Shown here piece by piece: positions 1 to 64,000 of a stretch of DNA of 64,000 nt. Source of the DNA: Lysobacter concretionis Ko07 = DSM 16239 (GTDB lineage Bacteria; Pseudomonadota; Gammaproteobacteria; Xanthomonadales; Xanthomonadaceae). Under the pieces are notes generated by a model, which did not search any database, was not told the DNA's origin, and saw nothing but the letters and a program-made list of their open reading frames with translations. Within the stretch, counting starts at the first letter, position 1; each line of letters starts with the position of its first letter. The position numbers and the translations under genes were made by a program. The DNA lies in the NCBI RefSeq assembly GCF_000768345.1, contig NZ_AVPS01000004.1, positions 186,001 through 250,000 of the forward strand. The letters are read 5' to 3'.

Positions 1-4
1 ACGG

Positions 5-574
5 ATGAAGTTGACGGTACCCACCATGCTGACCCTGCTGCGGATCGTGCTGATCCCGGTGCTGGTGTTGGTGTTCTATCTGCCATTCAAGGGTGCGAGC
101 GTGGCGGCCGCGGCGATTTTCGCGTTCGCTTCGTTCACCGACTGGGCGGACGGCTGGATCGCCCGCCGCTACAACCAGTTCTCCGCATTCGGTGCATTTC
201 TCGACCCCGTTGCCGACAAGCTGATGGTGGCCGTCGCGCTGATGCTGACCGTGCAGAAGCATCCGACCGTGTGGATGGCGCTGTGGGCGGCGGTGATCAT
301 CGGCCGCGAGATCGCGGTGTCCGCGCTGCGCGAATGGATGGCCGAGCTGGGCCAGCGGGCGAAGGTGAAAGTCGCCACCATCGGCAAGGTCAAGACGGTT
401 GTGCAGATGATCGCGTTGATCTTCCTGCTGTACCAGGCGCCGCTGTTCGGCCTGCCGATCTTCACCATCGGCGAATGGCTGCTGGCCGGGGCCGCGCTGC
501 TTACTCTGTGGTCGGGTTTCGCCTACCTGCGGGCCGCGTGGCCTTCGCTCAAGGCGGATGCAGAAAATAGTTGA
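5..574 (+). CDS. pgsA: CDP-diacylglycerol--glycerol-3-phosphate 3-phosphatidyltransferase
   Basis: This inner-membrane enzyme makes phosphatidylglycerophosphate, the committed step to phosphatidylglycerol and cardiolipin. The CDP-alcohol phosphotransferase signature is visible as DG-x2-AR-x8-G-x3-D-x3-D (residues about 45-67: DGWIARR, then GAFLDPVAD). Several hydrophobic segments span the 189 residues, which is the usual family length, and the N-terminus MKLTVPTMLTLLRIVL is the standard start. Its TGA stop lies inside the -35 box of the following tRNA promoter. It is chromosomal, upstream of the tRNA cluster. Confidence 0.95.
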   Translation: MKLTVPTMLTLLRIVLIPVLVLVFYLPFKGASVAAAAIFAFASFTDWADGWIARRYNQFSAFGAFLDPVADKLMVAVALMLTVQKHPTVWMALWAAVIIGREIAVSALREWMAELGQRAKVKVATIGKVKTVVQMIALIFLLYQAPLFGLPIFTIGEWLLAGAALLTLWSGFAYLRAAWPSLKADAENS

Positions 575-598
575 CACATTTTTTTTCGTGCCTACAAT
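571..598 (+). promoter_or_regulatory. Sigma70 promoter of the tRNA-Gly-Cys-Leu cluster
   Basis: A perfect TTGACA (571-576) and TACAAT (593-598) are separated by 16 bases, 15 bases before tRNA-Gly. The -35 box overlaps the pgsA stop codon. This is the only strong promoter seen before the three tRNA genes, so it may also supply read-through transcription into the left end of the ICE. Confidence 0.8.
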
Positions 599-612
599 GT
601 GCGGCTCAGTCA

Positions 613-688
<76 letters not shown>

Positions 689-726
689 GATCCACCACTT
701 CGGTTACGCCGGGGCGGGAACGAAAC

Positions 727-754
727 AAACCCCGTTCGCGGGGTTTTGTTTTAT
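727..754 (+). terminator. Rho-independent terminator-like hairpin after tRNA-Gly
   Basis: A perfect 8-bp stem AAACCCCG/CGGGGTTT (727-734/739-746) closed by a TTCG tetraloop and followed by a T-rich tail. It may terminate or act as a processing site, because tRNA-Cys and tRNA-Leu downstream have no obvious promoter of their own. Confidence 0.7.
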
Positions 755-813
755 CAGGCGGTTGCCTCGCGCAACCGTGGTCGCAGGCGGTATGCTTGCG
801 ACGCGCGTCATCC

Positions 814-887
814 GGCCGGGTGGCAGAGTGGTTATGCAGCGGACTGCAAATCCGCGTACGCCGGTTCAATTCCGACCTCGGCCTCCA
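814..887 (+). tRNA. tRNA-Cys(GCA)
   Basis: A 74-base cloverleaf with acceptor stem GGCCGGG/CTCGGCC, anticodon loop centred on GCA (ACTGCAAAT), T-loop GGTTCAATTCC and an encoded CCA. Confidence 0.95.
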
Positions 888-892
888 TATTG

Positions 893-920
893 AAACCGCG
901 CTCCGGCGCGGTTTTCTTTT
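893..920 (+). terminator. Terminator-like hairpin after tRNA-Cys
   Basis: Stem AAACCGCG/CGCGGTTT (893-900/907-914), a six-base loop and a T-rich tail to 920. It sits 15 bases before the tRNA-Leu 5' half. Confidence 0.65.
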
Positions 921-934
921 GTCGCGACCCATCC

Positions 935-975
935 GCCCGGATGGCGGAACTGGTAGACGCAACGGACTTAAAATC
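935..975 (+). pseudogene. 5' half of host tRNA-Leu(UAA), split by the ICE
   Basis: Bases 935-975 give the acceptor 5' strand GCCCGGA, the D arm (GGCGGAACTGGTAGACGC) and the anticodon stem-loop up to CTTAAAATC. The sequence then leaves the tRNA pattern (TGTTTTG instead of CGTCAG). The missing 46 bases are found 41 kb away, ending with CCA at 42048. Joining the two at the shared CTTAAAATC restores an 87-base tRNA-Leu with a fully paired acceptor stem (GCCCGGA/TCCGGGC). This half alone cannot make a tRNA. Confidence 0.92.
967..975 (+). other. attL core of the ICE
   Basis: CTTAAAATC, the sequence shared by both tRNA-Leu halves, covers the tRNA anticodon loop. On the left it sits in an inverted repeat, GGACTT (964-969) and AAGTCC (985-990), that could be an integrase core-binding pair. 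Confidence 0.8.
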
Positions 976-1077
976 TGTTTTGTCAAGTCCTTTCTGCTAG
1001 AACTACCGAGCCAGAAGGTCAATAGTGACAACGGTTTGCGGGCATCCGAGCTGTAGCTTTGCAGCTAGGCTTGACGG

Positions 1078-1099
1078 CCAGGGGCCAGCTAGGCGCCAG
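1078..1099 (+). repeat. Left copy of a 22-bp ICE terminal direct repeat
   Basis: The stretch reads CCAGGGGCC-A-GCTAGG-C-GCCAG. The right copy at 41843-41864 differs at two positions (G and A). Both lie in the non-coding ends of the ICE, 102 and 129 bases inside the att cores, which fits arm-type integrase binding sites. Confidence 0.65.
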
Positions 1100-1137
1100 T
1101 AGATGGAGGTAGGTGTTTTCAGTGCGTTGAGCACTAC

Positions 1138-1455
1138 GCCCGAGTGGTGAAATCGGTAGACACAAGGGACTTGAACAATTTGAGCCTTCGGGGGGAAACG
1201 CCCGAAGTGAAGCCCGTCAAAGTCGGCGAACGCCCTGGATGCTTTTGCATCCGAGCCAACGCCGAGCCAAGCCCAAGCTACAGCTTGGGAAGGTGTAGAG
1301 AGCAGACGGCGGGCACCTACGGCCGCAAGGCTATGGTGAAGGCGTGCTCCAGACCACGAACGCCCTGCGTTTGAGCAGGGCGGCGGCGAAAGTCGAAGTG
1401 GTAAGAAAATCCCTCGCCGAAAGGCGTGCCGGTTCGATTCCGGCCTCGGGCACCA
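1138..1455 (+). tRNA. ICE-borne tRNA-Leu(UAA) interrupted by a group I intron
   Basis: Exon 1 is 1138-1172 (35 bases) and exon 2 is 1406-1455 (50 bases). Spliced together they give an 85-base class II tRNA: acceptor stem GCCCGAG/CTCGGGC, D arm with GGTAGAC, anticodon stem AGGGA/TCCCT around the loop CTTAAAA (anticodon UAA), a long variable arm CGCC-GAAA-GGCG, T-loop GGTTCGATTCC and an encoded CCA. It lies inside the ICE, 162 bases from the attL core and before the DUF2274-trbI operon. Because the ICE destroys the host tRNA-Leu(UAA), this copy probably replaces it (inference). Its sequence differs from the host gene outside the conserved positions, so it is not a simple duplicate. Confidence 0.93.
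1173..1405 (+). ncRNA. Group I self-splicing intron in the tRNA-Leu anticodon loop
   Basis: The 233-base intron starts after U34 and ends with the terminal G at 1405. Visible elements: P1 pairing exon CTT (1170-1172) with GAG (1182-1184), giving the U-G at the splice site; P2 CTTCGGG/CCCGAAG (1186-1192/1201-1207); P5 GGATGC/GCATCC (1237-1242/1247-1252); P6 CCCAAGC/GCTTGGG (1272-1278/1283-1289); P8 CACC/GGTG with a GCAA tetraloop (1314-1338); P9 GCCCTGC/GCAGGGC (1362-1368/1375-1381). The core strings AACGCCGAGCCAAG and AAGGTGTAGAGA resemble the subgroup IC3 introns of Azoarcus tRNA-Ile and cyanobacterial tRNA-Leu(UAA). There is no homing endonuclease ORF. The insertion point is the same as in cyanobacterial tRNA-Leu(UAA). 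Confidence 0.9.
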
Positions 1456-1460
1456 ATCCA

Positions 1461-1494
1461 GAGCCGCCCCTGTTCACGCAGGGGCGGCTTTTCC
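1461..1494. terminator. Terminator between the intron tRNA and the trb operon end
   Basis: Stem AGCCGCCCCTG/CAGGGGCGGCT (1462-1472/1479-1489), a six-base loop and a T tail on the plus strand. It begins six bases after the tRNA CCA. The stop codon of the convergent DUF2274 gene lies in its loop. Confidence 0.75.
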
Positions 1495-1716
1495 GTTCTT
1501 GGGCTGTGTGCGCTTGAATCCCCGATCCCCCGCCATAAACGCCTCCAGCATGTGCGGGATCAACTTCTCTGCATCGACCGCCTCGCCATACGCCTGCGCG
1601 TGCAGCGCGGCGTAGCGGTCGAGGTCGGCTTTCAAGCTGGCCGGGCAGGCAAAGGTCAGTTTGACGCTTTCGGTCTTGGGCAGCGGCCCGAGCCGCAGCT
1701 TCTTGGTCGTGCTCAT
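1474..1716 (-). CDS. DUF2274 family protein, last gene of the trb operon
   Basis: An 80-residue protein (MSTTKKLRLGPLPKTESVKLTF...) matching by sequence pattern and position the DUF2274 proteins found directly downstream of trbI in Tn4371-like elements. The KLTF segment followed by helical residues (ASLKADLDRYAALHAQAYGE) resembles a small ribbon-helix-helix DNA-binding fold, but no function is established. Its start overlaps the trbI stop by ATGA, so it is translationally coupled to the operon. Confidence 0.8.
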   Translation of the reverse strand: MSTTKKLRLGPLPKTESVKLTFACPASLKADLDRYAALHAQAYGEAVDAEKLIPHMLEAFMAGDRGFKRTQPKNGKAAPA

Positions 1717-2987
1717 TGCGAAGCTCCCCGATTGAAGAACAGCGGCTGGTACGGCCGCAGCACCAGATCCCGGTTGACGATGATTCGCACGGGCAGGCCA
1801 GGCCGCTCGGTCAGCGTCGGCTGGATGTTCATGTTGCGTCGGGTGATCTCCTGGCCGACCTGATTGATGCTGTCCTGGGCGCTGTCACGCCCGGCGATGA
1901 CGATGCGGTTGCCGTCTTGGCGGTTCTCCGGCGCGGCCAGTTCTGCGCCGACGCCCAGCAGCGTCGTCAGCACCGCGCCCGCGACGATGCGCTTCCAGTG
2001 CCAGTCCACATCGTCTTCCAAGCCGGCGTAGCCGGCTGGATCGGTGCCCACAAGGTTGTCGAGCGTCAGCGAAGACGTGTCCGGCAGGATGACCCGGTTC
2101 CACACCACCTGCACACGGCTCTGCCCGTAGCTGACCTGGCTGTTGTAGCGCCCAAGGATGCGCGATCCCTGCGGGATCAGCAGGAACTTGCCAGTTGCCG
2201 TGTCAAAAACCGGCTCCGTCACCGTGGCGATCACGTCGCCCGGCAAGTCCGACTTGATGCCCGTCACCAGCGCGCCCGCGATCACGGTTCCGGCCATCAC
2301 CTGATAGGGCGACGCCGGCAGCGCCAGATTGCCGGAATTGCGGGTTTCCGTAGAGCCGGCTTTCAGGAACGCCTCTTTCTGGTCTTGCCGGTTCTGTACG
2401 GCGGTCGGGTCGGCAGGCTGCGTCGCCACCGATGCCGGCCCGGCCGCGAGTGGGTCGAAGGCCGCGAGCGCGCTTGCACCACCAGGCGCACCCGGTGTCG
2501 CCTGCGCCACGGTCGCGGCGGCTTGGCCTTGGCCGCCCGAGCGGAAGAACACCGACGAAGCCGCAGCGGCTTCCGCCTCCTTGCGCAAGGCATCGTTGGG
2601 GTCGTGGCCGGGGGCCGCGTAAGCGGCCACGGCCGGCTGCTGCGAGTTCACGATGGCAGGGCCGAGGTCGCCCGGCAGCGGCGGCCCCAGCTCGGGCACC
2701 TTCGGCGGCAGCTTCGAGTAGTCGGCCGGCAGACCATCCAGCCCTTCGGACTTCGAGACGCGATCGACGTTGTATAGCTCGGTCTGCTCGTCGGCGCTGC
2801 GCCGCTGCGGTTGCAGCGACCAGATCGTGGCCCCGAGCACGGCGACCGAAAGGCCGCCGACGAGGATGGCCAGCGTGCGCCGGTTCAGGCGAGTGACCGG
2901 ACGCGGCTGGGCGCGCAGCGCCACCGCTTCCGGCGCGACCTTGCCTGCCTGCGGCATGGCGAGGTCGGGGGTGTCGTCCTGGCTCAT
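1713..2987 (-). CDS. trbI: Conjugal transfer protein TrbI (VirB10-like)
   Basis: TrbI spans the periplasm and links the inner-membrane ATPases to the outer-membrane core of the mating-pair type IV secretion system. The 424-residue protein has a short cytoplasmic N-terminus, one membrane helix (about residues 38-57, LAILVGGLSVAVLGATIW), a proline-rich linker and a C-terminal beta domain (AGTVIAGALVTGIKSDLPGDVIA, then the LVGTDPAGYAGLEDDVDWHW region) typical of VirB10/TrbI. It starts 3 bases after the trbG stop, and its stop overlaps the DUF2274 start. Confidence 0.93.
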   Translation of the reverse strand: MSQDDTPDLAMPQAGKVAPEAVALRAQPRPVTRLNRRTLAILVGGLSVAVLGATIWSLQPQRRSADEQTELYNVDRVSKSEGLDGLPADYSKLPPKVPELGPPLPGDLGPAIVNSQQPAVAAYAAPGHDPNDALRKEAEAAAASSVFFRSGGQGQAAATVAQATPGAPGGASALAAFDPLAAGPASVATQPADPTAVQNRQDQKEAFLKAGSTETRNSGNLALPASPYQVMAGTVIAGALVTGIKSDLPGDVIATVTEPVFDTATGKFLLIPQGSRILGRYNSQVSYGQSRVQVVWNRVILPDTSSLTLDNLVGTDPAGYAGLEDDVDWHWKRIVAGAVLTTLLGVGAELAAPENRQDGNRIVIAGRDSAQDSINQVGQEITRRNMNIQPTLTERPGLPVRIIVNRDLVLRPYQPLFFNRGASQ

Positions 2988-2989
2988 GG

Positions 2990-3982
2990 TCAGTTCCTCC
3001 GCGCAACGCCGTCCGTGCGCTCAATTCGCACCACGTCGCCCTTGTCCCCGCCCAGGCGCAGTTCGGCGGCACCGAACAGCCGATCCACGATGTAGTACGG
3101 CGAGCGGAAGCGGTAGTTGACCAGTTGCCCGTCGCCTTCCGGCCCGATCACGAACAGCGGCGGCAGCTCGCCTTGCGCGATGCCGGCGGGGAACTGGATA
3201 TAGACCTTCTGCCCGTCGTCGAATGCGCGCAGCGGCTTCCACGGCGGGTTGCTACCGCTGACCGCGTAGCGGAAGCGCAGGTTCTCCAGCGACAAGCCGG
3301 AGTCCACCGGCGCGGCGGCGCTGGCCGCCTGCGCCTGGCGCTGCAAGGCCAGCATCCGGTCACGCGGATACTCCCAAGAAGCCGACGCCATCCATGTCTT
3401 TTCCGTCGAAGCCAACTCCAGCAGGTATGTCCTGCGGTTGGTGGTGATGACGAGATTGGTCTTGAGGCCCGAGCGGATCGGCTTGACCAGCACATTGACG
3501 CGCAGGTCAGCACCGCTGCCGCTCGACGTATCGCCCACGATCCAGCGCACGGTATCACCAGCGGCCACCGTCACCAGCTCCTCGCCCGGCTGGAGCGAAA
3601 TCACGGTCACGCGGCCCACGGCTGCATAGACTTGGTAGAGCGCGCCATCGGTGAACGGCCACACCTGAATTGCGTTGACGTATCCCTCGCGCGTGGGTGC
3701 GACGCGCGCCTCGGCATTGGCCCGAGAGACGCGCACCTTCTCGTCGGCTGGCTCCGGCGTGGGCTTGGCGTCCTCGGCTTCGGGCAATGGCTTCAACTGC
3801 GCCGGCATCGGCAGCACCTCGGGCACCGCCACCACCTCCACCGGCGCGGGTGGCTCGGGTAGCGGCTGGGCCTGCACTGGCTCATCGAGCGAGATGGTCG
3901 GCGGTGGCTTGCCCTGCGTGGCGCAGCCCGCCAGGGCAAGCAAGATCACCGGCAAGGCGGATTTACGGAAAAGATCATTCAT
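2990..3982 (-). CDS. trbG: Conjugal transfer lipoprotein TrbG (VirB9-like)
   Basis: TrbG forms the outer-membrane core of the secretion channel with TrbI. The start at 3982 is chosen because it overlaps the trbF stop by ATGA and opens with a signal sequence ending in the lipobox LALAGC (residues about 15-20, cysteine acylated). A proline-rich segment follows (about 30-80), then the VirB9/CagX domain (SRANAEARVAPTREGYVNAIQVWPF onward; C-terminal YYIVDRLFGAAELRLG). The product is 330 residues. The open frame continues far upstream of this start, but that part is read through trbF in another frame and is not coding. Confidence 0.92.
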   Translation of the reverse strand: MNDLFRKSALPVILLALAGCATQGKPPPTISLDEPVQAQPLPEPPAPVEVVAVPEVLPMPAQLKPLPEAEDAKPTPEPADEKVRVSRANAEARVAPTREGYVNAIQVWPFTDGALYQVYAAVGRVTVISLQPGEELVTVAAGDTVRWIVGDTSSGSGADLRVNVLVKPIRSGLKTNLVITTNRRTYLLELASTEKTWMASASWEYPRDRMLALQRQAQAASAAAPVDSGLSLENLRFRYAVSGSNPPWKPLRAFDDGQKVYIQFPAGIAQGELPPLFVIGPEGDGQLVNYRFRSPYYIVDRLFGAAELRLGGDKGDVVRIERTDGVARRN

Positions 3983-4683
3983 GGCTTGGCTCCTTCGGAA
4001 GAATCCAGTTCGCGGCTCCACGACAGGCCGTTGACGTAGATGCCCAGGGGGTTCTTGCGCAGGCGTTCTTCGGTGCGCGGCGGCTGGAGCACGATGGACA
4101 CCACGGCCGTCCACCGCTCCAAGCCCGCCGCGGCGCCGTTGACGTAGCGGCGTTCCGTCCAGCGCACGTTGAAAGACGTGTCGCTGGCGCGCACGACGCT
4201 GGTGATCTGCACCGTCACCGACTCCTTGCCGATGCGCGCGAACGGGTCGTTGACCCGTGCGTAGTCGTTGAGCACGGCCGCGCCCTTGTCGGTCGTGTAG
4301 TCGTAGGCGTCCAGCCAGTTCTGGCGGACGACGATGGGGTCGATAGACAGCGAGCGCACCAGCGTCACGAAGCGCGCGATGTGGTGCGCGGTCTGCGCAT
4401 CGTTGGGCCGGTATGGCGTGGCGGCTTCGCCCACGGCGCGTACCTGGCCCGCGTTGTCCACCTCCACGACGTAGGGCGTCACGATGGATTGCGCCGAGCG
4501 CCACACCAGGCCGCCGGCCATCAGCAGCGCAAGCGTCAGGCAGCCGAAGGCCATCAGGCGCCAGTTCTTCGCCTGCACGCGCGGCGAGCCGATGCGCTCG
4601 TCCCACACCTGGCCGGCAGCTTGGTACGGCGTGGCAGGCTGCGGCGTGTCGGCGTAGCGCACCTGCGGTTTCTTGAATCGCAT
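3979..4683 (-). CDS. trbF: Conjugal transfer protein TrbF (VirB8-like)
   Basis: TrbF is an inner-membrane assembly factor of the type IV secretion system with a periplasmic NTF2-like domain. The 234-residue protein shows a cytoplasmic N-terminus (RFKKPQVRYADTPQPATPYQAA), one membrane helix at about 47-65 (LMAFGCLTLALLMAGGLVW) and a periplasmic domain with VTVQITSVVRASDTSFNVRWTE and a C-terminal NPLGIYVNGLSWSREL, both typical of the family. Its stop overlaps the trbG start by ATGA. Confidence 0.93.
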   Translation of the reverse strand: MRFKKPQVRYADTPQPATPYQAAGQVWDERIGSPRVQAKNWRLMAFGCLTLALLMAGGLVWRSAQSIVTPYVVEVDNAGQVRAVGEAATPYRPNDAQTAHHIARFVTLVRSLSIDPIVVRQNWLDAYDYTTDKGAAVLNDYARVNDPFARIGKESVTVQITSVVRASDTSFNVRWTERRYVNGAAAGLERWTAVVSIVLQPPRTEERLRKNPLGIYVNGLSWSRELDSSEGAKP

Positions 4684-4695
4684 GGTCAGTTCTCC

Positions 4696-6081
4696 TTATG
4701 AATCGGAATCGCGCAGGCTCGGCCCCTGGCCGGAGCCGCCGCCATCGCCACCGCGCAGTGCGTGGGCGGTGGTGGTCGCGGCGTGGGTGAGTTGCTGGCG
4801 GCGATGCAGGCGCTTGGCCCAAGCGGGCTGTTCCTGTGTCTGCGCCGTAGCGGCGCCGGATGCGGCCTCGCCTGCGGCACCCTGACCGGATGCCGCGCCC
4901 GCGCCGCCATCGGCAGCAGCGCCATTCCAGCCAGCGCGGAAGGGAGCGGCCATGCGTTGCCCGGCAGCGGAAGCGCGGGATGCAGCGCCTCGCCCGGCTG
5001 CCTGCGCGCCGGTCTTGGCGACGTTGCCCAGGCCCGCCATCGCGCCCTTCGCGCCGCCGCCAGCGGCGGCGGAACCGGCCTGGAACGCCGACTTCGCACT
5101 GCTGGCCGCCGACGTGGCGGCGCGCGCACCGCTACCGGCCAGCTTGGCGGCAGCCGGGGCCATGCGCGCACCAGCAGCCACGGCGCCACCCACGCCCGTC
5201 GCGGCGGCGCCGATGGCGACGGCCGTGCCGGCAGCGCCGACAGCAGCACCGGCCATTGCGCCAGCGCCGAGCTGCGGCGCACCGGAGACGAGGCCCGTGG
5301 CGATGCCGGGGCCGAAGATCCCGAGCGCCAGCAAGGTGAGCGAGGCCAGCATGATGACCAGCGCGTGGTCGATGGACGGCTCGGCGGGATGGACTTGGAA
5401 CTGAGCGAACAAGCCCGAGCCGATACCGACGATCACGGCCAGCACCAGAACCTTGACGCCGGAGGCCACCACGTTGCCCAAGACCTTTTCGGCGAGGAAC
5501 GCGGTCTTGTTCCAGAGCGCGAATGGCACCAGCACGAATCCGGCGAGCGTGGTCAGCTTGAACTCGATCAGCGTGATGAACAGTTGGATCGCCAGCACGA
5601 AGAAGCACAAGACCACGACCAGCCACGCGAGGAACATCACCACGATGGGGTCGAGGTTCACGAACACTTCGGGAAAGCCCGCCATCTCGCCGATCTGCTC
5701 CAGAATCGGCGCCCCGGCGTCGATGCCGGTTTTCGCCAACCGGCCAGGCTGCAAGAAGTTCTCCATCGTGATGGCCGAGCCGGTGGCGGTGATGCCCAAT
5801 CCCGCAAACGAGCGGAACACGATGCTGGCCAGCCAGTTGAAGTTATTGATGATGTAGGCGAAGGCGCCGACGTAGAGCACCTTGCGCAGCAGCTTGGCGA
5901 TCACGTCCTCGCCCTGGCCGGTGGCATGGCTCATGGCCCAATACAGGCCGGCGATCGTCATGTCGATGACGATCAGCGTGGCCGTGAGGAACGCCACTTC
6001 GCCCCGCAGCAGCCCGAAACCCGAGTCGATATAAGCGGCAAAGGTGTTGAGGAATTGGTCGATGATGGTCACGTCATTCAT
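4696..6081 (-). CDS. trbL: Conjugal transfer protein TrbL (VirB6-like)
   Basis: TrbL is the polytopic inner-membrane channel component of the mating-pair system. The first about 290 of 461 residues carry at least five hydrophobic segments (for example VAFLTATLIVIDMTIAGLYWAM and IVVMFLAWLVVVLCFFVLAIQLF). The remaining third is an alanine/glycine-rich soluble tail (AAGGGAKGAMAGLGNVAK and similar), which is variable in this family. The start overlaps the stop of the upstream lipoprotein gene by ATGA. The tail produces long shadow frames on the plus strand. Confidence 0.92.
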   Translation of the reverse strand: MNDVTIIDQFLNTFAAYIDSGFGLLRGEVAFLTATLIVIDMTIAGLYWAMSHATGQGEDVIAKLLRKVLYVGAFAYIINNFNWLASIVFRSFAGLGITATGSAITMENFLQPGRLAKTGIDAGAPILEQIGEMAGFPEVFVNLDPIVVMFLAWLVVVLCFFVLAIQLFITLIEFKLTTLAGFVLVPFALWNKTAFLAEKVLGNVVASGVKVLVLAVIVGIGSGLFAQFQVHPAEPSIDHALVIMLASLTLLALGIFGPGIATGLVSGAPQLGAGAMAGAAVGAAGTAVAIGAAATGVGGAVAAGARMAPAAAKLAGSGARAATSAASSAKSAFQAGSAAAGGGAKGAMAGLGNVAKTGAQAAGRGAASRASAAGQRMAAPFRAGWNGAAADGGAGAASGQGAAGEAASGAATAQTQEQPAWAKRLHRRQQLTHAATTTAHALRGGDGGGSGQGPSLRDSDS

Positions 6082-6398
6082 GGCGTGTCCTCCGGTTCGG
6101 CGGGAACGGCCGGCGCCATGCCATCGGCCGGTTCCTCGAAGCTCGGCGGGATCGGCGGCAGGTCGGCCAGCGTCTGGTATTCATCCGGCCCGGCCTGGCC
6201 GGAGAAGAAGCGCCGCCGGAAGGCTTCGGCGGCGACACGGCAAGCGTCCTCGCCCGTGGCCTGCCGGTCGGCCGCGCATTGCGCGCGCAATGCCTTCAGC
6301 CGCACGGGATCGGCGGCCAAGGCATCGGCAAGGTGGTCGGCCGGCTGCTCGCCGCAAGCGGCCAGCAGCGCGACACACAGGACGAGGACGCATCGCAT
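6078..6398 (-). CDS. trbK: TrbK-like entry-exclusion lipoprotein
   Basis: The 106-residue product has a signal peptide ending in the lipobox LLAAC (Cys at about 15), then a short helical domain with LKALRAQCAADR and CRVAAEAFRRRF, and a proline-rich tail. Position between trbJ and trbL is that of trbK, whose product blocks entry of a second identical element into the cell. The same helical signature (L-K-x-L-R-x-Q-C-x-x-D-R ... C-x-x-x-A-E-A-x-R-x-R-F) occurs in a second lipoprotein of this ICE encoded at 14010-14288. Function is assigned by position and family. Confidence 0.75.
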   Translation of the reverse strand: MRCVLVLCVALLAACGEQPADHLADALAADPVRLKALRAQCAADRQATGEDACRVAAEAFRRRFFSGQAGPDEYQTLADLPPIPPSFEEPADGMAPAVPAEPEDTP

Positions 6399-6410
6399 GG
6401 CGGCCTCCCG

Positions 6411-7136
6411 TCAGTTGCCGTAGAAGTTCACGGACTGCGGCGTGTACGGCGTGCCGTCGCCCAGGAAGCGCCGCCGCACCTCGCGGGCGCGCTCCGTGGC
6501 TGCCGCCTGCCGCGCCAGTTCCAGCGACGCCGCCCGGTCTTGCGTGATCTGGAGCCGCTGCGACTGGATCGACTGCTTGGCCTGCAAGGCCAGCAACTGA
6601 TTCATGGCCTGCATCGCCTGCAACGCACCTTCGGCCGACTGGCTCTTGCCCACGAGGTCGGCCAGCACGCTTTCGTCTTCGCCCAGGTTCTGCGACACCT
6701 GCGCCTGCATCTGCATGGTGGTCTGCAAGCCGTTGAGCGTGTTCCGCCAACGCTCCTGCGCGTCGCGGTACATCTGGTCGCCGCTGACGGTGGCGGCGTA
6801 CTGTTCGGGATACAGGCGCGCGAGCTCCCGATCCAGATTCGTCACGTCGTAGGCCAAGCCCCTGGCCTGGGCGATCAGCCGTTCGGTTGTCGCCAGATTG
6901 GCGCGCAACTGGTTCACCACGCTGGACGGCAGGCTGGCGAGGTTGCGGGCCTGGTTCATCAGCATCTGCGCTTCGTTCTGAAGCTGCTGGATCTGGTTGT
7001 TGATCTGCTCCAGCGTGCGGATCGCGGTCAGCGTGTTCTGCACGAGGTTCGTCGGATCGACCACGACCCATTGCGCATGGGCGGTGGCAGTGCAAAGCAT
7101 GGCCGCAATGGCGGCGGCGATAAGGCGCTTTTTCAT
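6411..7136 (-). CDS. trbJ: Conjugal transfer protein TrbJ (VirB5-like)
   Basis: TrbJ is a periplasmic, probably pilus-associated component. The 241-residue protein has a clear signal peptide (MKKRLIAAAIAAMLCTATAHA, cleaved before QWVVVDP) and a long alpha-helical body (EQINNQIQQLQNEAQMLMNQARNLA), as in the family. Its last residues, RRRFLGDGTPYTPQ, are nearly repeated at the C-terminus of the lipoprotein at 14010-14288. The start overlaps the trbE stop by ATGA. Confidence 0.93.
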   Translation of the reverse strand: MKKRLIAAAIAAMLCTATAHAQWVVVDPTNLVQNTLTAIRTLEQINNQIQQLQNEAQMLMNQARNLASLPSSVVNQLRANLATTERLIAQARGLAYDVTNLDRELARLYPEQYAATVSGDQMYRDAQERWRNTLNGLQTTMQMQAQVSQNLGEDESVLADLVGKSQSAEGALQAMQAMNQLLALQAKQSIQSQRLQITQDRAASLELARQAAATERAREVRRRFLGDGTPYTPQSVNFYGN

Positions 7137-9586
7137 GGCAGGTTCTCCAGGGGTTGGTCAGCGAGGGAACCCGGCGCGAAGCCGGGGAACGAGGGCAGCA
7201 GGTCGGCCGCCCAATCGAGGCCGCGATGGCGCAGCCAGGCGCCCGCGAAGCCGGGCACGCCGGCGTCCAGCAGCACGCGGTCTATGTCGCGCTGGTCTTG
7301 CGGCGTGGAAGCGCCCGCAAACGCCAGCGCCGCTGGCCCCAGGTCGAGGTCGAACAGGCGGTTGCCGAGGCGGGATTGGTAGTAGTAGTCGCGCTTGGGC
7401 TGCGCGGTGGCGACGATTTCGATCTGCCGCCTGTTGAGGCCGAAGCCCTCGTAGATCGTGCGAATCTGCGGCTCAGTCGCCTGCGGGTTCGGCAAGAAGA
7501 TGCGGCTTGCGCAGCTTTCGATGATCGCGGGCGCGATGCTCGAATCCTTGATGTCGGCCAGGCTCTGCGTGGCGAAGATGACGCTGACGTTCTTTTTCCT
7601 GAGCGTCTTGAGCCACTGCCGGATGCGCGCGGCAAACACCGGGTCATCGAGGAACAGCCACGCTTCATCGAGGATCAGCAGCGTGGGCGCCCCGTCGAAG
7701 CGTTCATCGAAACGCGCAAAGAGGTAGTGCAGCACGGCCATGACGGCGGCCTTGCTGTGCATCAGCTCCTCCATCTCGAAGCACTGCACGTCGGCCATGC
7801 CCAGCCGGTCGTGGTCGGCATCCAGCAGCTTGCCGTGGGCGCCACCGAGCACATAGGGCGACAGCGCCTGCCGCAGCGTGTTCGATTGCAGCAGCACGGA
7901 AAGTCCCGTCATCGTGCGCTGCTCCACCGGCGCACCAGCGAGACTTCCCAGCGCCGACCAGATAGCCGCCTTCTCGTCGGGGCCGACCGCCACGCCTTCG
8001 TGCAGCAAGCGGCCTTCGATCCATTCGGCGGCCCAGGTGCGGTAGCCCTCACGGTCGATGCGCGCGAGTGGCTGGAAGGCGATTTCGCCATCCGTGCCGA
8101 GGTCATAGTGCTCACCGCCCAGGCCGAGGATGGTGACGCGCATGGAGCGGCCCATGTCGAAGGCGAAGATGCGCGAGCCGCGATAACGGCGGAACTGCAT
8201 CGCCAGCGTGGCGAGCAAGACCGACTTGCCCATGCCGGTCGGGCCTGCGACCAGCGTGTGGCCCACGTCGCCGATGTGCGTCACCAGCCGGAACGGCGTG
8301 GCGCCGTCGGTGCGCGTGACGATCAGCGGCGGGCCATCGAGGTGGTCGTTCTTCTCCGGCCCAGCCCATACCGCCGACACCGGCATCATGTGCGCCAAGT
8401 TCAGCGTCGAGACGATGGGCTGGCGCACGTTGGCGTAGGCGTTGCCGGGGAGCGAGGACAGCCAGGCATCCACGGCATTGAGCGTTTCGGGGATGGTGAC
8501 GAACCCGCGCCCCTGGATGACGCGCTCCACCATGCGCAGCTTCTCGTCTGCGACGGCGGCGTCCTCGTCCATGACGGTGACGGTCGCCGTCAGGTAGCCG
8601 AAGGCGACTTGATCGCTGCCCAGTTCCTGCAAGGCGGCGTCCGCATCGGCGGCCTTGTTGCTGGCGTCGGTATCGACCAGCGGGCTTTCTTGCTGGAAGA
8701 TCGTTTCGCGCAGCAGCGCGATGACGTTCTTCCGTTTCGCAAACCACTGCCGGCGCAAGCGCCCCAACTCCTGTTCCGCCTCGGATTTGTCGAGGCACAA
8801 GAATCGTGTACTCCAGCGATACCCAAATCCAAGGCGGTTGAGGTCGTCCAGAATCCCCGGCCAGGTCGAGGTCGGGAAGCCGCGCACCGACACCACGCGC
8901 AGGTGCCGGTCGCCCAACATGGGCGCAAGGCCACCGACCAGCGGCGAGTCGGTCAGCAGCGCGTCGATGTGGAACGGCACTTCGGGCACGCCCACGCGAT
9001 AGCGTCGCGTCGAGATGGTCGAGTGCAGATAGGTCAGCGTCTGGCTGTCGTCCAGCCAGGAGACTTCCGGCATCACGCCATCGAGCAGGTCAAAGACCCG
9101 ATCCGTTTCCGCAACGAAGGATTGCAGCCGCTCGCGCCAGTCCACGCCATTCGTCGGCGTGTTCTCGTAGAGCATCTTGGCGGCTCGGGCGCGCGACTCC
9201 TCCGGCGGCAGGTATTGCAGCGTGAAGTGGTAGATGCTCTCGAAATGGCTGTCCGACTCCTCGAACGCCGCACGTCGTTCCTCGTCCACCAGCCACGACA
9301 GCGGCTCGGGAAACGAGGACTGCGGATAGCGCGATGCCCGCATCCGCTCGGCGTCGATATAGAAGGCCCAGCCAGAGCCGGTGCGGCGAAGCGCGTTGTT
9401 CTGCCGTGCCGCCGTGGCGATCAATTCGCCCTGCGTCGCACTGTCCAAGTCGGGGCCGCGGAACTGGAACGATCGTTGAAACGACCCGTCCTTGTTCAGC
9501 ACCACGCCCGGCGCGACTAGCCCAGCCCAGGGCAGCCAGTCGGCAAGCAAGGCCGGGCGCTGGCGGTATTCGGCGAGGTTTAGCAT
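7133..9586 (-). CDS. trbE: Conjugal transfer ATPase TrbE (VirB4-like)
   Basis: TrbE is the large cytoplasmic ATPase that energises assembly of the mating-pair apparatus. The 817 residues match the family length. Walker A is AGPTGMGKSVLLATL (about 448-462), Walker B is LLILDEAWLFL, and the FATQSLADI motif follows. The N-terminal CagE/TrbE domain starts with LAEYRQRPALLADWLPWAG. The gene lies between trbD and trbJ, with a 12-base gap after trbD. A 788-residue open frame on the opposite strand is a compositional shadow. Confidence 0.95.
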   Translation of the reverse strand: MLNLAEYRQRPALLADWLPWAGLVAPGVVLNKDGSFQRSFQFRGPDLDSATQGELIATAARQNNALRRTGSGWAFYIDAERMRASRYPQSSFPEPLSWLVDEERRAAFEESDSHFESIYHFTLQYLPPEESRARAAKMLYENTPTNGVDWRERLQSFVAETDRVFDLLDGVMPEVSWLDDSQTLTYLHSTISTRRYRVGVPEVPFHIDALLTDSPLVGGLAPMLGDRHLRVVSVRGFPTSTWPGILDDLNRLGFGYRWSTRFLCLDKSEAEQELGRLRRQWFAKRKNVIALLRETIFQQESPLVDTDASNKAADADAALQELGSDQVAFGYLTATVTVMDEDAAVADEKLRMVERVIQGRGFVTIPETLNAVDAWLSSLPGNAYANVRQPIVSTLNLAHMMPVSAVWAGPEKNDHLDGPPLIVTRTDGATPFRLVTHIGDVGHTLVAGPTGMGKSVLLATLAMQFRRYRGSRIFAFDMGRSMRVTILGLGGEHYDLGTDGEIAFQPLARIDREGYRTWAAEWIEGRLLHEGVAVGPDEKAAIWSALGSLAGAPVEQRTMTGLSVLLQSNTLRQALSPYVLGGAHGKLLDADHDRLGMADVQCFEMEELMHSKAAVMAVLHYLFARFDERFDGAPTLLILDEAWLFLDDPVFAARIRQWLKTLRKKNVSVIFATQSLADIKDSSIAPAIIESCASRIFLPNPQATEPQIRTIYEGFGLNRRQIEIVATAQPKRDYYYQSRLGNRLFDLDLGPAALAFAGASTPQDQRDIDRVLLDAGVPGFAGAWLRHRGLDWAADLLPSFPGFAPGSLADQPLENLP

Positions 9587-9598
9587 GGCGGCATCCCC

Positions 9599-9871
9599 TC
9601 ACACGTCCAGCAGCGGGCGGTGCTTGATGTGCCGGGCGAACACGGCCATGAACTGCGGATCGACGCGCGCACCCCACACCGCCAGCGAATGGCCCACGAT
9701 CCATAGCACCACGCCAGGAATCCACAGTTGCAGGCCCAGCCCGACGGCGGCGGCCAGCGTGCCGTTGGCAATCGCCACGGTGCGCGGTGCGCCTCCCAGC
9801 AAGATCGGCTCGGTGAGCGAGCGATGCAAAGGCACCTCGAACCCGGCCGCGAATGTATCCGGGGCGCTCAT
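9599..9871 (-). CDS. trbD: Conjugal transfer protein TrbD (VirB3-like)
   Basis: The start at 9871 is set by an ATGA overlap with the trbC stop and gives 90 residues (MSAPDTFAAGFEVPLHRSL...). VPLHRSLTEPILLGG is the family N-terminal motif, followed by two hydrophobic segments (TLAAAVGLGLQLWIPGVVLWIVGHSLAVWGA). TrbD is a small inner-membrane protein that works with TrbE. Confidence 0.92.
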   Translation of the reverse strand: MSAPDTFAAGFEVPLHRSLTEPILLGGAPRTVAIANGTLAAAVGLGLQLWIPGVVLWIVGHSLAVWGARVDPQFMAVFARHIKHRPLLDV

Positions 9872-10254
9872 ACGACAGCCCCGCCGGAGAAGCTGAAGAA
9901 GGACAGGAAGAAGCTCGAAGCCGCGAACGCGATGGACAGGCCGAACACGATCTGGATCAGCTTGCGAAAGCCGCCCGACGTGTCGCCGAACGCGAGCGCG
10001 AGGCCCGTGGCGATGATGATGATGACCGCGACGATGCGCGCCACCGGCCCCTGGATGGATTCGAGGATGGATTGCAGCGGGCCTTCCCACGGCATCGAGG
10101 AACCGGCGGCCTGCGCGGTTCCGGCCAAGAACAGCAGCAGCGCGGCCAGCAGCAGCCCTTGCCCCGCAGGGCGGCCCAGGCAGCGCAGCCGCGCGAGGAT
10201 GGACAGGTGCGAAGGCGGATTTACGGAAACACGGAAAGCATGGGCGTGCGTCAT
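9868..10254 (-). CDS. trbC: Conjugative pilin TrbC (VirB2-like)
   Basis: TrbC is the pilin precursor. The start at 10254 overlaps the trbB stop by ATGA and gives 128 residues. A basic N-terminus precedes the signal/first hydrophobic segment (GLLLAALLLFLAGTAQAAG), then a second hydrophobic stretch (VARIVAVIIIIATGLALAFG) and a third near the C-terminus. In IncP-type systems the peptide is trimmed and cyclised by the TraF peptidase; a TraF homologue is encoded at 23492-24079. Confidence 0.9.
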   Translation of the reverse strand: MTHAHAFRVSVNPPSHLSILARLRCLGRPAGQGLLLAALLLFLAGTAQAAGSSMPWEGPLQSILESIQGPVARIVAVIIIIATGLALAFGDTSGGFRKLIQIVFGLSIAFAASSFFLSFFSFSGGAVV

Positions 10255-11309
10255 GGCAGTTCTCCAGAGGGATTGAGGGACGGGGATGAGGAAGTCGCCG
10301 CAGCGGATGCGGCATCGGGAACTGGCGACAGCTCGGGAAACGGCGTATCCATCGCATCCGCCAGTTGGTAGCCAACGCCATCGAAGCCGACGACGCGGGC
10401 GATGCTCTCGATGCGGCGCTTGCGTCCGCGTCCGGCGATGTGGATCACCACGTTGACCGCCTCGGCGATCAGCGCACGCGGCGGGTTCACCGCTACTTCG
10501 AGAATCAGTTGCTCCATGCGCAGCAGCGCGCCCAGCGCAGAACCCGCATGGATCGTGGCGATGCCGCCAGGATGGCCAGTGCCCCACACCTTGATGAGAT
10601 CCAGCGCCTCGGCGCCGCGCACCTCGCCGACGACAACACGATCAGGGCGCAGGCGCATGGACGAGCGAACCAGCTCGGTCATGGACACCACGCCTGCGCG
10701 CGTGCGCAGCGGAACGTGGTCGCGGGCCGCGCATTGCAGCTCCACCGTGTCTTCGAGCACCAGCACGCGGTCGCCGGTGGCGGCGATTTCAGCGAGCAAG
10801 GCATTGGCGAGCGTGGTCTTGCCGCTGCTGGTGGCCCCGGCGATCAAGACGTTCTGGCGCTCGCGCACGGCGCGAACGAGAAAGCCCGCCTGGGCAGCGG
10901 TCATCATTCCGTCCAGGACGTACCGCTCCAGCGGGATCACGCCGATGGCGCGCTTGCGCAACGCGAAGGCCGGCCCCGGCGCGGCGGGCGGCAAGATGCC
11001 CTCGAAGCGTTCGCCTGTCTCGGGCAGTTCGGCGGATAGCAGCGGTTGCCCGCGATGCACCTCTGCGCCGACGTGGGCCGCGACCAGGCGGATGATTCGC
11101 TCGCCATCGGCCTCGGGCATCTCCACGCCCATCGGCGCACGGCCCGACGACAGGCGATCCACCCAAAGAGTGCGATCGGGGTTGAGCATGATTTCCACCA
11201 CGTCGGGGTCTTCGAGCGCGGTGGCGATCAGCGGCCCCATTGCCGTGCGCAGCATCTGGATGCGCCGGTCGAGCGATGTGGCGGTCATGGATTGCGGCAC
11301 GGCGCTCAT
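10251..11309 (-). CDS. trbB: Conjugal transfer ATPase TrbB (VirB11-like)
   Basis: TrbB is the hexameric traffic ATPase of the secretion system. The 352 residues include Walker A GATSSGKTTLANALL (about 156-170), the aspartate box VLVLEDTVELQC, the His box GHPGGIATIHAGSALGALLR and the arginine-rich MRLRPDRVVVGEVRG. Its start overlaps the stop of the CopG-like gene by ATGA. Confidence 0.95.
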   Translation of the reverse strand: MSAVPQSMTATSLDRRIQMLRTAMGPLIATALEDPDVVEIMLNPDRTLWVDRLSSGRAPMGVEMPEADGERIIRLVAAHVGAEVHRGQPLLSAELPETGERFEGILPPAAPGPAFALRKRAIGVIPLERYVLDGMMTAAQAGFLVRAVRERQNVLIAGATSSGKTTLANALLAEIAATGDRVLVLEDTVELQCAARDHVPLRTRAGVVSMTELVRSSMRLRPDRVVVGEVRGAEALDLIKVWGTGHPGGIATIHAGSALGALLRMEQLILEVAVNPPRALIAEAVNVVIHIAGRGRKRRIESIARVVGFDGVGYQLADAMDTPFPELSPVPDAASAAATSSSPSLNPSGELP

Positions 11310-11770
11310 GACGCACGCTCCTGCGCTTGCGCGGCCGCCGCCGCGTCCTCCATCCGCATCGGGTCGGGGTGCAGTTCCTCCACCACGTCGCGCACCAGGC
11401 TTCGGCCCCGCAGCAGATGGCGACCAAGCTGCTCGGTGAACTGCTCGAAGCGCGCTTTGCCCTGCGCGCGTGCCGCGTCTTGATGCGCCTCGGGAACCGG
11501 CGTGCTCACGGTCAGGTAGTAGCGAATGAACAGCGCCAGCGTTTCGATGGCGATGTTCTGGTCGCGCTCCATGCGCTCGGCTTGGCGCGACAGGCGATCA
11601 AGCCGCTTGGCGATGGCTGCCTCGCGTTGGTCGGCGGCATCGGGCGACAGCCACGATGCGAGCGCCGCCGCGACAATGGACGACTTGGACACGCCTTTCT
11701 TGGCGGCCAGCTCATCGAGCCGCTTGGCGTGCTCCGGCTGGATAAAGAGATTCAGGCGGTAGTGGCTCAT
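11306..11770 (-). CDS. CopG/ribbon-helix-helix protein between traG and trbB
   Basis: The 154-residue protein opens with a short beta strand and two helices, YRLNLFIQPEHAKRLDELAAKKGVSKSSIVAAALASWL, the pattern of ribbon-helix-helix DNA-binding proteins. The rest is helical, with a coiled-coil-like RLDRLSRQAERMERDQNIAIE. It sits between traG and trbB as in other Tn4371-type elements and overlaps both by ATGA. A role in regulating the transfer operon is inferred. Confidence 0.8.
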   Translation of the reverse strand: MSHYRLNLFIQPEHAKRLDELAAKKGVSKSSIVAAALASWLSPDAADQREAAIAKRLDRLSRQAERMERDQNIAIETLALFIRYYLTVSTPVPEAHQDAARAQGKARFEQFTEQLGRHLLRGRSLVRDVVEELHPDPMRMEDAAAAAQAQERAS

Positions 11771-13773
11771 AGCTCGATTCCGTCGTTGGGGTCGAGGGAA
11801 GCCAGCCGGGCCGTGCGCTGCACGGTTGGATCGAGCTGGCGAGGAAGAGGAAGCGGCAGGTCGTCGTCGTCGTCGAGCAGCCCGAGGTCGGCCGCGGGCG
11901 CGGCCAGTTCGGGGTCGTAAGCGACGGTTTCGGAAAGCTCGGGTTGACGCCGCGGGCCGCCGTCGTCGGCGGTCAAGCTCCCCAGGCCATCAGCGGATGC
12001 GGCAGCGGGTACGGCAGGCGTTGGCGGAATCGCCAGCCCGCTCCAGTCATCCGGGCGCAGCGGCGGCGCGTCGGCGTACTGCCCGCCCGCAAGCGCGGGC
12101 GGCGGCAGCACGCGGCGCTCGAAATTGGCGTCCGCGTAGTAGCGCAGCTTCTTCGCCTTGATCGGTGCCACGCTGGACACCATCACCACGGCCTCGTCAG
12201 GCGGGAGCTGCATGACTTCGCCCGGCGTCAGCAGCGGGCGGGCTGTCTCCTGGCGCGACACCATGAGGTGGCCCAGCCACGGCGCGAGCCGATGGCCGGC
12301 ATAGTTGCGCTGGGCGCGCAGCTCGGTGGCCGTGCCCAGCGTCTCGGAGATCCGTTTGGCCGTGCGTTCGTCGTTCGTGGCGAACGTCACGCGCACATGG
12401 CAGTTGTCGAGGATGGAGTGGTTCTGCCCATACGCCTTGTCGATCTGGTTGAGCGACTGCGCGATGAGGAAGCTGCGGATGCCGTAGCCAGCCATGAACG
12501 CCAGCGCCGTCTCGAAGAAGTCGAGCCGCCCGAGTGCTGGAAACTCGTCGAGCATCAGCAGCAGCTTGTGGCGGCGCTCGATGCCGTCGGAGCCATCGAG
12601 CGATTCGGTGAGGCGCCGACCGATCTGGTTGAGGATCAGGCGGATGAGCGGCTTCGTCCTCGAAATGTCCGAGGGCGGCACCACCAGGTACAGCGATACC
12701 GGATGCTCGGCGGCGATCAGGTCAGCGATGCGCCAGTCGCAGCGCGAGGTGACTTCGGCCACTGTCGGGTCGCGGTACAGGCCGAGGAACGACATGGCCG
12801 TGGACAGCACGCCCGAGCGTTCGTTGTCGCTCTTGTTAAGGACTTCACGCGCTGCCGAGGCGACGACCGGATGCGGCCCATCGCCGAGGTGCGGCGTGGT
12901 CATCATCCGGTGCAAGGTCAGCTCGAACGGGCTGGCCGGGTCGGAGAGGAAGTTGGCGACGCCGCGCAGCGTCTTGTCCTCGCCGGCGTAGAGCACATGC
13001 AGGATCGCGCCGACCAGCAGCGCGTGCGAGGTCTTCTCCCAATGGTTGCGCTTCTCCAGTGCGCCTTCGGGATCGACCAGAATGTCCGCGATGTTCTGCA
13101 CGTCGCGCACTTCATGCGCGCCGCGCCGCACCTCCAGCAGCGGGTTGTAGGCCGCCGACATCGCATCGGTCGGGTTGAACAATAGGCAGTGGCTGAAGCG
13201 GCTGCGCCAGCCGGCGGTGATCTGCCAGTTCTCGCCCTTGATGTCGTGGATGACGGCCGAGGCCGGCCAGGACAGCAGCGTGGGAACGACCAGGCCAACA
13301 CCTTTGCCCGAGCGCGTGGGCGCGAAGGTCAGGACGTGTTCCGGGCCTTCATGGCGCAGGTACTGGCGATCGTGCTGGCCGAGGAATACGCCGGTCGGCT
13401 GCGTGAGGCCCGCCTTGCGAATGTCCTGCGCGTTCGCCCAGCGGGCCGAGCCGTAGGTCGTGACAAGCCGCGCCTGCCGCGAGCGCCAGACTGACATGGC
13501 GATGGCAACGGCCACGGCGACCATGCCACTGCCACCGGCGATGGCTCCGCCGATGTCGAAGACTTCCGGGGTATAGGCGCCGAAGAAGAACCACCACTCA
13601 AACAGCTTCCACGGGTGGTAGATCGGGGTGCCAAGAAGATCAAACCAGGGCGAGCCAAGGCGTACTTGATAGCCAAGGGCGGCTGCTGTCCATTGTGTGG
13701 CGCCCCACACTCCGGCGATCACGATGCCGAATACGACGGCGATCTGACCGAACAGCACGTTCGTCCCTTGCAT
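11767..13773 (-). CDS. traG: Type IV coupling protein TraG (VirD4-like)
   Basis: TraG is the inner-membrane ATPase that brings the relaxase-DNA complex to the secretion channel. The 668 residues begin with two membrane helices (about 5-30 and 68-92). Walker A is FAPTRSGKGVGLVVPTLLSW and Walker B is LLLMLDEFPALGRLD; DNCHVRVTFATNDERTAKRIS is also typical of the family. It heads the traG-copG-trbB...trbI-DUF2274 operon, coupled throughout by short overlaps. Confidence 0.95.
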   Translation of the reverse strand: MQGTNVLFGQIAVVFGIVIAGVWGATQWTAAALGYQVRLGSPWFDLLGTPIYHPWKLFEWWFFFGAYTPEVFDIGGAIAGGSGMVAVAVAIAMSVWRSRQARLVTTYGSARWANAQDIRKAGLTQPTGVFLGQHDRQYLRHEGPEHVLTFAPTRSGKGVGLVVPTLLSWPASAVIHDIKGENWQITAGWRSRFSHCLLFNPTDAMSAAYNPLLEVRRGAHEVRDVQNIADILVDPEGALEKRNHWEKTSHALLVGAILHVLYAGEDKTLRGVANFLSDPASPFELTLHRMMTTPHLGDGPHPVVASAAREVLNKSDNERSGVLSTAMSFLGLYRDPTVAEVTSRCDWRIADLIAAEHPVSLYLVVPPSDISRTKPLIRLILNQIGRRLTESLDGSDGIERRHKLLLMLDEFPALGRLDFFETALAFMAGYGIRSFLIAQSLNQIDKAYGQNHSILDNCHVRVTFATNDERTAKRISETLGTATELRAQRNYAGHRLAPWLGHLMVSRQETARPLLTPGEVMQLPPDEAVVMVSSVAPIKAKKLRYYADANFERRVLPPPALAGGQYADAPPLRPDDWSGLAIPPTPAVPAAASADGLGSLTADDGGPRRQPELSETVAYDPELAAPAADLGLLDDDDDLPLPLPRQLDPTVQRTARLASLDPNDGIEL

Positions 13774-13931
13774 GACCTGGCCTCCGATTTCTCCTGCGCT
13801 GATTCCTCATGGAAAGAGCGGCACAAGGGCGTGCCGCAAGCGTCAGGATCGGTGCCGGGTTAGAGCCGGTCAAAGACCGTTTTGGGCAGAAAGGTCGAGC
13901 AAAAAGACAGAATTCGCGCGGCGTCGAATCA

Positions 13932-13967
13932 AAGAAGAACGCCGCAAGCGATAGCGCGTTGCGGCGT
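13932..13967 (-). terminator. Terminator after the lysR-exclusion lipoprotein genes
   Basis: A perfect 9-bp stem ACGCCGCAA/TTGCGGCGT (13939-13947/13959-13967). On the minus strand it is followed by the T-rich tail TTCTTCTTT. It separates the cargo block from traG. Confidence 0.6.
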
Positions 13968-14009
13968 GTCGAACAGAAAGATGAAGACGAGGCGGCGAGC
14001 CGCCAACAG

Positions 14010-14288
14010 TTAGAACTTGGGCGATTCCTTCGGCGGTGTGTAGGGCGTTTCGCCGTCGCCATAGAATCGCTTGCGCGTGGCTTCGGCCACCCGGTTGCAC
14101 AGCACGTCGCCCAGTTTGGGGCGATCGGTCTTGCACTGTTGGCGCAGTCCTTTAAGCTGGTCAGGGTTGGCCGCCAGTTCTTCCACCGTCGGAATATTCG
14201 TCTCCGAATCGGCGGCCTTCTGAGGTGCCTCGGATTGGCCGCAAGCAGACAAGGCGGTCACGAGCAAGAACGGAATGATTTTCTTCAT
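14010..14288 (-). CDS. EexN/TrbK-like lipoprotein, possible second entry-exclusion protein
   Basis: The 92-residue product has a signal peptide with lipobox ALSAC (Cys at about 16), then PDQLKGLRQQCKTDR and CNRVAEATRKRF, the same signature as the TrbK-like lipoprotein at 6078-6398. The tail FYGDGETPYTPP copies the tail of TrbJ (FLGDGTPYTPQ). Its start overlaps the stop of the LysR gene by ATGA. A role in surface or entry exclusion is inferred from family resemblance; it could instead belong to the cargo operon. Confidence 0.7.
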   Translation of the reverse strand: MKKIIPFLLVTALSACGQSEAPQKAADSETNIPTVEELAANPDQLKGLRQQCKTDRPKLGDVLCNRVAEATRKRFYGDGETPYTPPKESPKF

Positions 14289-15229
14289 GGCATCAATTCC
14301 TCCGGTGGATCAGAACTGCGGCCTCGGATGGGCCTGGGAGTCTCCGGCGTTTCAATTGTCTGTACCCGTTCGATGAACCGTGCAAGTTCGTCGGACGGAT
14401 CACCGTCAAGACGAAGCAAGTAAGTCGTCAGCGGAGGTACACGCGACGCAAGTGGCCGCGCTACCACTCCCGGTTCACGGCTGGCGGAAATATGCGCAGC
14501 GCCCGCCAGCCCGAGCGCGAAGCCGGCTGATACCAGCGCCATCATCAGATCGCATGTGGAAACTCGCTCTGCGATCAACGGTTCCATGTCAGCACGACGC
14601 AGCACTCGTTCCACGTGTTTGGCATGGCCTTCACACACTTGCGGATCGCACAAAACCAGCGGATAGCGCAGCAGTTCGTCCAAGGGGATACGCTTGTGGG
14701 CCAGTAGAGGATGGCGAGCGGGGACAGCCACCATTAGCGCATCACTCCAAGCTGGCAACGCGACGATGCCATCGCCCACCTCGTCGGACTGAGCAAACCC
14801 CACGTCGTATAGATCATCGTGCAACCCTTTGATCTGCTGCGACAGCGGCACCTCGAAGAAGCGGATTTCGACCTCGGGTTCTTCCTGACGACATAACGCC
14901 AACAAGGTCGGCAAGCGCGACGGTGTAATGCCATCCGACAAGGCCACTCGCAATTGTCCATGAAAGCCATTAGCTGCCGCTTTCACGCTATCACGTGCTT
15001 GTTCCAAGGCGGCAAACACACGACGCACATGCTCCAAAAACAATGTTCCGGCATGGGTTAGCCGCGTACTGCGCGTGGTACGGGCAAACAGCGCCACACC
15101 GAGTTCTTCCTCCAGCTCCTTGATGGCCCGCGACAGCGGCGATTGTTCAATATGCAGCTTCTCCGCCGCACGAGCGAAACGGAGTTCTTCGGCCACGGCT
15201 AGGAAGTATCGAAGGTGACGAAGCTCCAT
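14285..15229 (-). CDS. LysR-type transcriptional regulator
   Basis: The 314-residue protein starts with the LysR winged helix (MELRHLRYFLAVAEELRFARAAEKLHIEQSPLSRAIKELEEELGVALFART) and continues into a substrate-binding domain (HGQLRVALSDGITPSRLPTLLALCR). The effector is unknown. It lies in the cargo block, downstream of the efflux and DUF3861 genes and coupled to the downstream lipoprotein gene. Its GC content looks lower than the trb genes around it, which suggests separate acquisition. Confidence 0.92.
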   Translation of the reverse strand: MELRHLRYFLAVAEELRFARAAEKLHIEQSPLSRAIKELEEELGVALFARTTRSTRLTHAGTLFLEHVRRVFAALEQARDSVKAAANGFHGQLRVALSDGITPSRLPTLLALCRQEEPEVEIRFFEVPLSQQIKGLHDDLYDVGFAQSDEVGDGIVALPAWSDALMVAVPARHPLLAHKRIPLDELLRYPLVLCDPQVCEGHAKHVERVLRRADMEPLIAERVSTCDLMMALVSAGFALGLAGAAHISASREPGVVARPLASRVPPLTTYLLRLDGDPSDELARFIERVQTIETPETPRPIRGRSSDPPEELMP

Positions 15230-15262
15230 GGCGATTCACATCCCATTTCGCAAAGAGAACAA

Positions 15263-15574
15263 TCAGTCTTTTCTTTGGCTGTCGGTTGATCCTGCTTTCA
15301 AATCCTTGACAAACTGATATAGCTGCGGCAGGAATGAAGATAGAAGCGGGTTGTCTTTGTTCGCCAGGATGGCTCCGCCAAACAGCTTCAGACCAACCGC
15401 AAATGCCGCCGCATCTGCCTGGCTGCTGAAATCACCTCTGCTGCGAATCCACGTCACGACAGAGATGATGTCGTCATGATTCCCAACCTCAAACTGCAGA
15501 GGCTTGCGTTCACTGGGGACGCCATGTGAATCCGTCAATTGCTCCAGAGTTACGCGATAAAGGTATTGCCTCAT
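15263..15574 (-). CDS. DUF3861 family protein
   Basis: A 103-residue soluble protein (MRQYLYRVTLEQLTDSHGVPSERKPLQFEVGNHDDIISVV...). The opening YRVTLEQL and the central NHDDIISVV are typical of DUF3861, which has no known function. It lies between the efflux operon (30 bases after its last gene) and the LysR gene and is probably co-transcribed with one of them. Confidence 0.75.
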   Translation of the reverse strand: MRQYLYRVTLEQLTDSHGVPSERKPLQFEVGNHDDIISVVTWIRSRGDFSSQADAAAFAVGLKLFGGAILANKDNPLLSSFLPQLYQFVKDLKAGSTDSQRKD

Positions 15575-15604
15575 TTGTGTGGCTCCTCATGTTGGAGTGA
15601 TGAC

Positions 15605-16639
15605 CTAGTCACCGATGCGGATCTTCGGCGTTACGGACATACCGACGCGCAGATTCGCCGCATCAGGCTGGTCGGGGTCGATGCGAATACGCACAGGCAG
15701 GCGCTGGACGATCTTGGTGAAGTTGCCCGTGGCGTTGTGTGGCGCGACGGCCGAATAGCTGACGCCACTGGCCGGCCCCAGGCTCTCCACGGTTCCCTTC
15801 AACTCGGTACCCGGCAAGGCATCCACCTTGATGTCCACCGGCTGCCCGGCCCGCACGCGCGCCAACTGCGTTTCGCGGAAGTTGGCCGTGATGTAGACCG
15901 CATCCAGTGGAACGACGGCCGCCAATGGTTTGCCGGCATTCACGAACGATCCGACGCGCACTGACTTCTGGCCGATCACGCCACTGATGGGCGCCGTGAT
16001 TTGGGTATAGGAGAGCTTCAACTCCGCTGCGGCCTGTGCGGCTTGCGCTTGAGAAAGCGCAGCCTTGGCCTTTTCAAGATCGGCTTTCAGGATGTCCGTC
16101 TGCTGCCGCGCCGCTTGCAGGCCCGCGCGATTCTTGTCCCGGCTGGCCAGCCGAATGGCCAACTGCGCCTCGGCCTGTTGCTGTGCCTGGATCGAACCTG
16201 ATCCATCGGAGGCCAGGTTCCGGTAGCGTTTCTGGTTGGCCTCTGCCAATTTGAGTTCTGCATCGTCCACCGCAACGGCCGCCTGCGCCTGACGTATCGC
16301 GGTTTCCTGCTGCACCACACGCGCGGCAAGCCCCTCGACACTGGCCTCGGCAGCGGCGACCTGTGCCTTTGCCGTGTCCACCGCAACGATGAAATCCCGG
16401 TCGTCGATGGCGACGAGCAAATCCCCAGCCTTCACTGGCTGGTTTTCTTCGACCAGTACCTTTCCGATCACGCCGGACACCTGCGGCGCGACGAGGGTGA
16501 AATCGGCCTGGACGTAGGCATCGTCCGTAGATTGGGTCGATGCGCTGGACTCGGGACGATTCAGATAAATGACACAGCCCACTGCGACTGCGAGCAGCAG
16601 CACGGCACTGGTGATCTTGGCTTTCTTCGGCATGGCCAT
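15605..16639 (-). CDS. HlyD/EmrA-type membrane fusion protein of an efflux pump
   Basis: The 344-residue adaptor has one N-terminal membrane anchor (about 8-25, ITSAVLLLAVAVGCVIYLN), a biotinyl-lipoyl-like half (DDAYVQADFTLVAPQVSGVIGKVLVEENQPVKAGDLL), a long coiled-coil hairpin rich in AQAAVAVDDAELKLAEANQ repeats and the second lipoyl half (TQITAPISGVIGQKSVRVG). It connects the MFS transporter to the outer-membrane protein. Genes for both partners are directly upstream in the same operon. Confidence 0.93.
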   Translation of the reverse strand: MAMPKKAKITSAVLLLAVAVGCVIYLNRPESSASTQSTDDAYVQADFTLVAPQVSGVIGKVLVEENQPVKAGDLLVAIDDRDFIVAVDTAKAQVAAAEASVEGLAARVVQQETAIRQAQAAVAVDDAELKLAEANQKRYRNLASDGSGSIQAQQQAEAQLAIRLASRDKNRAGLQAARQQTDILKADLEKAKAALSQAQAAQAAAELKLSYTQITAPISGVIGQKSVRVGSFVNAGKPLAAVVPLDAVYITANFRETQLARVRAGQPVDIKVDALPGTELKGTVESLGPASGVSYSAVAPHNATGNFTKIVQRLPVRIRIDPDQPDAANLRVGMSVTPKIRIGD

Positions 16640-16646
16640 GGTGAAA

Positions 16647-18218
16647 CTATCCTTGGGACAAAGGTTTGGATTGAGGAGCAGCGGCCTGCAAGTCGGGGGC
16701 GGGAATGTAGGTCAGCCGCAATACGAAGGGGACCATCACCAGCGCCAGAACGCCGAGTACGCGATAGGCATCCGCGACTGACAGCACCAGCGCCTGCTGG
16801 CCGATGATTCCCATCAGTTGAGCGGGCTCCGGAGCAAGCGGGACGGAGTTGCCTACCAACGCAGCGTGGTCCAGCAGCATTTCCGCGTGGAACCGCTGTC
16901 TCACGGTCACGAGTTGCCCAACCACCGCGCCCCCGAGTACCGACCCCAGGGCGCGCAGCGTGTTGATGTTCCCCGACACATACGGGCCTTCGCTGGGATG
17001 TACGACGCTGGTACACAGGAACAGCATCGAGACGACAGCCATGGGCTGGCCAAAGGCTTGCAGCGTCTGCGTCATAACGAACTGGTCGCGGTTCCAGTCG
17101 GAAGTCAATTGCGCACCAAAGAAGCACGCCAGGGCGATCAGCAGCAGGCCGCCCGCGAACACGAATCGGGCATCGACCCATTTCCGGTACAGGAACAGCG
17201 CCACCACGGAACCCAGGACCAGTTGAGGCAGCGCGACGATGAGCCCGATTGGTGCCATCTGAAGCGGTCGGTAGCTTTGGAGCGGCCCGAGATAGGTCAT
17301 CGGCAACATCACGCCAGAGGTCAGCACGACCAGAAGGCAGATGAACAAGGTGAAGCCCAACGCCAGGTTGCGGCGGCTGAGCATCTGCAATTTGATGAAC
17401 GGCGCCGGGTGATACCACTCCGTCAGCAGATAGGCCGCCAGCAGCGTCAGCCCGGCCACCAATGAGACGACGATGAGGGGGGAGTTGAACCAATCCAGCC
17501 GCACGCCCTGATCCAGGGCGACGGTAATCAGGGCAAATGCCGGCATGCCGAAAGCCATGCCCGGCCAGTTGGCCTGCGGGAAGCGGTCTGTCTGGATCGG
17601 GTCTTTCGGCAGGCCCCATCCGATCAACAAGGCGGCAATGGCCGCGAGCGGAAGGATTTGCCAGTACACCCAGCGCCAATCGAACAGGCCATCCGTCCAT
17701 TGCCCCGCCAGCCAGATCGAGAGGTTGGGGGCGAAGGTGGCCGTCAGTGCATACAGCGCCAGTCCGTGCAGCCGTATGTGGGGTGGCAGGAACTTCAACG
17801 CCGCCATCATCAGCACGGGAATCATCGTGCCGCTGGCGATGCCTTGCAGGAAGCGCATGGCCAGCAGCAGATCGAGGTCATGGATGAAGGGAATGCACAC
17901 CGCCAGCAAGGTGCATGCGCCGATCATCCACAGCTCGAAGCGGCGCACTGAGAGCGTGATGGCGAACCATGCCGCAAACGGCATGGCGATCACTTCGCCG
18001 GCGCTATAGACGGTCGTGAGCCAGGAGGCGTCGTCCAGGCCGAAGCCCAGCGCGCCACGCACGTCCGCCAGCGCCAACGCGCCCACGCGGTTGTTCAGTC
18101 CGGCCATCATGGCCGCGATGAGGATGCCGACCAGCCCGGCGATCGCCCGCTTCGGAGGGGCTACCGCAGCAGCGGGTGCGGGTGGCGCCGCTGTCGGCTG
18201 CAACGCTGCGGCACTCAT
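16647..18218 (-). CDS. MFS drug efflux transporter, DHA2 (EmrB/QacA) family
   Basis: The 523 residues carry about 14 hydrophobic segments, the DHA2 topology. Family motifs are visible in ASWLTTVYSAGEVIAMPFAAWFAITLSVRRFELWMIGACTLL (motif A region) and in the DQGVRLDWFNSPLIVVSLVAG segment. It should export small toxic compounds using the proton gradient, through the HlyD-type adaptor and the NodT-type channel encoded next to it. The start overlaps the upstream outer-membrane gene by ATGA. Substrate unknown. Confidence 0.93.
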   Translation of the reverse strand: MSAAALQPTAAPPAPAAAVAPPKRAIAGLVGILIAAMMAGLNNRVGALALADVRGALGFGLDDASWLTTVYSAGEVIAMPFAAWFAITLSVRRFELWMIGACTLLAVCIPFIHDLDLLLAMRFLQGIASGTMIPVLMMAALKFLPPHIRLHGLALYALTATFAPNLSIWLAGQWTDGLFDWRWVYWQILPLAAIAALLIGWGLPKDPIQTDRFPQANWPGMAFGMPAFALITVALDQGVRLDWFNSPLIVVSLVAGLTLLAAYLLTEWYHPAPFIKLQMLSRRNLALGFTLFICLLVVLTSGVMLPMTYLGPLQSYRPLQMAPIGLIVALPQLVLGSVVALFLYRKWVDARFVFAGGLLLIALACFFGAQLTSDWNRDQFVMTQTLQAFGQPMAVVSMLFLCTSVVHPSEGPYVSGNINTLRALGSVLGGAVVGQLVTVRQRFHAEMLLDHAALVGNSVPLAPEPAQLMGIIGQQALVLSVADAYRVLGVLALVMVPFVLRLTYIPAPDLQAAAPQSKPLSQG

Positions 18219-19750
18219 TGGCCGGCCTTTGATGGCGAGGTGGCAGACGACGCAGTGGTCGTCAGGGGCGCATCGCCGCCGGCCTGCCGGTCGGATGTGA
18301 GTGCGTCAGGGTCCCAGCCACCGCCCAGCGACTTGTAGAGATTGACCAGGGTGAGCGCAGCGTTGGTGGCGCTGGCATTGAGGCTGGTCTGGCTGGCTAG
18401 GACGCCGCGCTGCGCGGCCAGGACATTCAGGTAGTCGGCAGCGCCTTCCTGATAGCCGCGCTCGGCAGCATGCAGCGCCTGCTTGTTCTGTTCATACGAA
18501 ACCAGCAATTCGGCATGTCGGTTCTGCTGGGCTGCCCAGGCGTCCAGGGCGTTGTCCACTTCATGCCAGGCTTGCAGCACAGTCTGCCTGTAGGCGATGG
18601 CGGCTGTTCTTTGCCGTGCCTCGTTCAGCGCCAGGCGCTGCTTCAAACGACCGCCCTGAAAGATCGGGAGATAGACCGTCGGGCCGACGGAGAAGAACCG
18701 GGAATCCCAACTGTCGAGGTCGTTGAACTCGAAGGCCTCGACGCCGACTCTTCCCCGCAAGCCGATCCGCGGGTAGAAATCGGCCTTGGCGACGCCGATG
18801 GCCGCCGTCGCGGCATGGAGCTGGGCTTCGGCGCGCTGTATGTCCGGCCGCCTGTGCGTCAATTCGGAGGGCAGGCCCACCGGCACATTGGAAGGAAGCG
18901 AAGGCAAGGGCATCGCCTCAAGCAACTGCGCATCGAGGGCGCGCGGCTCCTCCCCCAGCAGCAGTGCCAAGGCGTTCATCAGCGTGTTGCGGCGCTGGAC
19001 CAGTTCTGGCACCAGCGCCTCCACCGTTGCCAGTTGCGCGCGCGCCGAAGCGGTTTCAAAGCGCGTGGCGACACCGTTGCGCTCACGGCTTTCGGCAAGG
19101 CGCAGGGTGCGATCGGCGACCTCCAGGTTCTGCCGGGTGATGTCCAGTTGCGCCTGCGTTCCTCGCAATTGGAGGTAGGTGCGGGCCACTTCGGCGGACA
19201 AGGCCACCCGTGCCGCCTCGCGCTCATACACCGTGGCCTCGAAGGCGGCTGCGGCGCCTTCGCGCGATCGCCGCGCGCGGCCCCACAGATCGAGTTCCCA
19301 ACTGGCGTCGAATCCCAACTGCCAGAAATCGCTCGCGCTCGTCGGTGCACCCAACGCGGCAAACTTGCCGTGCTCGCTGAGGGCCTCGCGGGAATAGCCT
19401 GCCGAGGCGCCCACGCTGGGCAGCAGCAGCGAGGAAGCAATCCCCAACTGCGCCCGGCTTTGCTCAATGCGCTCGGAAGCGATCTGCAGGTTCAGGTTGC
19501 CCGCCTGCGCACGGGCTTGCAGATCCGCTAACACGTCATCGTTGAACAGTGTCCACCATGACGATGGGAAGTTCGCAGCGGATGTTTCCTGAGCCTGCGC
19601 GTAATCCGCCCTGGGCGACAGTTGAACGGCTGCAAGCCTGTCGTCGGGTTTCACGAAGTCAGGACCCACCGCACAGCCGACCAGTGAGATCGTGCAGAGC
19701 GCCGTGCCTGCTTGTCGCAGCAGTTGTGAGAGCAGCGGTTGTGACGTCAT
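18215..19750 (-). CDS. NodT-family outer-membrane efflux lipoprotein
   Basis: The 511-residue protein begins with a signal sequence and lipobox (CTISLVGCAVGPDF, Cys at about 26) and contains two outer-membrane-efflux repeats (NLNLQIASERIEQSRAQLGIASSLLLPSVGASAGYSR and the second half from THRRPDIQRAEAQLHAATAAIGVAKADFYP). It is the TolC-like exit duct of the tripartite pump and the first gene of the pump operon. Transcription starts in the operator region shared with the divergent tetR gene. Confidence 0.93.
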   Translation of the reverse strand: MTSQPLLSQLLRQAGTALCTISLVGCAVGPDFVKPDDRLAAVQLSPRADYAQAQETSAANFPSSWWTLFNDDVLADLQARAQAGNLNLQIASERIEQSRAQLGIASSLLLPSVGASAGYSREALSEHGKFAALGAPTSASDFWQLGFDASWELDLWGRARRSREGAAAAFEATVYEREAARVALSAEVARTYLQLRGTQAQLDITRQNLEVADRTLRLAESRERNGVATRFETASARAQLATVEALVPELVQRRNTLMNALALLLGEEPRALDAQLLEAMPLPSLPSNVPVGLPSELTHRRPDIQRAEAQLHAATAAIGVAKADFYPRIGLRGRVGVEAFEFNDLDSWDSRFFSVGPTVYLPIFQGGRLKQRLALNEARQRTAAIAYRQTVLQAWHEVDNALDAWAAQQNRHAELLVSYEQNKQALHAAERGYQEGAADYLNVLAAQRGVLASQTSLNASATNAALTLVNLYKSLGGGWDPDALTSDRQAGGDAPLTTTASSATSPSKAGQ

Positions 19751-19771
19751 GAAGGTTTATCCAATGTGCGA

Positions 19772-19791
19772 ATAGTACCGAACCGCTCGGT
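19772..19791 (-). promoter_or_regulatory. TetR operator at the efflux operon promoter
   Basis: TACCGAACCGCTCGGT (19776-19791) is the inverted counterpart of the operator at 19889-19905. Read on the minus strand, ACCGAGCGGTTCGGTACTAT carries the operator fused to a TACTAT -10 box, 22 bases before the outer-membrane gene. Confidence 0.7.
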
Positions 19792-19880
19792 TTGATTTTA
19801 CGATAAAAATTAAGCCGACGGCTCACAGGAAATCCAAGACATCTGCTTAAATGTAGATGCCTGTGAGACGAATGGCTAGG

Positions 19881-19909
19881 TTGATGCGTACCGAGCGGTT
19901 TGGTACTAT
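19881..19909 (+). promoter_or_regulatory. tetR promoter with operator in its spacer
   Basis: TTGATG (19881-19886) and TACTAT (19904-19909) are 17 bases apart. The near-palindrome TACCGAGCGGTTTGGTA (19889-19905) fills the spacer, so a bound repressor would exclude RNA polymerase. The matching copy faces the efflux operon, which predicts that TetR represses both directions. Confidence 0.7.
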
Positions 19910-19951
19910 ATCGAATCCTGGCCACCGTGTCAAAACTTCCGACCCAAGCAG

Positions 19952-20632
19952 ATGCGACGAACCAACCAAGTCATGACCGCCCCGCCGCCGAGCAGCGGCG
20001 AGCTGAACGCCAAGGCTCTCACCGTTCTGCGCGCTGCGCGAAACGTCTTCCTGACCCATGGGTTCAGCGCGGCAACAACCGACATGATCCAGCGCGAGGC
20101 TGGCGTGTCCAAGTCCACGGTTTACGCGCACTACGCGAACAAGGAAGCACTCTTCACCGCGGTAATCGAAGCCGAATGTGCAGCGTTCACGAACACGGTG
20201 CAGGGCATCGAGTTCCGCCCGGGGAAGCTGCGAGAAACGTTGACCCTGTTGGCTCGGGCCTACTTGAACATCGTGCTGTCTCCGGGCGGGCTGGCTGTCT
20301 TCCGCGTCGTGATCGCCGAAGGCCCACGCTTCCCCCAGCTCGCACGGACGTTCTATCTGGCCGGCCCGCAGGTCATGACGGCGATGGTGGCCGAACAACT
20401 GGCCAACGCGGCAGCATCCGGCGAGGTCGATCTTGGCGAGATTGGCCGCGAGACGGCCGCCAGTCTGTTCATCAACCTGGTTCGGGGTGAACCCCAGCTT
20501 CAGTGCCTGACTCATCCGGATGCCGCGCCTTCCTCGGCGCAGATTGACCAGTGGGCGAATGCAGCCGTAATGACATTCATGCGTGCCTATGGTTGCGGCG
20601 AGGACTCGCCCAATAAGCGTTCCCGATCATGA
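19952..20632 (+). CDS. TetR-family repressor of the efflux operon
   Basis: The 226-residue protein has the TetR helix-turn-helix at about 24-70 (VLRAARNVFLTHGFSAATTDMIQREAGVSKSTVYAHYANKEALF) and a helical ligand-binding C-terminal domain (AefR-like: RPGKLRETLTLLARAYLNIVLSPGGLAVFRVVIAEGPRFP). It is transcribed away from the efflux operon across a region with two copies of a palindromic operator, so it probably represses both itself and the pump. Its 3' end overlaps the following marR gene by four bases. Confidence 0.93.
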   Translation: MRRTNQVMTAPPPSSGELNAKALTVLRAARNVFLTHGFSAATTDMIQREAGVSKSTVYAHYANKEALFTAVIEAECAAFTNTVQGIEFRPGKLRETLTLLARAYLNIVLSPGGLAVFRVVIAEGPRFPQLARTFYLAGPQVMTAMVAEQLANAAASGEVDLGEIGRETAASLFINLVRGEPQLQCLTHPDAAPSSAQIDQWANAAVMTFMRAYGCGEDSPNKRSRS

Positions 20633-21081
20633 TGCCGAATGGGTCAATCGGTACGGAGAAATCAGACGACGCCCTTCGGGTGATGGAGCTTTCTACGGCC
20701 ATCACGCGGCTTTGCACAGCAAGGAATCAAGTGCTGAATCGCGTGGCTGCTCCGTTCGGTTTGACCGCTGTGCAGGTGATGGCGCTACACCATATTTCAG
20801 CCACTCCAGCATGTACGCCTAGCACTTTGGCCCGCAGTCTGGCAGTCGATTCAGCCTCTGTGACAAGGCTATTGGACCGTCTTGAAAACAAGGGCATGCT
20901 CCAAAGAGCGGCACACGAGCGCATGGATCGCACGCATGACCGCAGAGTCGTCGAGATTATTCTGACTGAACATGGATGCAACGCGATACGTGAGTTGAAA
21001 TCACATTGGCAGTCCGCTCGCTCGGAATTGACCGAGGCTTTCAAACAAAGCGAAATACATGGGTTAGCACTAGCTGATTGA
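20629..21081 (+). CDS. MarR-family transcriptional regulator
   Basis: The 150-residue protein carries the MarR winged helix (VQVMALHHISATPACTPSTLARSLAVDSASVTRLLDRLENKGMLQRAAHERMDRTHDRRVVEIILTEHG). It is coupled to tetR by an ATGA overlap, so both regulators may control the pump. The final 12 bases overlap the end of the convergent relaxase gene, which marks the edge of the cargo block. Confidence 0.92.
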   Translation: MMPNGSIGTEKSDDALRVMELSTAITRLCTARNQVLNRVAAPFGLTAVQVMALHHISATPACTPSTLARSLAVDSASVTRLLDRLENKGMLQRAAHERMDRTHDRRVVEIILTEHGCNAIRELKSHWQSARSELTEAFKQSEIHGLALAD

Positions 21082-23043
21082 CGGCCCACGCTGCCGCCCA
21101 ATCTCCCACGACACCCCGCCGCCGCGCACCGTGGCGGCAAGTTGCTGCCCCAAGCGTTGTTCGATCACGGGTTTCCACGGCACCAGTGAGAACCCCATGC
21201 CGTCATCGAGCATCGCGTAGCGCCCACTGGCGAGCATGACGGAGCGCCGGTAGATGCCAGCCACGCGCTGCCCGTCGGCCACCGGGCGATGCTCTAAGCC
21301 GGTGTCGGCCGCAATGTCTTTGGCGACCTGCGCCAGCTCCCGGTTGCGCAGCGTGCCCAGCAGGTTGCGCGCCAGGATCACACGCTGCCCGCGCCGCTCG
21401 GCCAGCCCCTGTTCGGCCAGAAAGTCGGCGCGTTGCTGCATCGCCTGTCTGGCCTCGCCACCAAAGCCCAGGTCGCCCAAGCCCGAGCCACCACCGATCA
21501 GTTGCTGGTCGAGCCAGGTGGCTCCGATCACGCGGGCCTGCCGCTCGATGGGCAGGTGCGATTTCAGTTCCACGGCCACGCCGCCCAGGCGCTGTGCGTC
21601 ATAGCGGCGGCCCTGTTCGGCCAGGTCGTCCGGCACCTTCCATAGCCCCTCGGCCACGCGCTCCACGATGCCTGCGCGGCGCAGGGCTTCCAGCCGGCGG
21701 ACGTGGGCCGCGACGACTTCCTGCGGATCGCGGCCGGGCACGGCTTGACCCTGCGCGACGGCCAGGTGATGGTCGGTGCGGTATAGGCCGCCGCTCGCCA
21801 GTGCGGTGATGTTCTTGTCGGCGGCGCGCACGTCAGCCGATCCCTTCACCTCCACCACCGCGCCGGTCGGATAGTTCGCCAGTTCGTCGCGGGCGTTGAG
21901 CGCAACATAGTGGGCTTTGCCGTCCACCCCGTCGATGACCAGATAGCCCCGGTCACGCAGCTCGTCGGCCAGCCCCTTCGCGGCCACGCGGCCGAGGATG
22001 GTTCGGCCATCGTCGCCCGGCTCGAACACCGCCAGTTCGCGCGGCTCGCCGCGCATGGCCCGCTGCATGGTGCGGATGATGTCGCCACGCTCGCCCAGGG
22101 CGCGCAGGGTCTTTTCCGCGTCGGCATGAACGGCCCAGGTGCCCGGCTGCATCTCGTCGGCCAGGCCCAGGCGCTGCAAGCGTTGCAGCCGGCCGATCAG
22201 CAGCAGGCGCTGGCGTTGCAGCCGGGGTTCGTTGAGGCGTTCGATCTGCACCCGGCCATCCTCGCCGGCCTCGCGCTGCAACGTGCGGTCGAGGCTCGTC
22301 CACCGCTCTTGCTCCACCTCACGCTGCAAGGTCTGCTGGATCTCCAGTTCGGTGCGCGGCCCCAGCCATTCGGTCGCCAGTTCGGCGGCACGATGGCGGA
22401 AGCCATCGGCGATGTAGTCGCCCGCGATGATGAGGTCTTTGCCGGTGTCGTCGCTCCCGCGCACGACGATGTGCGTGTGCGGGTTATCGGTGTTCCAGTG
22501 GTTGACGGCCACCCAATCGAGGCCCGTGCCCAGGTCGGCTTCCATGCGGCCCATGAGATGCCGCGTGTAGGTGCGCAGGTCTTCCAGCTCGGCCCCATCC
22601 TCGGGCGAGAGGATGAAGCGGAAATGGTGTCGGTCGTCGGTGCAGCGTTCCTTGAAGGCGTCGAGGTCGGCAGCATCGGTTTGCGGCCCGTAGGCTTGGC
22701 CCGGCTCGCCATCGCGGCCCACGCCATCGCGCTCGATGTAGCGCAGGTGCTTGGCGAGCGACTGCGGGCTGGCCTGGCGCTGATTGACCAGCAGCGTCTT
22801 GATGGTCACGCGCCGCGACATGGGCGTGAGCTTCGCGCCCGCAAAGCGCGCCGCCGTGTGGCCGCGCCCCAGGCGCGAGCCGGGCCGCTGGCCGGTGCCA
22901 CGCGCCGATGGCGGACGGCGCACCGAGGACTTGCCACCGCTGGCCTTGCCTGCCTGCTTGAGCACCTTGGAGACGAAGCCCTGGCCCCGGTTCTTCGGGG
23001 CGCTGGGGCGGATGCGGAAATCGTCGTCGCGGCGGTCGGTCAT
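21070..23043 (-). CDS. traI: Relaxase/mobilisation nuclease (VirD2-like, DUF3363)
   Basis: The relaxase nicks DNA at oriT and stays bound to the 5' end during transfer. The start at 23043 (MTDRRDDDFRIRPSAPKNRGQGF) gives 657 residues; the longer frame upstream has no family similarity. The N-terminal basic linker (GSRLGRGHTAARFAGAKLTPMSRRVTIKTLLV) precedes the nuclease domain with metal-binding HWNTDNPHTHIVVRG at about 180-194. The DUF3363 region follows to the C-terminus. It is convergent with marR and preceded by a 450-base hairpin-rich non-coding region. Confidence 0.92.
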   Translation of the reverse strand: MTDRRDDDFRIRPSAPKNRGQGFVSKVLKQAGKASGGKSSVRRPPSARGTGQRPGSRLGRGHTAARFAGAKLTPMSRRVTIKTLLVNQRQASPQSLAKHLRYIERDGVGRDGEPGQAYGPQTDAADLDAFKERCTDDRHHFRFILSPEDGAELEDLRTYTRHLMGRMEADLGTGLDWVAVNHWNTDNPHTHIVVRGSDDTGKDLIIAGDYIADGFRHRAAELATEWLGPRTELEIQQTLQREVEQERWTSLDRTLQREAGEDGRVQIERLNEPRLQRQRLLLIGRLQRLQRLGLADEMQPGTWAVHADAEKTLRALGERGDIIRTMQRAMRGEPRELAVFEPGDDGRTILGRVAAKGLADELRDRGYLVIDGVDGKAHYVALNARDELANYPTGAVVEVKGSADVRAADKNITALASGGLYRTDHHLAVAQGQAVPGRDPQEVVAAHVRRLEALRRAGIVERVAEGLWKVPDDLAEQGRRYDAQRLGGVAVELKSHLPIERQARVIGATWLDQQLIGGGSGLGDLGFGGEARQAMQQRADFLAEQGLAERRGQRVILARNLLGTLRNRELAQVAKDIAADTGLEHRPVADGQRVAGIYRRSVMLASGRYAMLDDGMGFSLVPWKPVIEQRLGQQLAATVRGGGVSWEIGRQRGPSIS

Positions 23044-23491
23044 GGCTGTGCTCCCTGCAAGCTCTGGCGTGTCCTGTCGTGCGAAGCACGCGGACATGCC
23101 TGCATTGGCGCGACCCTCGCGCCGAACGCGGCACGGCGGCGAAGCCGCTCCGTGCTGCGTTCCCCCCATGTGCAGACTGGGTTTCTACGCGGCCTGGTGC
23201 CGCGTCCTTTTGTCTTGCCTTCCGCCTTTGCCCCTCGCTGGCGCTCCGGGCAGCGGCGGCCCGGCGGCGCTGCTGCGCGAGCAGCCAGCGCGCCGGCGAA
23301 CGCGGACACGGCCGCAGGCCGGGCGCGTTCGAGGCAAGACGCCTGCACGTTGGACGGCTGCGCCGAAGGCAGCGCGAAGTGCGGCGTGGATGCGCTCGCA
23401 CTGCACGCGCGACAGCACGGCGACGGACAGCAGAACGACACGCCCGATGGCACGATGAGATGCACGGCAACGTGCAGCGAGTCGGCGGCCA
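23044..23491. other. Non-coding region before the relaxase gene, candidate oriT
   Basis: No coding region is supported. The 90 bases next to the relaxase gene hold three hairpins: TGTCC..CGTGC-GAA-GCACG..GGACA (23070-23096), GGCGCGA-CCC-TCGCGCC (23107-23123) and GCACGG-CGGC-GAA-GCCG..CCGTGC (23131-23155). Inverted repeats beside the relaxase gene are usual for oriT. No match to the IncP nick sequence (ATCCTG) was found here, so the assignment is tentative. Confidence 0.4.
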
Positions 23492-24079
23492 TCATGGGCG
23501 GGACTCCAGCCAGACCGGATGCGCGACGCCGATCACGGCGGACGTGCTGACCGGCCCGAAATACCGGCTGTCGAACGACGCCGGGTTGGTCACACTCAAG
23601 AGGAACAGTTCGCCGGGTTCGAGGCGGCGGCATTGCTGCCAGGATGGCAGCGGCCGACCCCAGCGGTCAGCAGGCAGCACGGCGGCCGAAGGCACGCCGT
23701 CGATGCGGACAACGCGGCCGGTGATGCACACCTCCTGCGGCGCGACGGCGCCCACGCGCTTGAGCAGCGGCACGCGCGCCGGCAGGTAGCCGCGCTGCGC
23801 GGCCAGCGCGGCGGCATCTGGCGGCAGCGCGGTCAGGACGATACTGCCCACGAACAAGGGACGTGGCAGCGAGTCGGTGCCGTCGCCCAGCGGATCGACG
23901 CGATACCAGCCGACCGCCACGCTGTCGGATGGGTTGTAGATCAGGCGCGGCAGCGGATGCACGAAGGACGCCCAAGCCAGCGCAGCGAGGCCGCAGGCGG
24001 ACAGGCCCGCCAGCACGATGCGAGCGCGCAGGCGCGAGCGAGGACGCGGCGCGGTGCCGGCAGTCGAAACGGCGGTCAT
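23492..24079 (-). CDS. traF: TraF-like S26 signal peptidase (conjugative pilin maturation)
   Basis: The start at 24079 overlaps the stop of the DUF2840 gene by ATGA and gives 195 residues. One N-terminal membrane helix (about 22-42, IVLAGLSACGLAALAWASFV) precedes the S26 domain: NPSDSVAVGWYRV carries the catalytic serine, and LLKRVGAVAPQEVCITGRVVRIDG is the usual lysine box (LKR). FDSRYFGPVSTSAVIGVAHPVW is the conserved end. TraF in IncP cyclises TrbC pilin, and this gene probably acts on the TrbC encoded in the same ICE. Confidence 0.92.
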   Translation of the reverse strand: MTAVSTAGTAPRPRSRLRARIVLAGLSACGLAALAWASFVHPLPRLIYNPSDSVAVGWYRVDPLGDGTDSLPRPLFVGSIVLTALPPDAAALAAQRGYLPARVPLLKRVGAVAPQEVCITGRVVRIDGVPSAAVLPADRWGRPLPSWQQCRRLEPGELFLLSVTNPASFDSRYFGPVSTSAVIGVAHPVWLESRP

Positions 24080-24609
24080 GGCAGCGCCCTCCCGGCCAGC
24101 CAGGCGGCGTGCCGCTCGGCGGTGTATTCGGGTAGCGGCAGGCGCGCAGCGAGCCGGTTGGCGAGCGTGCGCCAGTACGCGGGCGAGACAGTGGCGGGTG
24201 CGATGCCCAGCGCCTCGATGGCGTCGATGCGCTCCAGCACGGCGCGCACCTGGTTCTCGCTCTCGGCGTGCAGCAGCAGGCGCGCACCCGGCTGCACGCC
24301 GGGGATGCGCTGCGCCGCGTCCAGTGGCGTGCAAGCCTGCATCACCATGAGCTGCCAGCGAACGGTGCCGTAGTCGTTGGCCTGCCAGCGGATGCGGCAC
24401 AACATGGCGCCCGGCAGGAACACCGCGCAGCGCCGCCAGCGGTCGAGCTGGTGCGTGCGCGCAGGTTCACCGAAGCGCAGGTAGAGCTTGAAGCGCGGTT
24501 CGATGTAGGCCAGCGCCACGCGCGTCAGCGGCGCGCTGGCACGCTGGCCGGAAGGTGCTGCGAGCGCAGCCGTGGCCGCGCCAGCGGCAGGCGAAGCGGA
24601 TGCGGTCAT
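24076..24609 (-). CDS. DUF2840 family protein
   Basis: The 177-residue protein (from MTASASPAAGAATAALAA) matches DUF2840, a conserved neighbour of parA and traF in Tn4371-type ICEs. Central YIEPRFKLYLRFGEP and IRWQANDYGTVRWQLMVMQA are the clearest segments. No function is known. It is coupled by ATGA overlaps to the ParG-like gene upstream and traF downstream. Confidence 0.85.
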   Translation of the reverse strand: MTASASPAAGAATAALAAPSGQRASAPLTRVALAYIEPRFKLYLRFGEPARTHQLDRWRRCAVFLPGAMLCRIRWQANDYGTVRWQLMVMQACTPLDAAQRIPGVQPGARLLLHAESENQVRAVLERIDAIEALGIAPATVSPAYWRTLANRLAARLPLPEYTAERHAAWLAGRALP

Positions 24610-24878
24610 GGGGTGTTCTCCCTGCGGTGTTCTGGAAACTCGCGCTCCAGCAGGCCGCGCAGCAGGTCGGCCACGGTCACGCCCTGCGTGAAGGCCGATA
24701 CCTTGATGCGCGCCCGCATCGCGGGCGTGATGTCGAGGGTCAGGCGGGCGGTGTAGAGGTCGCCTTTGCCCAGCGCATCGGCATCGCCCTGGCGAATCCA
24801 CGCCTCGGCGTGCGGATTCGCCGGTGGACGCGCGCCGATGCCGACACGCTTTGCGCGAGGTGGCGGCTTCGCTGTCAT
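24606..24878 (-). CDS. ParG-like ribbon-helix-helix partition partner
   Basis: The ATG at 24878 overlaps the parA stop by ATGA and is preferred to an in-frame GTG nine bases upstream. The 90-residue product has a basic disordered N-terminus and a C-terminal ribbon-helix-helix (YTARLTLDITPAMRARIKVSAFTQGVTVADLLRGLLERE), the layout of ParG. In plasmids ParG binds the centromere and stimulates the ParA ATPase. The parA gene is directly upstream. Confidence 0.8.
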   Translation of the reverse strand: MTAKPPPRAKRVGIGARPPANPHAEAWIRQGDADALGKGDLYTARLTLDITPAMRARIKVSAFTQGVTVADLLRGLLEREFPEHRRENTP

Positions 24879-25513
24879 GTCGGCCACCGCAGCAGCTCGT
24901 CCACCAGCGCGGTGATTTCGCGCGCGGCGGCGCTGTCCGGCGCCGTCTCGCGTGCAAGCCGGCCAGCGGCCACGCTGTCGGCGAACACGATGCGCTGATG
25001 CACTTCCGCGCGCAGCGCAGGAAGCGGCTGGTCAGCAAGCGCCTGGCGCGCTTCGCGCCCGATCACGGTGGTACTGACGCGCCGGTTGATGACGAAGGCC
25101 GCACGCAGCGCAGGCCGGAACACCTGCGCCTCGCGGATCAGCGCCACCATCTCGGCGCTGGCCCACAGGTCGTAAGGACTGGGCTGCACGGGGATCAGCA
25201 CGCGCTCGGCCGCCAGCAGCGCGGAGCGCGCCAGTGCCGCGATGCGTGGCGGGCCGTCGATGATGACGTGATCGGCCCGCCTGGCGAGTTCTGGCGCTTC
25301 CTGATGCAGCGTTTCGCGTGCGAGGCCCACGGCGCTGAACAGCCGTGGCAAGCCTTGCTGGCTTCTGCGCTGTGTCCAGTCCAGCGATGAACCCTGCGGG
25401 TCGGCGTCCAGCAGGACGACGTGCTGGCCGCGCATCGCCAGCTCGCCGGCGATGTGCGTGGCGAGCGTGGTCTTGCCCACGCCACCTTTCTGGTTGAGCA
25501 GGGCGACGATCAT
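24875..25513 (-). CDS. parA: ParA-family partition ATPase
   Basis: The start at 25513 (MIVALLNQKGGVGKTTLATHIAGE) places the deviant Walker A motif KGGVGKTT at residues 9-16, as usual for ParA. A' is VLLDADPQGS and Walker B is VIIDGPP. The product is 212 residues. Together with the ParG-like protein it could stabilise the excised circular ICE. Three AAGTTAG repeats and three iterons lie upstream. Confidence 0.93.
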   Translation of the reverse strand: MIVALLNQKGGVGKTTLATHIAGELAMRGQHVVLLDADPQGSSLDWTQRRSQQGLPRLFSAVGLARETLHQEAPELARRADHVIIDGPPRIAALARSALLAAERVLIPVQPSPYDLWASAEMVALIREAQVFRPALRAAFVINRRVSTTVIGREARQALADQPLPALRAEVHQRIVFADSVAAGRLARETAPDSAAAREITALVDELLRWPT

Positions 25514-25604
25514 GGCGCGGCCCTCCGTGTTGGAAAGCCGGGTTGTTGCTGCTGCGCTTGTGGCCGCGTGGTGGTTGTCCACCGCAGCGGCGTTTCTCTA
25601 CTAA

Positions 25605-25634
25605 AAGTTAGAGAAATTAAGTTAGGGAAGTTAG
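25605..25634 (+). repeat. Three AAGTTAG repeats before parA
   Basis: AAGTTAG at 25605-25611, 25619-25625 and 25628-25634, in an AT-rich patch 92-121 bases upstream of parA. Possible ParA/ParG operator or centromere-like site. Confidence 0.5.
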
Positions 25635-25678
25635 AGGGCGCGCAAACCCAATGCTGGCGCGGGTTTGCGGCTGATCGG

Positions 25679-25743
25679 CACGCCTGATAGCACGATAGTC
25701 CCACGCCTGATAGCACGATACCCCGCACGCCTGATAGCACGAC
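25679..25743 (+). repeat. Three iterons between repA and parA
   Basis: CACGCCTGATAGCACGATA occurs at 25679-25697 and 25702-25720, with a third copy (first 17 bases identical) at 25726-25742. The spacing is 23 and 24 bases. They follow the repA stop codon and are the expected type of binding site for the RepA initiator. Confidence 0.8.
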
Positions 25744-25766
25744 ACCATTCACAGGCTTTCCCGGAG

Positions 25767-26624
25767 TTATCCCCGTGCCGTCTGCGGCACGGGCCGGAAC
25801 GTCAGCAGCTCCATGCCGTTGTCGGGCATCCGCTCGATGCCCAGGACGTAACCGGGCAGCGACTGCCGCGCGACGAGCGCGCGCAGATCGCAGGCGAAGT
25901 CGTAGGGCTTCGCGGTGCTGCCGGACTTCTGGTGCAGATAGCGGAAGTCGAACTGCCAGCCGTATGCCTGCTTGCCGCCGTGCTTGCGCACCAGGCGGTA
26001 CAGCCACCGCTCGATGCCGCCGGTGAGCCGGAAATACGCCGGGTCGATGGTCAGCACCAGGGCGGCGTCGAGCACGCCCGCAAAGAACCAGTCCGGCAGG
26101 ATCAGCTCGATGCCGAGCGGCGTGCCGCGAGCATCGGCCAGTTCTTTCCATTCGTTGATCCACGAGAAGCGGTGCAGGCGCCGCCCGGTCGTCTCGCGGA
26201 TGGACGTGGCCACCGTGGTCGATTGCAGCCGATCCAGCGCGGCCTTGAGGCGCTGGTAGTCGCGCAGCGACTTGCCGCGCCCGATGAAGCGCAGGATCTC
26301 GTAGGGCGTGGCGCGCATCAGCCGCGAAGGGCGCAGGCCCGCGTCCTTCGCTTCCACGATCTGCGAGGCCGCCCATATCAGCACGTCCGCATCCCAAATC
26401 GTGGCGATGCCGTGCTCCTGCGTGCCCTCTACGCGGATCGTCACGTTGCCCGCACGGAAGTCGATGGGCTTGACCCGCTTGGACTTGCCGAGCGAGAAGA
26501 ACGGATAGGCCATCAAATCCTGGCTGTCGCGCGGCGCCATGTCGCCGGGCAAGGCGCGGAACAGGTCGAGCTGTTCGCGCTCCTGCAACGGCCGCTGCCG
26601 GGACGGCAGCGCGGTGCTGGACAT
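25767..26624 (-). CDS. repA: Replication initiator protein RepA
   Basis: The 285-residue protein matches the plasmid replication initiator family found in Tn4371-type ICEs (RPA): YPFFSLGKSKRVKPIDFRAGNVTIRVEGTQEHGIATIWDADVLIWAASQI, RATPYEILRFIGRGKSLRDYQRLKAALDRLQSTTVATSIRE and GGIERWLYRLVRKHGGKQAYGWQFDF. Iterons lie just downstream. It probably drives rolling or theta replication of the excised circle; the mode cannot be told from sequence. The small HTH gene lies directly upstream. Confidence 0.9.
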   Translation of the reverse strand: MSSTALPSRQRPLQEREQLDLFRALPGDMAPRDSQDLMAYPFFSLGKSKRVKPIDFRAGNVTIRVEGTQEHGIATIWDADVLIWAASQIVEAKDAGLRPSRLMRATPYEILRFIGRGKSLRDYQRLKAALDRLQSTTVATSIRETTGRRLHRFSWINEWKELADARGTPLGIELILPDWFFAGVLDAALVLTIDPAYFRLTGGIERWLYRLVRKHGGKQAYGWQFDFRYLHQKSGSTAKPYDFACDLRALVARQSLPGYVLGIERMPDNGMELLTFRPVPQTARG

Positions 26625-26650
26625 AGCGATGGCCTGCCGCGCGCCGCCGA

Positions 26651-26932
26651 TCAGCGCGCACGGCTGTCGGCCGAGTGGTGCTCGGCGTATTCGGGATCGG
26701 AAGTCGTCTCGAAACTGCGGTCGGCGGCCCAGGCGTCGAGGTCGGCCACGGCGTACATGACGCGGCGGCCGAACTTGCGAAAGCGCGGGCCGCCGCCGAT
26801 CACGCGCTGCTTTTCCAGCGTGCGCGGCGACAGGCGCAGGTACTCGGCGGCTTCGTCGTTGGTGAGATAGCGTTGGGGCTGCGCGGCAGCGGTCGAGACA
26901 GTGGCGGCAGGCCGCAAGGGAGCGGGACGCAT
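26651..26932 (-). CDS. Helix-turn-helix (excisionase/MerR-like) protein
   Basis: The start at 26932 is chosen because GGAGG lies eight bases upstream. The 93-residue product contains a winged-helix motif of the AlpA/excisionase type, RYLTNDEAAEYLRLSPRTLEKQRVIGGGPRFRKFGRRVMYAVADLDAWAADR. Such proteins act as excisionases or regulators of ICE genes. It lies just before repA with a short gap and is probably co-transcribed with it. Confidence 0.85.
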   Translation of the reverse strand: MRPAPLRPAATVSTAAAQPQRYLTNDEAAEYLRLSPRTLEKQRVIGGGPRFRKFGRRVMYAVADLDAWAADRSFETTSDPEYAEHHSADSRAR

Positions 26933-27015
26933 GGTGTGAACCTCCATCGGTTGAAAGCGCCCGGCCACACAGCGCGACCGGATGGAGGCAGTCTCAGAAA
27001 ACCAAGCTGTCCTGC

Positions 27016-27789
27016 TCAGGGCCGTTTTGCGTCGTCCTCAAAACGACCCTTCTCAAGCGGCGGAAGCTGTGCTAGTCGGCGATAGCCGCCGCACATCAAT
27101 TCATCGCCACGCCGTACCAGGCGGCGCACCTTCGAGCGCAGCCCGCCGTCGCTGTACCAATCGGCCACGGCGTCCACGCCGAACAAGCCTTCGCCGATCT
27201 CGCGCAAGGACGCGCCCGCCAGGGTCGCGTCGAGCGCCTGCAGGGTATGCAGTTCCAGCAGCGCGGAAGGTATTGGCCTGGGCTTGGCATCGACCAGGGC
27301 CGCACCGGGTGCTTGGCTGCGCGCAGGCGCTGCAGTACCGCCGCGGTGGGCATAGGCGACAGCCATGCCGTCTTCCAGTCCAGGCGCGAGCGCGAAGCGC
27401 AGGCAATGGCCTGGGCTGCGCGCGATCAACGCCAGCCCTTTGCCGTCGTGGAGCAACTGCTTGTGGCCGGGGATGCGCCAGAACGCGAAGGCGGCGGCAT
27501 CCTGTGGCGGGTCAGCGTCGGGATAGAGCTGCACAACGGCTGCATGGCCAGGCAGCCAAGCCGGATGCGCGTCGCGTGCATCCAGTATCGGGTCTTCCAG
27601 CAGGCGCAAGCCCCAGCGGTGCGCCGCTTCCTGTGCCGCCTGTGGCCGATGGTGACAGCGCAGCCAGTCGAGCCGGTAGTCGGGATGCCTGCGCAGGTAT
27701 TCCCAAGCCAGTGCGAGCGCATCCAGCCAAAAGACATACAGGTATGCGGCAGTGGGATACCAATGCGCGACGTGATGGGGATCGACCAT
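27016..27789 (-). CDS. DUF2285 family protein (DUF6499-like N-terminus)
   Basis: The 257-residue protein has an N-terminal DWLRCHHRPQAAQEAAHRWGLRLLEDP region and a C-terminal DUF2285 region (LHTLQALDATLAGASLREIGEGLFGVDAVADWYSDGGLRSKVRRLVRRGDELMCGGYRRL) with a helix-turn-helix-like pattern. DUF2285 proteins are a constant part of Tn4371-like ICEs near repA and are thought to be DNA-binding regulators. No direct evidence for the function here. Confidence 0.85.
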   Translation of the reverse strand: MVDPHHVAHWYPTAAYLYVFWLDALALAWEYLRRHPDYRLDWLRCHHRPQAAQEAAHRWGLRLLEDPILDARDAHPAWLPGHAAVVQLYPDADPPQDAAAFAFWRIPGHKQLLHDGKGLALIARSPGHCLRFALAPGLEDGMAVAYAHRGGTAAPARSQAPGAALVDAKPRPIPSALLELHTLQALDATLAGASLREIGEGLFGVDAVADWYSDGGLRSKVRRLVRRGDELMCGGYRRLAQLPPLEKGRFEDDAKRP

Positions 27790-28097
27790 GACGCAACCTC
27801 CCGCGAACAGGACTCGCCGCCACGGCAGGGCTACGCGCTACATCGCCATCGTCAGAACGTCATGGGTTAAAAAGTGGATTGGGGCTGTCAAGACCGATTG
27901 GCTCCGATGCGTTGCGGTACACGTCTCAATGCTGCGGCGGCAGCGCCCCAATGTGGGGCGCCATACAAGCCAGCCTGCCGCAGCCCGCGCCGGGCATCAT
28001 GTCTATTTGGATCAGATTGGTGCGGCTACGCCGCAAGAATCTCGATTGAGACCTATCCGGTATGACACCGGACTGAAAAAGTCACAGTAGGCTGTGT
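27790..28097. other. Non-coding gap between DUF2285 and DUF2958 genes
   Basis: No gene is supported. The only structure seen is a weak inverted repeat, GTCTCAAT (27923-27930) and ATTGAGAC (28045-28052), about 115 bases apart. Confidence 0.5.
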
Positions 28098-28448
28098 TCA
28101 GTCCGGGATAGCCCCGTCGCGCTCAGCCAGCCGGGTGTACTCCGACAGCGTGCGTGTCGGTCGGAAGAAGAGGTCGCGCATCACGGGCTGCTGATGCGGC
28201 CCGACGATGCCGGCCAGTTCGGACAGCTTGACGGTGCCCTGGGCCGGCATGCCGATCCCCAGGTCGATGAGGCCCCAGGCAGTGTCGCCATCGGCGGGAT
28301 CGAGCGCGGCCAGCAGCCAGGTCACATGCGCGTCCGGCGTGAACAGCCGAACCACGGGCACCGGGTCGATGGCCCGGCCAGCGGCGCGGGCCTCGCCGTT
28401 GGCGAGCAGTTGCGCGCGCTCCGGGACGGTGGCGAGTGGCTGGGGCAT
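28098..28448 (-). CDS. DUF2958 family protein (copy 1)
   Basis: The start at 28448 (MPQPLATVPERAQLLANG) gives 116 residues, the same length as copy 2 at 35044-35394. Both share PVVRLFTPDAHVTWLLAALDPADGDTAWGLIDLGIGMP..G.V.LSEL and a C-terminal RDLFFRPTRTLSEYTRLA. DUF2958 is a small protein common in conjugative elements and of unknown function. The open frame continues upstream but has no family similarity. Confidence 0.8.
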   Translation of the reverse strand: MPQPLATVPERAQLLANGEARAAGRAIDPVPVVRLFTPDAHVTWLLAALDPADGDTAWGLIDLGIGMPAQGTVKLSELAGIVGPHQQPVMRDLFFRPTRTLSEYTRLAERDGAIPD

Positions 28449-28688
28449 GGTCGGCAATCCCACAAATCCAATGATGCACGGATGCGGTTTCACGCCCAAG
28501 CACAGAACCGCATAACCGGATTTACGCCTTCGTGTGTAAGCACGGATGCGCTTGCGTGGCTTTGCTGGAACCCGCCGATGTGGATTTCCGTAAAGGCACG
28601 AAAACGTAGAACACCAAATGAACACTATAGATTGTAGCCCTATAGGGCGCAATGGGCTGTCATCTTGGTTTTTCGAGGGAAACCATAG

Positions 28689-28994
28689 GTGGCGGCTGGG
28701 AACTCATTGGCGAAGGCGTTGAAGACAGTCAGGAAGGCGCGTGGCTTGAGCCAGGAAGCGTTCTCCGACGTGTCCAGCCGTACCTATATGAGCACCCTCG
28801 AACGCGACCTGAAAAGCCCGACCCTGCATAAGCTGGCCGAGCTGTGCGAGGTGATGGAGATCCACCCGCTCACGCTGCTGACGCTGGCCTACGCGGGCGA
28901 CAGCCCGCGCAAGGCCGACGAGTTGCTGGCGCAGGTGCGCCGGGAGCTGGAGGCGGTGTTGAAGGAGCGCGACGCGGCGAAAACGCGCGCGTGA
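28689..28994 (+). CDS. Xre-family helix-turn-helix regulator
   Basis: The 101-residue protein starts with GTG and has an HTH_3 domain (ALKTVRKARGLSQEAFSDVSSRTYMSTLERDLKSPTLHKLAELCEVMEIHPLTLLTLAY) and a helical tail (ADELLAQVRRELEAVLKERDAAK). It is on the plus strand, divergent from the DUF2958 gene and convergent with DUF736, so it may control the ICE maintenance genes. Its target is unknown. Confidence 0.88.
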   Translation: MAAGNSLAKALKTVRKARGLSQEAFSDVSSRTYMSTLERDLKSPTLHKLAELCEVMEIHPLTLLTLAYAGDSPRKADELLAQVRRELEAVLKERDAAKTRA

Positions 28995-29057
28995 CGCGGT
29001 GATGTGCTGCGCACAGCAGCACAGCGCCCCGCCGCAATGAGCGGGGCGCTGCGGCGG

Positions 29058-29372
29058 TCACGCCGCCTGGGGCTTGCTGCGCGACCAGATCAGGTCGTGC
29101 GTGCCGTCCTCGCCTTCGATCAGGCGGGCATAGACCGGAGCCGGGAACGAAGGATCGTCGAGGGTCACGGACTTGTATTCCCGCCCGGCCTCGCTGGTCT
29201 TGTTCCAGGCCGCGCCGATGTCGTGGCCGGCGGCCTGGAGGCGGAAGTCGGGGGCGTTCTCGCTGCTGCCCTTGTCGTTGGGAACCAGCTTGACCTTGAC
29301 GTTGAGCGTCAGGGTGCGAAGCGTGCCGGTGAAGCCGTCTTTGTCGGTGGTGAAGGTGCCGATGTTGGCCAT
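29058..29372 (-). CDS. DUF736 family protein
   Basis: The start at 29372 has a strong AAAGGAG site nine bases upstream. The 104-residue product ([56 protein letters not shown]) is a clear DUF736 protein, a small soluble protein common in plasmids and ICEs with no known function. Confidence 0.9.
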
Positions 29373-30195
29373 GATGTTTTCTCCTTTCTGTTGAACAAGG
29401 TTCGCGCCCATCGCGTCCTTGTTGTGATCCGGCCGGCGGGGGACGGGCTGGCTGCACCGCTTGCGGTCGCAACGCAGTGGAGAGCCGGGAGGCGAAAAGA
29501 ATTTGCCGCGCGAGGAAGCCGCGCAGCGGCGGGGAAATTGTTTTCGCCGGACGGTTGCAGCCATGAAGCCCGAGGCGCAGCCGCGCCCCCCGCCAGGATT
29601 CACAACGAGACAAGGACGCCTTGGGCCGAACCGCTCCGAAAGGAGATAGGGCCGACTCGGCATCCCCGCCCGAAGGCTTCTCCGGCTCGCCCGCTGACGC
29701 GGGCCAGGTCAACCCCGAAACGACAGGCGAGAATGCCCACGCCACACCTTGCGGCGCCGGTCTTGAGGCGTGGCTTGGAAGCTCCATAGCGATGCCGGGC
29801 GGGTCGTCCGTGAACCGTCCTTCGTGACGTGATGGGCAGGAACCGCCAGCGTTGAGGACGGCACGCACCTGCACAACCTGCCGCAGCGAGCGCCAGCGTG
29901 TTCGCCAGCGCCCCGTCCATCGCGGCGGGGCGCTGGCCGGGCCGATCCGGCGCAGCCGGTTCGGCGGCATTGAGGGGTGCCAAGCATCGCGCGGCGGGGA
30001 TAGCCCGCAGGGCTTTCCCCTGGAGGCAAGCGAAGCGCGCAGCGCCGCAGGCGCGAAGGCGTGAGGGATTGAAGCCGAATGGCCGTGACGGCAAAGACGG
30101 CACGGGGCGCAGCCCGAAAGCCCGGCGGCGCTGTGCGCCGACACGCCCTAACATGACGATTACGAACAGCGAAGCCCACGCCCAAGGAAGCACCG
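29373..30195. other. Long non-coding region before DUF736
   Basis: Several open frames run through this GC-rich stretch but none has protein-like features. It contains a block (about 29934-30060) repeated at about 34570-34698. The purine-rich CTCCGAAAGGAG (29635-29646) is an inverted repeat. No gene is called. Confidence 0.6.
29934..30060 (+). repeat. ICE intergenic repeat, copy 1
   Basis: Roughly 125 bases that align with 34570-34698 at about 88 percent by eye, including the shared strings GCCGGTTCGGCGG, GGGGATAGCCCGCAGGGC and GGAGGCAAGCGAAGCGCG. Both copies lie in non-coding gaps of the ICE backbone. Confidence 0.7.
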
Positions 30196-30630
30196 ATGGA
30201 AGAAAAGCGCATCCATGAGTTCTTCAAGCGATACCAGCACTTCTTCCGCCAAGGACTGAAAAACGAAGCGGACATGGAGCAGGTCGCCTCGTCCTACGCC
30301 ACTGCCTTCATCGCGGCCTCGCCAGCCGGGGTCATGGCAGGCCAGAACGACGAGCAACTGAAACAGGTCATGCGCCAAGGATTCGAGCGCTACCGCCAGC
30401 TCGGCACGAAGGACATGATGCTGCGCGGGGTTCGCATCGACCCCATCGACGACCACCACTGCCTCGCGCACGTCGCCTGGACGGCGACCTATGACCGGGG
30501 CGCAGCCCCGGACGTGTCCATCGACTTCGACGTTCATTACCTGATGCAGCAGCTTGACGGCGAACCCAAGATATTCGGCTGGGTATCAGGTGACGAACAG
30601 GCGCTGCTGAGGCAGCACGGCATCGTCTGA
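30196..30630 (+). CDS. NTF2/SnoaL-like protein
   Basis: The 144-residue protein shows the alternating helix-strand pattern of the nuclear-transport-factor-2 fold (EEKRIHEFFKRYQHFFRQGL, SYATAFIAASPAGVMAG, MMLRGVRIDPIDDHHCLAHVAWTATYDR, SIDFDVHYLMQQLDGEPKIFGWVSGDEQALLRQHGI). The fold serves many enzymes and binding proteins, so no specific reaction can be named. It is on the plus strand, opposite to the surrounding backbone, and may be cargo. Confidence 0.75.
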   Translation: MEEKRIHEFFKRYQHFFRQGLKNEADMEQVASSYATAFIAASPAGVMAGQNDEQLKQVMRQGFERYRQLGTKDMMLRGVRIDPIDDHHCLAHVAWTATYDRGAAPDVSIDFDVHYLMQQLDGEPKIFGWVSGDEQALLRQHGIV

Positions 30631-30763
30631 TGCCGCCGCCGCGAAGGCAGCGGCGTTCTGATTCGGTTGTTGGCCTTGAACACCGGGCGCGGCCACTGCC
30701 GCGCCCGGATTTTGCGTCCACCGCGCCCAGGACGGTACGGCATGGGCGCGGTGCTGATCGCGG

Positions 30764-30973
30764 TTATTCCTTCGTCTCGATGAGCCACCACACGGCACGC
30801 GGCAAGGTGCGGCCCGTGATGGGATGAATGTCGGTGAGGTCGGCGCGGGCCGACCAGCCCGAGGGCGGGCGGTAGCCGCGCACGTCGTCTGCGCCGTGCC
30901 AGCGGCGGGCGCGTACGGTGCCGGGTGCGTAGATCGCCGCCATGCGCGGGCGGCTGGTGGTGGTGCGGGTCAT
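30764..30973 (-). CDS. Small conserved ICE protein of unknown function
   Basis: A 69-residue protein (MTRTTTSRPRMAAIYAPGTVRARRWHGADDVRGYRPPSGWSARADLTD...) directly downstream of the ParB-like gene on the same strand. The start is at an internal ATG with GGAG about nine bases upstream. I do not recognise a domain. Its position suggests co-transcription with parB. Confidence 0.55.
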   Translation of the reverse strand: MTRTTTSRPRMAAIYAPGTVRARRWHGADDVRGYRPPSGWSARADLTDIHPITGRTLPRAVWWLIETKE

Positions 30974-31035
30974 GGGGGCTTCTCCTTGCAGCGAAGCGCC
31001 CCGGTCGAGGCCGGGGCGCTTGCCTTCGGCGCGGC

Positions 31036-33087
31036 TCAAGCGGCCAGCGCCTCGGCGGGTTCATCCGCCATTGCTTCGGCATCCTCCGGGGCGTCCTGCT
31101 TCGGGCTTTCTTCCTGCGCGGCATCCTGCGGGCCAGCGGCCTTGAAGATGGCGGGCATCCAGCCCGTGCCATCGGCCAGCCGCTCGGCCTCACTGGCAAT
31201 GTCGGCCTTCTTGAGCTTCGCCAGCCGGGTGACGGATTCCGGTGCAAACGCGCCTACGGTATCCAGAATCGCGGCCTTGGAAGCGTGCTTGAAGTAGCCT
31301 TCTGCGGTCGGCTTCCACCATGCGGCCATGTCGAGGCCCACGGCCTGCGCCAGTTCCTCGCCGGGCCGGTGCGTCGTGGCGCGGGGCGTCACCACGTCCA
31401 CCGTGGAAGCCACGCACACGGCCAGCAGCCGCAACAGTTCGTCTTGCGGCTTCGCCAGCAGCGCGGCAAACAGTTCGGCGCTGTCCTCCGGCAAGGCAAC
31501 ACCTGCCACCTGTTGCAGTTCGCGCAGCGCCACGGCGGCGGGCGATTCCGGCCAGTCCGGGGCCATGCCTTCCAGCCGGTCTTGCACCGTGAGGCGCACG
31601 CCCAGCGGCAGGCCATCGCCGTAGGCGTCGGGCTGCAAGACGGTCTGCACCATGCCATGCACAAGCGCGGCGAGCGCGACGTGCGGATGCCGTGCGACTT
31701 CGATTTGCAGCGCCGCCGTGCGGTGGGCACTCAGCCGCTGCGCCAGCCGGTCGGACAGGCTCGCAGCCTTGGGCGCGTCGTCGGCGTTCTCGTGCTCGTC
31801 GTTGGCGGCTTCGCCTTCGGTGCTGCCAAAACCGCGCCGCAGCTTTTCCAGCGTGCGCAGCGCCTTGGCCTCGGCCTCACGCAGCAGGCCGCGATGAATG
31901 ACGGCCTCGCCGTTGCGGTCGATGGTGACGATGGCACCGGCCACCTCGCGCACCTCGGGGGCGTAGCCTTGCAAGGCTTCCTCCGCGTCTTGCAGTTCCC
32001 CGACCACCTGATCGCGCCGCTGTTCCAGCTTCTCGGCCTTGGCCTCGTCTTCGGCGTCGCAGGCTTCTTCCAGTTCGGCGTCGATCTTTTCGAGGCGGGT
32101 TTCCAGCGAGGCGATGCGGCGGGCCTCGCGGGTGGTCGGCTCGCGACGATGGCGCGGGGCGTTCTGGAACGCCTGCCGTTCCTCATAGGCCAGATGCGGC
32201 ACGGCCTCCACCCATGCCCAGCCCTCGGCGCGCACGTCCTCGGCCAGCGTTGCCAGCTTGTCGCGCACCAGCGTTTCCAGCATTGGGGTATCGGTGAGGT
32301 AGGTTCCGGCATCGCCTTCCGCGAACAGGTCGCGGCGGATGCCGCCGCCTGCCTGCTGGTAGGTTTCCAGCCCGACGAAGCGCACCAGCGCGTGCGTGGC
32401 GTCGATTTCGCGCTCGGTCAGGCGCTCGCGCAGCTTGGACGGGCTGCGCTGCCATTCCGGCGCACCATAGAACGCGGCTTCCTGCGCGGCGTGGTCGTCG
32501 GTGATGGTCAAGGCCATCAACTGTTCCAGCGTGACGGTTCCGGCGCGGTAGTCGGCCATCAGGCGCGGCGCGATGTGGGCGAGCTTCAAGCGGCGCTGCA
32601 CCACCAACGGGGACACGCCGAAGTCTGCGGCAATGTCCTCGATGGGCCGACCTTCCTTGACCAGCGCGGCGAACGCCTCGAACTGGTCGGCGGGGTGCAT
32701 CTGCTCGCGCATCAGGTTTTCCGCGAGGCTGACGGTACGGGCCGAAGCATCGGGCACCAGCAGGCACGGCACTTCGTAGTCGGCGGGAATGCGCTTCTTC
32801 TTCGCCAGCAGCTTCAAGGCGGTCAGGCGACGATCACCGGCCACCACCTCGTAAGTCTCGCCATCGGCGGAAAGGATGACGATCAGGTTTTGCAGCAAGC
32901 CGATGCGGGCAATGCTCGCGGCCAGTTCGGGGATGGACAGGCGCGGCATCTTGCGGGCGTTGCGCTTGGAGCGGCGCGGCAGCAACTGCGAGAGCGGAAC
33001 CAGAATCAGGTTCTTGGACGGGTCGGCCATTTCCAGCGGTGCGGCGGCTTCGATGGCGACGGTTTCGGTTTTGGGTACGGCGTTCAT
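31036..33087 (-). CDS. Large ParB/RepB/Spo0J-family protein
   Basis: The 683-residue protein has a ParB N-terminal nuclease-like/Spo0J domain (LILVPLSQLLPRRSKRNARKMPRLSIPELAASIARIGLLQNLIVI, then YEVVAGDRRLTALKLL and ENLMREQMHPADQFEAFAALVKEGRPIEDIAADFGVSPLVVQRRLKLAHIAP). The following about 450 residues include a long helical coiled coil (RRIASLETRLEKIDAELEEACDAEDEAKAEKLEQRRDQV). Such large ParB proteins in ICEs may regulate or protect the element; this is inference. Confidence 0.9.
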   Translation of the reverse strand: MNAVPKTETVAIEAAAPLEMADPSKNLILVPLSQLLPRRSKRNARKMPRLSIPELAASIARIGLLQNLIVILSADGETYEVVAGDRRLTALKLLAKKKRIPADYEVPCLLVPDASARTVSLAENLMREQMHPADQFEAFAALVKEGRPIEDIAADFGVSPLVVQRRLKLAHIAPRLMADYRAGTVTLEQLMALTITDDHAAQEAAFYGAPEWQRSPSKLRERLTEREIDATHALVRFVGLETYQQAGGGIRRDLFAEGDAGTYLTDTPMLETLVRDKLATLAEDVRAEGWAWVEAVPHLAYEERQAFQNAPRHRREPTTREARRIASLETRLEKIDAELEEACDAEDEAKAEKLEQRRDQVVGELQDAEEALQGYAPEVREVAGAIVTIDRNGEAVIHRGLLREAEAKALRTLEKLRRGFGSTEGEAANDEHENADDAPKAASLSDRLAQRLSAHRTAALQIEVARHPHVALAALVHGMVQTVLQPDAYGDGLPLGVRLTVQDRLEGMAPDWPESPAAVALRELQQVAGVALPEDSAELFAALLAKPQDELLRLLAVCVASTVDVVTPRATTHRPGEELAQAVGLDMAAWWKPTAEGYFKHASKAAILDTVGAFAPESVTRLAKLKKADIASEAERLADGTGWMPAIFKAAGPQDAAQEESPKQDAPEDAEAMADEPAEALAA

Positions 33088-33165
33088 GGTGATAACTCCT
33101 TGCGGTTGGGATGCAGCAGCGAGAGAAGCGGCAAGGGCTGCTGCCTGCCCTTGCCGCGTGGGGAT

Positions 33166-33990
33166 TCAGGCTTTCAACTGGCGCAGGCCATCGGCCAGCA
33201 GCCACAGGGCGCGGTTCAGGCGCACGCTTTGGTCGATGCCCTGCACGGGCCGGGTGGTCTGGCGGCGGCCATTTGCGGCGCGAGCGGACAGGCCGCCTTT
33301 GGTCAAGTTCTCCTGCGTGCGGTTGAACACGCTCCACAGGTCGCGGCGGTCGTCGTCATGGCGGCGCGGCATCAGGATTTGCGATTCCGTGATGGGCGCG
33401 GGCTTGTCCTCGTCATACTTCAACGCCAGCGCAGCGCGGGCGAACACTTCCGATTCCCCGGCGTCGAGCGTGATGGCGCGCATGGCATCGCGGGATTCCT
33501 GCGCCCGGTCGAAGCCGTGCAGGACTTCGTAAGCGCCTTCGATGACGTGCCCGGCTACGTCGCCCTTGTGGGGCACGCGCACGTCGGCCACGGTGTCACC
33601 GCAGACAAGGCCATTGCTGCAAACGAAGCGGAACATCCCGGCCAGCATCTGATAGCTGCTGGTGCCGTCATGGGAGTTCAGCAGGATGATTTCGTTGGCC
33701 TCGCGGCCGTTGATCTGGCTGGCGTGACGCAGGCGGATCATGTGCTTGGTGTAGTCGCGGCGGTCGTCGTGGCGCACGCGGGTCTGCGTCACCATGAAAG
33801 GCTCGAAGCCTTCCCCGCGCAGTTCTTGCAGCACGGTCGCGGTGGGGATGTAGCTGTACCGCTCGGAGCGGCTTTCGTGCGGTGCCTCCGCGAAGATGGA
33901 CGGGGCCACGGCCCGGATTTGGTCATCGGACAAGGGACGTTCCGAACGCAGCACCGGAGAACGGGAAGCGAAGCGGGATGCGAGTTGCAT
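33166..33990 (-). CDS. DUF932 family protein
   Basis: The 274-residue protein is a typical DUF932 member (LSDDQIRAVAPSIFAEAPHESRSERYSYIPTATVLQELRGEGFEPFMVTQTRVRHDDRRDYTKHMIRLRH...FRFVCSNGLVCGDTV). These phage- and plasmid-borne proteins are of unknown function. It is upstream of parB in the same direction with a 78-base gap, and is a constant partner of parB in this ICE family. Confidence 0.9.
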   Translation of the reverse strand: MQLASRFASRSPVLRSERPLSDDQIRAVAPSIFAEAPHESRSERYSYIPTATVLQELRGEGFEPFMVTQTRVRHDDRRDYTKHMIRLRHASQINGREANEIILLNSHDGTSSYQMLAGMFRFVCSNGLVCGDTVADVRVPHKGDVAGHVIEGAYEVLHGFDRAQESRDAMRAITLDAGESEVFARAALALKYDEDKPAPITESQILMPRRHDDDRRDLWSVFNRTQENLTKGGLSARAANGRRQTTRPVQGIDQSVRLNRALWLLADGLRQLKA

Positions 33991-34699
33991 GGCATTTCTC
34001 CTGACAAAGAAAGAAGGGTTTGCTGTTCACACCGCACACCGGATTCCTAGATTCGGAGCCCAGCCTTTCGGCTGTTTGGTGCGGTCGGCACGAGGAACCC
34101 GGTTGGCCCTGTTGCCACCGTCTTTCCTGAGTTCATCGCCCGCGACGGTCAGGAGCGCGCGGACGGGTGCCGTCAAGGAGGCAAGCGCAGGGTTGGTGCG
34201 GCCCGCAGCGAAGCGAGGACACGGCCCTGCGCGCCTTGACGGCACACGGGCGCGGGCTACAGTCGCGGTGAAGGTGATGAAGTCAGGGGAGACGGCTGGA
34301 CAAGGCAACGGCCCCTCAACACGCCGACCGCACGGCAAGCGAAGCGCGCAGGCCCGGATCTGGAAGCCGGGCCGGAGGCGTCAGCCGAGCGGAGCGAGGG
34401 AACGATGGAAGCCCGGAAGGGGCGAGACGCCGCAGGCGGCTCGATGCGCAGCGCGCACGACAGCGCGACCGGCCATGTTTCTTGGCCGGGGACGCACAGC
34501 CTTCAATGCTCGATGCACAAGCTCATGCGCCAGTCATCGGGAAACAGGTTCGACAGCGGCGGCTGCGATCTGGCCGATCCGGCGCCGCCGGTTCGGCGGT
34601 CTTTGAGGGGCGCGAAGCATTGCGCGGCGGGGATAGCCCGCAGGGCTTTCCCCCGGAGGCAAGCGAAGCGCGCAGCGCCCCGGAAGGGGCGCGAAGGCA
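33991..34699. other. Long non-coding region before DUF932
   Basis: No protein-like frame is seen. It contains the second copy of the intergenic repeat (34570-34698) and other GC-rich segments similar in style to those at 35434-35521 and 36223-36311. Confidence 0.55.
34570..34698 (+). repeat. ICE intergenic repeat, copy 2
   Basis: Second copy of the roughly 125-base block at 29934-30060; the copies differ by small substitutions and a three-base gap. Confidence 0.7.
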
Positions 34700-34978
34700 T
34701 CACGCCGAGTCGTCAGGACGCAGGCTGGATTCCGACACCGGCATCCACGGCGATGACGAGTCCAGCAGGTAGCGCGCACCACGCGCGTACAGACCAGACA
34801 GCCCGGCGGGCTGGTAGAACCCGGCGACGCGGCGCCGAAACCGCGCGCCGTATTCGTTGGTGTAGATCACCGCGTCGCCGATCTTGAAGCGCAAGGGCTG
34901 GCCGTTCTCTGGCGCGAACGGCTTGAGCGCATCGTGCTGCGCGGTGATCTCGATGATGTAGTCGTGATGGCTGCTCAT
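34700..34978 (-). CDS. Small conserved ICE protein of unknown function
   Basis: A 92-residue protein (MSSHHDYIIEITAQHDALKPFAPENGQPLRFKIGDAVIYTNEYGARFRRRVAGFYQP...). The FKIGDAVIYTNEYGARFRRRVAGFY segment looks like an SH3-like beta barrel, but no family is recognised. It is between the DUF2958 and DUF932 genes on the same strand. Confidence 0.65.
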   Translation of the reverse strand: MSSHHDYIIEITAQHDALKPFAPENGQPLRFKIGDAVIYTNEYGARFRRRVAGFYQPAGLSGLYARGARYLLDSSSPWMPVSESSLRPDDSA

Positions 34979-35043
34979 GGCATTGATCTCCTTCGATGGT
35001 CAAGAAAGCGCAAGGAGCGCCTTGCGGCGCTCCCAGGGCCGGG

Positions 35044-35394
35044 TCAGACAGCAATCCGCCCGACCAGCCGCGCATCGCGCGCGTAGGCGCTCAATCGCTT
35101 CTCGGCCCGGAAAGACAGGTCACGCTCGATCGGCAGGCCCAACCCGCCGCGCACAGTCGTCAGTTCGCCCAGGCTGACCCAGCCGATTTCCGGCGCACCC
35201 AGGCCCAGGTCGCAAAGACCAAAGGCGTGGTCGTGGTCGTCGGGATCAATCTCGGTCAGCAGCCAGGTCGCGCCGGCGTCCGGCGTGAACAGCTTGACCA
35301 CGGGGGCCGGATCGAAGTCCGGGTTCTCCAGCGATTCGCGGCCTTTGGCCAGCAGCACGATGCGCTGTTCGTCAGTGATGAGTGCGTTGTTCAT
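35044..35394 (-). CDS. DUF2958 family protein (copy 2)
   Basis: The start at 35394 (MNNALITDEQRIVLLAKG) gives 116 residues. PAPVVKLFTPDAGATWLLTEIDPDDHDHAFGLCDLGLGAPEIGWVSLGEL is the conserved core, shared with copy 1 at 28098-28448. RDLSFRAEKRLSAYARDA closes the domain. Two diverged paralogues in one ICE suggest separate roles or an old duplication. Confidence 0.85.
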   Translation of the reverse strand: MNNALITDEQRIVLLAKGRESLENPDFDPAPVVKLFTPDAGATWLLTEIDPDDHDHAFGLCDLGLGAPEIGWVSLGELTTVRGGLGLPIERDLSFRAEKRLSAYARDARLVGRIAV

Positions 35395-35433
35395 GGTGAA
35401 CTCCTGAAAGGTTGCCGGGCGGATTTGGGTCAA

Positions 35434-35521
35434 CGACGGCCGCCAGGACGCAAGCGCCATCGGCGCGCAGCCCTTGACGGCGAGAACGCCGTGGCACGAT
35501 GAAGGGAACAGCAAGACCGCC
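35434..35521 (-). repeat. Leader repeat upstream of DUF2958 copy 2
   Basis: About 88 bases, 40 bases upstream of the DUF2958 start. It aligns at about 90 percent by eye with 36223-36311, upstream of radC. On the minus strand it contains the hairpin ACGGCG-TTCT-CGCCGT. Confidence 0.7.
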
Positions 35522-35637
35522 TCCCTCACACCTCCACGCAGCCCGGTTTTCGGCAAGTGCGCAGCACGCGCAGGCCCGCGAGGGCCGGAGTTGCGCCGCC
35601 GGGCGCAGCAAAAAATGGGGGCCGAAGCCCCCAAAGG

Positions 35638-36144
35638 TCAAAGCAGGCCGCGCTCGGCGAATGACGTGGTACGGCTTCCCGCGACGATGATGTGATCCAA
35701 CGTGCGAACGTCCACCAGCGCCAGCGCCTGCCGAAGCTGCGAGGTCAGCGCCTTGTCGGCCGCGCTCGGCTCGGGGTTCCCGCTCGGATGGTTGTGCGAA
35801 ACGATGACCGCCGCCGCATTGAGCCGCAGCGCCAGCTTGACCACCTCGCGCGGATGCACCTCGGCGGCGTCGATCGTGCCGTGGAACATCTCCACGTAGT
35901 CGATCAGCCGATGGCGCGTGTCGAGGAACAACACCGCGAAGACTTCGTGCTCGAAGCCGGCCAGCTTGGCGCGCAGGTAGTCCTTGACCACCACCGGCGA
36001 AGTGAACTCGGCGCCACGCTGCATCTTCTGTTCGATAACCTGGCGTGCGGCTTCCAGAATCTGGTCGGCGTCCGCCGGCCGATAGCGCCCACGGCCATCG
36101 CGCACCATCAGCGGGGTATCGAGTGAGAGGGTCAGTTGCGACAT
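35638..36144 (-). CDS. radC: RadC-like JAB domain protein
   Basis: The 168-residue protein carries the JAB/MPN metal-binding motif HNHPSGNPEPSAAD (about 110-123) together with VLFLDTRHRLIDYVEMFHGTIDAAEVHPREVVKLAL. RadC-like proteins are common on mobile elements but their function is not settled; a DNA repair role has been questioned. It lacks the N-terminal helix-hairpin-helix region of chromosomal RadC, as usual for element-borne copies. Confidence 0.92.
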   Translation of the reverse strand: MSQLTLSLDTPLMVRDGRGRYRPADADQILEAARQVIEQKMQRGAEFTSPVVVKDYLRAKLAGFEHEVFAVLFLDTRHRLIDYVEMFHGTIDAAEVHPREVVKLALRLNAAAVIVSHNHPSGNPEPSAADKALTSQLRQALALVDVRTLDHIIVAGSRTTSFAERGLL

Positions 36145-36222
36145 GATCGTGCTCCGGTTGCTCGGGCGGAATTGCCCGGAACCGGCGCCAGCACGGCGCA
36201 GCGCAAGCAGTCAGGGGTCGCT

Positions 36223-36311
36223 AGACGGCCGCGAGGACGCAAGCGCGCATGGCGCGCGCCGCCCTTGACAGCGAGAACGCCGTGATACGGTGAAGGGAAC
36301 AGCAAGACCGC
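36223..36311 (-). repeat. Leader repeat upstream of radC
   Basis: Second copy of the 35434-35521 block. It ends 79 bases before the radC start. Confidence 0.7.
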
Positions 36312-36527
36312 CCACACCCGCCCACTGCACACAGTCGGCTTTGGGGGCAAGCGGAGCGCGCAGGCCCGAGAGGGCCGGAGGCGTCAGGGGTCAAAGCCGA
36401 ATGGCCGCGACTCGGCACGAGGCGCGGGGCGCAGCCCGCGAACCAGACGGCGCATCGCGCCGGGACGCACGGCCTTGGCTTTCATGGATATTGGGGCCGC
36501 GGGTCGGCCAGAATGTGCGAAGCGCTT

Positions 36528-36536
36528 TGTTACTAT
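36528..36536 (+). promoter_or_regulatory. Possible extended -10 promoter of the SIR2-HerA genes
   Basis: TGTTACTAT fits an extended -10 (TG-N-TACTAT). The -35 region is weak. It is 65 bases before the SIR2 start codon. Confidence 0.35.
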
Positions 36537-36600
36537 TCCAAAGGACAAGTCCGGGGCGATCGGGTATCCGGAAGAATCCAAATACATCTGTAGGGACGAC

Positions 36601-37857
36601 ATGACGACGCCACAGCCGACCACCTTCGGTCAACAACTTTTCTTCAGTCCGGAAGCCGGCACTTGGAAGGCGCTCAGGCCGGACGCGGCTGGCGAGGCCG
36701 ATGATGCCAAGAGGCAGCAGATGCTGTCGGAGGCCGCCGCAGCGCGCGAAGAACTGAAGGCGGTATTGCTGTCCTCGCTTCAGATGCAACATGTGGTTGC
36801 ACTCGCAGGAAGTGGAACATCTCTGGGAGAGATCAACGGTCCTTCGATGTGGACGCTGTGGGACCACTGCGTGAACTCGAATCCCGACACTGGAAAGGAT
36901 GAGCGGAAGCCGACCGAGCAGGCTGAAGCTGTCATTTCTGAGATCGGCTATGAGACTGCCGTCGAACATGAGAACATCGAGGCCCTTCTTTCACGGTGTG
37001 ACGCATACCTTCAGATCAAGAAGAGCGAGCAGGTCGAAAAATTCGTATCCGCCTCAAAGGCCGTGATCCTGAAGAAGTGCTCCGCTTTTCTCAATGGAGC
37101 CGACGATTCAAAGTTGGCGAGCCATCGCACGTTCCTACATCGACTGTCTCGTCGCCGCGTCCGCGACTCGCGGATGAAGTTGTTCACGACGAACTACGAT
37201 CTGTGCTTTGAGCGCGCTGCTGGCAAGCAGGGGCTGGTCTTGCTCGACGGTTTCTCGTTCACGCAGCCCAGGCAATTTGACCCGCGGTTCTTCCTATACG
37301 ACATCGTCCGCCGACCTTCGACCGGCGATGAGGTCGGCAATCCGCTGGAGGGTGTGTTTCACCTCTACAAATTGCATGGTTCGGTCAACTGGGATCAGTC
37401 CAGTTCGGGCGATATCGAGATCAAGACCGATCCAACACCGGAAACGGCCTGTCTCATCTATCCCGCCAAAGGAAAATACCAACAGTCCTACGTACAACCG
37501 CACCTGGAACTGATCTCCCAGTACCTGGCGGCGCTGCGTGAACCGAATACCTGCCTCATTGTCTCGGGGTTCGGCTTCAATGACGATCACTTGTCTGAAC
37601 CTATTGTCGCGGCGGTCCGCACCAACCCGCATTTGCGGTTGATCATCGTCAATCCCTCGGCGGACGACCTGACCTCCCGGCCCAAGGAAAACAACCGATA
37701 CTGGGATGCGCTCTACAGCCTCGCTAAACAGGGCGAGGATGTGTGGCTGATCAATGCCACGTTCAGCGAGTTCGCCGAGATGATTCCGGACCTCAAATCG
37801 CTGACGCCCGCGCAGCGGCTCACGCGCGACATCAAGTCGCTGGTCAAACCGACATGA
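36601..37857 (+). CDS. SIR2-domain effector of a SIR2-HerA defence pair
   Basis: The start at 36601 (MTTPQPTTFGQQLFF) has AGGGA nine bases upstream. The 418 residues contain a SIR2-type NAD-binding domain: GSGTSLGEI (glycine-rich loop), KLFTTNYDLCFERA (T-x-N-x-D), LYKLHGSVNW (the HG pair with catalytic His) and IVSGFGFNDDHLSEP. SIR2 proteins of this kind degrade NAD+ on phage infection. The gene overlaps a HerA-family ATPase by ATGA, the layout of known SIR2-HerA antiphage systems. GC content appears lower than the ICE backbone, so it is likely recently acquired cargo. Confidence 0.88.
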   Translation: MTTPQPTTFGQQLFFSPEAGTWKALRPDAAGEADDAKRQQMLSEAAAAREELKAVLLSSLQMQHVVALAGSGTSLGEINGPSMWTLWDHCVNSNPDTGKDERKPTEQAEAVISEIGYETAVEHENIEALLSRCDAYLQIKKSEQVEKFVSASKAVILKKCSAFLNGADDSKLASHRTFLHRLSRRRVRDSRMKLFTTNYDLCFERAAGKQGLVLLDGFSFTQPRQFDPRFFLYDIVRRPSTGDEVGNPLEGVFHLYKLHGSVNWDQSSSGDIEIKTDPTPETACLIYPAKGKYQQSYVQPHLELISQYLAALREPNTCLIVSGFGFNDDHLSEPIVAAVRTNPHLRLIIVNPSADDLTSRPKENNRYWDALYSLAKQGEDVWLINATFSEFAEMIPDLKSLTPAQRLTRDIKSLVKPT

Positions 37858-39599
37858 GTACCGCGCTCGACGTCACCGACGCTTTTCCGCGCGGATTGCT
37901 CCGACCGGAGTTGTATGTTGGCCAGTTGTGCTCCGTTTCCGCCCAGGTGGTGAAGTTCAACCTCAACGAGGCGGGCTCGCCCAGCGGTTCCCACTTTCTG
38001 GGTGGCCGATACGGAAAAGGTGAGGTTGGAGAGTTCGTCCTGATCGAGGGACAGATCAACCTCCTGCTTGGACGGGTGGTCGAGATCCATTTGCCAGATG
38101 CCGACAGGCGCCTGATCGACACCTCGCATGGCAGGGTGCCGGATCTGGACGGCATCGGGACGATCCAACTGCTGGGCTCCATCGCAATGGACTCACTTCG
38201 AATCTCGGCGGGCGTTGACTCCTATCCTCGCTTGGGCGACCGCGTTTACGCTGCGCCGCACAGCTTCATCGCCAACTTACCGAAGTTCATGGAGGCGGCG
38301 GAGACCGAAGCGAGCCACGTCCTTCTCAAGCTGGGCTCGATCGATGTCGCGCCTGAAAGCTACGTGTCGGTCAAGCCGGAGAAACTGTTCGGCCGGCACT
38401 GCGCGATTCTGGGCGCCACTGGCGGCGGCAAGAGTTGGACGACCGCTCGGATCATTGAAGAATGCCTGCGCTACAAGACCAAGATCATCCTCTTGGACGC
38501 GACGGGGGAATATCGCGGGTTCGACGGAGAACACGTCTCAAATCTTCACCTGGGTGCGCCGGTCAGCACTGCGAAGTCTTCTGCTTCTTGTTCGTTGCCG
38601 CATACGTCCTTCATGGAGTCGGACTTTATCGCGCTGTTCGAGCCTGCTGGCAAGGTTCAGGGGCCGAAACTGCGTGCGGCGATTCGCAGCCTTCGACTCG
38701 CCACTCTCGCTCCTCATGTTGCGACAGGCGGGATTATCAAGAAGATCGATCAGTCTAAGGTCCCGATCCTGACCGAAGAAGCCAAGGCTGGCATCGCGGA
38801 GAAACTTGATGATCCACAGCAAGCGTTCGACGTGTGGAAGCTCGTTTCACAGATCGAGCAGGAGTGCGTTTACCCGGACGGATTCGGCGTGGCCCGGGGA
38901 TCAAAAGACACCACAAAATGGGGTGGCGACTCGGGCGAGGTCTCATACTGCCTGTCCTTGATGTCGCGCATTAGCGGCATTCTCAGTTCATCGTCCTTCG
39001 ACTGTGTCTTCAAGTCGAAGGCTCCTGCATTGACGGAAAGCATCTCATCCTTCGTCTCCAACGAAGATCGGTTGCTTCGGATATGCCTGAGTGGCGTTGC
39101 CTTTGAGTTCAAGGCGCGCGAGATCATCGCGAACGTGATCGGACGGCATCTTCTCAACATGGCACGCGATGGCGCATTCAAGAGTTGCCCTGTTGTCGTC
39201 ATCGTCGATGAGGCACACAACTTTCTCGGGCGGCATATCGGAGCCGATGACGCGGTTGCCCGCCTGGACGCATTCGAGTTGATCGCCAAAGAGGGCCGTA
39301 AGTACGGACTCAATATCTGTCTGTCAACTCAGCGCCCACGCGACATAACGGAAGGTGTTCTGAGCCAGATGGGAACACTCGTGGTACATCGGCTCACGAA
39401 TGATCGGGACCGCGAGGTTGTCGAACGCGCCTGCGGCGAAATCGACCGATCGGCATCGTCGTTTCTGCCCAATCTGAAGCCCGGCGAGGCTGCGATCATC
39501 GGCGCCGATTTCCCCATCCCGTTGACCATTCAAGTCTTCCCGCCGAGCGCGAAGCCTTTTTCTGACGGTCCCAACTACCAGACCCACTGGAAGGTATAG
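37854..39599 (+). CDS. HerA-like ATPase of a SIR2-HerA defence pair
   Basis: The start overlaps the SIR2 stop (ATGA). The 581 residues begin with a HAS-barrel-like region (LYVGQLCSVSAQVVKFNLNEAG...FVLIEGQINLLLGRVVEI) followed by the FtsK/HerA ATPase: Walker A GATGGGKSWTTARIIEE (about 187-203), Walker B PVVVIVDEAHNFLG and sensor-like NICLSTQRPRDITEGVLSQMGT. HerA forms hexamers that usually pair with a nuclease; here the partner is the SIR2 protein. The pair is expected to sense phage replication and deplete NAD. Confidence 0.9.
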   Translation: MSTALDVTDAFPRGLLRPELYVGQLCSVSAQVVKFNLNEAGSPSGSHFLGGRYGKGEVGEFVLIEGQINLLLGRVVEIHLPDADRRLIDTSHGRVPDLDGIGTIQLLGSIAMDSLRISAGVDSYPRLGDRVYAAPHSFIANLPKFMEAAETEASHVLLKLGSIDVAPESYVSVKPEKLFGRHCAILGATGGGKSWTTARIIEECLRYKTKIILLDATGEYRGFDGEHVSNLHLGAPVSTAKSSASCSLPHTSFMESDFIALFEPAGKVQGPKLRAAIRSLRLATLAPHVATGGIIKKIDQSKVPILTEEAKAGIAEKLDDPQQAFDVWKLVSQIEQECVYPDGFGVARGSKDTTKWGGDSGEVSYCLSLMSRISGILSSSSFDCVFKSKAPALTESISSFVSNEDRLLRICLSGVAFEFKAREIIANVIGRHLLNMARDGAFKSCPVVVIVDEAHNFLGRHIGADDAVARLDAFELIAKEGRKYGLNICLSTQRPRDITEGVLSQMGTLVVHRLTNDRDREVVERACGEIDRSASSFLPNLKPGEAAIIGADFPIPLTIQVFPPSAKPFSDGPNYQTHWKV

Positions 39600-39789
39600 G
39601 GATCGCCTGAATTTCGAGTAGGCTGCCGAATGATTTGAGGATTAACGGCGGTGAGTCGAACTTGCCGACGATGAAGAAGCCCGCTGGGGGGCGAGACTCG
39701 TACAGCGAGGCCTGATGTGCAGTAAGACAGCGCGCCGGCGGCGCGCCGGGACGCCCAAGCTGACACCAGGGCATGAACGGGAGAAATTG

Positions 39790-39806
39790 TCGTATCAGTG
39801 ATACGA
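39790..39806. other. Perfect palindrome near the toxin-antitoxin genes
   Basis: TCGTATCA-G-TGATACGA, a 17-base palindrome 28 bases from the end of the antitoxin gene; possible protein-binding site or recombination scar. Confidence 0.4.
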
Positions 39807-39810
39807 GAAT

Positions 39811-39830
39811 CGGCGGGCGCTTTCCCGCCG
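39811..39830 (-). terminator. Terminator-like hairpin after the toxin-antitoxin genes
   Basis: Stem CGGCGGG/CCCGCCG with a six-base loop, directly after the antitoxin stop. The following minus-strand T tract is weak. Confidence 0.4.
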
Positions 39831-39834
39831 AGGG

Positions 39835-40152
39835 TCAAGCCACGTGCGCGGACGGCGGCGAAGGCAGTGGCTGCACCGCCAAGCGCAGGCCCATCGCCTT
39901 GAGGATGGCGGTCAGGCTGTTCAGGGCGGGATTGCCCTTCGGCGACAGCGTGCGGTAAAGCTGAGTCGGGTTCAGGTGAGCCTGTTCGGCCACCGCCTGC
40001 ACGCCACCGACTGCCTGTGCAAGCTGGCGCAGCACGGTCATCAGCTCGGCCTGGTCGCCATCGGCCAGGATGTTGTTGATGACTTCCAGTGCGAGCGCCG
40101 GATCGCTGCGGTACAGCTCGGCCATCGCCTCGTCATGGGGTCTGCTTCTCAT
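39835..40152 (-). CDS. HigA-like antitoxin
   Basis: The start at 40152 overlaps the toxin stop by ATGA. The 105-residue protein has a helix-turn-helix of the addiction-module antidote type (LMTVLRQLAQAVGGVQAVAEQAHLNPTQLYRTLSPKGNPALNSLTAILKAMGLRLAV). It should neutralise the RelE-like toxin encoded just upstream and bind its promoter. Toxin-first order is typical of HigBA. Confidence 0.85.
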   Translation of the reverse strand: MRSRPHDEAMAELYRSDPALALEVINNILADGDQAELMTVLRQLAQAVGGVQAVAEQAHLNPTQLYRTLSPKGNPALNSLTAILKAMGLRLAVQPLPSPPSAHVA

Positions 40153-40484
40153 TCGTCGGTTCTCCGTTGCCAGTCCTGCCAATAGTCCACCGCCCGGTCA
40201 ATGTCCGCATCCTGCGTGCGCTTGTCGCCACCGCACAGCAGCAGCACCAGCCGCTGGCCCGCCAAGCCGTAATACACCCGATAGCCTGGCCCCACGTCGA
40301 TGCGTAGCTCCCACACGCCATCGCGGCAAAACTTGTGGTCACCGAAGTTGCCTTGCTCGACACGGGCCACGCGACGGATGACCGCCACCTTGGCTTGGGC
40401 ATCACGCAAGCGCCGCAGCCAGTCGGTGTAGAGATCCTTCTGGCCGTCGGCCGTGAGGTAGTGCTCGATTCGGTACATGGTCAT
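40149..40484 (-). CDS. HigB/RelE-type toxin
   Basis: The 111-residue protein matches the phage-derived Gp49-like/HigB addiction killer family (YRIEHYLTADGQKDLYTDWLRRLRDAQAKVAVIRRVARVEQGNFGDHKFCRDGVWELRIDVGPGYRVYYGLAGQRLVLLLCGGDKRTQDADIDRAVDYW). Such toxins are usually mRNA interferases. With its antitoxin it stabilises the ICE against loss. It is separated from the integrase gene by 133 bases. Confidence 0.88.
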   Translation of the reverse strand: MTMYRIEHYLTADGQKDLYTDWLRRLRDAQAKVAVIRRVARVEQGNFGDHKFCRDGVWELRIDVGPGYRVYYGLAGQRLVLLLCGGDKRTQDADIDRAVDYWQDWQRRTDE

Positions 40485-40617
40485 TTTCGTTTATAGACGA
40501 ATGAAAGTCAAGGATGAAGGGGCGAGCCGGCGCCCACATTTCCGAGACACTGTCTCGGATTTCCTTGTTGGCAGGCTGCGGCAGCTCCCCGCGCAACCGC
40601 AGTGGGCAGTGTCCTTC

Positions 40618-41817
40618 TCATGCTTCTAGCTCTGCCGGGCGCTGCGCACCCGTGATCGTCTTGCGCCGGGCCGCCACCAGTTCGGCCGCTTGCCGCACCG
40701 GATCGTCCTCGGTATGGACGTAGCGCATGAACATCGCCACGGTCTTGTGCGCCGTCAGCGCCATGCCAACCTTGAGCGGCACACCGGAATTGGCAATGTC
40801 CGTCGCCGAGCGGTGGCGGATGCCGTGGGTGCCGACCTTCGGCACCCCGGCACGGTCAAGGATGCGCCGCCAAGCCTGATAGTAGGTATGGGTGCTGAGG
40901 GGCTTGCTGTGGTCGAGGATCGCCGGGCAGACATAGGGCGAATCGCCGTAGCGGGGGGCATTGGTCAGCCGCCGGCGGGCTTCCTCGCTCAACGGCTTGG
41001 ACATATCACCGGTCTTGCTGTCCGGCCAGACCACCCGGCCGTTGGGCAGGTCGAGCCAATCCCATTGCAACAGCAGGATTTCCGACATGCGCGCCGCGAA
41101 CTCGAATTGCAGCCGGACGGCCAACAGGTGGATGGGGTGCTCCAAGCCTTCTGCCTCGGCCTTCTCCAGATAGGCGAACAGCTTGGTCATCTGGTCGTCG
41201 GTGATGAGCCGGGTCGAACCCTTTTCCGGGTACTTGGGGACGTGACGGCAGGGATTGGAGCCATCGGGCCGATAGCCCCACAGCTCGGCCAGGTTGAACA
41301 TCTTGCGGACGAGCGACAGCACGCGGTTGGCCTGGGTGGGGGACTTCTCCATGCGCTTCATCAGCGCGGTAATGTCGTTGCGCGTAACCTCGTGAGCCTT
41401 CTTGCTGCCGAAGGCTGGGATGACGAAGCTGTCGATCTGGTACTGGTAGCCGGCCTGCGTGCTGGGCTTGTTGTGCGGCTTGGAGTGATCGTCCATGAAC
41501 CGGCCGCACAGCTCCTTGACCGTCGGCGCCTTGCGGGCCTCGGCCTTGTCGAGTCCGGGGTCGCCCCCGCGCCGGACTTCGGCCAGCCAGTCTTGTGCCA
41601 GCGACCGGGCCTGTTCGACCGTCAGCTCGCCGAACTGGCCGATTGCCGGCTTGCGCCGCACGCCGGAGTTCGTGCGGTACTGAACCATAAAGACCTTGCG
41701 CCCGGTTGGTGTAACCTTGCACAAGAAGCCCGGAACGAGCGTATCCCGGAGTTCCACGTCGCAGGTTTGCGCCTGCGCCGTGTCAACGACGGACTTGGTG
41801 AGTTTGATTTTCGCCAT
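40618..41817 (-). CDS. int: Tyrosine recombinase (P4-type integrase) of the ICE
   Basis: The 399-residue integrase has an N-terminal DUF4102-like arm-binding region (KIKLTKSVVDTAQAQTCDVELRDTLVPGFLCKVTPTGRKVFMVQYR), a core-binding domain and the catalytic domain with Arg in QFEFAARMSEILLLQW, the HGIRHRSAT (H-x-x-R) box, AHKTVAMF and the nucleophile in MRYVH. It faces inwards, 177 bases from the attR core. It is expected to insert the ICE into the tRNA-Leu(UAA) anticodon loop. Confidence 0.93.
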   Translation of the reverse strand: MAKIKLTKSVVDTAQAQTCDVELRDTLVPGFLCKVTPTGRKVFMVQYRTNSGVRRKPAIGQFGELTVEQARSLAQDWLAEVRRGGDPGLDKAEARKAPTVKELCGRFMDDHSKPHNKPSTQAGYQYQIDSFVIPAFGSKKAHEVTRNDITALMKRMEKSPTQANRVLSLVRKMFNLAELWGYRPDGSNPCRHVPKYPEKGSTRLITDDQMTKLFAYLEKAEAEGLEHPIHLLAVRLQFEFAARMSEILLLQWDWLDLPNGRVVWPDSKTGDMSKPLSEEARRRLTNAPRYGDSPYVCPAILDHSKPLSTHTYYQAWRRILDRAGVPKVGTHGIRHRSATDIANSGVPLKVGMALTAHKTVAMFMRYVHTEDDPVRQAAELVAARRKTITGAQRPAELEA

Positions 41818-41842
41818 GAGGTGCTCCTGATAGGTCCCGATT

Positions 41843-41864
41843 CCAGGGGCCGGCTAGGAGCCAG
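41843..41864 (+). repeat. Right copy of the 22-bp ICE terminal direct repeat
   Basis: Direct repeat of 1078-1099 with two mismatches, located between the integrase start and the attR core. Confidence 0.65.
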
Positions 41865-41993
41865 GCGGAGGGGAACCGGGGCGGTTTGCATCGCGCACCG
41901 GGATATGATCGAAGGCATTGGCCTGGGGGAAAACCTGCTACAGCAAGCCTCATCCAAGCCCATCGGTAGCCCGGTGCGGATGCCATGCTCTGG

Positions 41994-42002
41994 CTTAAAA
42001 TC
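41994..42002 (+). other. attR core of the ICE
   Basis: CTTAAAATC, identical to the attL core, in the anticodon loop part of the host tRNA-Leu 3' half. The ICE bases just before it (GCTCTGG) do not continue the host anticodon stem. Confidence 0.8.
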
Positions 42003-42048
42003 CGTCAGCCGCAAGGCTATCCGGGTTCGATTCCCGGTCCGGGCACCA
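41994..42048 (+). pseudogene. 3' half of host tRNA-Leu(UAA)
   Basis: From the shared core onward: CCGT closing the anticodon stem, a variable arm (CAGCCGCAAGGCTA), the T arm CCGGG-TTCGATT-CCCGG, the acceptor strand TCCGGGC and ACCA. It completes the 5' half at 935-975. No D arm or acceptor 5' strand is present upstream, so it cannot be expressed as a tRNA here. Confidence 0.92.
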
Positions 42049-42228
42049 GCAATAGATCGGCGTCGCGACCGCCAATGCCGTTCGAACATGAGTGGCCCGG
42101 TCACGGGCGCGACGGGTCGACAAGCCCCGGTGTGGCGAGCACTCTGGTACACGGAGTCGATCGCGCCCTGCCGGGAAGGCAGTCGTGGATTTGCATCGAC
42201 ACCTGGCTCACGCACGCGGGGTTTCGAC

Positions 42229-43551
42229 ATGGCTTTGCGACTCGTCACTTTGCTGGTCCTGCTCACGATGTCGGGTGTCGCGGCGGGTGCGCCACCGTCC
42301 GCACCCCTCACTCCGGATCAAGCGATCACCCATGACGCCGCCGCGTTCGCCCGCTGCCTCGACCAGCTGCAGAAGCAGGCCGGGACTGCGGGCATAAGCG
42401 GTTCCGTCTTCGACCGGCATGTCCGCACGATTGTCCCGGACGTGTCGGTGTTGAAGCTGCTCGACAGCCAGCCCGAGTTCAGGACGCCGATATGGGATTA
42501 CCTGGCCGCGCTGGTGGACGCGGAGCGGGTGGAGGACGGGCGCGCCATGCTGCGACAGCACGCGGACACGCTGGCGCAGGTGGCGACGCAATACGGAGTC
42601 GATCCCGCCACGGTGGTGGCCGTGTGGGGCGTGGAAAGCGATTTCGGCCGGACGTTCGGCAGGCGGCCGTTGCTGAACTCGCTGACGACGCTGTCGTGCA
42701 TGGGCCGACGGCAGGGGTTCTTCCGTGGCGAGTTGCTGGCTGCGTTGCAGATCATCCAGGCCGGCGATGTAGCGGCGGACCAGCTGGTCGGTTCCTGGGC
42801 CGGTGCGTTCGGCCACACCCAGTTCATGCCATCGACCTATCGGCGCATCGCGGTGGATTTCGATGGCGATGGGCGGCGGGATCTCGTGGGCAGCGTGCCC
42901 GATGCGTTGGCATCAACGGCGAACTACCTCAAGCGTTCGGGCTGGCGTACCGGCGAGCCCTGGGGTTTCGAGGTGCGACTGCCGACGGGGTTCAACGCAG
43001 GAACGACGGGGCGGACGGCACGACGGCCGTTGTCCTACTGGGCCGGTCTTGGCATCACGCGGGTGGATGGCAGCGCGATTGCGCCGTCGGATGCGGCGAC
43101 CGCCTTGCTGCTGCCTGCCGGGCGGACGGGGCCGGCGTTCCTGGTGTTCAGGAATTTCGATGCGATCTATTCCTACAACGCGGCCGAGAGCTACGCGCTG
43201 GCGATTGCCCTGTTGTCGGACCGGTTGCGGGGGCAGGGTGGGCTGGTTGCCGCGTGGCCGACCAGTGATCCCGGCCTGTCGCGGCGCGAGCGGCGGCAGT
43301 TGCAAACGCTCCTGCTGCAGCGCGGGCACGCCATCGGCGAGGTGGACGGCATGATCGGTGCTGCCAGCCGGGCGGCGATCCAGGCAGAGCAGGTGCGCCT
43401 TGGCCTGCCGCCCGACGGACGGGCCGGTCAGGCGATCCTGCGGGCCCTGCAGTCCAGCCCGGCGGAAACCGGGGCGGCACAGCCGGACCCAGCGGCCACG
43501 TGCTCCAGGCCGGGCGACCCGTGTCCGTCCACAGGTATCCTCGTCCGCTGA
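42229..43551 (+). CDS. MltB-family lytic murein transglycosylase
   Basis: The start at 42229 opens a signal peptide (MALRLVTLLVLLTMSGVAAGAP). The 440-residue protein has an SLT_2/MltB catalytic domain (VVAVWGVESDFGRTFGRRPLLNSLTTLSC with the catalytic Glu, then GSWAGAFGHTQFMPSTYRRIAVDFDGDGRRDL) and a C-terminal peptidoglycan-binding domain (LQTLLLQRGHAIGEVDGMIGAASRAAIQAEQVRLGLPPDG). It cleaves peptidoglycan glycan strands in the periplasm. Host gene, just right of the ICE. Confidence 0.93.
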   Translation: MALRLVTLLVLLTMSGVAAGAPPSAPLTPDQAITHDAAAFARCLDQLQKQAGTAGISGSVFDRHVRTIVPDVSVLKLLDSQPEFRTPIWDYLAALVDAERVEDGRAMLRQHADTLAQVATQYGVDPATVVAVWGVESDFGRTFGRRPLLNSLTTLSCMGRRQGFFRGELLAALQIIQAGDVAADQLVGSWAGAFGHTQFMPSTYRRIAVDFDGDGRRDLVGSVPDALASTANYLKRSGWRTGEPWGFEVRLPTGFNAGTTGRTARRPLSYWAGLGITRVDGSAIAPSDAATALLLPAGRTGPAFLVFRNFDAIYSYNAAESYALAIALLSDRLRGQGGLVAAWPTSDPGLSRRERRQLQTLLLQRGHAIGEVDGMIGAASRAAIQAEQVRLGLPPDGRAGQAILRALQSSPAETGAAQPDPAATCSRPGDPCPSTGILVR

Positions 43552-43572
43552 GTCCATCCAGCGGATACCTCC

Positions 43573-45198
43573 ATGTCGCGTTATGCCCCTTACTTCCTCA
43601 GCCTCGCGCTGACCCTGCTGTCGGTGTTGCTGGCGGTGTTCGTGTCCCCGCAGTGGATCTGGGCAGTGGTGATATGCGGCAGCGTGGCGGTGCTGGGCAC
43701 CTGCGATCTATTGCAGCGTTCCAGCGCGTTGCGGCGCAACTACCCGGTGATCGCGCACTTCCGCTACGGACTGGAATCGATCGGGCCGGAAATGCGCCAG
43801 TACTTCATCCAGGCCGACACCGCCGAGGTGCCGTTCTCGCGGCTGCAGCGGGCACTGGTGTACCAGCGCGCAAAGTCGGTCAACGACACCCGCCCGTTCG
43901 GCACCATGCAGGACGTCTACGCCAACGATTACGAATGGATCAACCATTCGATGGCGCCCGCGCCGCACGGCAACCCGGACTTCCGCGTGCTGATCGGCGC
44001 GAAGACCGCGCAGCCGTACTCGGCCAGCGTGTTCAACATCTCGGCGATGAGCTTCGGTGCCTTGTCGGCCAATGCGATCCGCGCGCTCAACAAGGGTGCC
44101 AAGCTGGGCGGCTTCTATCACGACACCGGCGAGGGCTCGATCTCGCCGTATCACCGTGAGCACGGCGGCGACCTGGTGTGGGAGATCGGTTCGGGCTATT
44201 TCGGCTGCCGCGACGAGGCAGGGCGGTTCAACGCCGAGCGCTTTGCCGAAAACGCCCGCGACCCGCAGGTCAAGATGATCGAAATCAAGCTCTCGCAGGG
44301 CGCCAAGCCGGGGCATGGCGGGGTGCTGCCGGCGGCGAAGGTGAGTGCGGAAATTGCGGTCACCCGGGGCGTCACGGCTGGTGTGGATTGCGTGTCGCCG
44401 GCACAGCACAGCGCGTTCTCGACGCCGATTGAACTGCTCCAGTTCGTCGCCCGCCTGCGCGAGCTGTCCGGCGGCAAGCCGACCGGTTTCAAGCTGGCGA
44501 TCGGCCATCCGTGGGAGTGGTTCAGCATTGCCAAGGCGATGCAGGAAACCCGCCTGCTGCCGGACTTCATCGTCGTTGACGGCGCCGAGGGCGGAACCGG
44601 TGCGGCGCCGGCGGAATTCATGAACCATGTCGGCGTGCCGATGCACGAGGCGTTGATGCTGGTGCACAACACCCTGGTCGGACTGGAACTGCGTGACGAG
44701 ATCCGGATCGGCGGTGCGGGACGGATCATCAGCGCTTTCGACATCGTCCGCACCCTGGCGATGGGGGCGGACTGGTGCAATTCCGGCCGTGGTTTCATGT
44801 TCGCCGTCGGCTGCATCCAGGCCCAGAGCTGCCACACCGACCGCTGTCCGACCGGCGTGGCGACCCAGGACCCGGCGCGCTGGAAAGGGCTGGATGTCAC
44901 CGACAAGTCGATCCGCGTGCACGGCTTCCATCGCAACACGATGATCGCGTTGCGCGACCTGCTGTGTGCGGCGGGTTTGAGCAGCCCGGGCGAGGTCGGG
45001 CCGGAGCACATCCTGCGCCGGGTGTCGCCGATCGAGGTGCGCTCGCTGGCCGCGCTGTACCGGTTTCTCAAGCCCGGCCAGTTGCTGGCCGGCATTCCCG
45101 AACACGCGGTGTTCCAGAAGTATTGGGCCGCTGCGCGCAGCGACTCGTTTGCGGCACCCGCCCACGTGCAGTCGATGCAGGAAAGCAAGTCGTACTAG
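43573..45198 (+). CDS. FMN-binding glutamate synthase-like protein
   Basis: The 541-residue protein has an N-terminal membrane segment (about 8-55) and the central FMN-binding domain of glutamate synthase (SVFNISAMSFGALSANAIRALNKGAKLGGFYHDTGEGSISPYH, VKMIEIKLSQGAKPGHGGVLPAAKVS, FIVVDGAEGGTGAAPAEFMNHVGVPMHEAL). Cysteines for an Fe-S cluster are in GCIQAQSCHTDRCPTGVATQ. The glutaminase and GXGXG domains of GltB are absent, so it is a separate oxidoreductase of uncertain substrate. Chromosomal, 21 bases after the transglycosylase gene. Confidence 0.92.
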   Translation: MSRYAPYFLSLALTLLSVLLAVFVSPQWIWAVVICGSVAVLGTCDLLQRSSALRRNYPVIAHFRYGLESIGPEMRQYFIQADTAEVPFSRLQRALVYQRAKSVNDTRPFGTMQDVYANDYEWINHSMAPAPHGNPDFRVLIGAKTAQPYSASVFNISAMSFGALSANAIRALNKGAKLGGFYHDTGEGSISPYHREHGGDLVWEIGSGYFGCRDEAGRFNAERFAENARDPQVKMIEIKLSQGAKPGHGGVLPAAKVSAEIAVTRGVTAGVDCVSPAQHSAFSTPIELLQFVARLRELSGGKPTGFKLAIGHPWEWFSIAKAMQETRLLPDFIVVDGAEGGTGAAPAEFMNHVGVPMHEALMLVHNTLVGLELRDEIRIGGAGRIISAFDIVRTLAMGADWCNSGRGFMFAVGCIQAQSCHTDRCPTGVATQDPARWKGLDVTDKSIRVHGFHRNTMIALRDLLCAAGLSSPGEVGPEHILRRVSPIEVRSLAALYRFLKPGQLLAGIPEHAVFQKYWAAARSDSFAAPAHVQSMQESKSY

Positions 45199-45253
45199 CG
45201 ATGCGCAACGCAGGCTGAGGCGGGAGGCGGGCGGCCCGGTCCAGATGGGCAGC

Positions 45254-45604
45254 TCAGAGCAGTTCGAGCACCCGCTCGGGTGGCCGGCCGATCACGGCCC
45301 GTCCGCCATGGACGAAGACTGGCCGCTCGATCAGGCGCGGATGGGAGGCCATCGCCCCGATCAGCTCCGCATCCGATTTGTCCGGATCGGCCAAGCCGAG
45401 TTCGGCGTATTCGGTCTCGCCGGTACGCAGCAGCTCCCGCGCCGGCACGCCGAGCATCCGCAGCAGTTCCTGCAGCTCATCCACGGTGGGAGGCGTGTCC
45501 AGATAGTGGATGACCTGCGGGTTGATGCCGTTTTGTTGCAGCAGTTCCAGTGTCCCGCGTGACTTGGAGCAGCGCGGGTTGTGGTACAGCCGGGTGTCGT
45601 TCAT
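45254..45604 (-). CDS. arsC: Arsenate reductase, glutaredoxin-dependent type
   Basis: The start at 45604 (MNDTRLYHNPRCSKSRGTLELLQQ) gives 116 residues, the family length. The catalytic cysteine is in NPRCSKSR, and RPVFVHGGRAVIGRPPERVLELL is the typical C-terminal segment. It reduces arsenate to arsenite. No other ars genes are near, so a different reductase role of the ArsC/YffB group is possible. Confidence 0.9.
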   Translation of the reverse strand: MNDTRLYHNPRCSKSRGTLELLQQNGINPQVIHYLDTPPTVDELQELLRMLGVPARELLRTGETEYAELGLADPDKSDAELIGAMASHPRLIERPVFVHGGRAVIGRPPERVLELL

Positions 45605-45733
45605 GGGAAGGCTCCAGTGCCGGTGGATCGGGCACCTATCGTAGCCGCCGCCATCCGGCGCGACGACGCGAGGACACGAGGGCCGAAGCCTGCCTGCTCC
45701 CCCGATTTGCGCCCACAACAAACGCCCACAACA

Positions 45734-45762
45734 AAAAAGCCACCCGGTGAAGGTGGCTTTTT
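45734..45762. terminator. Bidirectional terminator left of element 2
   Basis: AAAAAGCCACC/GGTGGCTTTTT (45734-45744/45752-45762), with T tracts on both strands, between arsC and the att site. Confidence 0.8.
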
Positions 45763-45801
45763 CGTGATTGTCCTGGTGGGCGGTAGTGGGATCGAACAAC
45801 T

Positions 45802-45821
45802 GACCCTTGCCGTGTGAAGGC
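45802..45821. other. attL core of element 2
   Basis: GACCCTTGCCGTGTGAAGGC, identical to 54511-54530 within tRNA-Val(CAC). The preceding bases 45777-45801 resemble the tRNA T arm and acceptor but are diverged, as expected of a displaced or drifted 3' end. Confidence 0.85.
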
Positions 45822-45880
45822 GTATTTTAACCCTTTGGTATCAGCGAGTTGCAATGTAAGTCATTGATAAATAAGGCCGC

Positions 45881-45900
45881 GACATTTCGCGACATTTCGC
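45881..45900 (+). repeat. Tandem 10-mer GACATTTCGC before the satellite integrase
   Basis: Two adjacent copies of GACATTTCGC, followed by GG. Likely regulator or integrase-binding site, 43 bases before the integrase start. Confidence 0.55.
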
Positions 45901-45911
45901 GGTATCCTTCG

Positions 45912-45936
45912 GCCTGCTGTTACGGTGCAGTTACGG
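45912..45936 (+). repeat. Left arm repeat of the satellite
   Basis: GCCTGCTGTTAC plus GGTGCAGTTACGG; the right copy is at 54391-54415 (two mismatches). The left copy overlaps the integrase ribosome-binding region, so bound integrase could regulate its own gene. Confidence 0.65.
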
Positions 45937-45943
45937 AGTGATT

Positions 45944-47179
45944 ATGAAGGTCTCGCGCAAGTTGTCACCGGCTGTTGTCGAGGGTGCAAAACCCGAGGGC
46001 GACCCCTACCGGGTTTGGGACACGCAGGTTCCGCAATTGTTCCTGCGCGTGCAGCCGTCCGGCGTCAAGTCGTTCAACGTCCAATGGTCGCGGACTAGCT
46101 CGCGCTCGCTTGGCAAGTGGCCGGGCGTCACCGTCGAGGCGGCGAGAAAAAAAGCGCGGGATGGGCTGGTCGAGACCGATAAACACGGCGCGCCGCTGGC
46201 CGTGATTCAGGCGAGCAAGCCGGTAGCCGACAAGCCGCTGACCCTGCGCGAGTTCGTCGAGGGCGACTATCAGGAATGGGTAAAGCACGAGCTGAAGCGG
46301 GGCACGGAAGCTGTTAACCGCATCCTGTCCGTGTTCGCCAAGCTGGCGGCTACCCCGTTGCCGGATATCGACCAAAAGGCCGTGGAGAGCATCATCACCG
46401 CGCGCCGTCGCAAGGGAGTGACCACGGCGACCACCAACCGCGACCTAGCTGGGATCAAAGCCGCGCTCGCCAAGGCCGTGGAATGGAAGCTGCTGAAGGT
46501 GCACCCGCTGACCGGCGTCAAGCCTTCCAGGGTCACGACCGGCAACGTGGTGCGCTACCTGACGACCGATGAAGCCAAGGCGCTACGCGAGGCGCTGGCG
46601 GCCCGTGAGGCCACCCGTAGGGCCAGCCGTGAGCGGCACAACGCATGGCACGAAGCGCGAGGCACTGCCGGGCATCCGCTGTGGCCGGACGACGGCTTCA
46701 CGGATCACTTAGCGCCGATGGTGTTGCTCGCCATGAACACCGGCTTGCGGCGTGGCGAGTTGTTCGGTCTGGAGTGGAAGACGGTCAACCTTGCGGCCAA
46801 TATGCTGACCGTCACGGCGGCATCGGCGAAGTCTGAAAAGACCCGCCACGTGCCCCTGAACATCGAGGCTTCCGATGTGCTGACCCGATGGAAGAAGCAG
46901 AGCGACGGCACCGGGCTGGTGTTCCCGAGCGAGGGCGGCGCGCGTATGGGCAGCATCAAGAAATCATGGGCCGGCCTGACCACCGACGCCAAGTTGATCG
47001 ACTTCCGGTTCCACGATCTACGCCACGACTTCGCATCGAAGCTGGTCATGGGCGGCGTGGACCTAAACACCGTGCGCGAGTTGCTAGGCCACTCCGACAT
47101 CAAGATGACGCTGCGTTACGCCCACCTCGCGCCTGACCACCTGGCGGCTGCTGTGGCTAAGCTGGGGGCGATGCAATGA
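45944..47179 (+). CDS. int: Tyrosine recombinase of the satellite
   Basis: The ATG at 45944 is preferred (GGAG six to nine bases upstream) to a GTG six bases earlier. The 411 residues have an arm-binding N-terminus (QLFLRVQPSGVKSFNVQWSRTSSRSLGKWPGVTVEAARKKARD), a SAM-like core-binding domain and the catalytic Arg in LAMNTGLRRGELFGLEW, the FHDLRHDFASKL box, LLGHSDIKMTLRYAHLAP with the nucleophilic Tyr. It should recombine att sites in tRNA-Val(CAC). Confidence 0.95.
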   Translation: MKVSRKLSPAVVEGAKPEGDPYRVWDTQVPQLFLRVQPSGVKSFNVQWSRTSSRSLGKWPGVTVEAARKKARDGLVETDKHGAPLAVIQASKPVADKPLTLREFVEGDYQEWVKHELKRGTEAVNRILSVFAKLAATPLPDIDQKAVESIITARRRKGVTTATTNRDLAGIKAALAKAVEWKLLKVHPLTGVKPSRVTTGNVVRYLTTDEAKALREALAAREATRRASRERHNAWHEARGTAGHPLWPDDGFTDHLAPMVLLAMNTGLRRGELFGLEWKTVNLAANMLTVTAASAKSEKTRHVPLNIEASDVLTRWKKQSDGTGLVFPSEGGARMGSIKKSWAGLTTDAKLIDFRFHDLRHDFASKLVMGGVDLNTVRELLGHSDIKMTLRYAHLAPDHLAAAVAKLGAMQ

Positions 47180-47682
47180 GCGGCCTGCCTAAATGGACTC
47201 ACATCGCGCAGGACTTCGCAGACTTTAGCGAGTGCGACGACCCCGAGCAGGTCACATTCGATACTTGGGGAGACGCTGAATTCGGCTTTCAAGTTGCAGC
47301 TTTCGACGTGTGGTTGACTGGCCTTTACGAATGCAGCGCACGAGATGAGCTATTGCGGCATCGGGCGCAGGCGTTCGCTGCCTTCCGGGCCAATGAACGA
47401 GAAACGGCCGGTCTACTGTTTCAGCTTATGCGAGCGCGTCAAAAGATGGTTCAAGCCAAACCCCTCGCGATGGCTGGGCAGAAACAAAAGCACGGAGGCC
47501 GCAAAGGCGCGAAGGCGAGCAAGCAGGCGCGGCGTGGCCCTGAATCCAAGCGGGCCGCGATCCTTGCCGCGCTGAGTGCCTACGCCGGCCCGGATTCCGC
47601 CAAGGTCGCAACCGTCGCACGCAAGACCGGCGCGACCCCGCGCTATGTCCGCCGGGTGCAGGGAGAAAACAAGGAACCGTAG
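47176..47682 (+). CDS. Hypothetical protein with basic C-terminal HTH-like region
   Basis: A 168-residue protein coupled to the integrase by ATGA. The first 100 residues are acidic and helical (FDVWLTGLYECSARDELLRHRAQAFAAFRANERETAGLLFQLMRARQKM). A basic linker (GGRKGAKASKQARRG) leads to a small helical domain (RAAILAALSAYAGPDSAKVATVARKTGATPRYVRRVQ) that looks like a helix-turn-helix. I do not recognise a family. Confidence 0.75.
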   Translation: MSGLPKWTHIAQDFADFSECDDPEQVTFDTWGDAEFGFQVAAFDVWLTGLYECSARDELLRHRAQAFAAFRANERETAGLLFQLMRARQKMVQAKPLAMAGQKQKHGGRKGAKASKQARRGPESKRAAILAALSAYAGPDSAKVATVARKTGATPRYVRRVQGENKEP

Positions 47683-47757
47683 CTCCTACAGTTCCGCGCA
47701 GCGTTCCTAGTCTGCCCCCAGTCGCGACCCCCTCGCGACGTAACAAGGGGCAAAAAA

Positions 47758-48000
47758 TTGAAGAAGATTCAACCGTTCAAACTGGGACTGGCGCAGATTG
47801 CCGAGGCAACTGGCGAATCCCTCCCGCTGATCCACGACGCCATCAAGGCCGGCCACCTGGACACGTTCCTTGTCGGCCGTCGCCGCTTCGCCAAGCCCGA
47901 AGCCGTGCAGGCATGGGTGGACTTCCTGCAAAAGCAGAGCAACGCCGGCCGGCCGGTTTCGTACCGGGCGCGGGACGTGGAGCGGAGGGCCGTGGTATGA
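47758..48000 (+). CDS. Small excisionase/Cox-like DNA-binding protein
   Basis: An 80-residue protein with TTG start and AAGGGG nine bases upstream. LGLAQIAEATGESLPLIHDAIKAGHLDTFLVGRRRFAKPEAVQAWVDFLQKQ has the winged-helix pattern of AlpA/Xis proteins. Likely directionality factor or early regulator of the satellite. Confidence 0.75.
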   Translation: MKKIQPFKLGLAQIAEATGESLPLIHDAIKAGHLDTFLVGRRRFAKPEAVQAWVDFLQKQSNAGRPVSYRARDVERRAVV

Positions 48001-48221
48001 CCGCCCCCGAGATTGCCGCCCTGCGCGCCATCTATGGCCGCCCCAGCGCCGACCGCATCGCGGAGTTGATCGACGCCACCGACGCGCTAGCCGCTGCCCT
48101 GCAAACGCTACGCACGAACCCCACGCGGGATGGTGCCGATCGGATCGCCAATCAGTTGCACGGCATGCACCGCAGCGCCAGCCAACTGGTGGCCGTCCTG
48201 GCGCAGGAGGTGGCGGAATGA
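47997..48221 (+). CDS. Small helical protein of unknown function
   Basis: A 74-residue protein, coupled by ATGA overlaps to both neighbours. It is almost wholly helical (MTAPEIAALRAIYGRPSADRIAELIDATDALAAALQTLRTNPTRDGADRIANQLHGMHRSASQLVAVLAQEVAE). The pattern is somewhat like an HPt helical bundle, but this is only an impression. Confidence 0.6.
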   Translation: MTAPEIAALRAIYGRPSADRIAELIDATDALAAALQTLRTNPTRDGADRIANQLHGMHRSASQLVAVLAQEVAE

Positions 48222-48772
48222 CTGCCGTCAAATACCCCCGCGTCCTGGCGATCCACGAGGCCGGCCACGCGGTGGTGGGCGTCATCCAAGGCCAGTGGAT
48301 CGACGGCGTACACATGCGCACCAAACAGGAAGTGCGGACGGGCGACAAGATCATCACCGAGCGCGGCGTGGCGGTACATGCGCAGGGGCTGGTCGAGGGC
48401 AGTTCGATGGTGCACCCGGCCAGCGTCAAGGAATGTTTGGCTCAGGGCATCGTGGTGCCGGTTCGCCGGGACTCCGCCTTGATCGACATGATCGGTCTGG
48501 CGGCCGGCGTCATTGCCGAAGCGAGGCATTCGCGGCGCAGTGCGATGGAGATCGCGTTGTTTGGTGGCGGCAGCGGGGATCACGAAGCGATGCGTGCACG
48601 CGCTGAACTGCTACCCGATCCACGCGAAGCCGAGGGCGAGGCTTGGGCTACCGCCAAGCAGTTGGTGCGCAAGCATTGGCGGGCCGTCGAGGCATTGGCT
48701 GACGTGCTTCAGCGCAAGCGCTACACACCCGGCGAGCAGGTACACGCGATCGTCATGGCGGTGGCCCAATGA
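48218..48772 (+). CDS. HEAGH peptidase-like protein (M41/FtsH peptidase type)
   Basis: The 184-residue protein has a zinc-protease motif HEAGHAVV at residues 13-20 (H13, E14, H17) like the peptidase domain of FtsH, followed by glycine-rich GLAAGVIAEARHSRRSAMEIALFGGGSGDHEAMRARAEL, which resembles the M41 region with the third zinc-binding aspartate. There is no AAA or membrane domain. It could process a phage or satellite protein; target unknown. Coupled to the primase gene by ATGA. Confidence 0.75.
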   Translation: MTAVKYPRVLAIHEAGHAVVGVIQGQWIDGVHMRTKQEVRTGDKIITERGVAVHAQGLVEGSSMVHPASVKECLAQGIVVPVRRDSALIDMIGLAAGVIAEARHSRRSAMEIALFGGGSGDHEAMRARAELLPDPREAEGEAWATAKQLVRKHWRAVEALADVLQRKRYTPGEQVHAIVMAVAQ

Positions 48773-51000
48773 GGCCCGCACATGAAAACGCCCCGACCGG
48801 CGAGGGTCGAGGCGCGGAAAACATTGAAGCGGGCAGCTTCGTTTCCGATCATACCCCCATCGCTGTAGACGTGCACGAAGCGCAACGCTTCCTGGCCGTG
48901 CTTGATCCCGATGGCGAGTCGTGGCACTTCCGCACGTTCGCCGATACGGGCAGCGGTGGCGGCAAGAACTACGCCGGCGCGCTGGTCGACGTGGCCACCG
49001 ACCTGCAACTGGACAACGGCAACGGGCGCGGCGTGTTCGTGGTGGTCGGCGATGGTGGTGGTAAGGATGCAGAGATAGTCCGCGTCCGGGCTGTGTTCGC
49101 CGACTTCGATGGCACGCCGATGCCGGACACGTTCGACCTGGACCCGCACCTGATTGTTGAATCGAGCGCCGGCAAGTACCACGCCTATTGGCTGGTCGAC
49201 GGCATGGGCGTGGATGCGTTCAAGCCGACGCAACAGGCGATTGCGGCGCGGTACGGCAGCGACCCCAGCGTGTGCAATCCATCGCGCGTGATGCGCCTTC
49301 CGGGGTTCGTGCACCGCAAGGGCGAGCCGTTCCAGACCCGCATCATCCACGAATCGGGCGAGCCGCCATACAGTGCTGTCGAGGTGCTGGCAGCGTTCCC
49401 GCAGGCGTCCAAGGAGACCCCCCGGCAAGAGCATGCAACGGGCACTGGCGAGCGTGTGGTGAGCGAGGAGCGCCACGGCGATCTGCTGAAGCTGGCGGCG
49501 CGATTCGCACGGCAGGTTCACTTCGACGGGCTGGGTTCCGACGCGGCGCTGGCGGCGTTGTTTGCCGAGGCCGCACGGGGCCGGTGGACGCGCGAGGTTC
49601 CTGCCGATGAGATCCGGCGCGCCTTCGACGGTGCACTGGACAAGTGCCGGCGTGGCGAATGGAAGCAGGCGGATCAACCCGACGCGGATGATGCCAATGA
49701 TGAGCCGCCCGAGCCGCGTTTGATCGAGGTCGAGGTGGGCAACCTGATGAGCGCCAAGGTGGTGGCCCCGCGCTTCGTGGCTGCCCCGATCATCCCGCGC
49801 GGCGTGGCGACCTTGCTGGGTGGTCATGGCGGTGGTGGCAAGACCAACGGCGCGCTGTTGATGGTCGCGCATACCGCGTGCGGGCGACCCTGGGCTGGGT
49901 TCGAGTTCGAGCAGTGCAAAGGCGTGTTTATCAGCCTGGAGGACTCCGGCGACAAGGTACGTTTCACCCTGCGCAGGATCGTGGAGACGTACCGCCTAGA
50001 TTCGGAACTGGTGGCCGCGAACGTGCGCATCTTCGACGGCACGCAGGGCGATGCGGCGCTGATGACCGAGTTGAACGACCACGGCAACCGCACGTTGGTG
50101 CCGACGCCCCTGATGGTCGAGATGGAGGCCGCATGCGTCGGGGCTGGCTTGATCGTGGTCGACAACGCATCGGATGGATTCGACGGCAACGAAAACGACC
50201 GCAGGCAGGTGCGGGGTTTCATGCGCCGGTTGGCGGGCATCGCGAAGACCAACGACGCCGGTCTGGTGTTGCTGGCCCATATCGACAAGCACGCCGCGCG
50301 CAGCGGAGGCAGCGGCAACAACTACTCCGGCAGCACGGCCTGGCACAACTCGGCCCGCAGCCGGTTGGCGCTGGTCGACGAGGATGGCGCGATCGAGCTA
50401 CGCCACGAGAAATGCAACCTCGCCAAGAAAGCTGACCCGGTGCGGTTGGCATGGAATGACTTGGGCGTGTTGATCCCCGTCGCGGTGGACACGGCGAGCG
50501 CGAACGCAAGCGCCGACTTGATCGCCAGTGCCGACGCTGACCACGTGTTCGAGGTGGTGCGCGTGGCAGTGGAGTCGGGCGAGATCATCACGACTTCCAC
50601 GGCTGGCCCGCATACCACGGTGCATGCACTGGAGGCGCTTCCCGAGCTGGGGAAGGTCTACCGCGATAAGAGTGGCCGCAAGCGCGTGCGGGCGGCAATC
50701 GTTCGACTCGCTCGAGAGGGGCGCATCGTCCGCGCGACGTACACCACGCCGTCAAGGAACGTCCGGGAGTGCTGGCAGCCTTCCGAACTAACGCAGTCTG
50801 CCCCCGCAGGTGGTGAAAAAATCACCACAAATCCGCGTTGGTTAGATACCCCCATACCCCCACGCGCAACTAACGCGCAGTCGGGGGACTGCGTTAGTTC
50901 CGTTGAAGCCCCAACTAACGCAACTAACGCAACTAACGCAGACGAGTGTCCTAGGTGCGATGGCGAGGGCTGCCGTCACTGCGTCGAGGTGGCGCTGTGA
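48769..51000 (+). CDS. Fused primase-helicase (RepB-like primase, AAA RepA-like ATPase)
   Basis: The 743-residue protein has an N-terminal RepB-type primase domain (about 60-200: VRAVFADFDGTPMPDTFDLDPHLIVESSAGKYHAYWLVDGMG...SVCNPSRVMRLPGFVHRKG). A linker leads to a RepA/RecA-like AAA domain with Walker A LLGGHGGGGKTNGALL (about 349-364) and Walker B LIVVDNASDGFDG (about 460). C-terminal about 200 residues include a winged-helix-like region. It should replicate the satellite. Its last codons hold a short cysteine cluster (ECPRCDGEGCRHC) like a zinc knuckle. ATGA-coupled upstream. Confidence 0.88.
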   Translation: MRPAHENAPTGEGRGAENIEAGSFVSDHTPIAVDVHEAQRFLAVLDPDGESWHFRTFADTGSGGGKNYAGALVDVATDLQLDNGNGRGVFVVVGDGGGKDAEIVRVRAVFADFDGTPMPDTFDLDPHLIVESSAGKYHAYWLVDGMGVDAFKPTQQAIAARYGSDPSVCNPSRVMRLPGFVHRKGEPFQTRIIHESGEPPYSAVEVLAAFPQASKETPRQEHATGTGERVVSEERHGDLLKLAARFARQVHFDGLGSDAALAALFAEAARGRWTREVPADEIRRAFDGALDKCRRGEWKQADQPDADDANDEPPEPRLIEVEVGNLMSAKVVAPRFVAAPIIPRGVATLLGGHGGGGKTNGALLMVAHTACGRPWAGFEFEQCKGVFISLEDSGDKVRFTLRRIVETYRLDSELVAANVRIFDGTQGDAALMTELNDHGNRTLVPTPLMVEMEAACVGAGLIVVDNASDGFDGNENDRRQVRGFMRRLAGIAKTNDAGLVLLAHIDKHAARSGGSGNNYSGSTAWHNSARSRLALVDEDGAIELRHEKCNLAKKADPVRLAWNDLGVLIPVAVDTASANASADLIASADADHVFEVVRVAVESGEIITTSTAGPHTTVHALEALPELGKVYRDKSGRKRVRAAIVRLAREGRIVRATYTTPSRNVRECWQPSELTQSAPAGGEKITTNPRWLDTPIPPRATNAQSGDCVSSVEAPTNATNATNADECPRCDGEGCRHCVEVAL

Positions 51001-51254
51001 ACGCCCGGTGCGATCGGTGCGGGGCTGGGTTCCCCCGCGACTCTGCCGACGACTGGAAGCGGCTCTGCCTGCCTTGCTGGCGCGAGACCAACGCCAAGCC
51101 CGCGACGACCAGGCGAGCGCCCCCGGCAGCGGTGCCTGCCGAGATGCTGCCCCGCTTGATCCGGCTGTGCCATCCCGACCGGCACAACAACAGCGAGGCG
51201 GCGACCACCGCGACCCAGTGGCTGCTGTCCCTGCGTCAAGGCGGTGGACGGTGA
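50997..51254 (+). CDS. Small CxxC zinc-ribbon protein with HPD motif
   Basis: The GTG at 50997 overlaps the primase stop and gives 85 residues. CDRCGAGF (C-x2-C) and CLPCWRE (C-x2-C) form a probable zinc ribbon. LIRLCHPDRHNNSEAATTATQWLLSLR resembles helix II-III of a DnaJ J-domain, including HPD. The two parts suggest DNA/protein binding plus a possible DnaK interaction; no experiment is known to me. Confidence 0.65.
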   Translation: MNARCDRCGAGFPRDSADDWKRLCLPCWRETNAKPATTRRAPPAAVPAEMLPRLIRLCHPDRHNNSEAATTATQWLLSLRQGGGR

Positions 51255-51657
51255 GTTCGACGCGGCCCGCTATCGAGAGCACGTCCCGCCGACCTGGGCC
51301 GGACTGTGTGCGGGCCGCCGTGGCTTCGCAGGGCACGGCAACCCATACGGCGACCATTTGCTGGTCTGGTGGCAAACAGGCGGTCAGGAGCGCGCCCCCG
51401 AGGTCAGGCGCTACCTTGCTCGCTGCGCGTCACTGGCGTGGCACTGCGAGCCGCTGGTGGCCGTTGCGGCGATCACCGATGCGATGGCGTTGGTGGCGTC
51501 GAGGCGGTGCCGTCCGGCCGGCGTGGCAGCCAAGGCACTGCGAATGCGCAATGGTGAGTTCCTGCGACTGCGCACCGATGCCGCGCGCTGGTTGTCCCGT
51601 GGAATCGACCAGGCAGTGGGTCGCTACCGATCGGGAACGCTGCGCCCCCGCTTCTAG
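51244..51657 (+). CDS. Hypothetical satellite protein
   Basis: A 137-residue protein with a GTG start that overlaps the upstream gene by 11 bases. It opens MDGEFDAARYREHVPPTWAGLCAGRRGFAGHGNPYGDHLLVWWQTGG and ends in basic helices. No family recognised. Likely part of the replication operon. Confidence 0.6.
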   Translation: MDGEFDAARYREHVPPTWAGLCAGRRGFAGHGNPYGDHLLVWWQTGGQERAPEVRRYLARCASLAWHCEPLVAVAAITDAMALVASRRCRPAGVAAKALRMRNGEFLRLRTDAARWLSRGIDQAVGRYRSGTLRPRF

Positions 51658-51858
51658 GCAAACTGTTGTTGTGGCCCTACACCCGACCCGACCAGAGCCA
51701 CCACGCGATGCCCGGCGCGATATCCGGGCGCTCTGTGAGGGGGGGCATGGAAAGTCTGGAGAGGTCGACACCGGACACCGAGCCACCCCCAAACTTCACG
51801 CATCCACAATTCAGAACACGACCCCGCCTGAGTGATTCGGCGGGCGCAGGAGGACGGC

Positions 51859-52029
51859 ATGGGCGACCACAAGCAACATGCGATCAAGCGCCGGGAACTG
51901 GAATGGCTGCTACGCGATTACGGCGTGTCCCGCTCGCTTCGGTTGGGCGTGGCACAGGCGCTGTCTCCAGAGTCTTTGGACAAGCTGCTACGGCAACTGA
52001 AGCGGCGAAGCATTTTTAGCCTTTCATGA
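51859..52029 (+). CDS. Small basic protein before the capsid gene
   Basis: The start at 51859 has GGAGG eight bases upstream. The 56-residue product is helical and basic (MGDHKQHAIKRRELEWLLRDYGVSRSLRLGVAQALSPESLDKLLRQLKRRSIFSLS). Such small proteins before capsid genes can be head assembly factors or regulators; no family is recognised. Confidence 0.55.
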   Translation: MGDHKQHAIKRRELEWLLRDYGVSRSLRLGVAQALSPESLDKLLRQLKRRSIFSLS

Positions 52030-52335
52030 GTCAAGAATTTTAGCGAAATGCAGATGACATGCCGGGCGCTGTCATCTGCGGTAACAGGCATGCCGGGCGC
52101 TGCCTGCGAAACAACAAGCCCCGCCACATACGGCGGGCGCGGTGCACGTCACCCCCTCGGTTACTTCGGTTCGGGCGATCCAATCGAATGACCAGTCTCG
52201 CGCGCGACGCCGGGACAAGAGGTGCGGAACGTGCAACCGGACACGGAAACCGACCGGGCAAAGGGGTTTACGCGACGTAACCCCATTGCATGCGGCAGGT
52301 CTGTATCGACTCCCCAATTCAAAGGAACAACTGCA
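52030..52335. other. Capsid gene leader with hairpins
   Basis: Non-coding. Contains the twin hairpins 52050-52106 and an imperfect palindrome GGGGTTTACG/ACGTAACCCC (52263-52284). The capsid start with AAGGAA lies at its end. Confidence 0.6.
52050..52106 (+). promoter_or_regulatory. Twin hairpins with an identical loop
   Basis: Stem GCAGATGACA/TGTCATCTGC (52050-52059/52070-52079) and stem CAGGCA/TGCCTG (52085-52090/52101-52106) both close the loop TGCCGGGCGC. Different stems with the same loop suggest a recognised RNA structure (for example a protein-binding or attenuator element) or a palindromic DNA site. Confidence 0.6.
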
Positions 52336-53475
52336 ATGACTGCAAACATTAACGAGCTGGTCGGCGAGATCAATACCGCCTTCGCCGAGTTCAAGGAACA
52401 CCACACCGACGAGCTGCGCGCGATCCGCAGCGAGATCGAAGGCGTGGCCACGGGTCAGGCCGCCCGCGAGATGGGCGGGGCCACGGTCGGCAACCGCCTG
52501 GCGGTCTCGGTTGGTGCCAGCGTCACCAAGGGCATCGGCGAGAACCCCGCGTTTGCTGCGCTGAAGGAATGGAATCAGGGCACCGCGCGACTCAACATCG
52601 ACGCAGGCATCCGTGCCGCGATGGGTAACGAGAACTTCGTCCCGACCGATGGCACGTTCTACCCGAGCCAGCCGGAGCGCCGCGATGGAGCGGTGCTGAA
52701 GCCGCAGCGTCCGTTGCGCTTGATGGACGTATTGCCGTCGCGTCCGGTCAAGACGGATTCGGTGGAGTTCGTGCAGCTCAACGCGACCGGCGATGCTACC
52801 GAGCAGATCAAGGAAGGCGACGAAAAGCAGGGCATCACCTTTGCGGGCGTCAAGCAGTCGGCCATCGTGGCGACCATCGCCGGCCACACGACCGCATCGC
52901 GGCAGGTGCTGGACGACGTGAACACGCTCAAGTCGCAGGTTGATTCGGTGCTGTCCCACAAGGTGCTGTCCCGACTGGAACACCAGTTGATCAACGGTGC
53001 CGGTGGCGCTGGGCAGATCAACGGATTGCTGACCCAGGCATCGGCGTTCGTTCCGACCATCGGCACGACCGAGGCGGACATCATCGGCGAGGCGCTGGTG
53101 GCGATGGCGAACGCGGGCTATGCGCCCGGTCTGGTGCTGATGAATCCGATGGACTGGTTCCGCATCCAGCTGACCCGCAAGAACGAAACCGATGATGAGT
53201 ACGTGTTCGGTTCGCCGACCGTCCCGGTACCGCCGTCGCTGTGGAACACCCGCATCGTGACCACGCCGAGCATCGCGGCCCGTTCGGCGCTGGTGGTCGA
53301 CACCGCGTTCACCACGGTGCTGGATCGCCAGAAGGTCAGCGTGCTGGTGAGCAACAGCCACGCGGATTACTTCACCCGGAACCTGATCATGATCCTTGCC
53401 GAGATGCGCGCGGGTCTGGAGGTGCTGGACGTGAACGCCGTGCGGAAGCTGACCCTTCCCGCCATCGTCCCATAA
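52336..53475 (+). CDS. HK97-fold major capsid protein
   Basis: The start at 52336 (MTANINELVGEINTAFAEFKEHHTDELRAIRSEIEG) gives 379 residues. A helical N-terminal segment (about 1-75) resembles the delta domain of HK97-type capsids, followed by the coat fold (DGAVLKPQRPLRLMDVLPSRPVKTDSVEFVQLNATG, HTTASRQVLDDVNTLKSQVDSVLSHKVLSRLEHQLINGAG, GLVLMNPMDWFRIQLTRKNETDDEYVFGSP). No prohead protease, portal or terminase gene accompanies it. It could build or resize heads using helper components. Confidence 0.92.
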   Translation: MTANINELVGEINTAFAEFKEHHTDELRAIRSEIEGVATGQAAREMGGATVGNRLAVSVGASVTKGIGENPAFAALKEWNQGTARLNIDAGIRAAMGNENFVPTDGTFYPSQPERRDGAVLKPQRPLRLMDVLPSRPVKTDSVEFVQLNATGDATEQIKEGDEKQGITFAGVKQSAIVATIAGHTTASRQVLDDVNTLKSQVDSVLSHKVLSRLEHQLINGAGGAGQINGLLTQASAFVPTIGTTEADIIGEALVAMANAGYAPGLVLMNPMDWFRIQLTRKNETDDEYVFGSPTVPVPPSLWNTRIVTTPSIAARSALVVDTAFTTVLDRQKVSVLVSNSHADYFTRNLIMILAEMRAGLEVLDVNAVRKLTLPAIVP

Positions 53476-53564
53476 GACTCCTAGCAGGGGTTCGCGACTG
53501 GGGCCTGCTAGGAACCTAACCCCCTGAGCGGCTGGTTTGCCTACCGGCGAAAGAAACAGGCGCT

Positions 53565-53599
53565 AGCCCCCGTCCTAACCGGCGGGGGCTTTCTTTTAT
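53565..53599 (+). terminator. Terminator after the capsid gene
   Basis: Stem AGCCCCCG/CGGGGGCT (53565-53572/53583-53590), a 10-base loop and a TTTCTTTTATT tail; the cold-shock gene follows. Confidence 0.85.
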
Positions 53600-53614
53600 T
53601 GCGAGGGACGAAAC

Positions 53615-53863
53615 ATGACAGAGGAAACACACACCGGCACGGTCGCCCATTGGGATGATGCGCGCGGGTTTGGCTTCGTGACACCGGACGCAGGCAGCGC
53701 TGACGTGTTCGTGAGCTTTGCCACCATTGAAGGCGACGTGCGCCTGGCAGCCGGGGAGCGCGTGGAGTTCATCGCGTTCCCAACCCCGAGAGGGCCGAGG
53801 GCGAGAACCGCGCGACGTGTCGGAGAGGCGACCGGCAAGGATACGGGGGGCATAAAAGTCTGA
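53615..53863 (+). CDS. Cold-shock domain protein
   Basis: The 82-residue protein is a cold-shock domain (THTGTVAHWDDARGFGFVTPDAGSADVFVSFATIEGDVRLAAGERVEFIAF) with the RNP motifs GFGFVT and DVFVSF. It binds single-stranded nucleic acid. It has terminators on both sides, so it is probably its own transcription unit. Likely a satellite gene affecting RNA structure or helper transcription. Confidence 0.9.
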   Translation: MTEETHTGTVAHWDDARGFGFVTPDAGSADVFVSFATIEGDVRLAAGERVEFIAFPTPRGPRARTARRVGEATGKDTGGIKV

Positions 53864-53978
53864 GACCCCTTCACGCCCTGACCGATCTGCCCCCTTCGCA
53901 TCATCGGTAAGTCCAAAGACTTGGTGAAAAAATAGCCAACCGTCTGGCGCTGCCGAGCTGGCGTATAAATCACACTGA

Positions 53979-54012
53979 CCCCGTTCCGGACAATCCGGGC
54001 CGGGGCTTTTTT
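53979..54012 (+). terminator. Terminator after the cold-shock gene
   Basis: Outer stem CCCCG/CGGGG (53979-53983/54001-54005) and inner stem CCGGA-CAA-TCCGG (53986-53998), followed by CTTTTTT. Confidence 0.8.
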
Positions 54013-54390
54013 GTGCCCGCGATTCGGGAAAATCGCCACAACCTGAGCGATGCCGGCACGTGCGCCAAGCGTAGTTCAATCGCTAAGGGCAGGTCACGAG
54101 CAACCCCCGATCCGATAGCGTGAGCAATGGCCGTCCAGGCTGCCCAGAACGTCGCGCAAGGGCTGCGGCTGCCCCCCGGCCCATATCGACCTGCCTGAAG
54201 CGTGTACGCCCTTCTGACTCGCCATCATGAGCAACCGTCCCTGGCACCGCTGGAACGATGCTGACCTGGCCCATGCCGCCACCCGGCGCGGGCCCAGTTC
54301 GACACGGAGAGCTACGGCGCAATGGTGGCCGGCACTGACCCCGCCATGCCGTGCGCTGGCGAGGGTCTTCTTTTGCCTGCTGAGTGCGCG

Positions 54391-54415
54391 GCCTGCTGTT
54401 ACCGTGCTGTTACGG
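54391..54415 (+). repeat. Right arm repeat of the satellite
   Basis: GCCTGCTGTTAC plus CGTGCTGTTACGG; direct repeat of 45912-45936 with two mismatches. Confidence 0.65.
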
Positions 54416-54427
54416 GCCAGAAACGAA

Positions 54428-54450
54428 AAAACCGACACTAGGCCGGTTTT
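54428..54450 (-). terminator. Terminator of tRNA-Val
   Basis: AAAACCG/CGGTTTT (54428-54434/54444-54450), 33 bases downstream of the minus-strand tRNA-Val 3' end, followed on that strand by TTTTTCG. Confidence 0.6.
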
Positions 54451-54482
54451 CGCTGTAATGCTTGCTGTGTAAGGCTTTCCAC

Positions 54483-54557
54483 TGGTGGGCGGTGCAGGGA
54501 TCGAACCTGCGACCCTTGCCGTGTGAAGGCAATGCTCTACCGCTGAGCTAACCGCCC
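54483..54557 (-). tRNA. tRNA-Val(CAC), satellite integration site
   Basis: A 75-base cloverleaf on the minus strand: acceptor GGGCGGT/ACCGCCC, D arm GCTC-AGCGGTA-GAGC, anticodon stem TTGCC/GGCAA with loop TTCACAC (anticodon CAC), T arm GCAGG-TTCGATC-CCTGC and encoded CCA. The 20-base att core of element 2 covers the anticodon arm and variable loop. The gene remains intact because the element supplies the 3' end. Confidence 0.96.
54511..54530. other. attR core of element 2
   Basis: GACCCTTGCCGTGTGAAGGC, identical to 45802-45821. Confidence 0.85.
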
Positions 54558-54568
54558 GGGGGCCGCGC

Positions 54569-54599
54569 AGTATACAGCGAAGCGGGGGATTTTTGGCAA
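54569..54599 (-). promoter_or_regulatory. Promoter of tRNA-Val
   Basis: On the minus strand TTGCCA (54599-54594) and TATACT (54574-54569) are 19 bases apart, with TATACT 11 bases before the tRNA. The spacing is slightly long. Confidence 0.5.
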
Positions 54600-54773
54600 G
54601 TGGTTATTCGCCATCGCGCTTCGTCTGTCTCACCCAATGAGATGCGTCCGTAGTACGTTGGCGCAGCAAAATCCATTGTCGCCCGGCACGACCCCGCACC
54701 CCGATCCGCCCATGCCGGTCGGCACGGGGCGGGTCGGGAATGACCGCACCGTCTTGATCCGCAGGGGCCCGCA

Positions 54774-57700
54774 TTGGAAGAAATCGACCGTGGACTGATC
54801 GTCTACCGGGCCAGCCGGCTGGAAGGCCTGCTGGAAGCGTTGGCGTATTTCATCGGCCAGCATCCGCCAAGCCAGGTGCTCGCGCCGCAGACGGTGATCG
54901 CGGCCCATCCGGGGATGAAGCAGTGGCTGTCCACCGAGCTCGCGCGCCGGCGCTGCGAGGGCGGTATCAGCGGCATTGCGGCCAATCTGGACATCGTCCT
55001 GCCCAGTGCCTGGCTGGACCGGCTGGCGATGGAAGTGCAGGGCGAGTCGGCGGTCGCATTGGCGCCGTATCAGCGTGGCGGCCTGCGCTGGCGCATCCAC
55101 GAAATCCTGCCGACGCTGGACGATGCACAGGTTCACCGGTATCTGGAAGGCAGCGACCAGGCGCGCCGCCGGTTCCAGCTGGCCGACCGGCTGGCGCGCA
55201 TCTACACGCAGTACATCGTGTACCGGCCCGACTGGCTGGATGCGTGGGCGGTCGGCAAGCGCCTGCCGGAATTGGCGGGCGGCGACTCGCGCGGGCACGA
55301 TCTGCTGGCGTCGCTGTGGAAAAAACTGCGGCAGCAGGTCGGTCATCCTCATCGCGGCGAGTTGTTGAAGCAGGTGCGGGCGAGCTTGCTGGGCGGGCAG
55401 CCGATCGTCGATGAAGCCGAGCCGCTGCACGTGTTCGGCATCAGCCATCTGGCGCCGTCGGAGCTGGGCGTATTGGCCTCCGTGGCGCAGCGCCGGCCGG
55501 TGGTGCTGTATGTGCCGGACCCGTGCCGGGAGTACTGGCTTGATCAGCGCGGCGACCGCGAGACGTTGCGGCAGCAGGTCGAGGCCGACCCCTACGGGCA
55601 GGCGACCGAAAGCCTCTTCCTGCAGCAGCGCCACCCGCTGCTGGGCGCCTGGGGCCGGATGGGGCAGCACTTCCTGCTGGCGTTGGACGGCCTGGAGGTG
55701 GGCGTCGATATCCGCCATTGGGGTGACAAGTCCGAGGAGGCACCGGATGGAAACCGCCTGCCGCGGCTGCAGGAAAGCATCCGTCGATTCGCCCCGGAGC
55801 TGCTGGCGCCGGTGGGCGGTCATGCCAGCCAGCGCGACGACGCTTCGCTGCGGGTGCACGCCTGCCATACCCGCCTGCGCGAGCTGGAGGTGCTGCGCGA
55901 CGCGCTGTTGAAGGCGCGGGTGGACAACCCGGACCTGCTGCCGCGCGACATCGTCGTCATGGCGCCCGACATCCAGGCCTACGTGTCGCTGCTGCCGGCG
56001 GTGTTCGGCGCGGCCGGTGAACACCAGGGCCCGCTGCCGTACCACATCGCCGACGTGGCGGTGGCGCGTTCGCATTCGTTGCTGGAAGCCTTCCGGCGGC
56101 TGCTGGACCTGCCCCAGTCGCGGATCACCGCGCCCGAAGTCGTCGACCTGCTGGGCGTGCCGGAAATCGCCCGCCGTTTCGAACTGGCCGACGCGGACAT
56201 CGCGGTGCTGGTCGGCTGGTTGCAGAACAGCCGGGTGGCCTGGGCGCTGGATGGCCGGTTCCGCAGCGACCTGGGTGTGCCGGCGATCGACGAACACACC
56301 TTCGCCTGGGGCATGGACCGGATGATGGCCGGTTACCTCATGGGCGCCGTGACCGACGCCGGCGCCAATGCCGTGACGCTGCCCGACGGCAGCACGCTTG
56401 CGCCGCTGGCCGGTGTCCACGGTCCGCAGGCCGCGCTTCTTGGTGCGCTCGATGGCTTGCTGGTGCAACTGGCACACCTCCACGCGGCCGGCAGAAAGAC
56501 CCGGCGGGCCAGTGAATGGGCCACGTGGCTGGAGCAGGTCTTCGACGCCCTGTTCCGCATCGACACGCGGGATGCCAGCGCGCGCGAGGCCGAGGCGCAG
56601 GTGCGCCGGTTCATCCGTGCGATCGCCAGCGAGCCGAAGCAGGGCGATCCGGCTTCCTCGCTTGATCCGGAGCTGGAGTTCAGCGTCGTGCGCGAGGTGC
56701 TGCTGGAGCGCCTGGCGGCCACGCCGGAGCGTCAGCGCTTCCTGATGGGCGGTGTGACCATCTGCGGCATGGTCCCGCAGCGCGCGATTCCGTTCCGTGT
56801 CGTGGCCGTGCTCGGCCTCAACGACGGCGACTTCCCGCGTGCCGGCAGCGATGGTGGTCTGGACCTGATGACGACCCACCGGCGCCTCGGCGACCGCGAC
56901 GTGCGCAGCGACGACCGCTACCTGTTCCTGGAAACCGTGATGTCCGCGCGCGACATGCTGCACCTGAGCTACATCGGCGAGGGCGTGCGCGACGGCAAGC
57001 CGCGCAATCCGGCCGCACCGTTGGTCGAACTGCTGGACGCGCTGGCGAACGCGGCCGCAACGCAATCGGGTGACGCGGACATCGGCCGGCCGTGGCACAT
57101 CAAGCACCCGCTGCAGCCATTTGATGCGCGCTATTTCGATGGCAGCGACCGGGCGCTGTTCTCGTTCAGCCACAGCCACGCGGCCATGGATGCCGGTGAC
57201 CACGCGGCGTTGTCCGGATGGTCCTTCGTCGACGGCACGGCCGTGGACGCGGCCGACGAAACGTCATCGTCCATCGCATTGCGGCAGGTGTTCGCCTATT
57301 TCCGCGACCCCGCCAGACACCTTCTGGCCGATGGACTCCGTCTGCGGCTGGACGCGTTGAGCGAGGATCGCCTGCGCGACCGCGAACGGCTGGAAGCAAA
57401 ATTCGAAGGCCTGGACCAGATCGCCAAGCGCGTGTTCAACGCCGCCGTGTCGGTGCCGGAAAAAGCGGTGCCGGAAGACGTCCCGGAGTGGATGCGGCTG
57501 ACCGGCATGGTGCCGCCGGGGACGGTCGGCGATGAAGCCTGGTCCACGACCCGCAAAGAAGTCGCGGCATTGTTGGCGACCATTGATGGGCACGCGTTGT
57601 TCGACCCCGCATTGCCGGAAGCGACGCCGCTGCTGATCGATCGCCCGCTGCGCGGGACGGACGGCGCCCGCCTGCAGGGCGAGTTGCGCAAGGTCTACGA

Positions 57701-58265
57701 CGTGGACGGCACGCGCTGGGTCCACGAGGTGTTTCCGGGCAAGGCGGAGAAGGATCTGGGCTTCAAGGAGCGGGTGACGTTTTTCCTCGAATGGGCACTG
57801 GCGCGGCTGGACGATCCGGCCGGCAGGTTCGAGGTTCGCGCCTGCGTGGTGGCTGCACCGGAGAAGGGTGGTGGCGCCGGCGTCTGGCAAGGCGGCTTCG
57901 ATGTCTGGAACGACGCGTTCATGCAGGCCGTGCGCAACGGGGACGATGCGTTGCGGCGGCGGATGCTGGCCCAGTTGGAGGATCAGGTGGAAGGGCTGGT
58001 CGACTTCTATCGCGAGTCCCGGACTGCGCCGCTGCGGTATTTCCCCAGGACCTCGTGGTCGGCCGCCGAGTCTGCGCAGAAGGCCCGCGCGTCATGGGTC
58101 GGTGGTTTCAATACCGGCGAGCGCGACTACGCCCCGGGCTACGGTCGCCTGCTGGCCGGCGAGCGCGAGTTCGACGACACCGCCAGCTACGAATCACTGC
58201 TGGAGACGGCCCATCGCCTGCGCGATCTGATCACCCTCGTGGTGCCACAGGAGGTCGCCGTATGA
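54774..58265 (+). CDS. recC: Exodeoxyribonuclease V gamma subunit RecC
   Basis: RecC is the pin and Chi-recognition subunit of the RecBCD recombination nuclease. The 1163-residue protein starts with TTG (MEEIDRGLIVYRASRLEGLLEALAYFIGQHPPSQVLAPQTVIAAHPGMKQWLSTELAR). It has an inactive helicase fold and a nuclease-like C-terminal region. WLQNSRVAWALDGRF and RAIPFRVVAVLGLNDGDFPRAG are typical RecC strings. It is first in a recC-recB-recD operon in which all genes overlap by ATGA. Confidence 0.95.
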   Translation: MEEIDRGLIVYRASRLEGLLEALAYFIGQHPPSQVLAPQTVIAAHPGMKQWLSTELARRRCEGGISGIAANLDIVLPSAWLDRLAMEVQGESAVALAPYQRGGLRWRIHEILPTLDDAQVHRYLEGSDQARRRFQLADRLARIYTQYIVYRPDWLDAWAVGKRLPELAGGDSRGHDLLASLWKKLRQQVGHPHRGELLKQVRASLLGGQPIVDEAEPLHVFGISHLAPSELGVLASVAQRRPVVLYVPDPCREYWLDQRGDRETLRQQVEADPYGQATESLFLQQRHPLLGAWGRMGQHFLLALDGLEVGVDIRHWGDKSEEAPDGNRLPRLQESIRRFAPELLAPVGGHASQRDDASLRVHACHTRLRELEVLRDALLKARVDNPDLLPRDIVVMAPDIQAYVSLLPAVFGAAGEHQGPLPYHIADVAVARSHSLLEAFRRLLDLPQSRITAPEVVDLLGVPEIARRFELADADIAVLVGWLQNSRVAWALDGRFRSDLGVPAIDEHTFAWGMDRMMAGYLMGAVTDAGANAVTLPDGSTLAPLAGVHGPQAALLGALDGLLVQLAHLHAAGRKTRRASEWATWLEQVFDALFRIDTRDASAREAEAQVRRFIRAIASEPKQGDPASSLDPELEFSVVREVLLERLAATPERQRFLMGGVTICGMVPQRAIPFRVVAVLGLNDGDFPRAGSDGGLDLMTTHRRLGDRDVRSDDRYLFLETVMSARDMLHLSYIGEGVRDGKPRNPAAPLVELLDALANAAATQSGDADIGRPWHIKHPLQPFDARYFDGSDRALFSFSHSHAAMDAGDHAALSGWSFVDGTAVDAADETSSSIALRQVFAYFRDPARHLLADGLRLRLDALSEDRLRDRERLEAKFEGLDQIAKRVFNAAVSVPEKAVPEDVPEWMRLTGMVPPGTVGDEAWSTTRKEVAALLATIDGHALFDPALPEATPLLIDRPLRGTDGARLQGELRKVYDVDGTRWVHEVFPGKAEKDLGFKERVTFFLEWALARLDDPAGRFEVRACVVAAPEKGGGAGVWQGGFDVWNDAFMQAVRNGDDALRRRMLAQLEDQVEGLVDFYRESRTAPLRYFPRTSWSAAESAQKARASWVGGFNTGERDYAPGYGRLLAGEREFDDTASYESLLETAHRLRDLITLVVPQEVAV

Positions 58266-61200
58266 GCGCCGTCGTATCAATGGAACACCCCACCCAACAC
58301 CCGACCCAGCACCAGACCCAACACCCGACGGAACAGCTGCAGCCGGACAGCTGGCGCAACCTGCCATTGGAGGCCGGCGGCCGCAGCCTGATCGAGGCCA
58401 GCGCCGGCACCGGCAAGACCTGGACGATCTCGGTGCTGTACCTGCGTCTGCTGCTGGAGCAGGGCTTGTCGCCGAAACAGATCGTGGTGACGACGTTCAC
58501 CGACTCGGCGGCGGGGGAGTTGCGCGAGCGCATCCGTGCCCGTCTGATCGAGGCCGAGCGGTACGGCCGCAGCCTGCTGGACAACGGCCTGCAAGCGGAC
58601 GACAGCGACCCGGTGGATCGGCAATGGCTGTACGGGCACTGGACCGGCACGGCCGATGGCGCCGCGGCCCGGGAACGCATCCAGCACGACATCCAGCGCC
58701 TGCGCCTGGCCCAGGCCGAGCTCGACCTCGCGCCCATCGGTACTCTGCACGGCTTGTGCCGGAAGATCCTCGTCGACTACCCGTTCGAGAGCGGCAGCGC
58801 CTTTGGCCTGGGCGAGCTGGTGTCGTCGGAAAGCATGCTGCAGACGCTCGCCGAGGACGTGTGGCGGCAGCAGACCCAGGCGCCGGATTCGGGCCTGCCG
58901 GTGCTGGATGTCGATTCGATCGGCAAGCTGAAACAGTACCTCAAGGCGTATTCGGCCCCGGGCGTGTCGGTGCGGCTGCGGGCGTTGACGGAGGCGCCGG
59001 AGGTTGTTCTGTCGTCGGACTGGGTCGATCCGATCCGGCAACTGGTGGGCAGGAAGATATTCCAGCCAAGAAAAACAGCGCTCAAAAACGCGCTGACCCA
59101 CCTGGCCGATTTCCTCGAATCGCAGCCGCGTGACCCAGACCTGATACCGAAGACGCTGGCCAACCTCACGCCCGAGCCGGTATCGGATCAGATCGCCGAC
59201 GACCATCTCGATGATCCCGACATCCAGAAGGTCCTCGCCTTCGCAGCAGACGCTGCCGAGGCACTGAAGCCGCTGGCGATCCATCAGAAAGACCAGGCGC
59301 AATGGCCGAATCACGAAGCCAGATTCGCCGCCTGGCAGCACTGGGTCGAGCAGATCAAGACCTGGCGTCACCACCGCCTGACCGCCAGCGGCCAGGTCAC
59401 CTTCGACGAGTTGATCGAACGGGTCGCCCGCGCCTTGCCCGCTGGCGGAAGTGTCCTGGCCGAGCGCCTGTTCGCGGCCTGGCCGGTGGCGCTGGTCGAC
59501 GAGTTCCAGGACACCGATGCCCTGCAGTACGGCATCCTCGACCGGATCTACCGCGCGTCCGACGGTGGCCAGCGCGGCCGGCTGGTGATGATCGGCGATC
59601 CGAAGCAGGCGATCTACCGCTTCCGTGGCGGCGACATCCACGCCTACCTCAAGGCCCGCCGCGATGCCGGCAGCCACCTGAGCCTGGACACCAACTACCG
59701 CTCCTCGCGCGAGATGGTGGCCGCCTGCAATGCGTTCTACGACCTGGCCGGCGCCCAGCTGAGCACCGATGACAGCCATGAGATCCGCTACGAGCCGGTC
59801 AACGCCAGTGCCCGTTGCGACGACGCGCCGTACGAAGTGGACGGGCGGCTCTGCACCCGACCCCTGCAGCTGCATTACTGGCCCGATTGCCCGGACGACG
59901 CCGACAGTCGTCGCAGCGCCGCGCTGGAAGGTTGCGCCAACCAGATCGTCGAACTGCTGACGCCGGGCCGGCACTCTATCGGGGGCAACCCGCTGGTGCC
60001 GGGTGATATCGCCGTGCTGCTGCCGGCCAACGGCGACATCACCCGTTTACGGCGGCTGTTGAGCGCGCGCAACGTGCCTTGCGTGTCCTCGGTCCGCAGC
60101 AGCGTGTTCGAGTCCGACTGGGCGCGCGAACTGCAGATCGTGCTGTACGCCGCCCAACACCCGCGCGATGAAGGCGCGGTGCAGGCGGCCCTGGCGACGC
60201 GGCTGGGCGGCAAGACCTACGCGGACCTGCTGGCACTTCGTGACCGCCCCGAGCACTGGCAGGCGCTGTCCGACGACTACGCAGCGCTGGGTGACATCTG
60301 GCGCACCCGCGGCGTCCTGGCGCTGGTGCAGGAGGTGACGCGGCAGGCCACGCCGCGTCTGTTTGCTTCCGGCGACAGCGAGCGCTCCCTGACCGACCTG
60401 CGCCATCTGGGTGAATTGCTGCAGACCGCCAGCGAGAGGTTTGCCGGCCCGGAGCAACTGCTGGGCTGGCTGGCCGAAGAGCGCGCCCGCCGCAAGGCCG
60501 ATGACGGCGACGCCGCGGACGAGATGCAGCTGCGCATCGAATCCGACGCCGCCCGCGTGCGGCTGATGACCGTGCACGCGAGCAAGGGACTGGAGTTCCC
60601 GGTGGTGATGCTGCCGCTGATGTGGGCGAACACCCAGAACACGAATGACACGATCGAGATCCTGCACGACGCGCAAAGCGGCGAGCGCCTGCCGGGCTGT
60701 GGTGACGCCGACCGGGCGCGCTACCGCCAGGAGGGCCAGGACGAGCGCTTCCGCCTGCTGTACGTCGCCATGACGCGCGCCCGGTATGCCTGCCACATCT
60801 ATGTATTGCCGCCCGGCCGTGCGAAGGACAAGAAGGGCGGGGCGGCCAATACGGACCCGCACCGCGCACCACTGGACGCGATGATCGAGCGCCTGTTGCC
60901 GGGCTTCGACGAAGCCGCGCCGCCGTCGTCCCTGCATGGACATATCGCCTGGAACCGCAACGACTGGCTGTGGCCCGAGCGCGTGTACCAGCCGCCGCTG
61001 CAAGCCGGGCCGGTCATCCGCCAGGCCCTGCCCGAACCCCGCAACACCCCGTTCGAGTTCAAGTGGAGTTTCACCAGCCTGACCCGGTCGCGGTTCGCGC
61101 ACGGTACGACCGAGGACGGCCCGGCCAGCGATGAAGCAGGCGGTGCCGAAGAAGCGGACCTGGCGGGCGCGTTCACGGAGGTTCCCCGCGAGTCAGCGAC

Positions 61201-62005
61201 AAACCTGGAAACCGATGAAACCCCCCACCGCGAACTGCTCGAACTCGCCCCGGTCGGCGGGGCCGACTTCGGCAACGCGCTGCACGCGATGTTCGAGTTC
61301 CGCCAGGTCGGCCAGCCGATGTCGGCGCAGCACGAACTGATCCGCCACCACCTGCTCGACAGCGGCGTGCGGCTGGGCGACATCGACGTGGAGCTGCTGG
61401 TCAAGCGGCTGGCGCGCCGCATCCAGACCACGCTGGACACGCCGATGGAGCTGGCGGACGGCCACACCGTCCGGCTGGGTGAGCTGCCCAAAGAACACCT
61501 GCGCGCGGAAATGGGTTTCGACTACGCGCTGGACGGCGTGGCAGTGCAGCGCCTGCGTGAGGCCTGCGCCGATGCCGGCGAGCCCGACCTGATACCCCGA
61601 AGCCCGCGTCATCACTTGCGCGGGATCATGAACGGGAAAATCGACCTCGTGTTCCAGCACGACCGGCGCTTCTACGTGCTCGACTACAAGGGCAACCAGT
61701 TGGGCAAGGACGGCCTGCTGTCGATGTACGCGCCCGCGCAACTGCGGCAGGCGATGGACGCCAGCCATTACCGCTTCCAGGCACTGCTGTACGTGGTCGC
61801 GGTCGATCGCTACCTGCGCCAGCGCATCGGCCCGGCCTACGACCGCAGCACACAGCTGGGCGAGGCGATCTACCTGTTCGTGCGGGCGGTCGGCGTGGCC
61901 CCGACCCAGGTGCCCGGCGCCGGGATCTGGGCGCACCGTTTCAGCGACGAGCTGATCGACGCGGTCGATGCCGTCCTCGCCAACCGCATACAGGAGGCCG
62001 CATGA
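58262..62005 (+). CDS. recB: Exodeoxyribonuclease V beta subunit RecB
   Basis: RecB is the 3'-5' helicase and nuclease of RecBCD. The 1247-residue protein has Walker A EASAGTGKTWTIS (about 44-56), helicase motifs PVALVDEFQDTDALQYGI, MIGDPKQAIYRFRGGDI and MTVHASKGLEFPVVML, and the nuclease domain with HAMFEFRQ and MNGKIDLVFQHDRRFYVLDYKGN. The N-terminus has an unusual His/Thr/Gln-rich repeat (HPTQHPTQHQTQHPTEQ, residues 9-25) not conserved in RecB. The start overlaps the recC stop (ATGA). Confidence 0.95.
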   Translation: MSAVVSMEHPTQHPTQHQTQHPTEQLQPDSWRNLPLEAGGRSLIEASAGTGKTWTISVLYLRLLLEQGLSPKQIVVTTFTDSAAGELRERIRARLIEAERYGRSLLDNGLQADDSDPVDRQWLYGHWTGTADGAAARERIQHDIQRLRLAQAELDLAPIGTLHGLCRKILVDYPFESGSAFGLGELVSSESMLQTLAEDVWRQQTQAPDSGLPVLDVDSIGKLKQYLKAYSAPGVSVRLRALTEAPEVVLSSDWVDPIRQLVGRKIFQPRKTALKNALTHLADFLESQPRDPDLIPKTLANLTPEPVSDQIADDHLDDPDIQKVLAFAADAAEALKPLAIHQKDQAQWPNHEARFAAWQHWVEQIKTWRHHRLTASGQVTFDELIERVARALPAGGSVLAERLFAAWPVALVDEFQDTDALQYGILDRIYRASDGGQRGRLVMIGDPKQAIYRFRGGDIHAYLKARRDAGSHLSLDTNYRSSREMVAACNAFYDLAGAQLSTDDSHEIRYEPVNASARCDDAPYEVDGRLCTRPLQLHYWPDCPDDADSRRSAALEGCANQIVELLTPGRHSIGGNPLVPGDIAVLLPANGDITRLRRLLSARNVPCVSSVRSSVFESDWARELQIVLYAAQHPRDEGAVQAALATRLGGKTYADLLALRDRPEHWQALSDDYAALGDIWRTRGVLALVQEVTRQATPRLFASGDSERSLTDLRHLGELLQTASERFAGPEQLLGWLAEERARRKADDGDAADEMQLRIESDAARVRLMTVHASKGLEFPVVMLPLMWANTQNTNDTIEILHDAQSGERLPGCGDADRARYRQEGQDERFRLLYVAMTRARYACHIYVLPPGRAKDKKGGAANTDPHRAPLDAMIERLLPGFDEAAPPSSLHGHIAWNRNDWLWPERVYQPPLQAGPVIRQALPEPRNTPFEFKWSFTSLTRSRFAHGTTEDGPASDEAGGAEEADLAGAFTEVPRESATNLETDETPHRELLELAPVGGADFGNALHAMFEFRQVGQPMSAQHELIRHHLLDSGVRLGDIDVELLVKRLARRIQTTLDTPMELADGHTVRLGELPKEHLRAEMGFDYALDGVAVQRLREACADAGEPDLIPRSPRHHLRGIMNGKIDLVFQHDRRFYVLDYKGNQLGKDGLLSMYAPAQLRQAMDASHYRFQALLYVVAVDRYLRQRIGPAYDRSTQLGEAIYLFVRAVGVAPTQVPGAGIWAHRFSDELIDAVDAVLANRIQEAA

Positions 62006-63885
62006 GCTACGGTTTTGACGCGCTGCCAGCCGGGTCGTTTGCCGAAGCCTGGCGCCCGCTGGAACGCGCCTTGTACCGCTGGGTGATCGGCCATCAAGGC
62101 TCGACGCTGCTGGCCAGGGTGGCCGCCTGGGCGAGCCTGGCCGACGGCCGCGGCGACACCGCCCTGTGGCTGTCCGGCGGTGTCGAAAGCGGCAGCGAAA
62201 TGCCGGCGTTGAACGAGGCCGAGATTGCCGCGCTGGCCGCCGAACCGATGGTCGGCAGCCCGGACACCGATGCCGCGACCCCGGTTCCGTTCGTGCTGGA
62301 TGCCGACGGTCGGTTCTACCTGTGGCGCAATTACCGGCACGAAGTCGCGGTGGCCGATGCGGTCATGCGACGGCGTGATCAGGCCGATGCCGTCACCGTC
62401 GCCGAAGACGATATCGACACCTTGTTCCACGGCATCGACGACAACACGGTCGCGCAGCAACGGCTCGCGGTCCGCCGCGTCGCCGGGCGCAAGTTGTTCG
62501 TGCTGACCGGCGGGCCGGGCACCGGCAAGACCACCACCGTGCTGCGCATGTTGCTGATGCTGCAACGTCCGTCGTCCCGGCCGCTGACGATCCAGGTGGC
62601 CGCGCCGACCGGCAAGGCCGCCCAGCGGCTGGTGCAGTCCCTGCGCGAGGGCAAGCAGAAGCTGCGTCGGCACGCCGACAAACCCCTGCCTGCGGACTGG
62701 CTCCCGCTGCTGGAAAACGTGCCCGACCATGAAGCGCTCACCCTGCATCGCCTGCTCGGGTACCGGCCGTACGACAACGTATTCGCGCGCGATGCGAAGG
62801 ATCCGATTCCCGCCGATATCGTGGTCGTCGACGAGGCCTCCATGGTCGACCTGGCCATGCTGCGCGGCCTGCTCGACGCCGTCCGACCCGATGCCACCCT
62901 GATCCTGGTCGGCGATGCCGACCAGCTGACCTCGGTCGCGGCCGGTTCGGTGCTGATGGACCTGGTCACCGCCATGGATCCTGCTGCCGGGGAAGGTGGT
63001 GATGAGGAGCGTGCCGGCGACGCAACGGACACCGACGATCTGGTGAAGCTGCGTCACAGCTTCCGCGCCGAGCAGTATCTGGTGGACATCAACCAGGCCA
63101 TCAACGCCGGGGATGCCGGAGCGCTGCAGCTGGCGATGGCCGCCGCCGCGGAACATGCAAGGCACATCGCCATCGACACCCCGCAGGAACTCGGCCGGCA
63201 GGTCGAGCGCTGGTCGAAGCGGATCGCAAAGACCGACGAGCTGCGCGCCTCCAGCGACGGTGTCACCGACGCCAGCGGCAAGGGTCCGGTGGAGGCCGCC
63301 CTGGACGCGCTCGCCCGGCGCCAGTTGCTGTGCGCCATGCGCGAAGGCCCGTACGGCGCGACGGCGGTCAACCAGGCCATCGAACACCGCCTGCGCAAGG
63401 AGTGGGACGAAGAGCCCGGCCGCGAGTGGTACCCCGGCCGCGCCGTGATCATCGTCCGCAACGACTACACCGCCGGCCTGTTCAACGGCGACGTCGGCAT
63501 CTGCCTGGCCGACGCGGACGGACACCTGCGGGTCTGGTTTGAAGGCAGCCCCGAATCCGTCGCCGGCGATGACGCGCAGCCGGCCCGACGCTTCCGCAGC
63601 TTCGCTCCCAATGCACTGCCGCCGCACGAGAGTGCTTTCGCGATCACCATCCACAAGAGCCAGGGCTCCGAATACGCCCACGTCGCCGTGCTGCTGCCAC
63701 CCGACGCCGAAAGCCGGATCCTGTCGCGCCAACTGCTCTACACCGGCGTGTCCCGCGCAAAGAGGTCGGTCGAGCTGTGGGCGGGCGATGCCGCACTGGC
63801 CACGGCGGTCACACACAGCGTCCAGCGGCAGGGTGGGGTGGCGGCGAAGCTGGCGCAGCGTAACGACGGGGGGAGGTCGCCGTGA
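62002..63885 (+). CDS. recD: Exodeoxyribonuclease V alpha subunit RecD
   Basis: RecD is the 5'-3' helicase of RecBCD. The 627 residues include Walker A VLTGGPGTGKTTTVLRM (about 166-182), Walker B DIVVVDEASMVDLAML, LILVGDADQLTSV and the C-terminal AITIHKSQGSEYAHVAVLLP and LLYTGVSRAKRSVELW motifs. It overlaps recB upstream and the sirtuin gene downstream by four bases. Confidence 0.95.
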   Translation: MSYGFDALPAGSFAEAWRPLERALYRWVIGHQGSTLLARVAAWASLADGRGDTALWLSGGVESGSEMPALNEAEIAALAAEPMVGSPDTDAATPVPFVLDADGRFYLWRNYRHEVAVADAVMRRRDQADAVTVAEDDIDTLFHGIDDNTVAQQRLAVRRVAGRKLFVLTGGPGTGKTTTVLRMLLMLQRPSSRPLTIQVAAPTGKAAQRLVQSLREGKQKLRRHADKPLPADWLPLLENVPDHEALTLHRLLGYRPYDNVFARDAKDPIPADIVVVDEASMVDLAMLRGLLDAVRPDATLILVGDADQLTSVAAGSVLMDLVTAMDPAAGEGGDEERAGDATDTDDLVKLRHSFRAEQYLVDINQAINAGDAGALQLAMAAAAEHARHIAIDTPQELGRQVERWSKRIAKTDELRASSDGVTDASGKGPVEAALDALARRQLLCAMREGPYGATAVNQAIEHRLRKEWDEEPGREWYPGRAVIIVRNDYTAGLFNGDVGICLADADGHLRVWFEGSPESVAGDDAQPARRFRSFAPNALPPHESAFAITIHKSQGSEYAHVAVLLPPDAESRILSRQLLYTGVSRAKRSVELWAGDAALATAVTHSVQRQGGVAAKLAQRNDGGRSP

Positions 63886-64000
63886 CGGATTTTTCGGCCG
63901 CCGTGGAACTGCTGCGATCCAGCCAGCGCCCGGCCGCATTCACCCGCGCGGGCATGTCCGCCGAAAGCGGGATCGCCACGTTTCGTGGCGGCAGCGACAG
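63882..64000 (+). CDS. Sir2-family NAD-dependent deacylase, 5' part
   Basis: A GTG at 63882 overlaps the recD stop. The 39 codons in the window (TDFSAAVELLRSSQRPAAFTRAGMSAESGIATFRGGSD) contain the sirtuin N-terminal motif, with R in place of the first G of the usual GAGMS (FTRAGMSAESGI). The rest of the gene is outside the window. It is a chromosomal CobB-like protein and distinct from the SIR2 defence protein of the ICE. Confidence 0.85.
   Translation, partial: MTDFSAAVELLRSSQRPAAFTRAGMSAESGIATFRGGSD

Follow-up and report, generated by a model that had tools for sequence, protein, structure and literature searches.

What role does a single gene for an HK97-type major capsid protein (MCP) play in a satellite element of 8,709 bp that is seated in a tRNA-Val gene? 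The initial annotation of the 64,000-nucleotide stretch analysed here (the window) had placed this element at 45802-54530, and these limits agree with exact 20-bp repeats at its ends, which were found together with the following features.

45802-45821, unstranded: attL core, 20-bp direct repeat, exact copy of 54511-54530
45910-45936, unstranded: candidate integrase arm-site repeat, ~90 bp inward of attL; 27 nt, 93% identity with 54389-54415
54389-54415, unstranded: candidate integrase arm-site repeat, ~95 bp inward of attR; partner of 45910-45936
54511-54530, unstranded: attR core within tRNA-Val, exact copy of 45802-45821
54483-54557, minus strand: tRNA-Val (cac), the integration target; Rfam tRNA, 70.4 bits

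The paired 27-nt repeats may serve as arm sites for the integrase. The insertion at tRNA-Val is real, since tRNA-Val lies 68-170 bp away from the same arsC-like gene in six of nine congeners, which thus represent empty sites. The remaining three congeners likewise lack the element at tRNA-Val, with two small genes intervening in one and ordinary genes in the other two, and a head-tail module is absent from this site in all nine. The tRNA is the only structured RNA that Rfam recognises in the element at the gathering threshold. The genes and the repeat array of the element are as follows.

45944-47179, plus strand: tyrosine integrase, 411 aa; Phage_integrase 7.5e-30 and Arm-DNA-bind_3 (scanned as 45938-47179)
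47176-47682, plus strand: protein of 168 aa; weak DprA_WH match, E 0.085, otherwise no family (PHROGs, NCBIfam)
47758-48000, plus strand: small HTH protein in an AlpA/MerR/excisionase-like position; HTH_17 E 0.061, below cut-off
47997-48221, plus strand: small protein from the gene call; weak XAC0231_fam match, 20.1 bits against a cut-off of 140
48218-48772, plus strand: HEAGH-type zinc motif protein with weak M41 peptidase similarity; PF01434 E 0.0021, below cut-off
48769-51000, plus strand: primase-helicase, 743 aa; RepB_primase 3.8e-14 and AAA_25 1.9e-21
50786-50940, unstranded: iteron array, six copies of AACTAACGCR, inside the 3' end of the primase gene
50997-51254, plus strand: small protein of 85 aa, no family; missed by the gene caller
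51244-51657, plus strand: protein of 137 aa, no family (Pfam, PHROGs, NCBIfam)
51859-52029, plus strand: small ORF 5' of the MCP gene, gene call only; scanned as 51832-52029, no family
52336-53475, plus strand: HK97-type MCP, 379 aa; Phage_capsid 9.8e-27, phrog_10 and TIGR01554
53615-53863, plus strand: cold-shock-domain protein, 82 aa; PF00313 2.4e-13, and NCBIfam CspE 3.4e-14, below cut-off

As in PICIs, an integrase lies at one end next to a specific attachment site, and the element has its own primase-rep gene with an adjacent candidate origin. The latter is the array of AACTAACGCR iterons, of which six are observed against 0.08 expected per 64 kb. A clustered 9-mer occurs in 9 of 27 satellite loci and in none of 270 shuffles; iteron arrays were nevertheless rejected as a family trait, with the clustered 9-mers of loci L038 and L042 lying away from the rep gene. 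Homologues of the integrase are found in L004 and L007 (45% and 46% identity), both of which have a counterpart of the small HTH protein at the equivalent position (28% and 31% matches). Elsewhere among the relatives the regulator near int is a clear AlpA protein (PF05930 in L022 and L006) or an HTH_17 protein (L024). Over 100 aa the 168-aa protein matches L025 at 34%, and residues 293-698 of the primase-helicase are 47% identical to L024. No known defence gene was found among four uncharacterised ORFs of the window.

We then asked which virion genes accompany the MCP gene. Pfam and PHROGs scans of ten element proteins detected neither a portal nor a terminase, and when positions 44501-56000 of the window were searched with HMMs built from phage proteins (portal, TerL, protease, tape measure and tail protein I), the MCP alone matched. 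Family scans and HMMs together confirm what had been noted at the outset, namely an integrase, a primase-helicase and an HK97-type MCP without recognised portal, terminase or tail genes. The element resembles Gram-negative PICIs in being small and in having no recognised gene for a portal, large terminase, tail or lysis, the one exception being a weak resemblance of the integrase to minor tail proteins (PHROGs, E 0.006). Beyond this and the MCP, similarity to phage-structure or protease families is confined to the 48218-48772 protein, which matches M41 and M50B peptidases below cut-off (Pfam), and the element has no recognised small terminase. P4-like satellites are defined by the capsid genes Sid and Psu, which had no match among the ten proteins in Pfam and PHROGs. 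The cf-PICIs possess a complete set of head and packaging genes, their own portal and terminase included. The element is like them in that the satellite itself encodes the capsid, but it has only the MCP in place of the whole head and packaging set; a portal, a terminase and further head genes of its own were not found in it. Nor were TerL, portal and protease genes found 5' of the MCP gene, where a complete HK97-type prophage would have them. What the element does have is a lone HK97-fold MCP homologue, as a satellite with a Ccm-type protein does. A resident helper was sought in the element's own genome with three families, PF03354, PF04860 and PF03237, and none was matched. This genome has a second MCP match at C1:394737, with no phage structural gene nearby in the gene calls, and a third at C1:281805.

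The MCP reading frame is intact, and its nearest relative is 55% identical. The protein matches the phrog_10 major head protein at 6.5e-35 and TIGR01554 at 7.6e-24, and its fold model has HK97 prohead I (8fqk) as best match (E 2.7e-22), with the capsid of the cf-PICI EcCI2 at rank 41 (E 2.7e-10). Identity is below 60% to all 733 matching phage records and 34% to the best-ranked one. Ccm-type capsid redirectors have an N-terminal delta domain that is shorter than the helper MCP's. The window MCP has 132 residues before the anchor column compared with 137-157 in seven annotated phage MCPs, a comparison in which the satellite start codons are the analyst's choice and the reference is annotated phage proteins, not the helper's.

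Twenty-eight further loci of the same MCP-bearing type were found, some of them closely similar copies. Portal, TerL and head-tail adaptor HMMs match in none of the 27 satellite loci that are not embedded in a prophage, while portal, TerL and a protease are found together in 11 of 12 prophage-type loci. Element size is 8.4-10.6 kb in the 16 loci with tRNA-linked repeats or circular contigs, and circular or tandem forms are represented by L048 (an exact 8,997-bp period) and L045 (a 127-bp terminal repeat). The tRNA targets are of at least six kinds (Val, Arg, Met, Phe, Ser and Leu), and the replication genes vary between loci. Such elements might be the remnants of full prophages that have lost their packaging and tail genes, and the MCP is indeed of phage type. 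This we regard as extremely improbable, given that none of the 28 further loci has its own portal or TerL, that targets and replication genes are so diverse, that no congener has a head-tail module at tRNA-Val and that 28 satellite MCPs form a clade of their own. The earlier view of the element as a satellite, not a decayed prophage, is therefore upheld.

That clade (support 100/98) is separate from 19 rows labelled phage, in a tree made up of these satellite and phage rows; L040 is not in it, its MCP being the same as that of L041 at 388 of 388 residues. A single clade for all satellite MCPs holds for the 28 rows labelled satellite and fails for L028, which bore the label phage when the tree was built. 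This locus is satellite-like, with a 58-bp repeat at tRNA-Ser, and its MCP falls on the phage side; there were therefore at least two origins, the MCP having been captured more than once. A profile of ten satellite MCPs retrieved the HK97, D3 and phiXacJX1 coats from the PDB sequences, with no entry named Ccm among the matches listed, and judging by sequence the satellite MCPs probably belong to a different HK97 branch from Ccm. The columns of HK97 K169, N356 and E363 are K, N and E in all 28 satellite rows and all 19 others. In six of seven pairs of relatives the MCP dN/dS is 0.07-0.23; the seventh (L026-L050, which agree at 321 of 407 positions) is without a value.

How might a lone coat protein act? 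In SaPIbov5, Ccm is a lone HK97-fold MCP homologue that diverts helper heads to small size (PMC5052747, PMC8569155); it occupies the pentamers only of the small heads, the hexamers being helper protein, has 24% identity with the helper CP and is unable to form capsids alone (PMC8569155). An MCP gene is present in 21 of 29 reference Gram-negative PICIs; PICI capsid genes are reported to be dispensable for helper-assisted transfer (PMC10111431). PmCI172, which encodes an MCP homologue, produces small heads, and EcCICFT073, described as lacking capsid morphogenesis genes, is packaged in full-size heads (PMC6092414). A lone coat gene is thus less unusual than the initial annotation had supposed. 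Its suggestion that the satellite coat alters helper heads gains support from Ccm, but to speak of heads built from the satellite coat overstates the general case, because Ccm fills pentamers only and helper protein the hexamers.

The element is like SaPIbov5 in its small size and its single HK97-fold MCP homologue, and SaPIbov5 likewise has no identified protease; it differs in that Ccm has a staphylococcal host and probably in the HK97 branch of its coat. With EcCICFT073, PmCI172 and their relatives it shares int, a small putative regulator, a primase-rep gene, a size of ~10 kb and its own attachment site; the window regulator, in contrast, is a weak HTH_17 match, and the comparison covers gene content. 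L040 and L044, located within a prophage terL gene, are like the helper-embedded PICIs (PMC10111431), from which the window element differs by its place in tRNA-Val.

We consider it reasonably probable that the element is a PICI-like satellite whose MCP co-assembles with the helper's coat as SaPIbov5 Ccm does, yielding smaller heads; by analogy, such co-assembly is the most likely activity of the protein. An HK97/D3-type siphophage would infect the cell or be induced there, whereupon the element would excise and then replicate from the iteron array. The satellite MCP would join the helper MCP in the shell and make helper heads smaller, with portal, protease, terminase and tail provided by the helper; heads of this size would select for DNA of satellite length and leave the helper genome out. 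In favour of this reading are the att repeats and empty sites, the replication gene with its six iterons, the missing portal, TerL and adaptor matches in 27 loci, the MCP clade, triad and dN/dS values, the narrow size range, the circular or tandem forms and the Ccm precedent. Against it weigh the lack of a helper match with three families, the lack of a recognised small terminase, the reported dispensability of PICI capsid genes, the low identity to phage records, the L028 MCP on the phage side and the weak HTH_17 match. The satellite MCP probably remains in the mature shell, because the cross-linking residues are retained.

Those same residues, together with an HK97-like fold with a predicted helix at residues 3-44 and a spine-like helix at 195-220, would also suit an MCP that alone builds the entire shell, hexamers and pentamers, on a helper portal, so that satellite heads bear helper tails. 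Among the other 28 satellite loci, 13 have a prohead protease adjoining the MCP gene (the L039 copy is split across two frames), which fits this arrangement as well. We nonetheless find it unlikely, since no protease or portal is recognised in the window element and Ccm cannot build capsids by itself (PMC8569155). The packaging of EcCICFT073 without such genes (PMC6092414) raises the case of a leftover or dispensable MCP in an element packaged as concatemers in full-size helper heads. The intact triad in 28 of 28 satellite MCPs and the low dN/dS values in six of seven pairs make this quite unlikely, as does the fact that the MCP is the sole structural gene common to every satellite locus, though the loci were retrieved through the MCP itself.

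Expression of Ccm by itself cuts the phi12 titre 10^3 to 10^4 fold (PMC5052747), so the MCP might instead be purely an anti-phage gene, a mismatched subunit that poisons incoming phage heads and protects the host without helping transfer. Gabija genes in L040 and a PDC-S39 match in L042 are in keeping with such a function. Yet the element that holds the MCP gene is mobile and encodes its own replication protein, and in relatives the MCP gene is accompanied by a small terminase or a tape measure, so that particle building fits better than defence, and we judge a purely protective role to be very unlikely.

The element extends the lone-capsid strategy to a host group that is probably the Xanthomonadales; we found no satellite work in this order in the literature, among the matches listed, which is weak evidence of absence. 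Coat-only head redirection is a sound idea already known from Ccm and PICIs. A possible novelty is that satellites have a coat lineage of their own, combined with virion parts that can be swapped. Frequent extras in the relatives are a protease, a small terminase, a tape measure or tail protein I. Tail protein I, encoded in nine loci, is of the same lambda-like tail assembly kind that the Pseudomonas satellite AH14b shares with its helper at 71-74% identity (PMC4936722). AH14b differs from the MCP-bearing window element in being 16.8 kb long and, reportedly, without structural genes and packaged in helper-size heads. Tentatively, and with some doubt, we propose a distinct satellite lineage with its own anciently split coat and exchangeable virion parts, one or two per most members (protease, small terminase, tape measure, tail-tip protein I), that rewrite the helper head, packaging and tail into chimeric virions. 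One satellite would thereby change helper head size, packaging choice and tail; as part of the same proposal, the window element would be the minimal coat-only form, its coat keeping the cross-link chemistry. The invariant triad predicts satellite and helper subunits locked in one chain-mail shell. The relatives offer a natural series (MCP only, plus protease, plus small terminase, plus tape measure) in which each virion part is separately testable.

At E <= 1e-60, the spread across the class is 3 of 369 genomes, the element's own included; a wider one was rejected, G816 reading as a complete prophage by gene list and G630 a small contig match. The Lysobacter locus L005, whose match spans 43 residues close to where its sequence ends, is excluded from all counts. 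The L077 MCP is not regarded as broken, the single stop in its match being the end of the open frame. Satellite tape measure genes encode 670-1112 aa; the gene closest to D3 orf19 (834 aa) is shorter (698 aa) and that closest to PARCL1pr (1086 aa) longer (1112 aa), so these lengths do not consistently support the idea of short tails, which was rejected.

The element occupies 45802-54530; its exact 20-bp repeats lie 8,709 bp apart, with the right-hand copy falling within tRNA-Val(cac). The anatomy proposed in the initial annotation (tRNA-Val, integrase, primase-helicase and a lone major capsid protein, MCP) is real and recurs at other loci, and every gene called between the repeats has the same orientation.

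Gene order of the element
Start: integrase, unknown, small HTH protein, small unknown, HEAGH-motif protein
Rest: 743-aa primase-helicase, small unknowns, MCP, cold-shock-domain protein

A second repeat pair (27 nt, 93% identical), located about 90-95 bp inward of each end, looks like candidate integrase arm sites. The 3' end of the primase gene contains the motif AACTAACGCR six times, against an expectation of 0.08 in the whole window, and with PICIs (a phage-inducible satellite class) as the model this array is likely a candidate origin. The site was compared in nine congeners: the tRNA-Val and an arsC-like gene are separated by 68-170 bp in six of them, and the element is absent from the remaining three as well. 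Between the regulator and primase genes, 48218-48772 encodes a 184-aa protein with the HEAGH motif and weak similarity to M41 peptidases, without the AAA part. The cold-shock-domain protein encoded after the MCP gene (53615-53863) also resembles the model of the retron Se72 effector (40.5 bits against a cut-off of 82); no reverse transcriptase was found among the scanned element proteins.

The coat protein is classified as an HK97-type MCP in Pfam, PHROGs and NCBIfam. Its AlphaFold2 model is of moderate confidence (mean pLDDT 71.5), and a Foldseek search with this predicted structure ranked the HK97 and D3 proheads first (E values of 2.7e-22 and 1.0e-21). The top-ranked phage MCPs come from Stenotrophomonas and Xanthomonas phages, the best of them being 34% identical; Lysobacter yielded a partial match. 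These hits suggest that the genome and its relatives belong to the Xanthomonadales. When 47 MCPs were aligned, 11 of 347 well-filled columns were invariant, among them HK97 K169/N356/E363 (K164/N349/E356 in the window), the three residues that form the HK97 cross-link. Since this triad is also present in all 19 rows labelled phage, it represents retention in satellites rather than gain. The dN/dS ratios for the MCP gene are 0.07-0.23 in six pairs of relatives, indicating that selection keeps the gene in these relatives.

The initial annotation proposed looking for a family of such elements at tRNA-Val in related genomes, and MCP searches gathered 29 satellite-type loci including the window. 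These, together with 12 prophage-type loci, were scanned in all six-frame ORFs with HMMs built from HK97, D3, other phages and satellites. TerL (the large terminase), portal and protease were all detected in 11 of the 12 prophage-type loci; the twelfth, L028, turned out to be satellite-like. Portal, TerL and head-tail adaptor were found in none of the 27 satellite loci outside prophages, a sample in which L023, L037 and L046 are truncated where their contigs stop and several of the virus records may be incomplete. The TerL and portal matches at L040 and L044 are a property of the surrounding prophage. Opposite-strand genes resembling phage tail genes follow L039 and L050, so these two may be prophage-embedded too. 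When whole genomes or records (28 in number, L046 left out) were searched with Pfam families, the outcome agreed with this absence: PF03354 was found in two and PF04860 in three, originating from the prophages around L040 and L044 and from a separate prophage-like region of genome G001.

Virion genes recognised by HMM in the satellite-type loci (L-numbers denote single loci)
MCP only: window, L025, L026, L037 (cut), L077
MCP, tail protein I: L004 (Pseudomonas sp. Ant30-3), L038, L040, L041, L042, L044
Protease, MCP, tail protein I: L006, L007, L043
MCP, tape measure: L022, L024, L027, L050
MCP, small terminase, tape measure: L023
Protease, MCP, tape measure: L045
Protease, MCP: L039 (protease in two frames), L048, L073
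Protease, MCP, small terminase: L046 (cut), L047, L072, L074, L075, L076

At least one accessory virion gene is present in 24 of the 29 loci, and protease in 13 of the 28 other than the window. Some MCPs are near-duplicates (93-94% identical: L041/L042/L044, L006/L007 and L046/L075), and those of L040 and L041 are the same. Of eight accessory proteins checked, PHROGs agrees for all and Pfam exceeds its cut-off for four; the L023 tape measure falls below it, and L024, L004 and L007 have no match in Pfam. The tape measure genes (670-1112 aa; L022, L023, L024, L027, L045, L050) lie downstream of the MCP gene, and no tail-tube genes were recognised in these six elements. At L039, the protease matches occupy two overlapping frames (5474-6144), perhaps a frameshifted gene. 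L041 carries a second tyrosine recombinase mid-satellite (5573-6862; PF00589, 1.6e-17), and by eye similar genes occur in L038, L040, L042 and L007.

In a maximum-likelihood tree of the 47 MCPs, one branch separates 28 satellite rows with support of 100/98, and this branch appears in 100% of 200 bootstrap trees. Given that L028 is an exception to the split, that the tree is read without a root and that the loci were gathered through similarity to the window MCP, we read the tree as a single large lineage of satellite coats and, apart from it, one or more further captures. This coat lineage, dedicated to satellites and accompanied by exchangeable virion parts, is what merits specialist attention. 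The L041 tail protein I is 62-75% identical to those of the eleven best-ranked Pseudomonas phages, the L041 MCP about 31% and the L043 protease 38-41% identical to their best-ranked phage counterparts. The tail gene looks recently borrowed and the head genes old, a difference that points to lambdoid, HK97/D3-like siphophages as the probable helpers.

Repeats overlapping a tRNA gene bound the window element, L004, L007, L022, L024, L025, L026, L028 and L072-L077 at spacings of 8,437 to 10,597 bp, although those of L025, L072 and L075 are a mere 14-15 bp long; no such repeat was found at L027. If head volume scales with T to the power 1.5, a 39.7-kb T=7 helper would have room for about 11 kb in a T=3 head and 17 kb in a T=4 head, so that 8-11 kb would suit a small head. 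Viral contig IMGVR_UViG_3300001097_001974 (L048) repeats an 8,997-bp satellite unit in tandem without a mismatch (4,349/4,349 positions), and the ends of L045 share an exact 127-bp repeat. Both features suggest that the DNA is circular or tandem, although they may be assembly artefacts.

The initial annotation also held that known capsid-forming satellites usually carry more head genes, which would make a lone coat gene unusual. This view is not supported: PMC10111431 reports an MCP gene in 21 of 29 reference Gram-negative PICIs, reportedly dispensable for transfer, so a lone coat gene is ordinary in the class. The closest mechanism to the one proposed for our element is that of Ccm, the lone MCP homologue of the staphylococcal satellite SaPIbov5. 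According to PMC8569155 and PMC5052747, Ccm is 24% identical to the helper CP and forms pentamers while helper CP forms hexamers, giving small heads and a 10^6 to 10^7 fold drop in helper titre; Ccm alone builds no capsid, and its delta domain is lost although SaPIs are not known to encode a protease. PmCI172 likewise combines an MCP gene with small heads (PMC6092414). These precedents place the proposal that satellite coat protein redirects helper head size near an established mechanism. PMC11364771 concerns tail-assembly defence. We file the element as PICI-like, short of a proven PICI, since its regulator gives a weak match and its induction and transfer are predicted. Among the matches listed, titles and abstract openings (few of them subscription papers or preprints) mention neither a PICI of Xanthomonadales nor one bearing a tape measure.

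At L040 (3044-18869) and L044, the satellite splits a prophage terL gene, resembling the helper-embedded PICIs described in PMC10111431; these inserts, at about 14 kb, are longer than the tRNA-bounded elements. The L040 insert bears a Gabija pair (GajA and GajB), and at L042 a PADLOC candidate defence system match, PDC-S39 (9879-11660; 3.7e-108), lies beside satellite genes. Elsewhere in the window, G+C dips to about 0.58-0.61 at 13001-17000 and 37001-40000, against about 0.65-0.69 in the surroundings, and these stretches are perhaps other islands. In the congener G109 (L095, 895-1473), the arsC-like gene is separated from tRNA-Val by a pair of small genes that, judged by eye, look like a HicAB-like toxin-antitoxin system.
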